Shown in pieces: positions 1 through 64,000 of a stretch of DNA of 64,000 nucleotides. The stretch spans positions 11,449,490-11,513,489 of the forward strand of contig CM021315.1 in NCBI GenBank assembly GCA_010645155.1, in the 5' to 3' direction. The notes beneath the pieces were generated by a model. That model was not told where the DNA came from. It worked only from the letters and a program-made list of their open reading frames with translations, and did not search any database. The translations under genes were made by a program, and so were the position numbers. Source of the DNA: Tigriopus japonicus (Eukaryota; Arthropoda; Copepoda; Harpacticoida; Harpacticidae). How positions within the stretch are numbered: position 1 is the first letter of the stretch; each line of letters opens with the position of its first letter.

Positions 1-3000
1 CGGAGTAGCACAGACTTCTCTCGCCCCAACAAGTGAAAAAGACCACATTACAACTTAGCTGTCTGCTGGGTGACTAAGAAAACATGAATGGGATTTTCTT
101 TTTAACGTTCGACACTAAATTACAAATTGGGTGTCATTTCTGTTCATAAATATTAACCCCTTTGCACTTGAAGCACTAATTGTGTTTGTAATAACAGACA
201 GACGTCTTCTCAAAAACTCTAAAAGCTCATTTCTCCTAATTGACTGCAATAACTTTTCTTGCCAACACCACCATTACTCGAGCAGAGTGAGCTCGGCAAA
301 GGAATTCCAGTCAGTTTTAGGTTCCAACTAATAAATAGGCAGTACCCAAAACTTCAATTTAACTCGCCAAGACCACCGATAAGGGTCACGGGACTTGATA
401 TTTCTGCCATATTTCAAGCCACTCGAATGGCCAAGTTCGTTATTCGTACTTGCTAATGTTGCCTGGGAGAGTGGTTTCCAAAGAATTGCAGGATCCTGTT
501 ACAAGTTGAGTTGTGTGCGGCCATAATGAAATGCCGAGTGCATGAAGCCATGTTGTCGATGGAAGAGAAGTGGTAGAAGTGGTGGTCTGGGCGAAAATTG
601 GAAGTAACTCGTCGTGTTTATCTGAGGAAGAGTGAAAGGACTGACTGGTAATCATGACGATGTTGATGATCAACAATGGTTGGCAATTAATGAACTTTGA
701 GATTCCAGGCATTGTCTAACGATGTACAAATGGCCATTGAAGAGGTACTAGAAGGGAAAGGAAAATTACTCACTCTCCACCTCTCTGCCTAAGGCTATCT
801 AGCCACGGACGAGTGAGTAGTGAAGAGAAAACAAGGGTTTAGGCCGACCTCTTCATCTAGAAATCCCCAAAATGCACAATGAAGTCCATAATGCGAGTGA
901 GGTCTCCCATCCTAAAAGATTTACTTCAAAATGGGCCTCCTCTTGCTCTCCTTGAATGAACTAAGCATGTTTGTGATTTTTGTTGCGCCATATGTGCAAT
1001 TTCCTCAGTACCAGAGGATAAATTGGCTTGTTCCTGCCCGAAAAAATCACCCATCATCGGTTCCTTTGTTGATTTCATTCATTTTTTCGTGTGGATGTGC
1101 ACCGTATATCATCGGCTGGCTGAATACAATGTTCAATTGTACATGTCCACCGGGTTTGGCTGCGCAATCCGACTCCGTTCATTCACACATCCAATTTTGT
1201 TCATCCATTTTCATCACTGGCAGTGGTGTTATATGGCGTCTGGTGAAGGTTGACTGCATCCCAATCCCCCCAATATCGCCTCATCGATTCTGAAACCATT
1301 CGAACCAAACGTCGAGCGAGTTTGGTTCGAAAACTACCCTGCAAATATGGGCTGCACATTAACACTTGGTTCTCTGGTACTGAACGCTCTGGGCAGAGTG
1401 ACCTGATTCGATTCGGTCCTCGGAATTCTCCGCTTTCAAGGGCATAACCATACAAAATGCAATGGCAGGAAGGTCTAAAATGCAAGCCGTTTAACCGTTA
1501 TAAATCACTCTACTTGGGAAATATGTTTGCTTTCATTTAATACGAAAGAGTTCGTGTTGAAAAAGACGATACTTCAAAAGGTCAGGTGATGATAATGATT
1601 TGAAGAATGGCCAAAGATTGCCAATCTTGAATCAATTATCACTGCATATTCTATGTAGGTGTGGAAGATATTCTTAGAAGGACACGAAATACCAAGTATT
1701 TTGATTGCTAGGGCATGATTTCTAGAATGTTAATTAAGCTCTGGAGCAAATGGCATGCAACAATATCAGATCTCATTACTCTGGCACGCTCTGTCAAGGA
1801 GAGAGAAGGGGAAGGAAAGCAGCACTTTTGGCTCACTTAAAATTAAAAAGTCAAACCCATCAAGATGGTCCTGATATCTAGAAATGAACCTGTTCCATAT
1901 TTTAAGAGGAAACGGGAACATGCTGCGCGGGGGTTAATTTGTGGTTGGTGCGATTAAAGTCGTTCTTTTCCAATGGTCTTATCACTTCATTAACGATTTG
2001 CCGCAGTGCCATTTTTTATTGTTTGAAGACTACCTATCGTGACTTACCGAAGGCTTGACTGACTCTTGACAGACGAGGAGAAGTGGCTCTGTTGGAGGTT
2101 TGAGTAAGGAACAACTCACCCGACCTTCTACGGCAAGAATTAAGAACCAAAAATTGCTCTTTCGGCCTCGGAAAGTGCATTACTTGGCGAAAACTTTTCC
2201 TCTTTCCTCGCTTCATCGGATATGAAAATAATTTTCTATCAAAGAGTTTGTCCCCCCCAAAAGGGAACATTTTCCTCTTTTCCTTGCTCAACTCACGGGA
2301 TTGTTCCCTTGGTACTTTTTGAACAAAGTCAGTCAGTCCAGTCGTCAAGATTGATTTGAAAGTGATTTTCAAGGAAAAGAAGCATGATGTTGGTATCTTT
2401 CGCCTTGAAAAGATACGTGTTTACCCTCTTAATGAGAGCTGGATGTCAGGTTGGCTTGACAATAATCCTGATTTATCCATATTTGAAGTGGCCAGTTATC
2501 GGATTTTGAGGCTAGCATCTCTCTGTGTTAGCTTGGGTCCATCCATATCTCTTGGTGTGGATTTGAGAGTGTTAACTAAGTAAGGGGAAACGGAGCTAGA
2601 CCTGTCCTTTTGTGCGATTTTGTTATCTCCAAAATATTGTATCAGGATTACTTAGAACCAAGGCGGAGTTTGCCCTCAAGCCAGAATAAAGGCTTCAGTG
2701 ATCCTCAAATATTTGTTGACCTCACATTTTGGGATAAGGAGAAGGACGAGCGAGCAGAAAGGAATTGTTATCAAAACTTGGAAGCCAAAATCTCGTAGAA
2801 CAAAAGTTGACTTCTTGGTCTGAACTCCTCTTGACGCGCCCAAAGACGAAGAAGTCTTGCTAGCAGTGACTAGGACTGAATGAGTGAGTGGTTGGTTGGT
2901 TGGTTGATACCAATTTAGACCAATCCCCGACACATTTGGCCCCGTTTTGTTCATTGTTGTAGGCAGGTACCACGTTGACCCCAGATTAACCTTCCAGCAA

Positions 3001-3233
3001 ATTTGAAAGAGAACGTCAGGAGGAAACATTGCAAGGACTTGAAATTAGTTTCGGGTAACAAATTTCCTTCGAGGAATTTGTAGCGGGACCGAAAGTTCCT
3101 TTTCGACCTCATTTTGGCCCACATGACAAGCGGGGAAGATTTCTGATGGATTGGCACGTTCATTGGGCACCATGAAGATCGAAGTACCCAAAACTACCAG
3201 CTGAGTGAATAGAGGGATGTAAACAATGCCAGG

Positions 3234-3258
3234 GAGAGAGAGAGAGAGAAAGAGAGAC
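3234..3258 (+). repeat. GA-rich microsatellite
   Basis: A GA repeat interrupted by single bases, in the gene-free 5' stretch. Confidence 0.75.
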
Positions 3259-6200
3259 AGACAACAGGAAACACTCTGTAAGCGCAGGAAGACGCTTTGT
3301 TAGCTTTTCATTAGTTCCATGCTTCCAACGAGCAAAATATCGTGATACTCCTCCGCGTGTCCAAGTGGCAAAGAGCTCCCATTCCACTCTCGGGAGATCA
3401 AAATCATTGGTCGAAGCTCATTTCGTTCACGAATACCCACTAGACATGATTGCGTATCTCTGCACTTATGAAGTGACTCAACATGTAACACAAGATGAGC
3501 TCTGACGGCCAATCCAATGGACGACGGAGAAAGGAGATCAAGATTTAGATTGATTTCCTTATTGTGGCAATTGCCCCAATTGACTCATTGTCTGCTCAGC
3601 CAGAAACTTGATTTGTATAGAAATAGCTCGGTCTTGTTGGCCTTGTCTGAGTCTACAAGAGTAAGCTACATACTAGATAGAGTCTGGTCGTTTTTGATGT
3701 TGTTGTAGTAGTATCAGCAGCCAGGCGTTGAAGAGAATGAGCCAATGGTGAGATTTTGGAGCTCCAGAATCTTTTTGTCGATGAAGACTTTGCCTTGTCT
3801 CTCTTACTCCTAGTCTGAATCGTCGTTTTTGCCAACAAGGCGACGAGAACTGATGGATGGACTTGAATGAATAGAGACAACTACTAGCATGGAACAAAAA
3901 GAGCATTTAGGGAATGATCTAACTCTGTCATCTGCTACCAAAGCATTCTAAACAAGCCTTTCAATCAATGCTAATCCATGAGCGGACAGTTGACATTTCC
4001 AGTGCGTGAGTGTCTCTGTGTGTGGATGCTCCTTTCTCTTTGTCGTCATTCAGGAAGCACTTTGAGGAGGATCTATTGAGCGATCGATACCTCGACGATG
4101 AGGCCCAAATTCCATTAAGATCACATCAGTGTGGGTGGTATTGAAGCGTTTAATAGATGGCGACATTCAAGGACACTCATTGATTGATTCAGTAAACTAG
4201 ACCAAAGGAGAGAACCGACAATCCATCCAGGCTCTTGGCTCCCGATTCTTGGCTGCCACAGCCATGATTACTACCTTAATTCAATCTGATCTAACAACGC
4301 CAGGACAAACTCAAGCTCACCAGAGATTGTATAGGAGCTCTCCCGCCTATCTATCTGCCTTCTATTAATTCCAAAGAACTCTTTTCAATCCCCGAGAGGG
4401 GAGATTGGAGCGAGGGAAAAGTGGTTCTAATCTGAAGCCGAATCCAAAGAGCTTCGGTGGTTGATCTTAATTGCGATGGATTTGTGCTTGTTACAACGTT
4501 CTATAGAGTACACTTTGGGCTCTGACAAGTACACGTAATTCCAACATTCATGAGGTCTCCGTAGAATACAAGCAAATTGTCATTCGCTGGAACATTGTTG
4601 TAGACCTTGACAGGATTCGTTGTTGTGCCAAAAAAAGTGGACAAGATTTCCTCATCAACATTTGTCGGCAATGCAGATCAAGGGCACTTTTGGGAAATCA
4701 TTGCGTTTGACAAGTCAGCCACGAGTAGCGTCAAAATAATGATTTTCCTTCATGAATCCAAGTACCTGAGCCTCAGGGTAGGATTTGCCGAGGCAGCAGA
4801 GTAATAAAATCCCATCCACTCCTAACATGTCAAGTGCTTAAAGCCGGGGAAATTTATGCAAACATAGTTGAGGCAAGAGCGAAGGATGTTAGCGTTAACC
4901 CGACATTTTAGCATCAACCGTTTTTGGGGGGAACGAACACCTTGAGCTAACCCTCAATTTGATCCACCCCATACAAATGTAGGTGCTACCTGGCAACTTG
5001 TTTCTGCTCTTCATGTCACGCCATTACTTTATTGTATCAAGTCATGTTCAATTTTTACCCAGATTTACGATTAGCACTTCAGGTGAACCCACCATTTTTG
5101 TGTTCCTTCACTGCCCAACGAGTTGCACAGTTTTAAGGCAGTGGTGAAACTCCAATGCACCTAATGACAATCCAAATCACCGGGTTAGCTCTCGAGTTAG
5201 CCCAATTATGAGCCGTTCTCCATTACGTACAGTGTGTGCCAAGTTTGGGCTGAACATGCTTTTTTGCCAATTCTTCTGTGCTCCAGATTCAGGGTGTGGG
5301 GTGTCATATTTAGTTTCGCCATCTGGCATTCGCTCCATCATAATTTGGCTCTTGGGCGGGAATCCTCCTTACTTAGTACGTATGTGTATGTACCCCTGGG
5401 GTCTGAGAAGCGGAATACATTTGTAGACTGGAAGACTCGTTATGGTGGGAGGCATACATGGAACACCCCAGTACCTAGCTCGTTTCTCAGAGCCACCTCA
5501 CCCATCCTGTTTCGAATTGAGATCAGAGTTCGCTTGACAGAAACACCAGTTTGGACATCCGTTAACAGAGGTTTGTTTTCCTTGTCATGGGTAACATTTT
5601 ATAGGAATTGAGGCTAGATGTCGTTCGTTCGGCAGGGCTGAGCCAAAAAGCATTGGACCATGTTGAACTATGACGGAGGAAGTTGTTTGTTTGTCAGAAA
5701 ATGGGTGTAAAACTTGTCAAACCTAATTGTTCGGAGACTCGGAACTGTCGGCAAAGACTCTTCTAACGAGAAATTACAGCTTGAGCAATTTTGGGGCGGA
5801 GTCATTATTGATTTGACTCCTTATTTCTGGATTGTGCAATATGCCGCCATGATGAGTGTTATCAATAACAACGACGACTTTATAAGCTCAAAAACTCGCT
5901 CATCATTGGACATCGTGATCGTTCCTTTTCAGTGTTCGCACAACGTAAGCATGTTTTGGCCAATCTGATTAGCTTATCCTGAATTCCTAATCCTTTCTGC
6001 CTCCCCCTACATGATGTCACTTTTCGGCCATGTGCTAACATGATCGCCTAAAGCACGCCTTTTGATCAAGTTTCTGGTAATTCCCTCTAGAGTCCGTTCC
6101 AACCAGCTGAGCAGTTTGGAGGTAAACAACTGGTGTACCATGCATTATAGATCATTTCGGATACATATGAATAGTGAGTGATGCACTTTACATACATACC

Positions 6201-9200
6201 AAGAGGGCCCCACCTCGAATCGTGGATATCTTTCGGATCAGTGGACAACGAGTGGCCCTCCAAAACCTTCTCCCATATTGCTCTATATTGCACATTTCAC
6301 CCTCCTCTCTCAAGTTGCTGCTTAACGAAGTCGGTTCTTTGTTGTTCATTTCTGGGCGAGGTGCTGGGGGAATCGCCTGGGTATGTGTGCGTTAGTCCCA
6401 TTTGGGGGCCTAATTTTTACCTGTGGGTGCCCAGGTTGCTCAGTTAAGATAGAGGCTCGAGTGCTGGCAACAAAGAAAACTTCTCGAACCGACTCGACAA
6501 AGACAGACTTAGAAGTAGTACAACGTCACTTGGATTTCACATTCGGGCGTTCGGGAATGAACCAACTCACCCGAAAAGCTGAGTTGATCGATTTGGGGTT
6601 TCTGCCGTGACAAAGAGACAACAAACCACACCCAAAGTAGAACAATACTCAAGAGAGGTTGTGCAGAGGGAAAACTAGTTAAAATTGCATTACCAAAAGA
6701 TCACGAACTGCGGTCGGGCTCATTTTTTGAGCTTATTTTCGTGACTGGTTGACGTAATATTCCAGAAGTTCCAGATGAGACAATGCGAAACATTACTTTA
6801 GTGGCAAAACCATATTGATTTTTCGCCGCATAATTGAAAGGCCCTAAGTTCAACTCAGGCCTCTTGGACATACCAGGGTCCAAACCCTCTCTTCCCCAAT
6901 TTATTCCAGAGTCACATTCCGCCATTTCCATTGTGAGCCAGGTATGTTGCTGCTCTTTGGTTTGAGCTCTGCTATTTTCACCGAGCAAAAAGATCTTCTA
7001 CTGTTTTCGAAAATGGATTCGAGTCATCAGTAGAGAAATTTGTAGCAGATCCTGTCATCCCAAAGAGAGCCGTTCAGAGTGCATCTCCCATGGAGAATGT
7101 GTTCTTTCCCTTGGGCGCATGAAAAAAGACGCATGTGGGAACAATTGTTTTCCCCTCTTTAGAACATGGGGCCTTTCAGGAAGCGAACACACATGGGCGC
7201 ATGGAGTTGGCCCATTGTTCCTCTTGTGTGTTCCACTGTAGTAAGTAGGAGTGGCGCAGTTCGAGTTGGACACACGAAGAGGTCTCAAATGAAAGGCTTA
7301 AAACCTTAGGGGAATGTCGATTCTTGTACTTGGTCGGCGAACGAGATTGGGTGTGTGGGAACTGAGAAGTCCCTCATTGAAAAAGCTTCTCAACAAACAC
7401 GATAACTTCGAAACGGTTCTGAACTTGAGAAAAAAGAAATGGAGAAATGTCTTCGATTTTTCTTCTCTCTCTCTCTCGCTCGCTCTGTGGTACTGACCGA
7501 AGCTTTTAAGTGGAGAAAAATGGCCAAAAGACTATTAGAACTAGACTCTGTCTTAAATCGAAAGGTCTTGGACATCCGGTTTTTCTTGGGTTCATGCTCT
7601 CCCCTTGCCGAAACGAAATTTATAACATTTTGCAGAAGCAGGGCAATCCTCTAATGTTTCACCTCTTAACATTCAAAGGGTGTTCTGTTCCAAAGCATCA
7701 AGGGTTTGGAAGAATCAATGACTACAAATTGAAGCCAGAGCCAAGGAGGCTGGCTCGATAAATTCCAACGAACGGGAAAAGAAGTGTTTGCATGAAGGAA
7801 GGGTTGAAGTGTTGGTTGGAGTTTTCTCAGAATGCGCATGAAGCAATTCTTGACCAATTCTATTACTCACTCTCTGCATTTCCTTGCATTTTTTGCATGG
7901 GTTTCAATTGAAATGCAACATTGAGCATGCCCATTGGTTGCTCCGAATCCCATGTTCTCTGTCAAGTCACGAGGTGTTCAAAAGTCAGTCAAACGTCATT
8001 TCTATTCAACATCCCTTTGAATACCGAATGTGGAATTCCTGAACCGAAAAACGAACCTGGAGATCGTTGTCTCCTTCCATTTACCCTCACCCAACAACAA
8101 AAGTACCTTTACTGCTTTCCTTTTTTTTATCATTTTCAATATGATGATAACGGGGCCATAGTTATGCCATGTCACAAGTGTGTTTTGTTTTCCCATACAA
8201 AATGGCTTAGAACAAAGAGATTCCCCGTGTTAAAACAAGGCCCGAAAAAGAGGAAAAAGTTTGTCACAATAAATTTTCATGTTGGCACGAAAGACACGCT
8301 ACATACTGTAAAATGTTGAGGGAAATAAGACGAAAAGTGAGAATCCTCCAGGATCAAAGTGACACTCCCTTGGTCTCGTGGTGATGGAGCAATGAGGTTT
8401 GTTGTTGATGATGTTGGCGTTGTTGTGAAGTCCCAATGGTCCTTTATGAGATGGTTGAAGGTGGTTTAGCCTCAGGTGTTGTCGACGACGGATCAAGTTC
8501 AATGAAGATCAAACGCAAACTGGGAACGCCAAAGCCTCACACATGAATGAACGCCTCACTCTGAGAACTGTATGTAGTACTCATATGCTTGCAGAAAGAC
8601 CAGTTTGGCAAGTCTGCCACTAGATTTTTGCCCTCTCCGAAGGTCAAGACCCGAGAAAGAGAGAGAGAGGGACCATTTTCCATGGATGACTTGGTGTTGT
8701 TTGGACAAGTTTCCTTGAACTTTAAGGCCCATTTACCGCCCGGGGCGTTGAGAAAAGGCCCTGGACTTCTGCACTCGTTGCTTCCTCGGCCTTCTGTTGC
8801 GAGGAGATGTTTGCTTGAATTGCACATTTGTCAAATTGCTACTTTTTCAAGGAAATTTGAGTCCATGCACACTACTCATGTTAAGTGTTGAACCTGAAAC
8901 ACGATCTGAACTCTCGAATATTCACTGCTCCTCCCGAGCTGAGAACAGAATCGTATGAAAAGATCATAGAATTTCCCATTTCCACCATCGCTTTTTTTCG
9001 GGAGTCGCCATTGCTAAAACACCTGGATCTGTTTTATGCAAATTGAATTCAAGGCAATACATCATTTGGCGGTGGCGCTCTTGAGGCTTTTAAGTCATGA
9101 CTGTGCAAAACGTGTGCTTGCTTCATCTCTGCCAAGGCTCAATGGGATCTGGCGATGAGTGGAGAGAAGAGAAGACAGAGAGAGGGAAACACAAAAGTAA

Positions 9201-11421
9201 CTACTCCTGAAGTTAGTTGAAGGCGTTTCCGAGATGATCTTGATCCGCCGAAATGATCGAACAACCATTGCCGCTCCTCATGCTGATAAAAGCACTTGGG
9301 CTAAACAGCTATGGCCCCTTTGCCACTTTTGGAATCGTCTCTTTGAAGTAAATAAAAAACGAATCTCAAGGCTTGGCTGCTCGACCGACCCAAGGCAAGA
9401 TCGACGGAGTTGCTCACAAGTTCCAATGCATCTCTCAGTACTCTCACACTCATTGCGATGAGTGTTCGTGAAGTTTTGTTGGGCACTCACTCTCTGGCAT
9501 TCTTGGAAAAGGATGCAATTTCTCGGAAGGCAACCTTTTCCACCCGCGAGCGATCGCTGATCGAATATTTGATGAGACCTATACTTAATCTCTCTTCAAT
9601 CCCGAAGCCATACAAGTTGACTCTTCTTAGCTTGCGCTTGAAATGGTACATCCATCCAGCCTTCAATCCAATGGATTGTGGAGCGGATTGGTGTGTTTCC
9701 ACTCGATCAAGTTCCCTAATCAGGATGCTGACTCAACGGTTCTGTTCAATTTTACAAAAGAGTCGTCTCTCTTTTTCTTTCTCTTTCCCCACATCAGAAA
9801 GAGAGCTCGCTTGCCCCGTGCATGACCATAACATTACAACTGCGCCAACCATTCCTGCAGCATTCCGTCAGACTTTACGACACCTGCGAGTGGAACCGAA
9901 AAGCTGGTTCTCGTGATGGTGGTAGCATTTCCTGATTTCTTCAAAAATAAGTCTCGCCCTTAATTGTAGGAGATGAGAGAAAAAAGGGGAATGATGATCT
10001 TTGAAGCTTTTGCTCGCTTTCACTTGATTCATTGGCACTGTACGCGCAATTCTTCGAGTGGAATTCGTCGAATTGAAAGGATCCAGAAGTTCACTCAGAG
10101 CGATCTTTTGACTTCCGTAATGATGATTAGCTCCATTGGGTAAGTGTCACATTGACATGGTAGGCCCATTCCCGTTGATTTGTCGCTATGTCATTCCATT
10201 TAATCCTGAGCACCCAACAGATAGATAGAGGGGGAAAAGATCCTTCTCATTCAACGAATAGAATAGGCCAATTTCACCTAGGCCTGATTCTTGTCAGGCC
10301 AGGCCTTTGGCGAATTCATTTTTGGGTGGGTCCTTCATTCACTAATCGATATCCTCGGGAGGGGAAAACAAATATGCATACCAATTGACTAGAATGGATA
10401 ATTAAAAAAATAGCCATCTCACTTGATCATTATTCATACAGTCCAAGGCTTCTAGCAACTGGAATTCCGGTTTTGAATGCTCAGAGTAGTCTGAAAGTAT
10501 TTTTAGTGAAATGACACCTTAGAGCCCATCCACGTGGATAGAATGTTGGTTGACGTCGAGTTGAGTCGAAGTTTCGACTCGAGAGAGTCAAATCCCCGTG
10601 GCCAAAGGTGAATGAAGGGGAAAAAAGATTATTCAAATGGGTGTCCTCGGCAAGCCCTTTTATGGCTCGAGATTAGGGAATAAGGTCGACTGCCAATGTT
10701 CTTTCAAGCAACACTGATGGACTCAGGCCTTCATGGGAACAGGTTTGTGTCTAGTTGTTGCCTCGCGACACATTTCAATGACACCCTCGTCAGAGTGCTC
10801 TGAAACATTCATTCATTCTTGGCTTACCATTATCGTCACTTTCACGCAAGATGACGCTTTTCTCGTTTGTATCTGTGTCATTAAATTTCTCGTAAAGTAC
10901 CATGAACCATGCTCAAGAAGCAGAAGCGAAGCTTCGACAAGTGATTAACCATTCAGGTTGGCCACTTGAGAAGTTGATGGACAGAAGGGGCTTGTTTTAG
11001 AATTCCTTCACTCGAAAAGGAACAAGCTGATCAATCAGAGAGAAACGCGATTCCAGAGCTCGTTTATTGTTACGCGTAGCAAGTCTAGACAGGTACTCAG
11101 CACCCTGTGGTTGTTTCCAAAGCCTTTTTGGAACCCTATGCTATCTCATGGTCCTCTATCAAGGTCCAAGGCAATCGACCTTTTGAGAGCCAATCCAGAC
11201 TTCAGACAGAATCAATCGTCCAGGTTGTCTCGTCTGATCAAGGAAAGAATCAACAGAATTGGGAACGGTTTTCTCCGACCAGTTGTGCAAGTAATGAAAC
11301 GGAAACATTCAAAATGGTAAACAGTTGTTTTGAAAGACATCACCTCTCGTTCAACGTCGTATTTCCAATTCCCACGCAAGCCTCAAGCAACCAAGCATGA
11401 TGCTTCTTTTCACCTCTCCAG

Positions 11422-11569
11422 ATCAACTTGGACGAGGATTGGAATGGACCAGAAGAGGTGAATGGTGGTGGTGGTGGTGGTGATCATCACCATCAACTTC
11501 ATGGGGAGGCGAAGGCGAGGGCCAATGGAAAGGTTGAAATGTTTGAATTCCAATCCTTAGAAATGACTT
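11422..11569 (+). other. weak candidate exon upstream of cadherin
   Basis: A pyrimidine-rich acceptor (cttttcacctctccag, ending at 11421) and a gtaaga donor at 11570 frame an open 148-base segment encoding a Gly- and His-rich peptide (EEVNGGGGGG, DHHHQLHG). It leaves one base after its last codon, which fits the cadherin exon at 12475 that begins with two bases of a codon. The peptide does not resemble the start of a cadherin repeat, and a one-in-three phase match is weak support. It may be chance. Confidence 0.12.
11464..11482 (+). repeat. GGT microsatellite
   Basis: About six GGT units followed by a short ATC/ACC-rich stretch. It lies inside the weak exon candidate at 11422-11569. Confidence 0.8.
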
Positions 11570-12474
11570 GTAAGAAAGGCGATTTTCCGCCAAATCATCT
11601 TTGTACGTACGTCGTTGTACTCACTCTGGATCAAACTTCTCTGAAAGAATTTGAACGAATCCATCTCGTGGATGTGCTGATAATCTTGTCAAATTTCCCC
11701 CACATCCAAGTTGGTGTTTGAGGAAAAGATAGGCTTTGATAAATGGATTTGTGTGGTTTGCTTGTGCTACTAGCGAGCGAGAGAAAGAAAGAAAGAGAGG
11801 CAGGAAAAAAACCGAGGGATGAGGATGTCCTAGTGACAGATGTTTCAATGAAGGCAAGTGGCCACCAAGACTTGCGGGTCCCTTGGTTCGTTTTTCTTTC
11901 AATAAAATTCTGTCAAGATTAAGTTGTTATCATGATCAATGTCCTCGAATCTCTTGATCTTTCCTACTCTAAGAAGAAGGTGTGTCTAAGTTTGTAAATA
12001 ATTCATCAGACTTTCGTCCTCGGAACCCATTCTGTTTGGCCTTGGTTTCATGGAGATCTCAAGGGTGGATGTTAAAGACTGGCAGTGTGGCATTGTTCAC
12101 GATCTCTTGACACCTTTTGTGTGTTTCAAACAATGAAGATTCAAAGCACACGCCAAACTAACTGCGAAAGAACATAAGAAGAAAACTTTTATTTTTTCAA
12201 AGCGGCCATGGCTGTGTCTTTTATGAAGAAAGCAAATGACTCACCATTATGGTTTCAAGAAGGGAAACGAAACTTTCCTCAATGGCCGTTCTTGTTCATG
12301 GCTCCCGACAAAAAGGGAATAAAAGTTTTAGCCTTTTGAAAGAAGCTAATGGTGGTAGAGGAGGCCTCGATGAGGGCGATAAACGAGCCTTTTTCAAGTG
12401 CCTTGTATCAAGTGAGACTTAATGAACGATCAGTGATCCGGCTATTCAACATTTGAACTCTCTTTTCTTTCCAG

Positions 12475-15400
12475 ATACCCGCGTGATTCAAGTTTATGCC
12501 GAGGACAAGGACAATAATGAGATCACCTACTCAATCGTGTCCCAACACAAAAAGTTCAACATTGATCCCAAATCGGGACTGCTGACAACTAGCGAAGTAA
12601 GTTCCCTTGTTCTCTTTTCATTCATGATTCCATCATTAGACTACTACGTATGAACCATAAAGGGCAGACATTCTCGCATTTCTCGTGGCCCATTTGTGGC
12701 CTTAATACACTTGAAATTGTAGATCGAGTCGAGAGGCATTCCGCTAGTTCTTTATTTTCTGCTCTTCATGTGGATCTGTTGACTTCTCCAGTTTTATGGT
12801 CGTTACATTTGGAGTCTGCGGTGCTTGTGAAATGTGAATCACAGACAAAGACTCGGTTAAACGGGCTACTACGAGTTTTAAGCCCTTCACTTGATGCTGA
12901 TACTTGGCTGGATGGAAGCAAGCATCAAAAACCACCGAGTTCCTTCCCCCCCAAAAAAACTGTTTTGCAAAGCCATAAAAATCTGCAATTTTTCAAGAAT
13001 GGTGGAATATTCAACTGTGCATGTGTGTGTTGGAACATGTTTTACTTTAGTAAATTTGAATATTTCATGAGTTGTAATAGCGAGAGTTTGAATGGCCTTC
13101 AGAGATACAAAATTCATACCTGTCTTAATTACTAATTCATGGCAAATTACTGTTTCCATTGCCGACTACTTATCCGGCGACTACTTTTCTGTCGATCTTT
13201 TTCACGAAATGTCATCCTTCCGGCTCGTTTCAAAAAAAAAAAAAAAAGAATACCAGATTATTATATCCGAATGGCTCGTCCGCCGACGATAAAATCATCA
13301 CCACTTTCTAGCGCACATAATACGTGCATACTGTTCTACAGATACACCTCTACTGAATTTAAAGCGGATTTCCCTGCCCATTGAGATGATGATGGGGATC
13401 CTCCTCCCTTCGTGGTCCTCATATTTTCGTGGTAGAGCTAGCAGTAGTAGTAGTAGAAGTAGTCCATCAATTCTAAGCAAGTGGATGTTTGGAGTTCGTG
13501 ATCGTTGATGGACACGGCTCAAAGGAAAAGTCCGGAGTAATAATAAGTATGAAATGAACCTCCAGGGAGGAAGAAAACGACTCGCCACAGAACAGAACAG
13601 GCCGAGCAGAGTGCGAAGAATACCTCGCTAAATTAAACTTCTCGTGTTTTCAATTAACTTGACAGACGAGAGATCAAGCTCGAAGAATAGAAGGCTCAAG
13701 GAGATAAAAAGAGAGAGAGAATACAGAGATCCGGCAACACCAAAGTGCATTGCCCATATACTTGAAAAGAACATTTAGCCTTCGTAGTTTGGTCAGTTAA
13801 GTTCGAATGAATTGACTACCAACACCGCTAAGCTAGTTTAATATTAGCGTCCAATAATTGAAGTCTGAGATTCTCGAAACGAGAAGGCCAATATTATGGA
13901 GAAAGGGTTCATTGGGAGTGAGCACCAACCGAGAGCTCCTTTTTTCAAGTTTGGTGTTGTTTCGTGCACTTAATTTTATAAACCATTTTCAGTGACTGGT
14001 GCCTAAGCAATAGAGGGCTGATACGAGAGAAGCGACTCGCTGTCCCACGAACGTGATTATTATTTGAAAATGTCTCTTTTTATCCTTGACCAGGAAGTAG
14101 AAGGACAAATTCGTCCTGACAATGAATGACGTGACTCAATTAGACATCGAGGCAACAGAAATCTGGATTATGTAGTCCTCTAGTGTAAAAGTCGATCCAC
14201 GTACCGTCTTGCGTGTCCTCTGTCATTAGATGTGCTCGAAGTAATTCAGTCAGTGGCACTCTAACACGGAGACGAGTGTGTGTGTATGAACAAAGTATTT
14301 GTAGAAAAATGTGAAAAAGCTTTCAGGAGAACCCTAACCGCCGATCCAAAGGATAATATGAGATTGGTCGATAACTCGAGGTCCAACCTGAAGAGCCTCT
14401 CGTAATGATGATGATGGACTTTTTACCAACCCGAATAATAGACTCACTTCATCATGCCAACCAACTCCAATTAATACCATAAACAAAAGAGTCTTTTTGT
14501 TTGTTTCCAAGGATGAGGTATGGGAAGGTCGTGCTGAGAATGTCTTGATTCAATAATACGAACTCGTCGTAATTAATGATCTGTCGCTTGCACGCATGCA
14601 TAAGCACCGCTGAAAAACTTGACAGCTTGTCAATATCCTCTATTTTTAAGAGAGGCGTGCGAAAAGGTCAACCTGAAATGGTTCAAAACCGAGTCATCTC
14701 GTCTTCATTGAGCTTGAGGTGAAACCAGTTCAGATCACGATGTTGGTTGGCACTTGGCACCTCATCGAGCACTAACTCGACTTGAAATGGCTTATTTAGA
14801 GGATCCTCCCCGACAGCCAACCCACGATCGATCCTCGATCTTTCTTGGGCATAAAACGGTTCTCCGGACAAGTTTGGCTTAATTGAAGGCGGAGGAAAAA
14901 ACGCACGAGGAAGACAAGCAAGCAGCTGCGTCTTAATCAAACATTCCATGAGTTTTTGCGGCTCTCCATCCAATTTGGTAAAAGCAAGAACAGACACCTA
15001 GAAACAAGTTATTCTTGGAGAACAGAGAGGACAAGACACATACTCACATACATGTACTCTAAACACAATCAAAACGATTGGAGCAAAAAGCCAACCAGAA
15101 AACTAGGGCTTCTCCGTTCAAGAAAAAACGGACGGACTGTGATTGTTCGGAACATATGGGCGATCATCCATCGTCAGGTTTATTCAATTATCACGATCGA
15201 GAATGTGGAACAAGTGACGTCGTGTTTTCACATTTTTTTCCTTTGTTGGAATTCCATTCCAAAAATATCGACCCACATTTCTTTTCGTCATTCTGTGTGA
15301 ACCAAGTTATGATTATCCTCGCAGTTTGGCACTCCTGAGAGTGATCCTTTTCTTGCCAGCCACCAAGAAGTCTACTATACAATTCCGCTCCTTCTTATCG

Positions 15401-18400
15401 AGCTTTTTGCAAGTTTCAGCATTGCCCCTCACACGATTGTATAGTGAACATTTGTTCCTGTGTCTTGCCATGAATGGATCGGATTCCGCAGGTTGAGACA
15501 AAAAGACATTCAAATTGAGGGTGCGGCACTTTTATTATGCTCTCACATCACATCAAACAGGACCACTTCAATGACGACGACCTTCTGGCCGGAAATGAAG
15601 TGCTCCTTACCGTTTACTGAACAATGCACAGTCCTCATCATATTCAAGACTTGCACATTTTCAAATGTCCTTAAGTCGTAAATAAGTTGCTTGAAGCTGA
15701 CGGTCGGAATTTGACGCGTCGAGAACATCATGAGCTTGAAAGACTTGCAAGCAAGGGGATTATGTAGAACAACGGACGTCCTTGAATACCATCACCACCA
15801 ACATCATTATTGTTGTTGTCGTGATTACATCTTGTTTTCATTCATCCTTTGACACGAGGAAGTGAGCAGACAAGAGGGATACCGTGTGTGAGTTTGTTCA
15901 CTAGATGTTGTTAACCATAATAAAGTTCTTCTTCTCCTCCTCGTTCTCAAGAGTAAAAGTTGAGCAATTATGGTTGAAGGGGTCGTACATTGGCAGAGTC
16001 AACCCAGTCTCTCTCCATCATAAGTGGATAGAACAGGAAAACTATGTGGGCTCATTAGACTTTTTTGAAAAATGCTTAAAGTAATGACAGAGGTGATCAT
16101 TTACATAAATTGCTTCCCACACCTCATATCCCTAGTCATCAATTACCCTTCGCATAGCATTAGATTGTCATACATTCACCTAAATTCTGTCTCATTTGAT
16201 ATGCACGGGACTCTTTTACTTCAATCGAGAAAAAAGTGGAACACCCTGGTCCAAGAAAGTACGCAATTGGAAACGCCACGCTTTGTAAAGGACGAACTCT
16301 GGGCGTTGCCAGGGGCAGTATTTTTGGAATATTTATTCAATGTAGCGTTCTCGTATATATTTGCGGAATACACTCCATTTGTATTGGAGAGTGGGAGCTC
16401 CCAACTGATTCAAAATACCACCATGTTGGTTTTGACATGCTGACTAGGCAGTTTCCAAAGTAGGGAATCACTCCCATAAGTACATATTGTGTGGTGAGTT
16501 AGAAAAGGAAACAGCCATTGTTCAAGTTTTCCAAGAATTGGCTGAGAAATTTCACGTCCATTCCTTCTGTTGTTGTAGCAACAGCAACACCAATATTGTG
16601 GTTGGTTGCTTGGTCCGTCATATTAAATTGTGAACGTAGGGCCCTCATTGATAACGAGAAAATGCCCTCAAGTCAAAGACGGCAATTTTCCGCACCTTTT
16701 TCGATCTCGATCGTGGGAAGAAGAAGTGCCCGACTTGGTTTTTTCTCCTGAGGAAAATGGCGGATTATCACTTCCATGCACAGTGTGGATTCAAATTGGT
16801 CAGAGATTTTTCTCTTCCCTTGGACATCTTGCCATTGTTCCTTCAAATTGGAGGCCTTTTTGTTTTGCAAATGTGTTTTCTTACGGAGAAACGAGGCCAG
16901 CTTAGTTGTGCGAAGCAGAAGAGGGGATCGAGTTGCAATTTGGCGAAGGCCGTTTTTTTTCTTTCGTTGCCGGATTAGGGCGCGTGAAAACAATTTCTGA
17001 AGAGAAAATGAGCCCAAGAAGATTAGCGGCGTGTCAATTACCGAAACTTTATCCTACTCCAAGGATCAGTTCGTTTGCTATCTATGTGCTGAAGGATGAA
17101 GTGAGGCAGGCCTAGAATAAATACGCCCTGAACAACGCCATTTGACATGAACATGGTGGGTGTTGTTAGCCGTTGTTGTTGGGAGTATGAGTTTAATTTG
17201 GACGGATTTATGGTTGGAAATTCTCACACCGTGTTGTAGATATTTAACCTAGCTGTGCGATGAAAGCATTAGTTTTGATCTCTCCCTCCCAAACTATGTG
17301 TCTTTTCTCTCAGTTGATCTGCTCACGTCACTTTCGGGAGTGACTTCCCGTCCATGAGAACTCGCTCTCATCTTGATACCTCGACACGGAATATTTGCCC
17401 CCCTCCGTGTCCGATCGTACCCTAAATTCCGTAGACATGGTTTTCAAGATAAAAGAGATTTCCTAAAGCATCTTTCTCGCTTTCTCTCTTTGTAGATGTG
17501 TTTACGAGTAAAAGCCAAATCTACGTAGTTGCACTATCCATCCAGCCTGTCATTAAAATTGGTTGTGGTGTTCCATTTTCGAGCAGGATGGTGTTGAACG
17601 GATGCTTAATAAGCTGCAGAGTAATTAAATCGCATTGTAGATCCGCAATTATGGTTGTCGAAACATGGTTGGACTCTGGCTGATTTATTGCTAGACCATC
17701 ATTACGTATTATACTAGTGCTCAAATGAGGCCAATACGAATATTTCTCGTAACGGGAGTGGTGATGGGGGTGAAACTGAAAGCTTTGTCGATTTACTCGA
17801 GGCGCTCCAAATTCGTCCAATCCCACCCAAGATTGTTGAACTCACCTAGAAAAAGGACTGTTTGGCATTCTAGGCTGATTTTCGGAGCGTCTTACGCTTT
17901 AAATAGACGCTTCCTTCTCGCAGCAACGCCTTCATTTCAGTCAGCTCCTCTATCTATCTACCTACCTACGTACATTCTTCGAGAAGTCACCTTTCACTCC
18001 ATCTGGATATACGAGTACTCGTACTAAGTCAATTTCTCTCCCACCTCGGTTACTTTTTCCAATGTTAGTGCGACTTCCATTTTACTCCTAGTCCAGAACC
18101 ATTAGAATGATGATGGTAATCGGAATAATCTCGTCTTGGACAAACAACTGATTCTAACATATTGTTGACGAACCACATTATCATGCAAAAGTTGTTGGCT
18201 TCTTTACTCGGAGAAGCATTAGTCTCGACATCTTTTAACGCCGGAATGATTGAGCTGATTTAGTCTAGGNNNNNNNNNNNNNNNNNNNNNNNNNNNNNNN
18301 NNNNNNNNNNNNNNNNNNNNNNNNNNNNNNNNNNNNNNNNNNNNNNNNNNNNNNNNNNNNNNNNNNNNNNNNNNNNNNNNNNNNNNNNNNNNNNNNNNNN

Positions 18401-21400
18401 NNNNNNNNNNNNNNNNNNNNNNNNNNNNNNNNNNNNNNNNNNNNNNNNNNNNNNNNNNNNNNNNNNNNNNNNNNNNNNNNNNNNNNNNNNNNNNNNNNNN
18501 NNNNNNNNNNNNNNNNNNNNNNNNNNNNNNNNNNNNNNNNNNNNNNNNNNNNNNNNNNNNNNNNNNNNNNNNNNNNNNNNNNNNNNNNNNNNNNNNNNNN
18601 NNNNNNNNNNNNCTGATTCTAACATATTGTTGACGAACCAGATTATCATGCAAAAGTTGTTGGCTTCTTTACTCGGAGACGCATTAGTCTCGACATCTTT
18701 TAACGCCGGAATGATTGAGCTGATTTAGTCTAGGCAAAGAGAAACGCCCAAGTCTCGCTTTTTTTAACCTCGATCCAACATCATCTGGAACTGTATTTAG
18801 TCCAATTTGAATATTCACAGCCCAAATGATAATCTCTCATCTCGACCGAGGAACGGATGTTCCCAAGTGTGTACTTAGTGCCCCGGCCCAATTTATTTGA
18901 ATGCCGTCTCATATCCCACCATCATCACCACCCAAACTATCAGCAACTTCATCATCAACAATAACCCGTCCAATGGAGGCTCTGATTGTCTGGTACCCTA
19001 CTTTAACGTGCTCAACCGATATTCCGACTGTTCAGAGAGGACAGCCTGTTGCGTTTGATCTGTTTGAGATAGGATTAAACTGGGCAATGAAGAGGGATGG
19101 GAAGAGGCACATATCCGACCAATCTCCTCCATCCCCACCGAGATCGCTCGTTCGGACTTGGTTCAGAATGACTTCTGCCCAAATCGAGTCTGATCATCGC
19201 TCGAGATATGTTTCAAAGACCGAGCGAGAGAGAAACTTGTTCGCCGAGCCATGTTTCGTTCTTGTCCTCCGATGAAAAATCACACTTGGCTGACCTTTTG
19301 GCCTATTTAAAGAGTCTTTCAACTCTGTACAGGGTTAAGAGTTTGAATCTTGAAATGTATTCCCCTCTTTTGCTCGGTATCTCAGCGATCTCGGTTCTAA
19401 TCCCGACTCATTTCTATAGGGTTGACAAATGTCTCGGACAAGGAGGCAAAAAGCCTCTTTGAGGGGTGAGTGAACCACCGTGAATCGGCAAATTGTTTCG
19501 TGTGACTCCGAAATCGCCCTTGAATGCGTGACCAAAGGGATTGCTAAAGCGATTTTCTTCAAGTAAAGCACTCTTGGCACTCTTGCACCCGAGCTAGTGC
19601 GCTAAAACAGTTTCGAAAGAAGACCCATTATCTCGTCGAGTTCAAAACAGCTCTCTCTGGTGGTTTGACTTTGAGCATGATTAAGCAATCGGCATTTACG
19701 ATGGTTGATGATTGGCTAGGTGGGTGCTTGCATCCATAGCATTGCCGAATGGACATGAAGCGCTTTATTGTCGTTGACCGAATTGCCATGAAGTGAAACA
19801 CCTCCCAGAGATGAATGTCCCTTTCTCGTTCCGTTCGCCCTTCTCAAAGATTAAAATCCGAATACGATAAATTCCGACCCCGAGAGTGTTTGAGGAACGC
19901 TCTCGGAATTTTCCACGCAAATCAGATCGTGGATTGAATTTCAACTGCACTTCAATGGTGTTAATGTTACCGAGAGGGGCTTTAACCGAAATAGCCAAAG
20001 GCGGAGATCTAGGTCAAGCTGTTTCCTCCTTGAAATCTCCTCAGCCACGATTTTGCAGCTTTGGATGCATTGCTCTATTAACAAAAGACCAGTACGTCAC
20101 GATTCCCCTTCTTTTGCCATTGATCATTGACGAAACCTTCGTAACGTATATAAGACCCAACCAAGCTTTTAGCAATAACTATGAAAATGATAATGACGAC
20201 ACAGAACAATCAACCGTCTTTGTCCAGGGTGATAAAAGTGTTGGCAAATGCATCCCGAGCCAAGGACACTCGCTCACTCTGGTTGAATCTTGTCACATGT
20301 CGTCGTGCTCTTAAAATGATAATAACCCGCCTTTTGGTAATCACGATGACGAAGACTCTTCTCATGAGATCTAATTTAGAAGATGCGGATTCAGCCCTAC
20401 TCTCTCTCTCTCTCTCTCTCTTTCTTTATTTCTCTTCCCGGAGTTTTGATCACTCTCGTGGAAAGTGTTATATTCAACATTGGGTCTGGATTCGCTCCTC
20501 TCGGGATGCTGAATCATCTTCGTGTTGGACGATGGATGCTCTTTGTGAGGTGACTCTTTCGTTCCAGCACCCATCATCCTTTTCGTATTGCTCCATCCAG
20601 TTGGTTGTCGTGTCATTGGCTCGATCTTCCAAGAGAGACAGGGGTGTTGTTAATCCAGGGCTTCTTCTGATGTCTCTTCACCTACCCATTTCAACCATGA
20701 TTACCCTCTCACATCACAACCAGCTCAAATTGAAGCAACAGGGCCGATTCGGCCGTAAAAGAGCGAAAGAAAGAGAGCTCTCCATTCAGGTGCAGCGTCT
20801 GAATCGACTTGGGGTGATCTGGTTTCCTGGGAGAGCGAAGAAGACCATTCTGGTTTTTATTTGGGGCTCTGGAGGTTGAACGAAGCTGTTGCTCAAGAAT
20901 GTCACCTATGTATTCGTTGAGCTTGGTTGGAAGCTGTTTGATGATATCTGGGAGGATTTTTTTGGATGCCTTCTCTCATGAACTCCATGATTCATGATAT
21001 GATGGTTGAGGGTTGCTGGAGATTCTTGGAAAAAACAGTTCGTTTGAGATTGAGCCAAAATGAACCCCTTGAAGCAAAGAAAAATGTTAAGAAAAACATG
21101 GATTGAGAAGCCATCAAATTTCCTAATTTCATGGCTTCCGGTTTCCTTCAACTTTCATCCGGACTCGAGAATCTTGAATCGCTTTTCTTCTTGACATGCC
21201 TCTATGAATCGAGGGAATCGAAAACAATCCGCGCTTGAAGTATGCTCATGTTCTGTCCAATTTGTAAGTTGAGCCATCCACTTGCTTAATTAGTTTAGAA
21301 ATTTGCCGTAGTCGCCCCGATGTTTCCCTCTTCAACACGATTCAAAAAGGATTATTTTCGGTGTTGTTGCCCAATCCGTGGNATGTAGCGGTGAAATGAT

Positions 21401-24400
21401 TTGTCATAGCTGGTTATAATTGTTTGGCCAATTCTTCATTCGGCTCCATGTTGAGAAACACTCGCTCTGTTCGATCGTATTAGAAAAATCAATAGCTTAG
21501 TAGCAATAAACCTCGCTCTGGGAGAGCGAATTAGGCCTTGTTCCGTGATTGGTCGGTCCTCAAAGCCACGACCTAATAGCTCCTAATGAGCTAGCTTCAT
21601 CTTGGTTCAAGTTTGAAATTCGAAAATCGTGGTCTAGCCTTATTAGAAGTCCACGTCATATTCCTAAATGAGGAGCCAATGATGATGTGTCGAGCAAAAC
21701 CAAACCGCAACCAACGAATGTTCGCTGTCTCTTGAGGAGACGCAGTCAAAATTCGGCTTGGTTTGAAAGAAAAAAAAGAGAGAGAGAGACCAAAGAAAGA
21801 GGTCGGCGGTCATTTGCTTGAAATGAGAGTGGTTGAAAATGGCTTCAATTTGTTTGATTGTCGTCCCCGAGGCTCTTTTGAAAGGCTTGTGGACGGACTG
21901 GATTGGGCTGTGTGGCTTTTTGCCGGTTATCATGACCGAATCTCATGACCGAAGGTTCTTTTTTTTCTTCGTTCCTCGTTTTAATTTTCAAAGGAGAGAA
22001 ATATTCAAGAAAATAAATCTTGTCGAGATGAAAGGACTCTGAATAATGAGGTCTGGCTCCATTGTACAATTACCATGGAAACCCTTTCGTGTGTGCGTGC
22101 ATGAATTCGAGAACATGCACTCTATTCACGGTGATTGACTTTGGATACTTCAATCTCTAAGTGGATCCACCAACCAACCTCTAATGACAATAATCGTCCC
22201 ACTCATTGTATTTGAATTCGTCTGATGTCGTCAATTACTTTCTTTCAGATCTTCAATCGCGATGAGCCTGACCGAGAGAAATTGGTTCATGTGACGGTCA
22301 AAGCCACCGATAATGGCCGACCTCAATTGGAGGACATTTGCACACTGGCTGTGAAAATTAAGGACAAAAACGACAACTCGCCCGTCTTTGATCGAGCTTC
22401 GTATGACGTCCCAATTGCCCAGGTAATATTTTACACATCATCCTGTACCTCTCCACAGGAAATGACGGACGTCTTTTCAAACCGAATCAAATTCAAATTT
22501 ACAGGACACCCTCACGGGCACTCAAATCATGAGAATCTCGGCTACCGATGTCGATGAAGGCGACAATCAAAAGATCACTTACACCCTCGACCCTGTCCGA
22601 ATTGCCGGGGACATTGACTACTTCAAGCTCAACAAACACACCGGAGTGGTGAATCTGGTCAACAAATTGGATAAGCCCGTGGGTTATGTGTTCCAATTCA
22701 AGGCCACAGCCACAGATGCGGGTTCTCCTCCCGAGAATGCCACCATTGATGTCACAATCGAGGTCAAGGAGTCCTCGAACAAGCCTCCCACTTTCGTAGA
22801 CGGTCCTGGGCCTGCCATTACTCTAAACGAGACCTACAATGACTTCTCCAAACCCATCGCCACTTACACGGCCAGGTCCAATATCCCCGAAGATGAGACC
22901 GTGTTCTTCCAATTGGTTCGAGGTCGCACCGAACAAACCAATAAGGACGACACTTTCCGCGCTTTGGCCAGTCAAAGCGAACCCACGGCTGTGCATATCT
23001 ATCTGGCGAAGCCGTTGGAGTACGAGAAAGTTGCCGAATACACACTGACCTTGCAAGTGCGAAACAGTCCCGATTTAGTGGCGGAAGCTTTGCTCACGGT
23101 TCGAGTTAAGGATGAGAACAATCAGGCACCCGTGTTCACCAATGTGGAATCGGGAAAAGTGTTGGAAAACGATGCCGCCGGGACGATTGCCATGCAAGTA
23201 TCGGCTGTGGACAATGATGGAACCTATCCGAACAATGCCGTGACGTATCATATCTCGTCGAGAAATCCGCCCGATATTCGAGACAAGTTCTCGATTGATC
23301 CAAAGACCGGAATCGTGACCACTAATCAGGAATTTGATCGGGAAGAGCAAAGTGTGTACGCTCTAACCATCGATGCCCAAGATGGAGCACCTTCATCGCT
23401 GCTCCAGAATGGCCAGCCCAATGTGACCCCGCAAAAGTTTCGTATTGCCATTGCCGATAAGAACGATAACCCGCCCTACTTCCCGCAGAAGCTATACAAA
23501 GCTGAAATTCCTGAAGATCAAGATGTGGGAAGCAAGGTCATTGAGGTTCGAGCCTCGGATAAGGACGAAGAGGCCTCGGTCACAGCCTATCAAGTGGTGA
23601 ATGGCAGTGTGGGTAATGTATTCACGATCGAAGAGCAAACCGGATTCATCCGCGTGGCCAAACCTCTGGATTACGAGATGATCAAGAAGTACTATCTCAC
23701 CATTGGAGCGTACGATGGAGAGTTTTCGAGTGAAACTAGTGTTGAAATCACCATCCTCAATGTGAACGACATGAAACCCGAGTTCAAACGTGACAAATAC
23801 GAGGTCGAGTTGTTCGAAGAGACCTTGCCCAATTATCCCTCGGTGACTGTTCAGGCCACGGATCCGGATATCGACGATCCCACCGTGCCACAAAATATCA
23901 CTTACTATCTCGATCCGGACAGTCAGACCTCGAGACATTTCAAGATTAACCCCGAAACCGGCGATATCCAAGTGGTGAAGGCGTTGGATCGAGATATGCC
24001 CAATGGTTTCCCTGTTTGGACAATGTACGTCTTTGCCAAGGACGAAAATGGCGGTCCCACAGGAATTGAAAACTATGTCGAGCTCATTGTAAAACTCTCG
24101 GATATCAATGACAACGCTCCCATCTTGGATATGCCGGATGGTTTGGTCTGGTACGAGAATCGAGGCCAAGGCGATGTTGGTGTCCTTCGAGCTACTGATT
24201 ACGACACGGAAGAAAATGGACCTCCATTCACCTTTTCGTTGGATGGGAACGCCAATCACGATATCAAGCAATGGTTCGAAGTCAATCAGAACAGTAATGG
24301 ATCGTACGTTTTGAGAGCATTGGTCACGTTCGATCGAGAGAAGCAGAAGCAATATGACATCCCCATCAACATTTGCGACAACAAGAACATGTGCGATGTC

Positions 24401-26975
24401 AGTATCCTCCCTCTGATAATCGGGGACGAGAACGATAACCCCATGGAACCTGGTAGTAGTGAGATTTTTGTGTTCAATTATGAAGGCCTGGCACCCGATA
24501 CCGAAATAGGACGCGTTTATGTGAACGATCCGGATGATTGGGATCTACCGGATAAGAACTTCCGATTCAAGGACCGTCAACAATGGGACGGCCAATTTGC
24601 ATTGGACCGAAACACGGGCATGATCACCATGAGACGCGGCATTCGACTGCAGGGCGAAATCACTACCTACGAAATCGAGTTCGTGGTCGAAGATCCCAAA
24701 CACAATCAAGTGGGACGATCCGCCGTTGAGGCTAAGGTCAAGGTGGTCATTCAAAAGATCCCCAAGGAAGCTGTGATCAAGAGTGGATCCATTCGAATCA
24801 AGGGTCCACCAGAAGACTTCATTCGACCTGATGCTAATGGATTCTCAAAACGGGACAAATTCACGACTCTCATGAAACGATACCTAAATGCGACGCATTT
24901 TGACGTGTTCACGGTTCTACCCGCGGGTCAAAAGGGTCAAATGACCGATGTGCGATTTGCCGCTCACGGTTCGCCTTATTACAAACCAGAGCGACTTGAA
25001 GGTGTACTGACTAAACGCAAGCATGACATGATGAAGTCCATGGGGATCGAGATCGATATGATCCACATTGACGAATGCATTTATGAAGGTGTCCATTGTG
25101 AGGGCGGATCGTGCACAAATCACTTGGATATTTCTCCAAATCCCGTGTCCATTTTCACAAACACCTCTTCGTTCGTTGGTGTTCAGGCCCGTGTGGTACC
25201 TCATTGTGGATGTGCCTTGCCCAGTCCCATTTTATCGTCCCCTTGTGATCCCAACCCGTGCTTGAATAATGGAACCTGTCATTCTTCCCGAAACAATCAG
25301 TACACGTGTGATTGTCCGGCCAATAATCCCGAGTTCTTTGGACCCAATTGCGAACGTCTAGCTGCTTCCTTCAATGGTCAAGGTTGGTCTTGGCATCCTG
25401 GATTACCTGCATGTGGCAACTCGCATCTCTCGTTCGTGTTCAACACTCAATTGGATGTGGGAACCCTCTTGTACACGGGTCCATCGCCCAATAACATTGT
25501 TGAGAATGTGGAAGATTTTATGGCTGTGGAGATCCGGAAAGGTCGACCACGGATGTTGGTCAATTTTGGCAGCGGAACCAAGATATTGGAATTGGAACAA
25601 AGAGTAAGCTCTTGATCATGTTCGGGATTTTAAGCATGGGCTCAAGTTCATATGATTTCTGTCCACAGGTTGATGACGGAAAAGATCACTTCTTGGTCAT
25701 TCGATGGACCAATGACACAATTCAAATAGAACTTGATCAAAAGACGTGCTCGAATGAAGTGAGTCCGGCACGAAATCAATGCTTCCTCCAAACTACGACC
25801 CATGAATGGACACACCACTATCTCAATACCAACAGTCCCCTTCACGTTGGTGGGGTATCTTTTGGTGGGGATCGATTTAGCGAGATTTCAAAATCCATCG
25901 GGGTAACAAGGTGAGCCATTCTTAGAAGTTTAACATCCAATTTTGACTTGTGTTCTTAACGTGTTCCTTTTTGCTTTGATTCTAGAACTGAAATGCCCGA
26001 TGGTGAAGGCTTTGCAGGTTGCATTCGGAATCTCACGTTCAATGGAGGTGGACGGAATACTTTATACGATTTAGGCAGTCCGTCGGATGGTGAGCATTTC
26101 ACTCCCGGATGTAATGATGAGTTTGTCCAGGCTGTGGTGGCCATTGGTCTCAACACCAACTTCCTCATTGGGATCCTCGTGTGCCTTTTGGTGATCCTCA
26201 TCATGGTCATTCTTCTTGCTGTGTATCGACGTCGCCGTCATGTGTTTGGGTAACTATCGCATATAAAGTTTCAATCGGTTTGGTTGTTTCATGTGAGGTT
26301 TGCTTCTAGTGACAAGGACATGGATTGCGATATCCGAGAAAATATCATCAACTACGAGGATGAAGGTGGCGGAGAAGGTGACCAAACTGGCTACGATCTC
26401 TCCGTCCTCCGAATGATGTCAGATGGAACACCCGCCCTTCATATGGGTGATCCGAAGAAAATGAGCAACTTCTACAATCAGCAAGAGCCTCCACCAGATA
26501 TCCAAACATTCCTCCAAACCAATAAAGTAAGCCCTGATAATCTCAATCAAGTTCCTGATCTCATGTTGTGAATTTTGTTTCTCAGGATCGTATTGATGGC
26601 GATCCGGACGCCACGCCCTACGACGATCTTCGTCATTACGCCTACGAAGGCGACGGTAATTCCAATGGTTCCTTGTCATCCCTGAATTCGGGCACCTCCG
26701 ATGCCGATCTCGAATTCGATTATCTTCACAATTTCGGGCCGCGTTTCAAGAAATTGGCCGATATGTACGGCGAGCAACCCGATTCTGAGGACGAATCGGA
26801 CTCGGATCAAGAGTACGACCACCATGGTCATCAATATCATCATAATCCGCATCACCCTCATTCATCTCAGCATCCGCATCATTTATCCAACGGGATGATG
26901 GGAGGTGGAAGCTCCTCTTCCATGCCTCCTCCACCCAAGCATCCGGGAGGAGTGCCATCCGAATCTTGGTGCTAG
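12475..26975 (+). CDS. CadN: classical arthropod cadherin, neural-cadherin (CadN)-like, 3' part of gene
   Basis: This is a calcium-dependent cell-adhesion receptor of the plasma membrane that links to the actin cortex through catenins. Exons read from the sequence are 12475-12596, 22249-22422, 22505-25603, 25669-25910, 25986-26249, 26310-26526 and 26586-26975 (stop TAG at 26973). All junctions are GT-AG and phases agree throughout, giving 1501 codons in the window. The first exon begins with two bases of a split codon, so the N-terminus lies outside. Domains in order are about eight cadherin repeats, a membrane-proximal conserved region, one EGF-like module, one laminin G domain, a transmembrane helix and a catenin-binding tail. 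The tail ([48 protein letters not shown]) resembles Drosophila N-cadherin more than DE-cadherin. A single EGF plus single laminin G set is instead the DE-cadherin layout, so the exact subtype is uncertain although the family is not. Confidence 0.92.
13232..13247 (+). repeat. A16 homopolymer
   Basis: Sixteen consecutive A in the large cadherin intron. It has no neighbouring retroposon features that I can recognise. Confidence 0.85.
18148..18269 (+). repeat. direct duplicate flanking an assembly gap, left copy
   Basis: These 122 bases recur at 18613-18734, directly after the N run, with two substitutions and no indel. Each copy abuts the gap on the opposite side: the left copy ends where the Ns begin, and the right copy begins where they end. 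This is the signature of an unmerged overlap or two haplotypes at a scaffold join rather than a biological repeat. Confidence 0.9.
18270..18612. other. assembly gap (343 N)
   Basis: A run of 343 Ns inside the large cadherin intron. Its size is an assembler estimate. Since its flanks are near-identical, the true gap may be zero or negative (overlapping contigs). No conclusion about content is possible, and open frames crossing it are artefacts. Confidence 0.98.
18613..18734 (+). repeat. direct duplicate flanking an assembly gap, right copy
   Basis: Second copy of the 122-base segment at 18148-18269. The two differences are aaccag versus aaccac near the start and gagacg versus gagaag in the middle, consistent with allelic variation. 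Confidence 0.9.
20401..20421 (+). repeat. TC dinucleotide microsatellite
   Basis: A perfect run of about ten TC units in the large cadherin intron, followed by a looser pyrimidine tract. Confidence 0.85.
22505..25603 (+). CDS. CadN: cadherin long ectodomain exon (cadherin repeats, membrane-proximal region, EGF, start of laminin G)
   Basis: One uninterrupted exon of 1033 codons, phase 0 at both ends (acceptor acag at 22501-22504, donor gtaagc at 25604). It encodes six consecutive cadherin repeats marked by linkers such as [30 protein letters not shown] and DENDNPMEP, followed by a last atypical repeat starting EIFVFNYEG. Next comes the conserved proximal segment (SGSIRIKG to VVPHCGC), an EGF-like module (six-Cys pattern around PCLNNGTCH and YTCDCP, about 25245-25350), and the first half of a laminin G domain ([11 protein letters not shown] onward). 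The linker [10 protein letters not shown] between two repeats lacks the acidic calcium ligands. The preceding exon pair 12475-12596 and 22249-22422 supplies one further repeat ending in [10 protein letters not shown]. Confidence 0.93.
25669..26975 (+). CDS. CadN: cadherin C-terminal exons: laminin G end, transmembrane helix, catenin-binding tail
   Basis: Four short exons (25669-25910, 25986-26249, 26310-26526, 26586-26975) separated by introns of 75, 60 and 59 bp. The first two finish the laminin G domain ([13 protein letters not shown], then [15 protein letters not shown]). The second also encodes a hydrophobic helix ([19 protein letters not shown]) followed by the stop-transfer RRRR. The third carries the juxtamembrane tail with the DEGGGEGD block, where p120-type catenins bind in this family. 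The last carries the beta-catenin-binding core, then a His-rich stretch ([14 protein letters not shown]) and a Gly/Ser/Pro end finishing in SESWC. The His-rich low-complexity end after the catenin core looks lineage-specific. Confidence 0.93.
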
Positions 26976-27023
26976 CAAGGCCCAATCTTCAATTCAATTG
27001 TGCTGTGTTATTACTACTACATT

Positions 27024-27056
27024 ATCATCATCATCATAATCATCATCATCATCATC
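27024..27056 (+). repeat. ATC trinucleotide microsatellite
   Basis: About eleven ATC/ATA units, 50 bases after the cadherin stop codon, within the presumed 3' UTR. Confidence 0.8.
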
Positions 27057-27632
27057 GCCACTTTTGGAACCACAACTTCAACAATCCGTCTCCGATCTCA
27101 AAACAATTTGCATCTGACGTTCCACGATCTTGATACTGAGCTTCATCGATGGCCAAGCGCTCAATTCATGCCCTCCCTCCGCCTTAAACGAAAGACTATT
27201 AACCTGACAAAAGTAATAGTAGAAACAACGCCGGGAATTCGACCTTCTTCAGGACCACGCACTCGGCGATTAGTGGGTGTGTCAGTGTGTTCAAGTTGAT
27301 CCAAGCATTCCAATGTCTTTCAACTCGCCTGAAGACAACAATTTGCGTTTTTCCCCGCCCGCTCTCAGTTTCGCTCTCCTTCTTGTGTCTAGTCAAATAA
27401 TGACTCGGAAGAACGATCTTCAAAGCGCATATCAACCCGCAAAAAATGGCCCTTTAATCGGAGCTTGATCCTTGTTTTCTACCGCGAAATGTCTATTATT
27501 ATCATTTTTCTCTCCTCTGCGATTCTTCGCAGATCCACTCTGAATCTGACATCTTTTCGAGAAGGAAGGCCATCTCGTCTCTCAAAATGTATTCCGTGTT
27601 TAATCCTTTTGTATTGCAACAACATTATACGA

Positions 27633-27638
27633 AATAAA
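27633..27638 (+). promoter_or_regulatory. possible cadherin poly(A) signal
   Basis: AATAAA in an AT-rich context about 660 bases after the stop codon. It is the first good match I noticed downstream of the cadherin gene, and no cleavage site can be confirmed from sequence alone. Confidence 0.4.
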
Positions 27639-28627
27639 ACATGCCAAAAAATTGAGCTTGCGACCTTGATTTCCATTCCCCTCGGATTTTCGATTCTCAG
27701 CCCATTCAGACGACGAACATCTTCCTTGATCCCGTTAACGCTCAGTGGCGATGTATACTAAATGTACACATCAAGTAGTAATCGACTCATTTCTGACATG
27801 CACTCGCTTGTTCACTGGATGAGACAAGCACATGTCCTTACAGATCAAGAGGGCGAGAGCATTTACGGGGTCTATGAAGTATGAACGAGGCACATGTGTT
27901 TGTTCTTGCTTACTGTCCAAGCTTAGCATAGTACTTTACATATCGCTTAACTTTGTTAATACGGCAGTAATCAACCAAAGTCCGAAATCGGAGATTCTTC
28001 TTTAAAAGGTAGTATTTCAAGTTGGCGTAGGTACAGTTTATTACTATTTTTCAATTACTTGCGGGTTCTTAATGGAGCTTTAAGGAATGAAATCTCTTGT
28101 AATTCTGAATCAAAGGAAATATAGTTTCTAACCGACAACAGGATTCGAGCCCACGCCGTTTGAGGACGCACTTACACGCACTTTTAGTATTAGAAAATCC
28201 ACTTAAATATTTTTTTTTGTGCCAAAAACAACGTTTGTGAGAGGGTCAAAACATTTTCCAAGAAGTACAAAATCGAAAACAAAATTATGTAGAACATCAA
28301 TGAAAAATTAGATCGAAAGATGTGAAAAAAATATGTTTTTTGGCCATTTCAAACTTTACAGAAAACCACTTTATCCACATCTTCAACTTAACTTCTGGGT
28401 ATTCTGCTTTTTCCTGATTTTCAATACACGTGTGGGTTACAAGTGCATATGGGAGCATTGGAGTTTGGGCTGGCAAAGAGATTTGAGGGACCGGTCCAGG
28501 CGGAGGAGTTGGGTGTTCCTTGAACGAGAGATACCTTGCCAAAAATTGCCCTCGTTTGACTTGTTCCCTTGCACTTGAAGTGACTTGTATTTGCAGTTTG
28601 CTTTTCAGATCAGAACATCCTCGTAAT

Positions 28628-31600
28628 ATGAGTATTATTCGGAAGGAAATTGCAGCCAAATGCGAATTCACAATATTTGACGTTGTTCTCAAACCCAAAG
28701 CAAACCGAATATCGCCAGAACTCCCTGCCAAGGTCAAGGTAAGACCTTCAAAAAAGCCTAACCCCTCTGAAGGTTGTTCCGTTTCGATGACCTTGCTTTG
28801 CTCACTTTTCAGTTTCGATTAGATCATCGCAATCGTCATTTGGTGACCTCAAGTAAAGATTATGATGGCGCTTCATTTTCCTCGGGAGATGGATCCTACA
28901 GTTTGGAATGGAGCCCTCCCGAAACCATTGGAGCTCCAGTCACTCTTTATTCCAATAATAAGGCGGATAAGATCCAGAATAAGATGTGGAACCTCCAATT
29001 AATCGGCACGTTCAAGTCCGACCAAGGCGATCTCAAAGAAGTGGTTCTGGGGAAGAAGGAGTTGGATCTCGGTCATCAATATAAAGAGGATTGCTCTCGA
29101 TTGGGCATGATCACATTGCTCTCTCCGGATTCCAGTGATTACGAATGTCAAGTGAGATTGAGATTGTCTGTGGATATCTTGGACGATGTGGATGGGGATC
29201 ATGCTCCCAAACAACGGACAATTCGGAGAATCCCACAGATCATCGTGGATGACAAGAAGCATTCGTGTGTGCTTTTGCTCGGAACAACGGGCACGGGCAA
29301 AACTAGTACCATGAATATCTACACGGGCAATAATTTGCCCACGGGCAGTGACGCTCATTCGGTGACCAGTGAAACAGTGTTCTGTAAAGATCTGATTCAT
29401 CCACAAGGCGTGGCTTGGATTGATAATCCGGGTAGGAAGTTATGGTTTAGGGTTGATCTGAAACGTTTGCTCTGGCATAACTTAAATTTAGGGTTTTATT
29501 TAAAATTCAAAGAATCAATCAATCACCCTTGAGCATTTTTCTTAGAATATTTAAGTACAATTGCCTCCGAAATTATTCTTCCTCTTGCTAAAATTAACAA
29601 TTTTCCCTTTCTCTACTAATAGAGACCTAGAATTGAGCTGAGTAATGATTAGTTTGTAACAGTGTGAGCACTTTTGGAGATTGAATAATTCATATATATT
29701 TAATTTGTTTTTCAAATTTGGTACAAGATAACAAAATTAAAATTTTGGTAGATGAAACATTTTGCCCCCTCCCTAAACCCACAGATAAACAAATTATTCC
29801 GAAGCATTTTGGGCACTTATTGCATTATTTATGGGGATTTTGGACCGTTCATTCCTTCAAGTGAGGCTCTTTTTTTTAATTTCCTCCATAAGTTCTCATT
29901 GGGATTTAGGATTCAGGATTCTGTGCCAGCCAGTCCAAAACTTTAACCCCAATGGAATAAAACCAATAAGGCCCAATCTTGGCCGTATACTGGCATTGTT
30001 ATGCTGCTTGAAATATCCTCATATCTGCACACGGTATTTCAAAAATGGCTATTTAGGTTTGGATCGAAATACCCAAAGAGATTTTGGCATTTTTTAGACT
30101 TACAATTCAATGGGAACAACTTAACTTTTATTGTATTATTTATGTTTAGGTCAAGGGAACAAATTATATACCGAAAAACCTACTTAAAAAACTTTTTGAA
30201 AGAACTGCTATTCAATCCATATTTAGAGACCATTTAGTTACCCATTGAATTTGAATTGTCTGAAAAAATGTCTTTGGGTATTTTGATCCAAACCTAAAAA
30301 GCCATTGAAACGCCAGTCGCAGCACTCGGACAGATTGCCTCATTTGGAATTAGAAGAAGAAAAAATAGGTGATACAACCAGGATGAAAATAATTACTTAT
30401 CTAATGGGGCAATAAAATTTAATAGAATTTGAAAAAGCTTTATTAAAATTCTTGGAGCCGATTCATTTTCGAATGTGTAAAATGTTTTTATCAAGTATTT
30501 TGACGTTAGAAAATTAATGCTCTAGGAGCGAAACTTTTTTGGGAACATAACTGGATTTGCATTATTGCGATACAACCCTGACTACTATTGTTTGTTGGCA
30601 CTTGAGCTCTATTCGGCCCAAAAGCAGAATTGTTCCATGAATTATTAGTATCTTTTAGGATGGTCCGATACTGAAGGACGGTCTGATGCGGCAGTGTTCA
30701 AGACTCTCTTGCGGTTTCTCCAACGAACTGAGGCCTACAATATCCAAGCTGTGATTTGGAACGTGCTTCCTCAACCCCGGATGGACTCGACTCTACAGAG
30801 ACAAGCCGCATTCATTGACATGTTCACGGTGGACGAAGCCAAGGGCAAAATTTGGACAAAGGTACCAACTAGGGTCAATGAATAAGTGTTATTGCCCAGT
30901 AACAGAATTTTGAAACCCTAGGTTATTATTGTAGCCAAAGGCGGGAAACAAGCCGATGAAGATTGTTTAGGAGCCAAGATGGCTGCCAAGAAACAATTCG
31001 TACATGCTGAACCCACGTGTTTATCATATGAGTTTGTCACGCCAGAAATACTCGAAGGTACTTCCAAAGAACTTCGAACGGAACAACTCCGGATGCTCAC
31101 CGATCTAGAGATTCGCAAGGAATTGGAAAAGGCCGTCGAAGATCTTGGACCCGATCCCGTGCAAGTGGTTTTTGCCAATCAAAGATGCGAGGATTGTGGT
31201 CAGGTGAGTTTGCTCAACGCCCATTATTACATACATCTGGTTCTCATTGTATTTTTAGTAGGTGAGTTGTTGACTACGTTAGCAAAGGTACTTATGTCAC
31301 TCTTCTGTTGCATCCAGAGTAGGAGTTTCTATTATCCAAGAATGAAGAAACTGAAAGCGAAACATTTTTTAAGGTTTTTGTCGGTTTGCATTTTTTTTCA
31401 TTTTGGAACCTTAACGTTTTTTGAAAGTATACTTACATTGCATTCAAGTGTGTTTGCTAATGTAATGAACTATTTGCCCACTGAGCAGATCCATTTACAC
31501 TACATTTGCGTACCATTTCTTTTAACTGTTGATATATGATGAATGAAAAGCACTTTTTATTCATGATTTAGTTCATTCAAAAATGCACTAACTAAAGTTG

Positions 31601-32123
31601 TTAACAAGTAACCTGTAAAAGTTATCTCTCTTCTTAGACGGGAGATCCTAGATTGATGGATGACCGCTGCCACAAGGAACGCGTTCTGGGCCATATCGGC
31701 CAATTGGAACAACGCTTTCCTAAGGCAGCCGTGGCAGCTTCCGTAGCGGGCAGCGTCCTCGGAGCCATTGGTCTAGGTGCGGCATCCTCAGTCGCACCAG
31801 GGGCCGAGGTAGCCTTGGCCGGTTTACCCATGGTTCTCGCACCTGGTGCCATCTGTTCCACCCACCGCCTCCTCAATTCAGAGTCTCAAGAAGAAGGTGG
31901 TCTTTGTGTCAAAATCCACGATATGAGATGGTCCTGTTGTCGGAAAGGAGAGAAATCAACGGGCTGTACCTTCAAATGCACGTGCGGATTGATTTGGGGC
32001 AATAGCCCACCGTGCATTCTCATCAAGCATCCGGATCCCAACGCTGCCAAGGCCATGTCTGAATATGAAGTGTTCAAAAAAGAACATACACTCGTGGATA
32101 TCAATATGGTTGTATCAGCTTAA
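28628..32123 (+). CDS. AIG1/GIMAP-like P-loop GTPase with N-terminal C2-like domain and Cys-rich tail
   Basis: Exons are 28628-28738, 28813-29431, 30659-30861, 30922-31203 and 31638-32123; phases agree and the product is 566 residues. The start is the ATG opening MSIIRKEIAAKC; a 5' non-coding exon is possible. Residues 5-160 are beta-rich and resemble NT-C2-type domains (FTIFDVVLKPK, LEWSPPETIG, QLIGTFK, LGKKELDLGHQY). A Walker A motif follows, LLLGTTGTGKT (194-201), then a DNPGWSD segment at the G3 position. The usual NKxD/TKxD motif is not evident; VIIVAKGGKQADED lies where it would fall. Residues 432-476 are Gly/Ala-rich and hydrophobic, possibly membrane-associated. The tail 495-531 has eight cysteines (CC, CTFKCTC). 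The G-domain order and ATP/GTP loop are seen; nucleotide preference, localisation and role are not known. It has no signal peptide, so it is probably cytosolic or peripheral to membranes. Confidence 0.72.
29432..30658 (+). other. GTPase gene intron 2
   Basis: A 1.2 kb AT-rich intron that splits the codon for the Gly of DNPG (donor gtagga at 29432, acceptor ttttag ending 30658). It hosts the inverted-repeat element at 30046-30304. No other content is recognised. Confidence 0.8.
30046..30304. mobile_element. MITE-like inverted-repeat element
   Basis: The outer 34 bases (30046-30079) match the reverse complement of 30271-30304 at 32 positions. The similarity continues inward, with small indels, to about 30112 and 30244, leaving roughly 130 bases between the arms. 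Weaker symmetry also extends about 15 bases outward. The core of the left arm (aggtttggatcgaaatac, then ccaaa) occurs a third time at 37926-37948, so the sequence is dispersed. No target duplication is clear and there is no coding capacity. Confidence 0.65.
31204..31637 (+). other. GTPase gene intron 4
   Basis: A 434-base intron (donor gtgagt, acceptor ttcttag) between the putative G-domain end and the Gly/Ala-rich C-terminal exon. Nothing else is recognised in it. Confidence 0.8.
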
Positions 32124-32606
32124 ATTGCAAATGTTTTAAAATTACTCATTTATGCTCGCAAACAATCCGAAATCGCATGTACTCTGACTAACGAAGTTGT
32201 TTTGATACTTGAAATACGTTCTTTGGGGCCAATTTTTTGTTCAGTTTTAAGAGTAATTATCGCGCAAAGCGGAAGAGAAGCCAAACTCATTAAATTGCCA
32301 CGGAACTTCTTTATCCAAGAAACTCCATTCACATAACCATATGGTCGTGGTTCTTGACCAACATCTCGCGCCAAGTCAAACCAACCAATTCAGGCCTTCT
32401 CAGTAATAGGATACTGGTCAGAATCCTTAACACACAAGACAAACCACGTTCTGTTGTAAACCAAAGTGCGCATGAGCTCGACACCAGAATTTGAGTCCAA
32501 AAACGCGTGCGTTATGAAATCCTATTTGAGAAGGCGTGTGAAGAGGACTTTTTAAACGTAACAACCACTAAATGGATGGAAGTGTTGCCATGGGATCTTT
32601 CGAGTG
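32124..32606. other. short intergenic spacer between GTPase and carboxypeptidase 1
   Basis: About 480 bases, holding the GTPase 3' UTR and the promoter/5' UTR of the next gene. I see no convincing AATAAA or TATA element. Confidence 0.6.
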
Positions 32607-34185
32607 ATGATCATGAAATACGGTGTGATCTTTTCTTTGTGTTGTTGGATTACTTTGGTTGGAGGTTCTGAAGGCGCAATTGTTGATTGCGTTACGGAGG
32701 ATAAGAAACAACCTTGCTTGTTTCCATATCAATATGAAGGCTCATTGAGATTTGAGTGTGTAAAGTTATCTTCCCGCAGTAGAAAGGAATCTTTTTGTCC
32801 AACTTCTACTGACGATCAAGGAAAAGTGAGTGTTATTGTTGTAAGTTTTGATGTCATTCTGGTTTGCTTGAGGATTGTTTTTTCAGCCTTCAGAATGGGA
32901 ACAATGTGGATTCGAGTGTCCCATGCAAAGATATCACACTCACGACGAAATACGTTCCGAGTTCAAGGATTTGGTTAAGGAATTTCCAGACCATTCAGAG
33001 ATTTTTTCCATCGGAACCTCCAAACGAGGTCATGATCTTTTTGGAATTCGTATCAGCCACGATCTCAACAGAAAACCGAGCAAGTTTGAATTCCGACCAC
33101 GTGTGAAGCTGATTGGAAATATGCATGGCAATGAGGTTTTAGGTCGAGAGATTCTAATCCATATGGCAAAATATCTGCTTCTGGCCAATCAATTCCAGGA
33201 TCCACAAGTGCAAAACATACTTGCCAATATAGATTTATACATTCTTCCCTCCATGAATCCTGATGGTTTTGTCCGAGCTAAAAAAGGGCGTTGTATCGGC
33301 GAAAATTATTGGTCCGGCCGATTAAACGAAGGGTTCCAAGATTTGAATCGAGATTTCCCCAATTGGTGGGATTGGAACCATTATCGGAGCAACACTTCCT
33401 ATGACATTTTCGCTAAACGCCAACCTGAGACCAAAGCAGTGATGAATTGGACCATGAATGGATACTTTACCTCGTCCCTGAATTACCATGATGGAGCGGT
33501 GGTGGTGAGTATTCCGTGGGAAAACTACCACGGTGCCACCCAAAGGCGTGGTCCATTTGAAAGTCCAGATCAAGATGTGTTGTACCATTTAGCTACCTCG
33601 TACTCTCTCAACCATAAGACCATGAACGATACTGCCAAAGCTTGTCCCAAATGGGGCACTTTTGACAACGGTGTGACTAATTCCGCCGATTGGTACGTGG
33701 TGAATGGAAGCATGCCGGAATTCAACTATCTGTTCACGGGGACCTTTGAGATATTGGTTGAAGTGTCTTGTTGTAAATATCCAGCTCCATATAAACTGGT
33801 TAGTGAGTGGGAAAATAATCGCAATGCAGTCCTGGCCTTTTTGGAACAATCCTTTGGGAGAGGCATTCTAGGAGTTGTGACCGATTCCAGGGGCAGAGTT
33901 ATCCAAGATGCTAGAATTTTGATCCGCGATGTCCGACGCAGTCCGAAAGCTGATCAAGATGATGATGATCATGATGGAGATTGGAATCGGGTTCCGGTGA
34001 GATCAGATGCACGTGGAATTTACACCCGGATAATCACTAAACCAGGCGAATATGAAGTTGTCGCCTACTTGGAAGAACGGAATTCGGAAGGACTATTTGA
34101 AGTGAAGACCATGTCCAGACCTCAAGTGCTTAAGATCACTGCCAAGAACGCGCGATTAGAGCGGATCGATTTTGTTATTGCTTGA
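32607..34185 (+). CDS. secreted M14B metallocarboxypeptidase with N-terminal FN2-like module
   Basis: Two exons, 32607-32825 and 32887-34185, give 505 residues. The start is an ATG giving MIMKYGV; a second Met is two codons on. A signal peptide (VIFSLCCWITLVGGSEG) leads to a fibronectin type II-like module (about 28-87; PCLFPYQYEG, FEC, FCP, WEQC). A full M14 carboxypeptidase domain follows, with zinc ligands H153, E156 and H274 (GNMHGNE, NYHDGA), substrate residues N227-R228 (DLNRDFP), Y354 and catalytic E365 (VEVSCCKYP), so it should be active. A transthyretin-like beta domain closes the protein (about 398-505), with an acidic insert DDDDHDGD. In the M14B family such enzymes remove C-terminal Lys/Arg from peptides outside the cell. 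No GPI signal or transmembrane tail is seen, so it is probably secreted. It is a paralogue of the gene at 36557-43334. Confidence 0.9.
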
Positions 34186-34245
34186 AAACTTCTCATGATA
34201 ATGTGACAAAAATTTAGACTGTACCTGCCGAACTGAAGATGATAC

Positions 34246-34251
34246 AATAAA
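34246..34251 (+). promoter_or_regulatory. poly(A) signal of carboxypeptidase 1
   Basis: AATAAA 61 bases after the stop codon at 34183-34185, in a typical position. Confidence 0.65.
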
Positions 34252-35550
34252 CAGATGTTTAAAAAAGTTTGAAATTGTAGCATCAATTCTCAAGCCCCAC
34301 CAACGGAATGTTTGAAAGAGACATCTCTCAAAACCTCTGCATCCTTTTGCTGCTTTGATTGCCAAATATTTAACGATTCGTTATGAATGATTCATGGGCT
34401 CTACTTGTGGACTATGATAAAATCTTAATACAGTGCACTAATTTTTACTACCTGACCGGTAATAACAAAAGTATAATAATGCATTCTTTTTTTCGCAAAA
34501 GTAACAATAGACGCGTTTCAGGTGTAACGACCCAAAAAGTAACTTATTTTTCTCATTGTAACAACAATCGCCATTAGTATTGTAATCGCAATCCAATACT
34601 CACATCTTTCGAAATCAAGTTTGTTTACTTTCCAGTCACCCAAATTACTTTCCAAAGCATAGCTATATATCTGTCAGCCCTTTTCGGTAATACGGTAACC
34701 TAGGTTTTCTCAAAAAGCATCATGTTTGGGTCCAAAACCCTCTGAAACCCAATTTTATAGTGTTCTTCACACTAGATTTGTCAATTTTAGCATTTTTCGA
34801 GTTTGAAAATGGCCCTTTATTGTGTACATTTCGTCTACCCACTCAAAGCCGCTTTTTAACTGGCTTTCTCGTCGGCGAATTGATGAAATTTATGTTGTTT
34901 ACTTATGGTACTCAGTCAGATAAGAGATCGATGAATCTGGTATTTTGGTAATCGATTAGGGATTCCCAGAAAACGAAAAACCAGAAGACCTATCTCAGAA
35001 GAGAGAGTACATTTATCAATTACAAAGTGATGCTTAGTTCTTCGGGGGAATTCTCGATTTTGCCAGTAGACCGGATCTCCTGGTTTATCTCGATTACAAA
35101 TCGCAATAACTCCATTGTTCTCAATTATTAGGTGCGCTTCAAACAAGGTTAATTCTCTCTCGTTTTCCCGTGACGGGCGTTAATAATAGAAAAATTAGAC
35201 ATAAGGAGCTTGCGTTTTAAAAAAAAACGATTTGCAAACTCAAATTACCTGTGGCTCTGGAGTTATTTCAAATGAAAGTCCATGAAAACAAGGCCTCCAT
35301 AACTTTGAACATTTTTCTGACAGTCTGTGGTTTCGTTAGAAATTCGACAAGTTTATTAATTTGTGTGTTGTGACCAAATAGTTTACTCAAATGGTTTTAT
35401 TGCGATCGTTAAACATTTGATTTGTCTTTAAGAGTCTCGAGCCTGTACACAAGTCGTTTTGAACCGGAAAATAATTACATAATCAACTCCTAATTCATTG
35501 CCTTGGTTTCGTCACCGCAAATAGTCGCTACAAATTCCTTTGCTTAATAA

Positions 35551-35778
35551 CCTTTTAACAATTTGGAAAAAGCTAGACCCATGTCTACCAACTAACACAG
35601 TTCTGAAAAACTTTTGTTTTTAAATGCCTTTAAACAATTTGGAAATAGCTAGACCCATGTCTACCAACTAACACAGTTCTGAAAAACTTTTGTTTTTAAA
35701 AGCCTTTAAACAATTTGGAAATAGCTAGACCCATGTCTACCAACTAACACAGTTCTGAAAAACTTTTGTTTTTAAAAG
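35551..35778 (+). repeat. three-copy 76-bp tandem repeat
   Basis: Units start at 35551, 35627 and 35703, each exactly 76 bases from the next and opening with a cctttaaacaatttgg-type motif. Units 2 and 3 are almost identical; unit 1 differs at a few bases near its start. The low divergence suggests recent expansion. There is no coding potential and no tie to the flanking genes. Confidence 0.92.
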
Positions 35779-36556
35779 GGGCTCTATTGAAAACCATGAG
35801 TGTGACGCTTCAGAAATTTGGGAAATTACTCCTTCTCGGACGTTCATAAATGCTAGATCCGCTCTTACACCTAGTACATTAGCCACCATTCCACTCATTG
35901 ATCACGGATTCATGATCCAAATTTCGCACCCAAATACCTATAATACACTCGATTGCTTGTTATGTCCGGTCCAAGTTGAGAACTAGATATCCGAGAGCCA
36001 CAAATGCTCACCATTGACGGTGACTGGTTGTCTTGTCATGCTTTACGACCACGAATGACGATGATGTTCCCAATGATTCAGTTTCAGTGTTCTGTCGCGA
36101 ATTGGCCAGGTTTCAGGGGGTCCAACACAAAAAATAGAGTTGAGCAACGACTTGGACTTGTTATTGTGTCTTCTTTCTCATATCTGTATTCCTGGGTTTC
36201 AAGACGGAGAGCCTCTAAAGAGCTCGGAGAACAAGTCAATTGACGGACGACTTGAGAGTGTGATAAGAATCGCTCAGAGAGCCTTGAAATCATCCATCCA
36301 GTTGTTCAACAAAGAAGTGGAAGATTGGGTCGTTCGTTGTCTGTGTCTTCTTCATGACAGCAAAACCGGTGATCTCGTGGAGAATTGCATTCCAAACCGA
36401 CGCGATTGAAACCCGGAGGAGATAGTCGAACCAACCCACTCGACCCGAACAAGAGCCCTTGAATTACCATAATCATCCAATGTCCAAGGTTTGACAAATC
36501 GCTAATTGTGACAGTTTTCGACGTTCTTTATTGGATAGTGGTGAGTCACTTCAATA

Positions 36557-39500
36557 ATGGGAGGAAACTTAATGTTGACCGTTTTGTGGATCCAAGGATT
36601 GTTGGTTGTCTCCTCTGGAATTACAATTCCACGGAGTGAGCCTCTAAATCAACCAAACTACAACTTGGGAGACTGGAAAGACCATCCCAATTGTGGACGA
36701 TCTGGCAATGAACATAAAGGTAAGACTTATTTTTTTTTGAATGGCTTTTTAATGTTAAAAATTAACAACTTGTACAATGCATAGTATGTTAATAAATATT
36801 ATTCACATAATCAGGGTTATTTCATCGAAATTCAAAACTAATGGATAATCCAAAAACAAAATTGTAGATTTGGGATTTATTAATTTTCAAAGAGGTTTTC
36901 ATTTTTTTCGACAACCTACGGTAATTTCTCAATTTTTTTTCTACGTTACACGCTTGTAAATTTCACTGTTCCAGATATTCCTGACAAATAGTAAATGAAA
37001 ACCATAAAGGTCTCTTTGACTTTTTGAATTACTGGTTTGAGTTTGATACAAGTTGGTTACCACTTCAAAAACTGAATGCTGACTGATAAGGCCGCACGTA
37101 ACATGATCAATTTCTTTGATTTTAATGAATTCATGTATCCACCCATTTTGCATAAACCCATCCATAAATCTATCCATGCATGTTTTTCTTCAATGTGGAC
37201 GAATTAAGACCAACCCTGCTTATGTGACTTGATATTAGAGATGAACTGAATGAGCTTTCGGCCCAAAAGCAAACATGCACTGAAAAGTGACAGGTTTAAA
37301 AGAAAACTCGATGTGTTTTACCTTAAAAAAGCCTCTGAAACAACTTTTTTTATATCAACTTATAATTTGGCTTCTTCTATCCTAATTGCATTATAAATTT
37401 TAAGGAATGGTTATGGCTTCTTTCGACCTCTTTCGTCCTCTAAGTCTTCTTTCAAGCGAAGCTTTAGCTTTCGGTTTCAATTAGTCCCTTCCGTTCATCA
37501 CTATTTGATACATCCTTCTAGAATACCTTAGTACACTTAGTAGTAGCAGAAGTAAGTACTATTTCTAATAGTGCATATCTTACAAACCAACGTTCCGGCA
37601 TTTGTGACAAAAAATAATCTCATTCCAACAGGGTAAATATTGGTGTGAATGTGAACAAAGCGCTCTTTTTTGGAAGTGTTCTTGACTTTGCTTTGTAAAC
37701 AGGCATCACCATCGAGATCATGCAAAATTGTGAGAACAGTCTTAAATTTGTGGGTTATCAGATGTTCTTTTGTAGAACGTTCATGCAACCAACGATCTAT
37801 GGTAATCTCAAACCCGTAGAATGAATACAATACGTCTGTGATAACACAGAGTGCAAAAGGGAGGATATATCTAAATTAACGTCTTTTTATTTTATTAAAG
37901 AATACAATGTTTCAAATGGTTCGTGAGGTTTGGATCGAAATACCCAAATGCAACATGGTTATTTTTGGACCAACGATACAATGAGGAACACCTATTCTTT
38001 TATGGTTTTACCAATACATAGGTATGCAGAGCTTAGAAACAATCGGTCGGTTGTTGAGGTAGTTTGGAAGTTTCGCAGAAGCAAATGGGACAGAGGAGAA
38101 ATAATCATGCTCTATCAAGTTTTGCTACAGAACATAAGGTGTGACCAAAGAACGCAGCTTATGTAGTGAAACTTGACCAAGCATGGTTATCTCTACTCCG
38201 TCTCATATGCGTCTTTTGTGTTTCCTCTAGCTATGCTTCTACTAAACTTCATAACTACTTCAACAACCGACCTTATGTTTGATTGGTTATTACAAAGGAT
38301 ATCAATTCTTTTTGCATTAGCATCATTTGTCCGCAACTATAAGTCTAGGGAAACTTAACATGCCTGAAAAAACTACTAACAAAATATTTTTTGAATTTTC
38401 AAAGACTTTTCCGAGTACATTTTTAACCCGTTGAGAACTGAGTAAATTGAGTTTTAACCCAAACAGCCCCAAGATGCCCCAGTTATTTCAAAACATAAGT
38501 TCCCAAAGATGTCACATAACATTTCAATATTAAGGATAGAAAAATCATTTTTTTCTAAATTTTGTCAAAATAGCTCAAAATGATACATAATTTCACTTAA
38601 TCACTTAAAATGCGCTAAAGGCATTTCTTTTTTGACAAAAACAATTCTTAACTATTTAGAGAACCATTAGTTGTGTGTGCAACCAACAAAAGTTGCAAGG
38701 AAATCTGTAGCACGGATTCATTTTCAAAGTTACGATTTCTTGAAGGACTGTGTTCAAAACGGACAAAGACGGAGACCTGAAAAATCAATCGATTTTTTCA
38801 AAAAAAATATCTATTTAGAAGTAAACTCAAAGTGTCTTTGACACTGCAAAAAAGGATATCATTAAAAATTGTATATCAAGACTGAAACTTGAAAAGCCAT
38901 TTGAGACACTGCACTGTGGGAAGAGGTTAGCTTTTGTCTCCAGTTTTAAGATGTTCTTGAAGGGAACAAAATTTTCGTGCCCGCTTGAAGTGGTTAACAA
39001 TTCGTGTGATTCCATAGCCAATGTTTTTCCACTTTTTGTTAGTGTTTTTTGCACTGTTGTTCATTTACCTTTATCCATGGCCGATGACTGAGAACTAGTT
39101 ACCTTGGAAGCACATTATTTTTTTGCATGATCGCAATTCAGCATGCTCAATCAATGTTCGCAAAGTGAGTTTAACCTTCAAAGTAAAACCTTTTTTTCTT
39201 CGCAATAGCCGTTTCACTGAACATCATCTGCAACACTTTATCCAAAAGAGACAAAGTTAATGATGAATACCGATTCCTTCTTTGACAACTTCGAATGTAA
39301 TACTTGTGTCATTAAAAGAAAATTTAAACGCGAAATAAAAAGAAATAGTCTCACCTTCCATTAGTATTTTTACTTCATACCCGTCCCCCCAAATGGAAAT
39401 CCTTTTCAGAGCTCGAAAAGGGCCTATGGGCTTCTCGACCAGTATGTCGGTTTCAATAACTTTTGACTGATTAGGTAGTTTGTCTATAGTCTGCCACAAA

Positions 39501-42500
39501 TATCGCTGGATTTTCCTTGTATGACAAGAAGGTTTCTACTCTTGTTGCACTTAGGACATAAATCACAAAACAATGATGTTTCAACCTACAAAGAATATTT
39601 CCGTTGAGCAAATTCAAAATTCCAATAATCTCTAGAATCAGAAAAAATATTTAGCGTTATAATAAATACTTATGCAAGTGAAAGAATGGCTTTATGAAAT
39701 TCAAGAAGGTGAGAACTAAAAACCATGATTAATTTGACCAACGCAAAAAGTTCTCTGATTCTTCTCTCCGTTCACCAAAATATGACGTCAATCTTCAATC
39801 TTAAAATTAATACTTTATTTGATTAAGACAAAAGCAACAAAAACGCATACAGGGCGTAAGATATCTAGAAAATGTGCATTTCGCCACAACTTCGTCGAGA
39901 TTTCTTTCTCGTGGATTGTAAGTTGCCAAGTCGTTTGATGGCCTGAAATATTGGAGCGGAACGGAAAAAGGGAAAGAACCACGATCAAAATCGGTCAACT
40001 GACTTGCCAAAACACAGACTCATTCCAAATGGTTGATGGATCTCTACTACCTGGAAATTATCCCGTTGCCAAAAAAATCCATGCTTTGAGCACGCACACA
40101 GAGAGATCCAAGAATTGGGCCACTAAACGATTCATCACGTCTGTATGTAGACGAAGACTAATCGTGCTGGTTATTTCTCGACAACACTGTCCATTGAAGC
40201 GAGCTTGGCCAAGATGGTCCATTATCTAAGAACAGTGCTTCTTTTAAGACATCCCTCTAAAATGTTGCAAAAATATAACGCGTTTGTGTTTTTTTTTCTT
40301 CAGATCCTTGGTTCGCGTCCATTCAAGTCGAGCCCAGTCAACGTGAGGAACGACTTTGTTCCGCCATTCTTGTGACTCAAAGTCATCTTCTCACTTCCAA
40401 CTGTCCCTCTTTGGCATCCATTCGACCAGACAATGACGCGCTTTGGGTGGACTTTGAGAATCACGGGGAACGGATCAAAGTTTCCTTTGAACCTGAGGCC
40501 ATTTTCAGCACCAACGCCAGTGTGTTCTTGCTCACATTGGAGCGTCCCATTCCAAGAAACAGTCCCATTGTTCCCATTTGTATGCGTCAACAATCTTTCA
40601 AAGATCTTGAATCACTTGGGGAACGCACGGTAGTCTGCCAGGAAAATGGAGGTCTCTTCAAGTGTCAAAGTTCAGCGGACTGTTCCTTCGTTACAATTGA
40701 TGTGGGTTCCAATGGGCAATCTTTGCTCGGGATCCATCTTCCATCAAGTGTTGAGGGATGTCAAGAAGTCAATGAGGGGGAGGAATCGCTCCTTCGACCT
40801 TCAGAGCAAATGAGTGAGCTCTTAAGCAAGATCCAACCCATTGAAGCTTGTCCCAAGGCCTCGTTTTGTGATGGCAAAATCACATGTTCCCACGATCCAT
40901 CGCCCAGATCCAAACGGGTGGGACGCTCACAAGAGATTACATTTCCTCTGGCAACCAACATGTGCCCAGTTTATGAAATGTGCTCTGATCGATCGGACGA
41001 GTCTGAGTTCCAATGGGTTCAATTGCACATGTCAATCGAGCAGCTTTCAAAGGAATGCCAAACTAAAGAGGCTTCCTTTGTCGATGCTCGAATAAGAGAT
41101 GAAATTCCGACCCAATCGTCATCGAGGCCGGAGAAATCGCCATTCCGACAAGCGTTGGAGGCCAATGCAAGCGGAATTGACGATTATGACTCGTATGACG
41201 TCGACAAACCTGAGATCCAAGATCAAGTCGAACTCGATTTGACAATAGATTCAACGAGAAGGACGAGCAATAAAAACGGTTCCTTGCCAGAATTTGCTCC
41301 TGAGCCGGATTATGATGTACTTGAAAAAGGTGAATGGGAAAAGACCAAATCATTAAGCTGAGTCAATGCGTAAGATTATTCATTCAAATTATAGAAGCCG
41401 GTGATCCTTGTGACGTCACGCCTTCAAACGGAGCAAAATGTCAATTCCCTTTTATGTACGATGGAGAAGTTCGTCATGAATGCGTACGAGATGTGTCCCA
41501 ATTCAACCATGACGATTCAATGTGCCCTTCAGAAATTGATCCTAACACCCAAGAGGTCAGTATTTTTAGTCATCCATTCAAATTAAACATAAATTAGACC
41601 CTGAAAGAAGATTCGAAGAGCATAAAAAGTTGAGAATTTTCTTAAATACTCTGTTTGTGGATGTCATCAAATTAACCGGCAATATTTTTCTAACCACAAC
41701 AAACGACAAGAAATAGGTAAAAAATTTAAAGGAAAAAATTTTTGTTTTGCGCTTCTGGATATAAACTCTTTTTTTTAGTGCCACTTGTTACGTATTGTAC
41801 TACGCACGCTACTTTTTGTCTACATTTTTTTCTTCGAACTCATGCATTTCATAAATATTTCCAGGGTGTCAAATGGGTCAAATGCACCGAATCTTGCCCT
41901 CTGGAGAAATATCACGCCCACCATGAGATTGAGAAAGACTTGAGGTATTTGGAAGATCTCTATCCGGATCACGTCCGTGTGTACGACATTGGCACTTCGG
42001 TGAACGGTGAGCCATTATGGGTGATCAATTTGAGTGCCAATCTCAATAACCGCTCCATAACGGAAACGGAGCAGTTCCAACTCAGACCTCGGGTCAAATT
42101 CATTGGAAACATGCACGGAAACGAACCCGTGGGTCGTGAGTTGCTCATCCATTTGGCCAAATACTTGCTGAAGGGCCACGAACAAAACGATTCCGAAGCG
42201 ACAAACATCTTGGAAGAGATCAATCTATCTATCTTGCCCACTATGAATCCGGATGGCTTTAGCCGAGGAAATGAATCCTTTTGCTCTGGAGGAACCTATG
42301 AGAAGGGCAGACTCAATGAAGGTCGCAAGGATCTGAATCGTAACTTCCCCACATGGCTTGATTGGCGCAGATCTCGCAATTCTCCGTTTGATATCGAGGC
42401 TGGTCGAGAGAAAGAGACCCTCCTTCTTATGGACTGGATCATGAAGGGCTATTTCCATTTGTCAGCCAATTTCCACGACGGAGCAGTTTTAGTGAACTAT

Positions 42501-43334
42501 CCATGGGACAACTACCACGATTCAGAACCGCGTCATGGTATCTATGGAACGCCGGATCACGACGTGTTTGTTTCTTTAGCCAAATCTTACTCCTTAAACA
42601 ATCGAGTAATGGCAGACCCTAAAAAGCAATGCCTCCAATGGGGTCCTTTTGAGAACGGAATCACCAATGGAGCCGATTGGTATCCCGTGGAAGGTGGAAT
42701 GCAAGACTTCAACTACATGTTCGCAGGTACGATGGAGGTCCTGGTTGAAGTTTCTTGCTGCAAGTACCCTCCACGTAAAGAACTACTTATCCACTGGAAC
42801 GATAATCGTCGCAGTCTCTTAGCTTACACGAAACAAGCTCTTAAAGGGATCAAAGGATTTGTTCGCGACTCTGCTTCTGATGAGCCGATCAAAGAGGCTA
42901 AAATTGCTGTAAAATCCGACGGAGAAACTGACTTTAGAGAGTTTCCCGCGAGATCCGATCAGCACGGGGCCTATCGAAAGATTCTCCAAAATGAAGGCCA
43001 ATACACTGCTTATGCTTTCATCGAGGCAAGGAACCAAAACAGAAATGGAAGATTTGAGATCGTGGCCAAATCGGAGGAGAAAACCTTTAAATTTGACCCA
43101 TCCGAGTCCGAGGCTCAAAGGATCGACTTTGTTATCGATAGCCAGAGGGCGTCGACATCGAGGCAAAAACAATCGCGCCGCGTTTCAACCTCCCAAAACG
43201 TATTTCTGGGTTTCAACTATCCCGAGGAAATTCAGGGAACTGTTCCATTGGACCCTCCCAACCGACGTCGTCGACAACCCAATAATGTGCGAACCATCCC
43301 GGGGACATTCCGACGAAGATGGACCCTGTCTTGA
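36557..43334 (+). CDS. secreted pseudo-trypsin / FN2 / M14B carboxypeptidase fusion
   Basis: Exons 36557-36719, 40304-41329, 41395-41555 and 41865-43334 join in phase to give 939 residues. Order: signal peptide (LMLTVLWIQGLLVVSSG); short linker with a lone Cys (PNCGRSG); degenerate trypsin-like domain (about 55-250); Cys-containing and acidic linkers (about 250-396); FN2-like module (about 397-459); M14B carboxypeptidase (about 460-790); transthyretin-like domain; and a basic, Gln/Arg-rich tail. All M14 key residues are present. The serine-protease triad is not. The FN2-M14 half copies the neighbouring gene in layout and intron position, so the two arose by duplication, with gain or loss of the protease-like part. 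A furin-type site (RSKR, 256-259) could separate the halves after secretion. Weakest point: the 3.6 kb first intron could hide an in-phase exon. Confidence 0.85.
37236..37503. mobile_element. non-autonomous hAT-like element
   Basis: A 268-base element with ends TAGAGATGAACTGAA (left) and TAGTGATGAACGGAA (right, read on the other strand). It is flanked by imperfect 8-bp duplications, cttgatat and tttgatac (6 of 8 match). Ends of TAGNG type and an 8-bp duplication are typical of hAT transposons. It has no coding capacity. The interior resembles the element at 49669-49946. Confidence 0.65.
37926..37948 (+). repeat. third copy of a dispersed terminal motif
   Basis: Twenty-three bases identical to part of the left arm of the inverted-repeat element at 30046-30304 (aggtttggatcgaaatac plus ccaaa). 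I see no matching inverted partner nearby, so this may be one end of a decayed copy. Confidence 0.6.
40304..41329 (+). CDS. pseudo-trypsin exon of the fusion gene
   Basis: A single 1026-base exon. The segment DPWFASIQVEP, LCSAILVTQSHLLTSNC has the order of a trypsin-fold start (PW..I, CGGSLI, LTAAHC), but Asn87 stands where the catalytic His would be. The NDIALL position reads NASVFLLTLERPI, with no Asp, and no GDSGGP-like Ser motif exists (TIDVGSNGQSLLGI lies where it would be). The R/IVGG activation cleavage motif is also absent. It is therefore a non-catalytic serine-protease homologue, probably for binding. The second half has Cys pairs (ACPKASFCDGKITC, NMCPVYEMC), a dibasic RSKR, and an acidic, Ser-rich linker (DDYDSYDVDKPEIQD). 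The fold call rests on pattern reading of a diverged sequence. Confidence 0.72.
41395..43334 (+). CDS. FN2 module and M14B carboxypeptidase exons of the fusion gene
   Basis: Exon 41395-41555 encodes most of an FN2-like module (KCQFPFMYDG, HEC, SMCPSE). Exon 41865-43334 completes it (VKWVKCTESCP) and continues into the M14 domain. Zinc ligands are H534, E537 and H654 (GNMHGNEP, NFHDGA), substrate residues N608-R609 (DLNRNFP) and Y734, and catalytic E745 (VEVSCCKYP). The transthyretin-like domain runs from GIKGFVRDS to RIDFVID. A 45-residue basic tail (RRRRQPNN, ending FRRRWTLS) has no counterpart in the neighbouring paralogue. The exon break inside FN2 falls at the same place and phase as in the 32607-34185 gene. 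Confidence 0.9.
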
Positions 43335-43393
43335 ATCCCAAAATACCAAGTAATCACTCTTAATCTTATTGTCGTTCCTTGAAAGCCTACTCA

Positions 43394-43399
43394 AATAAA
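43394..43399 (+). promoter_or_regulatory. poly(A) signal of the fusion carboxypeptidase gene
   Basis: AATAAA 60 bases after the stop codon, nearly the same spacing as in the paralogue. A second AATAAA follows near 43520. Confidence 0.65.
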
Positions 43400-44377
43400 T
43401 TGCCGTTTTGGAAGTTGATTTCTTTGTTGCTCATGTGTTCTGTTTGCTCGATCTCAAGTCAGGAAAAAAGGCGATGAAAATAGAAATCGTCCCGAAAGCT
43501 TTGTTTTTGTCCTGGGAATCAAATAAATTGTTCTGGTCCAACCCATCCTCATCCATCCAGAAGAGAATGATACGAAGATCCCAACAAAAACGCCAAGAAA
43601 GATTACGTCGTTTTGCGGGTTCCCAAGGTTTTGGCTGAACTTGAAACATTAGAACACTAGTTCCATGCTGCTTTATATTAATCTTGAGTCGCTACCGTCT
43701 TATGCACTACAACTTGGAATGAGAGAGTAATGGAGAGCGAAGTTACGAGACTTTTTCCGGCTAACGATGTGGAACAACACTCGTGACGGTTTGATCCAGC
43801 GTGAACGAGTATGTTGCTCCATAGTACGCCATGGAATGTATCATATTCATTTCCGTTCCTTGTATATCCTGATAAGATTCGACGTGCATGTTCCCTCCTT
43901 TCGTTCTCCTGTTCAGCTTGGTCTGATTAGTGCACTGTAATAAAAGAGTACAGTCATTCAGTGGATCATACTTCTTGTTATGTGGCAACAGCTCGTCAAA
44001 TCCTTTAGATGCATAGATTTGCAGATAGCAATAATGATTTATTAGTTTTAGACAAATTAAAGCAGCTCAAATGTTGATGGTGGTGCTGCAAATGGAACTG
44101 CAAGTTTTTTTAGCTGAATCTTGGTTCATGGATCATGATTGAATTTCCTTTTTAATTTTCCAGCTTTTCACACCACACTTGAAGGGATGAAGGGAATGAA
44201 CCAATTACTTTCATCAAAACTATTGTAGGTTTATTTTCGGTACCAAATCAACATTTGAGAAACATAACATAGTTTGTCCAAAACTGTTGCTATCTGCAGG
44301 TCCACGCATCTAATGGAATTGGCGAATCCCATGAACTAAATGGCGCACTATGGGATTGTGCTCTTTTTTGCAGTGCA

Positions 44378-44548
44378 CTAATTCATAGATATCTACACTA
44401 CTGGATGTTTTACGACTGACCGCTTGGTTGACAAAACAGTACAACCAACCGATTTGTGATGAATTCCCAGGAGACTGTTCATTGTACTGTTTTACCAAAC
44501 AATCGGTCAATCGTAAGACGTCGAGTAGTCTAGATATCTATGACTAAT
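44378..44548. mobile_element. foldback/MITE-like inverted repeat
   Basis: Two arms of about 67 bases (44378-44444 and 44482-44548) are inverted copies, roughly 80 percent alike by eye, with conserved blocks such as catagatatct and aaaacagtacaa. They are separated by 37 bases. The length and imperfect symmetry suit an aged foldback element or palindromic MITE. No target duplication could be assigned. Confidence 0.7.
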
Positions 44549-47500
44549 TCTACCGTTTCTGTTCCGAAGATTGTCCTATTCTCCCAGTTGAGTGCCATAC
44601 CGATCAATGTGTCCATTTCCAATTGCTATTGGAAATGGGCTTCGGTTCCAGTTCGTTGGGTTGTAATTCTGAAGGATGTCATAATAGCGTGAGTACGGCC
44701 TTTTCTTTAGAATTGACCCCTGCTTTTTCGGTGCTAAGGTTGACCTAGCATTTCACGATACATGAAAGAGGCTAGGAAAAGATGTGATGACATGCTTGGC
44801 ATTGAATGATTACTAAATAAGATCTTGATGCTACAAAATGGGAACACTCAGACTGATCTTGTTTCCATTGAAGGACCTCCCAATGAAAAAGACTGACAGA
44901 TACATTTAAAGTACAATGCACTGCAGGGGTCTCTCGTAAGTGAATGGAAAATGAGTGAAGGCTGAGAGGGGCTTTTGACCTTATTGTTCCGGGCTTCTAC
45001 GAGATTAGTGAGCCATCTATTCGCTGCACGTTTATTGGACTTGAGAATGCATTGAAAAATGAGTGTACGAGTAAATTTTGTAAAATTGTGATGAAAATTC
45101 TTCTAGGAAAGACTTCTTTTTTTTGGGGTGGGAGGAGGGGGTCAACGTAAGTTTTTATTACATTTCGAAGAAGTTGGTTTTAATAAGGTAAAGTAGACAT
45201 TTTTCATCCTTTTGAGTGCCTTTTTGCAAAAAAATGAATGGTTATTGATTTACAAGGAAACAAAAAATGAAATAGCGAATTGTTTCCTTTAAATGATAAC
45301 CCAATTCAAGGAAACTAATAGGAAGTTGGCTTTTCAGGCCAGTTATAAATTCAGTGCGGTAAATAATTGACGAGATAATCAAATTAGTAATTAATACGCA
45401 GAATTTTTCATGGCAGTTCGTATTTTGTTGTCTTGCATTCATTCAACCAGTTAATTCATATAGGCTTGATTTATTCCTTGTTTTTTTGATAAAACTAACC
45501 CATTGCATTCGGTACTCTTTTTTTTTAGCAGGTGCAATCCTGTTTGGTCCACTAGCATTTTCAAGTGCTCAGTATCATTTAATTCCTAAACCATTTATAT
45601 GGATAAATTTTACAAAAGAGCTATGCATGGTCCTTGTAAATTGCATCAAACCTCAATTTAACTCTTTGAAATCTCACGATTCGATGTCTTTTTCTCTCAT
45701 AAAAAGGAGCCAGTAATATGATGTTTTGAAGCTTCTGAAATTGGCAATCCGAGTGAGTGAAAAAATGTCCCCTTGTTTTGATGGTTCAGGGCTGAATAAT
45801 TAATCATCCTAATTAAATCCCAACTTGACGTTTACGTTCGTTCTTCTTCTCGAAATAAATTTGCCTTCTACATGGCTAAGTTGGGGGCTTTTTAAAATTT
45901 TTGATGACAAATGTTGCTCTCACTCCAAAGCCTGAAGCTCAACTTTTGAGTGGCAAAGAAAATGAGCCCTCCTTCATTTGCCGTCTTTATCCAGACCATT
46001 TTGGCACAGACAATCATCTTTGAGCCAAGCCAACCATTCCTTGGCCAAGTGCAATCCCGAATCTGGAGCACTATTACTTGTTCCTACACACTACACTACC
46101 CTCAAGAGATAGATCGACTCGTTTTTTTGCACATCCGATTAATAGGACTTTTCGTTCTTGGTCCACAGACTTGACTCTCAATTTGCAATGAACAAGGAGG
46201 GTTCGGGGAACACTGTCCTAAATCACCCAGGACCTCGATATCACCTATCAGAGTGTGTCCAAGCCATTTGCAGGAGGTGATAAAGGACCATGTGAGCTGC
46301 TTCAGGCTAAATTGAGTGAGCCTAGGGGCGGTGGCTGAGAGGGTTGTGTGTGGTAGGCGGTCTCTCTCGCTCTCTTGGTGGTGGGCCATTTCCCGAGTTA
46401 TTTTACTCACACCGCACAACTACGTATCGTCGACGAGATTTGCTCAATTTGATGGGAACGAGAAAACCCGATCCCGTGGCTTTGTACCCTTGAGCATTTT
46501 CCACTTGCTACCACACAAGTACACACAGTCAGTGGTGGGTACAGATGAATGGCCCTTGGTGGGCATTTTGGGTGTGTGTTTGTCGGTGGAGCCATTTTGA
46601 AGCAATCGAGATCATCATCAACAACAAACATCACAGCCAAAGCAAAGTTCTTTCAGACTCCAGCCCAAAATGGGACCGTTTACATTTGAAAATCCAAGGG
46701 ACAGACTTATTAGGAATTTATCGTGAAGAAGAAGAAGAAAAAGCTGTGAGCCCCATTTCCTTTTATTCTCGTTATGGAGCTTTCACCCGGGAAGAGGTGA
46801 TTCCTTTTTTTGGGTGAGAATGGTCTGGTGTCGCACCTTCAGTGGTGCTTCATCACATTCAAGACAGGAATAGTAGGAAGAAAGAGTGGTGGGAGTAGTG
46901 GTGGTAGAACATGCATTAGTGGTGTGTGAGTAGAGCCCATTGAGACTATTCCAAGTTTCTCTCCACTTACTAGTGATCCTCGTCTATTCTCCCTTGAGTG
47001 TTCTCGAAAGCATTCCAATGATGGCGGTAATACACCTCGTTCAATTGCCAAATGTGCATTCCTCAGCTGGGCCAACCCACCCACCAAACAGAGCTTGCTT
47101 GTTCCAAAGCAGGCAGACAATAGGAAAGTGGAGATGATCAATAAGAAGGGGAAAAAAAGACGAGCTTGAGGATCTGAGGACCAAGAAAGAGCGACCGAGA
47201 ACGGTCCATTGTACGTACTAGTTCCTTGTTTCAAGAAGTGAGGGAACGCTGAATGCAAGGACATCCTTCCAAGGCTCTGTTCACTAGTTCCGTAGATTGG
47301 AACAATTTTCATCTTTGGGTTTGACAATTTATTCAATTTGGTTTATTTATGTTTTGTTTCATAAAAGATCCGAAGTTCTTTGTTGTCGGATAATGAATGG
47401 GTGATATTTCATTCCATTCCAGTTTTTCGACAGGTACCTTAGTCAGCTTGGATTTCTTGTAGTGCTTGACTCATCAGATTCCCTAATTAATTTGATGCGC

Positions 47501-49668
47501 TTCAGTCACTTCTTGTTCATGAATAGCTACTCTTATGTTAGAGGCTTTCGACTTTCAGTATTAATTTAGGTTTCGGTTATGGACTCTTTCGGTGCATATC
47601 AAGTTTTGGGTGCAAGTTGCGTATCACGATTTCTCATTTTTTTCACAATTTGAAGCCTTCATGATTGGTCAAAGGTTCCAAAGCGTGAACTGAGCACAAT
47701 ACACTTTTTCAAATCAGTCATTTTGCAACTTTTGGTTGTTCCTTATGAGGAAAACGACCATTCAGGACATGGAAGACCTCGAGAAGCTTCTCTAGGTGTG
47801 GAAAAATCGTCCCAAAAGACTCCTTTGTTGCACTCTTCAAGAAGTGAGGTCACCTTTGGGAATTAGGCCAAAGCTCGAGATTTTGATTGTACCTAGAAAA
47901 ACCTTTTTTTATTGTTCAAATTTATCACACTGTTCTCGAGCTATTAAGCCAGTTACCATACATTCTTTTTGGTACGACACACTTGGTTTACTGCCTGACA
48001 ATATTCTTATTTCGAACCTGAACTTGTAGATGACCGTATGTATTTACCCCACTAAAAGCTCATTTTGTCATTTTTAGCAAATCTTTAAAGGAATCGTCTT
48101 TTCATGAGTTCTCCGGACGAATTTGCAAGGTAACCAACAATGCATGTACAGTACAGCACAGTGATGGTATATTTTACCCTAAAAATACATGCAAGCGCCG
48201 TATTTGTAAATGAATATTTTGTGTTAGATGGATGGATGTTGTTGCAGATAGAACATTACCATAATCGTTTATGTCTCTATCTATTGTGTTCTTTTACGTT
48301 CTGTACCCTCTCGTATGTACATACGTAAAAGTGCTATATTCCAGCTTCAGAATAGAACCGACGACAACTTAAGTCAGCAACTCACAAGCTCAACACTAAA
48401 GCACAGTGCACTTTGCCTTTCCACGCATTACGCGGTACATCAAGTCCTCATTAACTCCATTGATATTCAATATTCAGATTATAAGAAAGAGCCACAGAAT
48501 ATTAGCTCCATAACATTTTATGAAATTTCGTCTAGTCCCATCTCATCGGGTTCAGTGGTCTCGATCTTGCTCCAAACTCCAAGTACTACGCACTCACTGT
48601 CCTCGGATTGAAAGATGGCTGTTCCAAGAAAAGGAAAGAACTTTGGATCCCTCGACCGCGATGGAACGAACCGTTGCCAATAAAGGATTGAAAAACAACG
48701 CGCTGCAAAGCGTACGTAATGTACAATACGTAGTGATTTTGGTCGAATTCTCCGACTAGTGCCTGGGAATTGGTTGGGACATGAAAAAAGATTTATTTGC
48801 TTTAAGCAATGTTTCTCAACGTTTGCTTTTTATCTATGTTGGCAATAAACGCACTCATCTCCGTTTCGCTGGGAAATTTAATCCCCTAACTAGGACATGG
48901 ACATGAAACGATCAATAAAATAGATTGATTGTGACCATTCCACAGCCAAGAGGACCAATGGGACACACTCACATGACGATGGACCAAAGGAATTTTTCAG
49001 GGTTCGCAAGTCTGATGATGAACATCCTCAGCGTTCCAATCACCCAAAAGAATGAATCGTCCGTGTTACGTAAACGATATCGTGACACGATCTGTTCCAT
49101 GTTCTTTTCCAGTAGACAGAACAACCCGAAACTTTTCAGAATGTAAACACGAAGATTGAAATGATCAAGCCCTACCTCAAGACAGGTCGAGAAACATACA
49201 TTATGTTGCCCTACATCCATGCGAACGATTTGGTCCGAAGATAGCAAAGATACTAGAGTATAGAGTGGCTGGCTTCAGTGGTAGCTAATACTGATGCGAA
49301 CAATTTCCCTGTTTCTTTGTTTGTTTGGATTTTTTATAATACTTGTTTGTTTGGGGTATATTTGTATCATTTCAAAATAAAGCAGTGATGCCTTCCCAAT
49401 TCGTCAGAATTTCATAAATGGCATAAAACTGGAACACTTAATTTTGACCTTAGAAATTTTTCCAGACCATAGTTAACTTTTGACCTTTTTCGATTCTTGA
49501 GGGTTGCAACTTTTGACAGCCCTGCTTTTCAAGGAGACCAAAGCAATCAACATCTGATTGTTTAAATTTCCGATTTGTTTGCTTTTTATGTTTGGAACAC
49601 TGCTGTTTGATTGTTCATCTTTGTTATTTGTTATATTTGTATGTCTCCCATCAGTCGTAGCTAATAAG

Positions 49669-49946
49669 TAGTGATGGACTGAAATTCGGGATTCTTTTGG
49701 TTTCGGTTTAGGCATCAATTATGCCTGCTAAAACTGAAAGTAGTTATGTGCAATAATGAATGGATTTCTTTCTATCCAAAAACCTTTGAAACAATTTTTT
49801 CAATATTTTAGAATATGCCATTACTCTTCTTCAAACGCATGGTCAACGCAATTTCAAGGTTAATTATGGACATAAATCTTTTAACAATCAGCCGTTTTTT
49901 GGTCTCAGTTTCGGTTCAGGAAGAGATCTCTTTCAGAACTTCCCTA
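49669..49946. mobile_element. non-autonomous hAT-like element, degraded
   Basis: The left end TAGTGATGGACTGAAA pairs with the right end TAGGGAAGTTCTGAAA (other strand) at 12 of 16 positions; flanks ctaataag and gcaataat are only partly alike. Length (278 bases) and an internal segment (aaacctttgaaacaattttt) resemble the element at 37236-37503 (aagcctctgaaacaactttt), so both probably belong to one family. Confidence 0.5.
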
Positions 49947-52715
49947 GCAATAATCGGCGGAACAACAAAATCCATAGACCCTTGATTTAATTTGGATGCT
50001 TTTTTCAGAGATTGGAAATTTGGTCGTTTAGGTTGGCTGTTTGTTTGCTGGTACCACATCATTGTATTGCGGGATTTACTCTTCAAACTAGCTTTAAGAT
50101 CAATCTCAGATTGTCCTTAACAGTAATTGAATTGCTTCTTTGTTTGTTCAGGCTAAGAACAAGTTTCAATTATCCCACTTTGCAACACAAAGCACGAATT
50201 TTGTTAAGAAGTACCGGTAAACAAATCTGCCTAAACGTCTGAATACTTCCTATCTCTTGTAATTTAGGGAAAATTGAAAAGAAACATGTTGACAAGTTCC
50301 CTTCATGTTTTGAAAATTTGCAAGATTTGTTGAAACGGCAATCAGAACAAAAACCACTGTGGATCTGATCTGAGCAATTTTGTCAAAATAAAGACAAAAA
50401 CCATTTTTCAACCCCAAAAATAAAGCTGAGAGTACTTTCTAAAGACATCTTGTATAACATATTACTCCTGCACTGTGAAGGCTTTTTGTTTGGTTGATTG
50501 CTATTAATGAAGAGCGGATCGGGTTGATTCCGTGGAGTCTTGCAAAAACTGAAATAGGATAAAAACTTTGGCAATGGCAAAATCAAGGATGACATCAAAA
50601 TGACTATCTTTTTATGAAGGTCATGCGTGGAGTGTGGCATTAGTTACGCGTACCCTTAATAAAATAGAGAGGGTTGCTTTCCTTGTTTCGATTAAAAGAA
50701 CAAACTAAAAATGTCTGAAACAGAAATATCCAGAAATAGAGAGAGACTTGTAATTTTATGCTGATCTTTGATTTAGCATCTTTTCCTTTTGCATCGTGTG
50801 TTGTAAGAGCTTTGATTTATTGTTGGCATCAAAATGGAACAGCAGGTGCGCTGTCCATGTGATGATGCGGGGAATGGTTCGAAAAGACCCAAATACAACG
50901 ACGGAGATTTTTTTAGAGATAATCCCTAAAAACCGCGATCGTTCCACCAAACAAGCTAATTTGCCCAGCTCTTTATATTATCCCAAAAAGCCTCGCAAAA
51001 TGAGGACAAATATATATTCCATACTTCTTTATGTCCGCAAGCCCTGTCTTTAACCCTTGGGTGCCAAAAATGGAATATTTGCTCCGTCAATATCTTTCCT
51101 CTTACATTGGCGAGAAATGACAATTCAACAAGCCGATTTGTGTTCCAAAGATCGACTGCTGTGGGTTGCTGCACATCCCTAGTCACTGAGAACCTCTCGT
51201 CGCCTCACGATGATGATCTATTGCCCTCAGATCAAACAGAAAATACGAACTGGTCCTCATCTTGGAACCATAAGATGCTTCCATGGTTGGTCCACTCTCT
51301 CTTATTGCGTTTTCAATAGCATCTAGGGGCAAGGTTCAGACTCTTTCTTGCCTTTCTAGTCAAAGCCAAGTATTTTGAAGCTACAATAAATGAGAGAGGG
51401 CAAACAAAAAATGGCCCAATGGGGTATTGGCAGAAAGTGTGATATCTGAGCACATTCAAAGGTTATTTCTGGTTCGTTGACTTGACGGTAGGTTAAAAGA
51501 ACCTCTCGAAAGCCTGTCGAAAGAGTGTCTAGAACCAGGGTGGCTCAGAAATGGTATCAAAGACTGATTCGTATCCATTCTAGCCCTTTTAGACCCAAGC
51601 CACTGCTTAGTTTAGGTTAGATTTTTAGCTCCTGCTTTCTTGCATTACATTTTGAAACTGACTTGTTTTCAAAGAGAGGATCACGAGACTCTAGATAAGT
51701 GTGTGCAAAGTGCAGGCTTTGTTAGTCACGGAAAGTTTAGGTACCATTTTTCACTAACGTCCAAAAACATTATTGATACGAATATGTAACACAGGGTACA
51801 AAAGGGCTAAGAATGGAACTCGATTGAAAGTTCATCAACTTTTGATCCACTCTTTAGTCTTGAGGCGCCTTGTATGCAGTGGTTCTTGCTTCCTCTTAAT
51901 ACATTAAAGCATCCCTCTGAGTTTCAGAAATCGATGGTTGGGACAAAAAGGAGGAAATGTCGGCTGGTAAAAAATCTTCTATTCATTATTCAATTCCGCT
52001 TTGTGAAGGTTTGCCAAGCCCGGCATCGATTTATGCTATTCGACTTTTCAAATGCGAGCAACCTCTGCCAATCTCTTTGGCCGAAGCCACAAAGACGAGA
52101 TTCAACATTGATCCATCTGGGATGAAGAGAGTGACACTTTTGAGACTTGGAAACCAACATAAGCTTAAAGTTTCGAGACGGAACGGAAGCAAGAAACAAA
52201 ATCTGTCACAAGGAGGTTGGTTGCCTTGGAGAGCCTTGTTGTGCTTCTTGAGATTTATTCCCTTGCTAGGGAAGCTGGCTACAAACTGTCCTTGTTTGGC
52301 CTCCCGTATTAACTTACAACCTCTTAAGTCTCATCAAGTCTCCTCAGGGCTCTTCTCGGTCGCTTTTGAGTTGAGTGGGACAGCAGTTTTCTAACGGTTG
52401 ATTGCGCCACGATCTGCCGTTGGAGGAAATTGTACGAGAGAAAGCCCTCGGGATTGAGAGCTCGTACAAAGTGAGACACTATGATCGCTCTATCTGTCAA
52501 GGTCTGAGTGTGGGACAAGTCCCCACTGAACCCCTTTGCATTCTTTGTGTCAGAAACGCTCTGTGCTCTTAGAGTGGCATCCCATCAATTCTGGGAGTTA
52601 TCTTTTGGGATAGTCACACCATGACACATTGTCATGGAATGTCTTCTGTTTTGTGAAAAGTGCCTGCAAATCTTAACATCTTAATCAAACTCCCTCTGAA
52701 CCTCATTTGGCAGCC

Positions 52716-55700
52716 ATGGCACCGCCTCACACCATCACCAAACGAGAAGCCAAGGAAGGTAGGCTCATGAGGTTGGAACATGCCATCGAGGACGACATGG
52801 CCAAGATTGCCACCCAAACCGGGATGAAGACGTGGCAGGTGTTCGTCGTGTTCTTGGTTGTGTTCCTGGGCATTGCAGCCTTGGTGGGATGGTGTGCTTG
52901 GCGATTCTTTCGCAAACGAAGGAAGCCCAAAGAAGAAGAGAAAAAGGCCACCAAAAAGGATGATGAGGATGCCTTGGTAGAAAACGAGGAGGAGGAGGCC
53001 AAGGACGGTGCCGACCTCAAGGGCAAGAAACATGAGGTTGAGTACTTGGGCAAGATCCAATACGAACTCAAGTACGACTTCAATACTCAAACACTCATGG
53101 TGAAGGTCATCCAAGGCACTGAATTGCCTGCGATGGACATGGGCGGTGTGAGCGATCCCTACGTCAAAGTCTACTTGATCCCCGAGAGCAAAGGCCAGAA
53201 GAGATTCGAGACCAAGGTCCATAGAAAGACACTCAATCCGTTTTTCAACCAATCGTTCGAGTTTAAGAACTTGCCTTACGCCGAGACTTTCGACAAGACC
53301 CTAATGCTCTCCGTTTTCGACTACGATAGATTCTCGAAACACGATCAAATTGGAGAGGTGAGCTTTAATCATGTCCGGTCCGTTCCTTAACTGAAGCATT
53401 CTCTCACTCCATTTCTGAGTGTGAAGGGCGAGTTTGCCTCTGGTTGGTTCGTTATCATCTTAAGAGAGCTCTTAGAATTGTTCCGCTTTTCGCGAGATCC
53501 TTGTTCGCTTATCCAACATGCATCATTGATGAATTGCTGACACGCTACTATCTTTGAAATGCCATAGAACAGGGGTACAACACATGTACTGTCCTGGTAA
53601 TTACTAATCCAATTGCTCGAGTTCTTCAACAATTAGTTTTCTGATGTTAATGCGTTCCATTTCTTTTGTGACGCCCAATATCTTGGGTCTAATTTCTTGC
53701 GCTCCCTAATAATGTTAGTGATCATTTATCTTGTCAACTAGTTCAATGTCAATGCTAGCAGATATTTCACAAAGCTTTCTTTGTCACCAAAAACGAGAAT
53801 TGTGTGTGAGTATACACACTATATAAGCCTTTCTGTTATTGCGTAAGTTCTACGAACGTACTATGATCCACGATTTTGAAGGGCTTCTTAGGGAACAGGT
53901 CAGTTAGTGGTGAATTGCAACGGCTTCTCCGTCACTAAAACAGCTGCTTTCTTTCGATCCAAAATGATTTCACGATCCAAAATTAGGCCCTTCACACTGT
54001 TCACTTGAAAAAAAGTAGTATTTGGGCCATGGACCTGAGAAAGGCTCTCACACACTTCCCAATTTTGATGTTCCCACTTCCCAAGTCAGTTTTGACAAAA
54101 GGAACAATGAAAAATGGATTCACGCACTCGTTACTTATACGAGAGCTGGAGCCAAACGCATCAAAATGGAAGAATGATCACATAATGCGGACGTGGGTTG
54201 GTTGCTTTTGGCTTGCTTGGTGAAGAAGACGACGAGGGATTTGATGAGAGTTATTGGAGAAATTGGAGAAATCCTATGGAGTGAAAGACGCAAGTAAGCT
54301 TGTCGGTTCCACTTCCAAGGAATCAATTTTGACAATTGATCTTGTTGGAATAACCAAATTTCTAAGGAATGACTTTTCGCCAGAAGGTGAGCTCGAGCAT
54401 TTCGTCTTGGATTCAAGAAAGCCAGCCAGTTTACCACAAAGACACGTTTTCTACGTCTTTTTGTTAAGAAAATGTTATTACTTGGGAGGAAGTTTCATTC
54501 TAAAAGCTCATCAAAAGGCGAAGGTGACAAAAGCCATTTGATGTGCTCTACTGGTTTCCAAAGATTATTCCAAGTCTTACGGAAATCTCATTTGTGGAAC
54601 CGGGAACAAAAACCACTTTCTTCAAAATGAAAGTGCGTGTGTTTGCATGAGCATGGCTGAATTAGACTTTCAAATCTTTCTTTCTTCGTGTTCCAGGTGA
54701 AAATTCCCTTGTGCCAAGTGGATCTGGCCCAAACCATCAACGAATGGAAAGATATTCAATCCCACAAGGAAGATGACGAGTATTTCGGGGATGTTTGCTT
54801 CTCCCTTCGTTATGTGCCAACTTCCGGGAAACTTACGGTGGGCATTTTAGAATGTCGAAGGCTCAAAAAGATGGACATCACCGGAGCCTCAGGTATTCAC
54901 ACACACACGCTCAAAATTAGGTCGAGGTCCTTGAGTCTGGATTGTTCGTTTTCTTTCAGATCCGTATGTGAAAATTAAGCTTCTGGATTCCAAGGGAAAA
55001 CGGATCGGAAAGAAGAAAAAGACCACCGTCAAAAATGCCAATCTGAATCCATATTACAATGAGTCTTTCGTGTTCATGGTGGAGCAAAGTAAGTGTTCAT
55101 TTCAAAATCGAAGTAGTGGACAGTATAGGAGGATTTTCCTCATTGCGACACCGATTTTCATTGTACTACAATATTTCTTACTTTTGTAAAAACGACGAAA
55201 TTGAGGTTGAAAAACGAGACAAACAAGAAAGACAATGTAACAACGCCCGAAAACAAATGACTTCATTTTATTTTTCGTGATTTTTGGCCCATTCTTTAGG
55301 CCACAAATCAGTTCAAAAAATATCCCATTCAGAAGGTGGTGGATTTCGATGCGTGAAGTTCAATTTAGATGCAAATTCATTCGGATGCATACGTACTCCG
55401 ACCGATCAGGAACTGCTCTTAAGCTTTCAAGAGTAGCTACTAGCTACATGTACAATATACCATAGTAAGTCAATCTTCATGCCCCAGGATTTACGTGCAA
55501 TGTTGCTTAGTAGTGCCCAAACAAAATTTTCATCAATTTTCACGATCGAATGACCAGTTTGCCTTCTTTTGACATTCAAGAACCACATCTCAAGTCGATA
55601 TTTCCCAGAATCCCTGTTTTGCGCCTTTTTGTTCACTTCAAAGACGTTCTTGCGGTAATTGACTAACATCCAATTGAACCGCTAAAGAACGCGACAATGG

Positions 55701-58700
55701 TGTTCTTTGCCGCTTTGCCCAAAACAATAATAGCTCCCTTGTCAAGATTTGTAGACCGACCCTAAAAGCCAATAACCTCTAAATATCAACGAGACCCTAG
55801 AACAAAGTTGTCCCCCTTCCTCTTTCCTGTTCCAAATAGTGTGTCATCAAGTCTTCTCCTGAAGTCCAATATCATCATCAACTTTGATAAAAGTCGACGA
55901 CGTGGTCTTTGTGCCTGGGTTTGACGGCAAGTCCTGACCTCTGTGTGTCTCGCTGGAAACTAAACTACAAAGTAACTCGGAACTACAAAGTAGAAAGTGG
56001 CCTTTATCAAAAGGAAGTGTGGGCAGGCACTTTGGGCCACGGAATCTTGGTGTAGCTGAGGTAACTTGAGCACTTGACGTCAAGTGGGCAGACATGTTTG
56101 AAAAGGACTCACCACGGCAAACGAGAGTCATCAATATACGAATATACGAGTGTGTATGTTATCCTGGATCTGTGGTAGTTTGTGCTGAGGCTTCATGTCG
56201 GTAACGATGTCCCTCATGAATATTCAATCACAAGTTCTCGAGAGGGTTGGCTACCTTGTGTTACGTTCACGGTCCCTTTTCCCGGTTATGTGTCCTTTGG
56301 ATCACCGAGGTACGGAAGTTCAGGCCTCGTCGTGGATGAAAGGAATGAATCTGCTGATCTTGCAACCATTTCCTTTGTTTGCTTGACCTTTTGTTCTTTC
56401 AAGGCAATAACATTTTTTACGTTTGACTTTCTTCTCCGGAGTTTGTAGATGACTCAAAAGATATCTTACCTCGGGCTGATAGTGCAGTGCCACCCATGGA
56501 CTCGAGCCATTGATAAATGATCTTGGAAAGTCTTCAACTCATTGAGTGACCGCGAACGAAAAGCCGCGGAATTGTTCCACCAGTTCATTGTCTTATCAGT
56601 AGGGACAGGAACTTAAGACGAATAAACTTCGTCTTTTTGGCATTTATTCGTCGCGAATTTTTTTTCGGCTAATTTGGACATTATTCGCCTTTTTTGGTCT
56701 AATTGGCCAAAAATTTGGATTTTCATAGATTTCAAGCGCTTGCAGCGTTTTTTTTCAATTTTCCAAGCAAATAAAAACTTCAGAGAAAGTTTAACCCCAC
56801 CAATCATAGGCCAATGTAATAATTTGATTGTTGGTTGTGGTTTTGCACAAACAAAATACAATCCACACTTTTAAATTAACTTGTACTCGTACAGTTGCCC
56901 AACAGACACTGAAAGAAAAGATTACTATTGGGTTGAAAAGGCCATCAGAAAAATTATTGGATTTGCAAGTCTGGTTTTAAGTGTAGCTGTACTAAAAACG
57001 TTCCTTTAAAAAGGCATTTTTAACTCTTGGTTTTTATTTGACATATGTACTACTGGGCAATTCTTGCGCGTTAGGTACTTCCTTTTTTTAAATTTTCTAG
57101 ATTTCGCCGTTTTTGACAGTCAGATCAGTTTAGACAGATTGGTCCTTATCAATAGGGACATACATAACGTCTATTTTGTGGGAGCACCTTTAAGCGTCTT
57201 TTTTCGTCTGGACGGGCATTTAATTTTTCTTCATTCTTATAAGATAGGTTCATTCGCCTTTTTGGGAATTTAGTTCGACTTTATTTTTTTCCATTTTGCA
57301 GGTATTTTTTTTTTCTTCTTTTTCCGTCTGTTGGGAACTTTTATTCGTCTTTTTTCGTTTAATCGGTCAATTTTATTCGTCTTTTTTCGTCTAATCAGGC
57401 AATTCTATTCGGCTTTTTTCGATTAATTTGACAGTTTTATTCATCTTAACTTCCTGTCCCTACTTATCAGAATTATTAAAAGGCCTTGAACTGCTTTCTT
57501 CTGATCTACGACAATAAGGTTTTCAACTTTCTGAAAATTAGAAACCATAATGGGTGTGCTAATCTAAAAAAACGAATGAACCCACAAAAAAAACTAATGT
57601 TCAAGGTATCGGTTGTCGAGAGAAGTTGAAGTCCCATTCAGTCAATCAAAACGTCCGTATTGCGCCTTCTTTGTCCAACTTTGAGCAGTAAATGATCTAT
57701 ATATTATCCTTAGAAATCTATGGATTCTCCCAAGAACATGCATTGTTTTGGAGTCTTCTCGGACTTCCAAATCGGAGCAAATTAGAAGGAAGTCTTTGTT
57801 ACATGCTATTTATGTACTGTATAAATAGCGTTGGTGATTTCCAAATTTCTAGCAAATAAGGTGCTAGTTACAAAAAAAAACATTTTTGTTCATAAAAGTC
57901 ATTACGTGTTTCGAAATTATTTCAGCATGTTGAAAAGTCAACTCTTTTGAGATTAAAAGCCTTAATATATTTGCCAGAAATTTACTTCCCTCTTCAAAGG
58001 CTGTTCCCATCGCGGTGCAGAAAGAATTAAAATCAGGCAAAATAGAAACACTTTTAAAAATAAATAAATGGAATTGTGCTAGGAGTCAAGTCACCAGACA
58101 AAACTGCATTTCTAAGAGGTAAGAGAGGCCGTCGTTATGTTAATTTCCTGCCTTCATATTCGAGTTCACAGAGCCTGACGATGAAATTTCAGACCATTAT
58201 TGCTCTACAAGAAGAGGGACTTTTTTCCTTTAAATTGTCTGGCTTTTCGCCATAATGGCTCGATTCCAAGAAAAGAGCGGTAGAAAGCGGCGTCAAGGGT
58301 ATTGTGGTCCCCGAGCCTTCAAAACCGACATTTAATTCATTCATTCTAGTTGTCGCTTGCTGCCGGTTGTTGAGGGAATTGCCTTTAACATGGCTGTCCT
58401 TCTTGGCTCAGATTGGATTTTTTGGTTCTTTTTCTTTGTTCCCTGTTAGTTGGATCGTTTACGTCCATCCATTCGTATCTTCATGCATGCATATAGATTG
58501 GATTAGGATGCCCAGAAAATATCGTTGAAACAACTTTGGGAACATTGAATCAGGAAGGAGGGGATCCTCTCATCCCAAATGACGACGGAGAAACAGAAAG
58601 AGAGAACATTTGTTCCCTCTTTAACCAGCTTTCTCCCGTTACAAAATTGGAATTGAACACGGGGACCAAGAGAACGAGGTTGCCATTGCTTTTGACGAAT

Positions 58701-60630
58701 CGGATTTTACGACTATTACCTGCACTCTTTTCCATTGTTAATGATTGGTAAGGACTTTTTTCAACTTGATCCCGATCTGGTTTCAGGTATGCTCAGAAAA
58801 GTCAATTTGGAGATTACTGTGCTGGATTATGACCGCATTGGTGGATCAGATGCCATTGGAAGGGTGTTGCTGGGTTACAATCGCAAGAAGCTGGAGAAGA
58901 AACATTGGGTAGAGATGGTGGACAACCCTCGAAGACCGGTTATTCATTGGCACGTGCTTCAGGTAAGATCGAGCAGATCGGATGTCAATATTGAAGAACT
59001 TGCTCGTCAAAAGAAAAGGTACCCTTTGGATTTATTGTAAGATCGTTTGAGCGATCGTTGGCTGTGATGAGGTTCTTTCTGGATCAATCTAATGGATGGC
59101 TGAACAAGTACAGTAATAAGGGGGTCTTTCTCTCCAAAGGGAAGGAAGAAGGGATTTCCGTTCCACCTTCCCAAAGACTTGAAGACCATTGATTAAGTAG
59201 TCGAGGTTCTTACCAGTCTAATGACGCTCTTCCTGGATTCTTTCAGTACTATTGGTATTTGCCCAAAGTGATTGAAGGAGAGAGAAAGAACTTCCGCCAA
59301 AAGAGACAGGGTGACAACAAATTACACCAAGTATCCCGCAGTTTGCAGAGATCCATCTGACAGGCTGTATTTTAGTGTTTTTATTCTTCAGTAAATTATA
59401 TCAAAAAGGAGAGAAAGTCCAAAATTATTTTAGGTAAAGCTTAATTTCTCGTCCAATTTGGTTTGTGATTGTTCACGGCAATAGGAAAGCATTACGAAAA
59501 TGTGCAACATGAGTTGAAAGCACATGAGAGAAGAAATTAACAAGCAAAAATAAGTCTTAAGGGATTTTTGTTACAACCTCAAATGTTCTAGTCTGACATC
59601 AAGGCCTGGTGAGAAGAATCTTTAATGCCTTAGTTGTGTTGTTCAGCCATTGAGTTCTATTCATACTAGAGGGAGTGTAAGCCTAAAATGTGTCTCCGGT
59701 CCCCAGCTGTTGAGCGGACAAAAGTGCGGGAACATTTGAAATGTGTGATCAGGCAATAGGCAATCATGCAATTGATGAATCAAACGTGAAATTGAGTAAT
59801 GTTTTTGGGTCATTTTTGTTATTGCTAGTGGTCCCTTTCTTGAAAGAACCAAGACGTCACAAGGTGATCATGCCTTAGATTTGAATACTAAAACTAGGAA
59901 CTCTTTTGCCAATACATTGAATAAGTCACTGATAGGAAGAACACGAATTTAAGCTTTTGCGTTATTAAGGGTTAATCTAATACATTTATGGACCAAAAAT
60001 AACTTGTGGCTTCATGAACGAGTTTAAAAAAGTTGGCTTTGATTTGCATGTTTATTCACACTAAATGTCCGCTCAACAGTTGTGAGGGCGCTATTTTCCT
60101 CATAAATTCAATGCATTCCGCCCCGCATGCCAAATCAGCCTAACTAAAGCGTGTACGCTATCTAGTGATTAATAAATGATCTAAGTGTTCAACGGGCAAG
60201 TAATGCAAAAGCTTGTCACTGCTTCAGATTGTTGCGCCAAATGCAAAGTAATTGGAAACTCATCACTTTACTTTAAGATATCAATTTAAAAACAGCTTGA
60301 ACAATCGATGGTATGGTTTTGGTTACCTCACATCTTTCCAACAAGCGAATATGCATCATCCATCATTTTTATGCGGAATCGAGGGACGAGGAATCCCCTC
60401 AGAAAGTCTTTTTAAAGCCTAGAAAATAAGAAGGTGCCAAATTAAGCCTTAATTGCTTATAAGTGCTGCTCTTTTATGTCTTTTAGGATCCGGAACCTGG
60501 CGAGGAAGAGGAAGAGGAGAAAAAGAAGAAAGACAAAGATGGCAAGAAGAAGGACGGAAAAGACGGAAAGGACTCGAAGGACGGAAAGTCAGAAGATTCC
60601 AAGAAAGACAAAGACAAGGATAAGAAATAG
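52716..60630 (+). CDS. Syt1: synaptotagmin 1, synaptic-vesicle calcium sensor
   Basis: Exons 52716-53357, 54697-54892, 54960-55088, 58787-58962 and 60487-60630 join in phase to 428 residues. The start is the ATG of [11 protein letters not shown], preceded by a short open leader without another ATG. A short luminal N-terminus lacks a signal peptide; the transmembrane helix is about 40-64 ([20 protein letters not shown]), followed by RKRRK and an acidic/Lys linker. C2A spans about 105-230 with all five calcium-binding Asp (141, 147, 202, 204, 210). C2B spans about 240-381 with D274, D280, D336, D338 and D344 and the polybasic KKKKTTVK strand. Family members on synaptic vesicles trigger fast SNARE-driven release when calcium binds. 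Odd: the last exon encodes a 47-residue tail of Glu then Lys/Asp/Gly ([25 protein letters not shown]), unlike the short ends usual in Syt1. Family identity is secure; Syt2-like naming is possible. Confidence 0.95.
53358..54696 (+). other. synaptotagmin intron 1 (1.3 kb)
   Basis: Donor gtgagc at 53358, acceptor ttccag ending 54696; the protein continues smoothly (KHDQIGE then [10 protein letters not shown]). No recognisable content. Confidence 0.85.
55089..58786 (+). other. synaptotagmin intron 3 (3.7 kb)
   Basis: Donor gtaagt at 55089, acceptor tttcag ending 58786, splitting a Ser codon inside C2B. It contains the complete hAT element 56600-57462. Nothing else is recognised. Confidence 0.85.
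56600..57462. mobile_element. non-autonomous hAT transposon with perfect target duplication
   Basis: An 863-base element bounded by an exact 8-bp duplication, CTTATCAG (56592-56599 and 57463-57470). Terminal inverted repeats of 27 bases start TAGGGACAGGAA on both strands and match at 25 positions. Both subterminal regions carry repeats of an ATTCGTCTTTTTTCG-type motif; near the right end three units follow one another at about 32-base spacing (57341-57440), as expected for transposase-binding sites. There is no transposase frame, so movement would need an enzyme encoded elsewhere. It lies in a synaptotagmin intron. Confidence 0.93.
58963..60486 (+). other. synaptotagmin intron 4 (1.5 kb)
   Basis: Donor gtaaga at 58963, acceptor ttttag ending 60486. 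It separates the end of C2B (IHWHVLQ) from the exon for the charged tail. It contains a pair of inverted 21-23 base sequences at 59706-59726 and 60059-60081. Read-through of the donor would add about 25 unrelated residues before a stop. Confidence 0.8.
59706..60081. repeat. inverted repeat pair, possible small element
   Basis: The sequence gctgttgagcggaca at 59706 is repeated in inverse orientation within 60059-60081 (tgtccgctcaacagt), with partial similarity for a few bases on either side. The ends are about 375 bases apart. No target duplication was found, so the transposon reading is tentative. Confidence 0.5.
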
Positions 60631-61234
60631 ATAGGGGATAGCTAGCAAATGTCCTCATACATGTTTTAACAGATCCTCTGAAAATCAGTCTCCAACGATC
60701 AATCCCCACGGCAAATTCATGAAATGGAAAACAACAAGAATAATGCTGAACCTTTTGAATCAATCCATTCATTGATGCTGGGACTTATCTCCGGAGATTG
60801 AAAGGAAGAAAATCTCGACCAATTAGACTCAAGATTGCTTGCGCCAACCTACCTTGATAAATTGTAATTGATCATCGATAGCCGAGCCCTTTCCGAAAAG
60901 AACCCGACTACGTTATTGTTACTTTGTTAAATTGTAAACGTGAAAACAACCATCGTTTACTCGCGATTTGAATACATAGAGACTCGCTATTAGCCGGCAG
61001 GCAATGGGTAAAAAAATAACAATAGCCTTATTATTACACGTTGAATTTTGAGATGGCGTTTTTTTGTCTTTTACTGTACAAACTCAATAGGATATTTTTT
61101 TCTAATATGAGTGAATTGAAAAGAAAATGAAAAAGAAAATGAAACAAAAAAGGCCAAATGATTTGTTGGTTGGTCAAAAAATGATCGGAAAAAACTATTG
61201 TGACTTAGATGTGAGTTATGGCATGGACTATCGG

Positions 61235-61650
61235 CAGAGATGAGGCCGGATCGGCCATGAGCCGGCTCAGTATCGGATTGGATCGGTTCTGAGGTCGGCT
61301 CGTGGTGTGTCAGATCCAAAACCCCAGGAAACGAACCGAAACCGACCTCTGACGAGTGGGCTCATAAAATTTGGATATAGGTCGTTTAAAAAAAAAATAT
61401 TTTTCCTTTCAAATGATACTGATTATCCACAAAAAAAGATTCCAATCTGAAAATAAATATTTTTTGTCATTGGTATTATAGAACGCGATAAATGGCGCAG
61501 TGATGTGGCAAATTCTTTCTAAACGACCTATATCAGCCGAATCTGGTCCGCTCTAATCCGGGTCCAAAAATTTATTTGCAGTTCCGACCAAAACATCGTC
61601 CCACCAACCCTGGTCCGGAACCGAACAATCTCACCCCGACCATCCCTATT
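61235..61650. mobile_element. possible hAT-like remnant
   Basis: The right boundary ends in CCATCCCTA, a good hAT terminus, and the interior is rich in GGTCCG/CGGATCGG-type motifs near both ends. There is also an inner inverted pair (gatataggtcgttta at about 61373 and taaacgacctatatc at about 61520). The left end (CAGAGATGAGGCCGG) is a poor match and no target duplication is visible, so the limits are approximate. Confidence 0.4.
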
Positions 61651-61988
61651 GTTTCCAGAGTTTGGTTAATTACTAAAAACTAATTAATTGCAATCACAAG
61701 TACTTGGCTCAAAAATGTTATTAATTACAATTACATGTAATGGGTCAGATCGCATCAGCAGAGTGCTAGGTTCAACGGACTAGATTGACGGGAAAAAATA
61801 GATTAAAAATAGCGAATACTGAACAAATATTTTCCAAATTCTATCAAATATTGTTCAAACAGCCCCAGCATGGCAGGCAAAACTTCGACACATTGATTGT
61901 TCCAAACATTGAAATTGGCTTTCACTTGGTTAGGTAAATTTACCTCATGGGTTAGCTATTGAACCGATTGAACCCATTTCATTTAAGA

Positions 61989-62291
61989 CAGTGATGCTGA
62001 ACCTTTTTTCCTCAAATCCCCACTTCTGTACTGGCTAAGACCCCGTTCCCCACCACAAAATATGATCGATAAAAACAGCTTTAATGATGAGACTTCTGTT
62101 CCTGTTTTCCTTCAATAATGGCCCCAATATTGGGCTCGATTTCAGAAATTGCGTACTTTTTATGTACAAAATATGTAAATATTGCACGTAACCGCACAAT
62201 TTACGAAAAAAGTACTTTTTACGTACATTTTTCCCGAACCGTCATTCCCCACTTAACCAACCCCAAATTCCCCACAGGTTCCGCACCACTG
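61989..62291. mobile_element. short non-autonomous hAT element (MITE) with perfect target duplication
   Basis: A 303-base element flanked by the exact 8-bp duplication ATTTAAGA (61981-61988 and 62292-62299). Terminal inverted repeats CAGTGATGCTGAACCT and CAGTGGTGCGGAACCT differ at two of 16 positions and begin with the CAGTG typical of many hAT elements. The interior has paired gtactttt-atgtac motifs and no coding capacity. Confidence 0.92.
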
Positions 62292-62882
62292 ATTTAAGAC
62301 AACTATTTCTCTATGGAAATTTGATTTCTTGAAATGAATAAAAATCTGCTCAATAAAACCAATCAAAGAGAAAAATCGAACATTGAACAAATACCGAAAA
62401 GAACTAAAATCATCGACCCACTTAAATAAAAAATAAATTAAGACTAAATGAATTCAAAAGGTCATACAGTGCATGTTGATGCATATTATTTTTTTAGAGT
62501 CAACCCAAGAAAAGTTGCATTAATAATCCTTGAGAATTATTTTCAGATTATTAGCTGTCTTTAAAAAGCAACATTTAAAGTTTTAATGAGAGTATACTAA
62601 TCACCTTGATCTTTAAGATCAAGGACAATCTGACCTAATTTTGGGAAAATTGGAAATTTCCTCTAATTTACATGCAACCCAATATTGGAAGCCTGGCCCT
62701 TTTTGACTTTAACAGCATTCTTGGCACAAGTAAAGTACTTTGCGAATTTTGTGTTTTCCTAACTGAAACATATCAATTGAATTATTTCATAGCTTTTCAC
62801 GAAAATTGGTTGCACTTTTTTGTACTTTTCTTTGCACTTTTTGGTCTTTTTATTTGTACGAAAGTGCACCCCAAGTCGTAGG

Positions 62883-63556
62883 TAGTGGTGGGCGAGAAGC
62901 CGGTGTCGGTGTCGAGGTGTCGACACCGACACCGGCTTTTTTGGATTTCGGTGTCAGTGTCGACACCAGGCCTCCGGTGTCGACATTTTAAGGTTTCCTG
63001 AGTTTTCAGAAAAGTTCCGCAAATAAGGTCAATTTAAATTGTAAGGCTTGCTAAAACAAAGATATATCATATCCCCTGGCAGGGTATTGTAAAATTTATT
63101 TCTATTTTTCCCTCTCTTTAGTTTAGGTTGAACTTTTGATTTTTGTGAGGAATATTTATGTCTGTCAAAACTGACTTTTCCTCGAAACAACTAAAGCATT
63201 AGAAAACTGAGTAAAATTGGAGGAATAGTATGAAAAGAATATAATTCCGGGCCCTAGTAGTAAGTAATTCCAACCAGGAAAGCTATCAGATTCTTACTTT
63301 TCATTTGGGGTTCAAAGGTTACTAAAAAGGGTCAATGTAATTAATAAAACTTTGGATGATTTTTAGACCCCAAATACTATTTATTATGAACTACTGGTGT
63401 CGGTGTCGTCATTGGTGTCAGTGTTGGCAACTACACGAGCGGTGTCGACACCGCTAGTGTCGATGGGAAACTTCGACACCGGTGTCGGTGTCAGTGTCGG
63501 TGTCAACCATCCGGTGTTGGTGTCGATGTCAAAATTGCCGGTGTCACCCATCCCTA
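62883..63556. mobile_element. non-autonomous hAT element rich in GGTGTCG motifs
   Basis: A 674-base element between exact 8-bp duplications GTCGTAGG (62875-62882 and 63557-63564). Ends TAGTGGTGGGCGA and TAGGGATGGGTGA (other strand) match at 10 of 13 positions. Both subterminal zones (about 62897-62985 and 63393-63545) are packed with GGTGTCG and its palindrome GGTGTCGACACC, likely transposase-binding repeats. There is no transposase frame. Confidence 0.92.
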
Positions 63557-64000
63557 GTCGTAGGTCAAGACGAGCTTAATCAAACAAGTTTTTCAAGAGC
63601 CAAAAACTCAAGCTGTTATTTCTTGCAAGCTGCTTGAACAGTTTTCTCTTTATTTCTGTCGCTTAATCAGCTAATGCGGCGCGTGGTAAATAGGTCACAT
63701 GGTAAAAAGGTCACGTTATGACCTGATCACGTTAGCTAATTCACACCCACAGACGTTCTGATACCGGACATGAGATTGCCTATTGGAAAAACTTTGGATG
63801 ATGTGATGGCTGGCTTCGCTGGCCGGGCAAGGCTCAACCCTCCGACCCTAGCACCAACAATCCAAAAAAACAAAAAAATCCATTTCAAACGCATTTTAAA
63901 AAAAACATCATCTTGACTTAAGAAAGGTATCAGCATGAGGGATCGCAAAATGTAAATAGCACCCACTCATCAGCATTTTTTGCTCCTAATCATTTCTCAA

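Follow-up and report, generated by a model that had tools for sequence, protein, structure and literature searches.

A copepod gene that joins a trypsin-derived domain without a catalytic triad to an FN2-like module and an M14 carboxypeptidase

A gene of the copepod Tigriopus japonicus encodes one chain in which a trypsin-derived domain, a six-cysteine segment, a divergent FN2-like module, and an M14 carboxypeptidase follow one another. As judged from aligned residues in 2 species, the trypsin-derived domain has lost its catalytic triad and would be unable to cleave. The gene lies in a stretch of 64,000 nucleotides (the window). In this chain, opposite ends of proteolysis are united: a dead domain whose family generates Lys/Arg ends, and an enzyme whose family takes them off. 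We put at about even the chances that the product is a secreted Lys/Arg-type carboxypeptidase positioned by a pseudo-protease exosite, derived from an FN2-M14 duplicate and a shuffled exon 2.

Gene structure and transcript

The 4 exons (Table 1) have GT/AG borders and join in phase, as a sequence-only reading had proposed, into an open frame of 939 residues with a terminal stop. A database protein, P0001 (934 residues, source 'lgn'), is identical to this model at 926 of 934 positions, free of gaps and across all 3 junctions; it backs the splicing of exon 1 from residue 6 on, and all 8 differences fall in exon 4, with none in exon 2. The evidence from P0001 consists of a protein sequence and the size of its longest contig, 3,309 bases; since the genomic span of the gene is 6,778 bases, this contig leaves no room for introns, which points to a single spliced mRNA. 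The single transcript that the reading had wished to see in cDNA is thus represented at every junction, and the exons are supported as 1 gene with 1 spliced mRNA. The N-terminus is signal-peptide-like by eye, and the product is probably secreted. A search of exon 2 against its own genome returned itself as the sole match.

Table 1. Positions in the window of the gene, its parts, and the tandem paralogue
Feature	Positions	Strand	Content
Exon 1	36557..36719	+	Start codon, signal-peptide-like N-terminus, linker, NCG motif ahead of trypsin-like domain; donor after phase 1
Exon 2	40304..41329	+	1,026 bases; pseudo-trypsin, six-cysteine segment, acidic linker; phase-1 introns at both ends
Pseudo-trypsin, exon-2 part	40306..40839	+	Residues 56-233 of 939; domain starts within exon 1, at about residue 40 (about 36674)
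Six-cysteine segment	40840..41109	+	Residues 234-323; missed in the sequence-only reading
Acidic linker	41110..41329	+	Residues 324-396; poorly conserved
Exon 3	41395..41555	+	Divergent FN2-like module
Exon 4	41865..43334	+	M14 carboxypeptidase, putative transthyretin-like (TTL) domain, basic tail, stop
M14 part	about 41928-42812	+	Residues 472-766
Tandem paralogue exon 1	32613..32825	+	Signal-peptide-like start and FN2-like module, without trypsin-like domain
Tandem paralogue exon 2	32887..34185	+	M14 and TTL-like part

Conservation and distribution

P0108 (Tk04319), which we take from its Tk prefix to come from Tigriopus kingsejongensis, has the same domain order and likewise lacks the triad; 434 of 917 residues are identical (47%). 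The order, which was to be sought in other copepods, is therefore carried by one. Identity is 86/188 (46%) in the pseudo-trypsin and 39/84 in the six-cysteine segment, both above the 18/69 (26%) of the linker (Fisher one-sided p = 0.003 and 0.007, respectively); the pseudo-trypsin is in turn less conserved than the M14 part (46% versus 66%, p = 1e-5). The 2 proteins have in common 7 of 8 cysteines in the pseudo-trypsin and 6 of 6 in the six-cysteine segment. The excess of identity over the linker argues that the dead domain is constrained and kept for some purpose.

The six-cysteine segment gave no Pfam family and no second copy in its own genome. It holds the motif RSKR (residues 256-259); P0108 has RSGR a few residues off, aligned with RVGR (259-262) of the gene.

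In a search of 5.8 billion proteins with limited sensitivity, no third carrier of the architecture was seen among the matches listed, only P0001 and P0108; one set of matches behind this result comprised 120 of 2,348. The literature covered in part on the architecture, its components, and Tigriopus genomes yielded no description of this domain order. Within the proteins and literature searched, the claim of an undescribed order is supported.

The trypsin-derived domain

The trypsin-like domain had been placed as far as residue 250; we correct its end to near residue 233. Residues 21-233 alone match the Trypsin profile PF00089 at E = 9.1e-4 and 19.5 bits, just missing the cut-off of 20.6, over profile positions 3-112 of 220, so that the proposed profile check succeeds only below threshold; a Trypsin match was absent with the whole protein, with exon 2 alone, and with the P0108 counterpart. 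In hhalign, comparing a profile built from 2 sequences with 10 trypsins from the same genome gave 92.5%; 50 column shuffles did not exceed 1.55%, and other shuffles did not exceed 1.18%. The first half by itself reached 93.1% (maximum in 50 shuffles, 1.36%) and the second half by itself 3.3% (maximum in shuffles, 1.85%). When 37 bacterial trypsins are the reference, the whole domain scores 26.9% (shuffles 7.5%), the first half 36.7% (shuffles 1.15%), and the second half 0.54%, lower than the best shuffle (1.66%). A global alignment of the domain reaches 88% versus 0.6% in shuffles, and a cysteine motif lands on the Ser195 loop both there and in alignment A4.

In A4, about 60 residues are missing from the second barrel, the placement of the second half varies among alignments A4, A5, and A6, and AF2 confidence over it is low (33-65 per block). 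The AF2 model matches chymotrypsin-fold chains, with a bias toward that fold from the trypsins in its A4 input. The claimed trypsin fold therefore holds in part: the N-terminal barrel of an S1A fold is well supported by sequence comparison, and the shortened second barrel, taken alone, gains no support from sequence that clears the shuffles by a worthwhile margin.

The reported loss of His, Asp, and Ser is confirmed. At the A4 columns of His57, Asp102, and Ser195, where the bacterial trypsins have H in 37/37, D in 37/37, and S in 36/37, the query has N, S, and A, the Ser195 column being assigned through the weaker second-half alignment. The active S1A signature (His-Asp-Ser triad, GDSGGP) is accordingly absent from these columns. 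Between the gene and P0108, the triad positions read N/L, S/Y, and A/P, and neighboring blocks are kept.

The FN2-like module and the M14 carboxypeptidase

The module of exon 3, with cysteines at 412, 426, 440, and 457, is FN2-like but divergent, in agreement with the earlier assignment: alone, it matches Pfam fn2 at 25.5-26.1 bits (cut-off 22.2) over profile positions 1-24 of 42. Inside the whole protein it scores 19.2 bits, and its P0108 counterpart 15.4 bits, below threshold. Given this half-profile match and the P0108 score, ligand binding by the module is doubtful.

The protein has a single M14 stretch by Pfam (5.2e-57, 194.1 bits, cut-off 21.6). This part retains Y734, the conserved Tyr that has a role in M14 enzymes, and Asp665, presumably the basic-specificity residue of Lys/Arg-cleaving M14 enzymes. 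The full residue set that had been read from the sequence is present by motif and by alignment to 3 solved relatives: zinc ligands H534, E537, and H654, substrate arginines R599 and R609, and catalytic E745 (roles are described for zinc H69/E72/H196, R127/R145, and catalytic E270; PMC11266112). A TTL domain is not called by Pfam in the gene itself, and is below threshold in P0108 (30.7 bits, cut-off 32.3) and in the paralogue (20.8 bits); alignment with Drosophila 3mn8 extends to exon-4 residue 385. The C-terminal 63 residues contain 13 K+R and 3 D+E, with no membrane anchor seen by eye. We infer that the product belongs to the regulatory group of M14 enzymes (B, or N/E), with predicted Lys/Arg specificity.

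Origin and proposed function

A tandem paralogue lies upstream. Its phase-0 intron sits where the exon 3/4 intron of the main gene sits, and the M14 parts are 51% identical. An ancestral FN2-M14 gene may have duplicated in tandem, after which one duplicate would have acquired exon 2 through exon shuffling between phase-1 introns; such introns flank exon 2 on both sides, a pattern as in exon shuffling. This suggests a stepwise assembly in one copepod genome, from M14 alone to FN2-M14 to pseudo-trypsin-FN2-M14.

In the proposed mechanism, the enzyme would be preceded by a noncleaving trypsin-derived domain, the six-cysteine segment, a flexible acidic linker, and the FN2-like module. The dead domain, as a putative exosite, could bind partners of trypsin-like proteases: a cascade protein, an inhibitor, or a cleaved substrate. 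The tethered carboxypeptidase would then trim C-terminal Lys/Arg exposed by tryptic cleavage, and the FN2-like module and the basic tail may help hold the protein on matrix or surface. By analogy, it is plausible that the dead domain serves in targeting or as a cofactor. Because the second barrel stays so close to its shuffles, the surface that the exosite offers may look unlike that of a protease. RSKR could part the dead domain from the enzyme, and this counts against the exosite, as does the lower conservation of the pseudo-trypsin relative to M14. Should the dead domain steer the enzyme, the gene would be a natural test of how a pseudo-protease chooses partners, and a built-in control adjoins it: the paralogue, which shares the FN2-M14 body and lacks the dead domain.

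Alternative explanations

In a related reading, which we regard as speculative and rather unlikely, the protein would be a "decoy-and-trim" regulator: the dead trypsin is drawn into a cascade instead of a real protease, whose substrates, cofactors, or inhibitors bind it, and the carboxypeptidase tethered to it trims the basic ends that the cascade makes, such that tryptic products are sensed and rewritten by the same protein. A fused sensor-trimmer of this type was not found in the literature covered on the architecture, its parts, and Tigriopus genomes. We likewise doubt that the dead domain and the six-cysteine segment form a removable pro-region that silences the carboxypeptidase or aids its folding, cut at RSKR by a furin-like enzyme or by a cascade protease. 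RSKR sits in a conserved cysteine-rich stretch, P0108 has its RSGR nearby, and processing occurs in M14A enzymes as well as in many serine protease homologues; however, M14B enzymes usually need no pro-region, the paralogue has none, the P0108 site fits only a loose R-x-x-R at a shifted place, and cysteines flank RSKR on both sides and could keep the pieces joined.

As an account of exon 2, a passive relic is quite unlikely; in that reading, a shuffled-in trypsin exon would be decaying and the M14 part would do all the work. The lost triad, the shortened second barrel, and the bare detection by Pfam would fit decay, but the exon is open over 1,026 bases and also present in P0108, its cysteines and its identity relative to the linker are maintained, and P0001 has no difference in it. 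A beta-rich domain of another fold, trypsin-like in its first half only, is improbable: the near-shuffle scores, low AF2 confidence, and discordant alignments of the second half speak for it, and the first-half and global scores, the cysteine motif on the Ser195 loop, and the chymotrypsin-fold matches of the model, biased as these are, speak against it. Least credible, to the point of being nearly negligible, is a mis-joined model of 2 genes, a protease homologue to about 41361 and a separate FN2-M14 gene. Unspliced exon 2 does run into a stop at 41361, and the neighboring gene is FN2-M14 only; yet P0001 spans the exon 2/3 junction on its contig and P0108 has the same order, so that artefacts in 2 independent sources would be needed.

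Comparison with known systems

Solved chains matched at E<=1e-10 (n = 5) are LP15968p of Drosophila (3mn8), which we take to be its Carboxypeptidase D (CPD), Carboxypeptidase D (9j6z), gp180 residues 503-882 (1h8l; presumably duck CPD), CPM, and CPN. The gene has the same zinc, substrate, and catalytic residues as these M14 subfamily B enzymes; it differs in HDG after the third zinc ligand (HGG in 3 aligned solved chains) and in N-terminal modules not seen elsewhere. Carboxypeptidase D has 2 or 3 M14 units and a membrane anchor, whereas the gene has 1 unit and no anchor seen by eye. The same genome holds a separate CPD-like frame with several M14 matches on C35.

Carboxypeptidase Z, with a frizzled front domain, and AEBP1/CPXM are, like the predicted product, secreted M14B proteins with a noncatalytic front domain. 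In AEBP1/CPXM, that domain is discoidin (PMC11266112). The gene differs from AEBP1/CPXM in its intact M14 residues and in its front of dead trypsin and FN2. Neither a frizzled nor a CLIP domain gave a Pfam match at E<=10 in the whole protein or its pieces, a range in which HMMER filters drop most matches above about 0.1. Compared with serine protease homologues (CLIP-SPH cofactors, Protein Z, the HGF beta chain), the gene is set apart by fusion to a metallopeptidase with intact residues, by its shortened second barrel, and by having no CLIP domain found. In an arthropod cascade, such homologues serve as cofactors (PMC10540698).

The salmon louse has expanded FN2 more than any other domain, to >200 copies in >80 genes, and the word "carboxypeptidase" is absent from the main text of that report (PMC7201535). 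Our analysis found 62 FN2 places at E<=10; the present gene has its FN2 ahead of M14.

One spliced transcript and one protein

The gene at 36557..43334 encodes a single protein that carries an intact set of M14 carboxypeptidase residues together with a constrained, dead protease domain. As the sequence-only reading had held, its four exons are in phase, and they join with GT/AG borders into an open frame of 939 residues. When the full model was compared with 5.8 billion proteins, two matched at E<=1e-3: P0001, a database protein of 934 residues, and P0002, another M14 protein that is 28% identical across 36% of the model. P0001 is identical to the model at 926/934 positions, gap-free, from model residue 6 to the last residue. 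The exons span 6,778 genomic bases and the longest contig behind P0001 measures 3,309, so the contig must represent a spliced transcript; P0001 thus answers the call for an exon-spanning cDNA, as known from the protein and the contig size rather than from contig sequence or reads. All 8 amino-acid differences between P0001 and the genome fall in exon 4 (41865-43334), with 0 in model residues 6-481, a clustering that reflects either chimeric assembly or uneven polymorphism.

Exon 2 (1,026 bases) has a phase-1 intron on each side. Introns placed in this way are typical of modules whose insertion into a gene by shuffling keeps the reading frame.

A second copepod protein

Relatives were sought with residues 390-770 of P0001, yielding 2,348 proteins at E<=1e-3. 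Among the best 120 of these, beyond which distant or wrongly annotated members could lie, carboxypeptidase D accounts for most named rows. The same 120 include P0108 (EukProt name Tk04319, a gene name of MAKER type), whose Tk prefix we take to mean Tigriopus kingsejongensis. Gene prediction in that species used MAKER, and RNA-seq backs 91.5% of the predicted genes (PMC5467011), a genome-wide figure that does not single out the P0108 gene. P0108 aligns with P0001 across nearly its whole length (434/917 identical). Its M14 unit is 63% identical to that of the main gene vs 48% to that of the tandem neighbour, as would be expected of an orthologue. A profile built from P0001 and P0108 found no third member of the architecture in a search that was seeded from the first 500 residues and depended on shared five-residue words, which distant or misannotated members could escape.

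A trypsin-derived domain without catalysis

The proposed trypsin fold is well supported for the first barrel and hardly supported for the second. The two-sequence profile of the dead domain scored 92.5% when aligned to 10 trypsins from the copepod's own genome (50 column shuffles, <=1.55%). The first half bears this signal (93.1%; shuffles <=1.36%), and the second half is hardly above background (3.3% vs 1.85%). Against 37 bacterial trypsins, the score was 26.9% for the whole domain, where shuffles gave 7.5%, and 36.7% for the first half, where they gave 1.15%; the second half scored 0.54%, under the best shuffle of 1.66%. In the alignment with trypsins, the second barrel lacks about 60 residues, and the motif CQSSADC aligns to the Ser195 loop. 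The triad is lost, as claimed: N, S, and A stand where the bacterial rows have H (37/37), D (37/37), and S (36/37), and pairwise alignment places L, Y, and P at these positions in P0108. The Pfam Trypsin match is borderline, with 19.5 bits on the excised piece vs a cut-off of 20.6, and no match in the whole protein or in the P0108 piece. An AlphaFold model agrees with a trypsin-derived reading and lends it weak support, since trypsins were in its input alignment. From these comparisons, we conclude that the domain derives from a trypsin, with the first barrel kept, the second probably eroded, and catalysis gone.

Between P0001 and P0108, identity is 46% in the dead domain and falls to 26% for the linker (one-sided p=0.003); this difference and the shared cysteines indicate constraint.

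Remaining modules

Between the pseudo-trypsin and the linker lies a six-cysteine segment that the sequence-only reading had overlooked. All 6/6 cysteines and 39/84 residues are common to P0108; the segment matched no Pfam family, and no second copy turned up in the own genome. RSKR occurs inside it, at residues 256-259 of the 939-residue model. The acidic linker that follows is poorly conserved (18/69 identical to P0108).

The FN2-like module passes the Pfam cut-off of 22.2 bits with exon 3 alone (25.5 bits, 24/42 profile positions) and falls below it inside the whole protein (19.2 bits). The M14 unit scores 194.1 bits in Pfam and matches solved CPD, CPM, and CPN. The zinc, substrate, and catalytic residues are all kept, as had been read: zinc ligands H534, E537, and H654, substrate residues R599 and R609, Y734, and catalytic E745. 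Asp665, presumably the basic-specificity position, is also kept; the tandem paralogue has Glu there. Where the aligned solved CPD relatives have HGG, the main gene has HDG, as do the paralogue and a tandem M14 pair on C8. FN2 was not seen in the examined frames of the C8 pair, and the shared HDG may mark a copepod-specific M14B subgroup.

A possible role for the dead domain

A cut by trypsin exposes Lys or Arg as the new C-terminal residue, which M14B enzymes take off. Tethering a dead trypsin to an M14B enzyme therefore makes biochemical sense. The protein is probably secreted, judging by eye from its signal-peptide-like start, and the dead domain may be an exosite tethered to a carboxypeptidase that would remove the Lys/Arg ends left by tryptic cleavage. 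We put this model as a whole at about even chances; its chief rival is that the dead domain is a removable pro-region. In related systems, serine protease homologues serve a fly cascade as cofactors (PMC10540698), and M14B relatives bear discoidin domains ahead of the enzyme (PMC11266112); the main gene differs from the latter in having a dead trypsin ahead of M14.

Novelty and genomic surroundings

All named modules are known, and their order is new in what was searched. The claim of an undescribed architecture stands within 5.8 billion proteins and within literature searches on the architecture, its parts, and Tigriopus genomes (including PMC5467011, PMC10828956, PMC11266112, PMC7201535, and PMC10540698), a range that excludes other copepod genomes and most subscription papers.

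Features of the window, the protein, and the genome
Feature	Position	Strand	Description
Large cadherin-like open frames	22466-26571	+	EGF/laminin-G-like part; by eye
N run (masked or gap)	within 18264-18728		seen as X in translated frames
Probable multi-exon gene	28600-32123	+	P-loop-like motif GTTGTGKTS by eye; just upstream of paralogue
Tandem paralogue	32613-34185	+	exon with signal-peptide-like start and FN2, then exon with M14 and TTL-like part
Tandem array	35544-35778		3.1 copies of a 76-base unit with 96% matches; lies upstream of main gene
Six-cysteine segment	residues 234-323		separate conserved unit
M14 tandem pair L003 and L005	G000:C8:6039687-6044022	-

The tandem paralogue has a phase-0 intron at the place equal to the main gene's FN2/M14 intron. 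It starts 490 bases beyond 32123, where the long frame before it stops, which leaves scant room for a hidden exon resembling exon 2. Among 51 M14 and 62 FN2 places in the own genome, only the window's two genes pair both within 10 kb; the nearest pair elsewhere is 70 kb apart, and the nearest trypsin to any M14 place, among the trypsin matches listed, lies at 122 kb. FN2 stands just upstream of trypsin, on the same strand, on C34 (43367 and 43667), C15, C19, and C3, which suggests a family of FN2-trypsin genes. In another copepod, no domain is more expanded than FN2 (PMC7201535). The individual modules are thus common, and what is rare is their combination.
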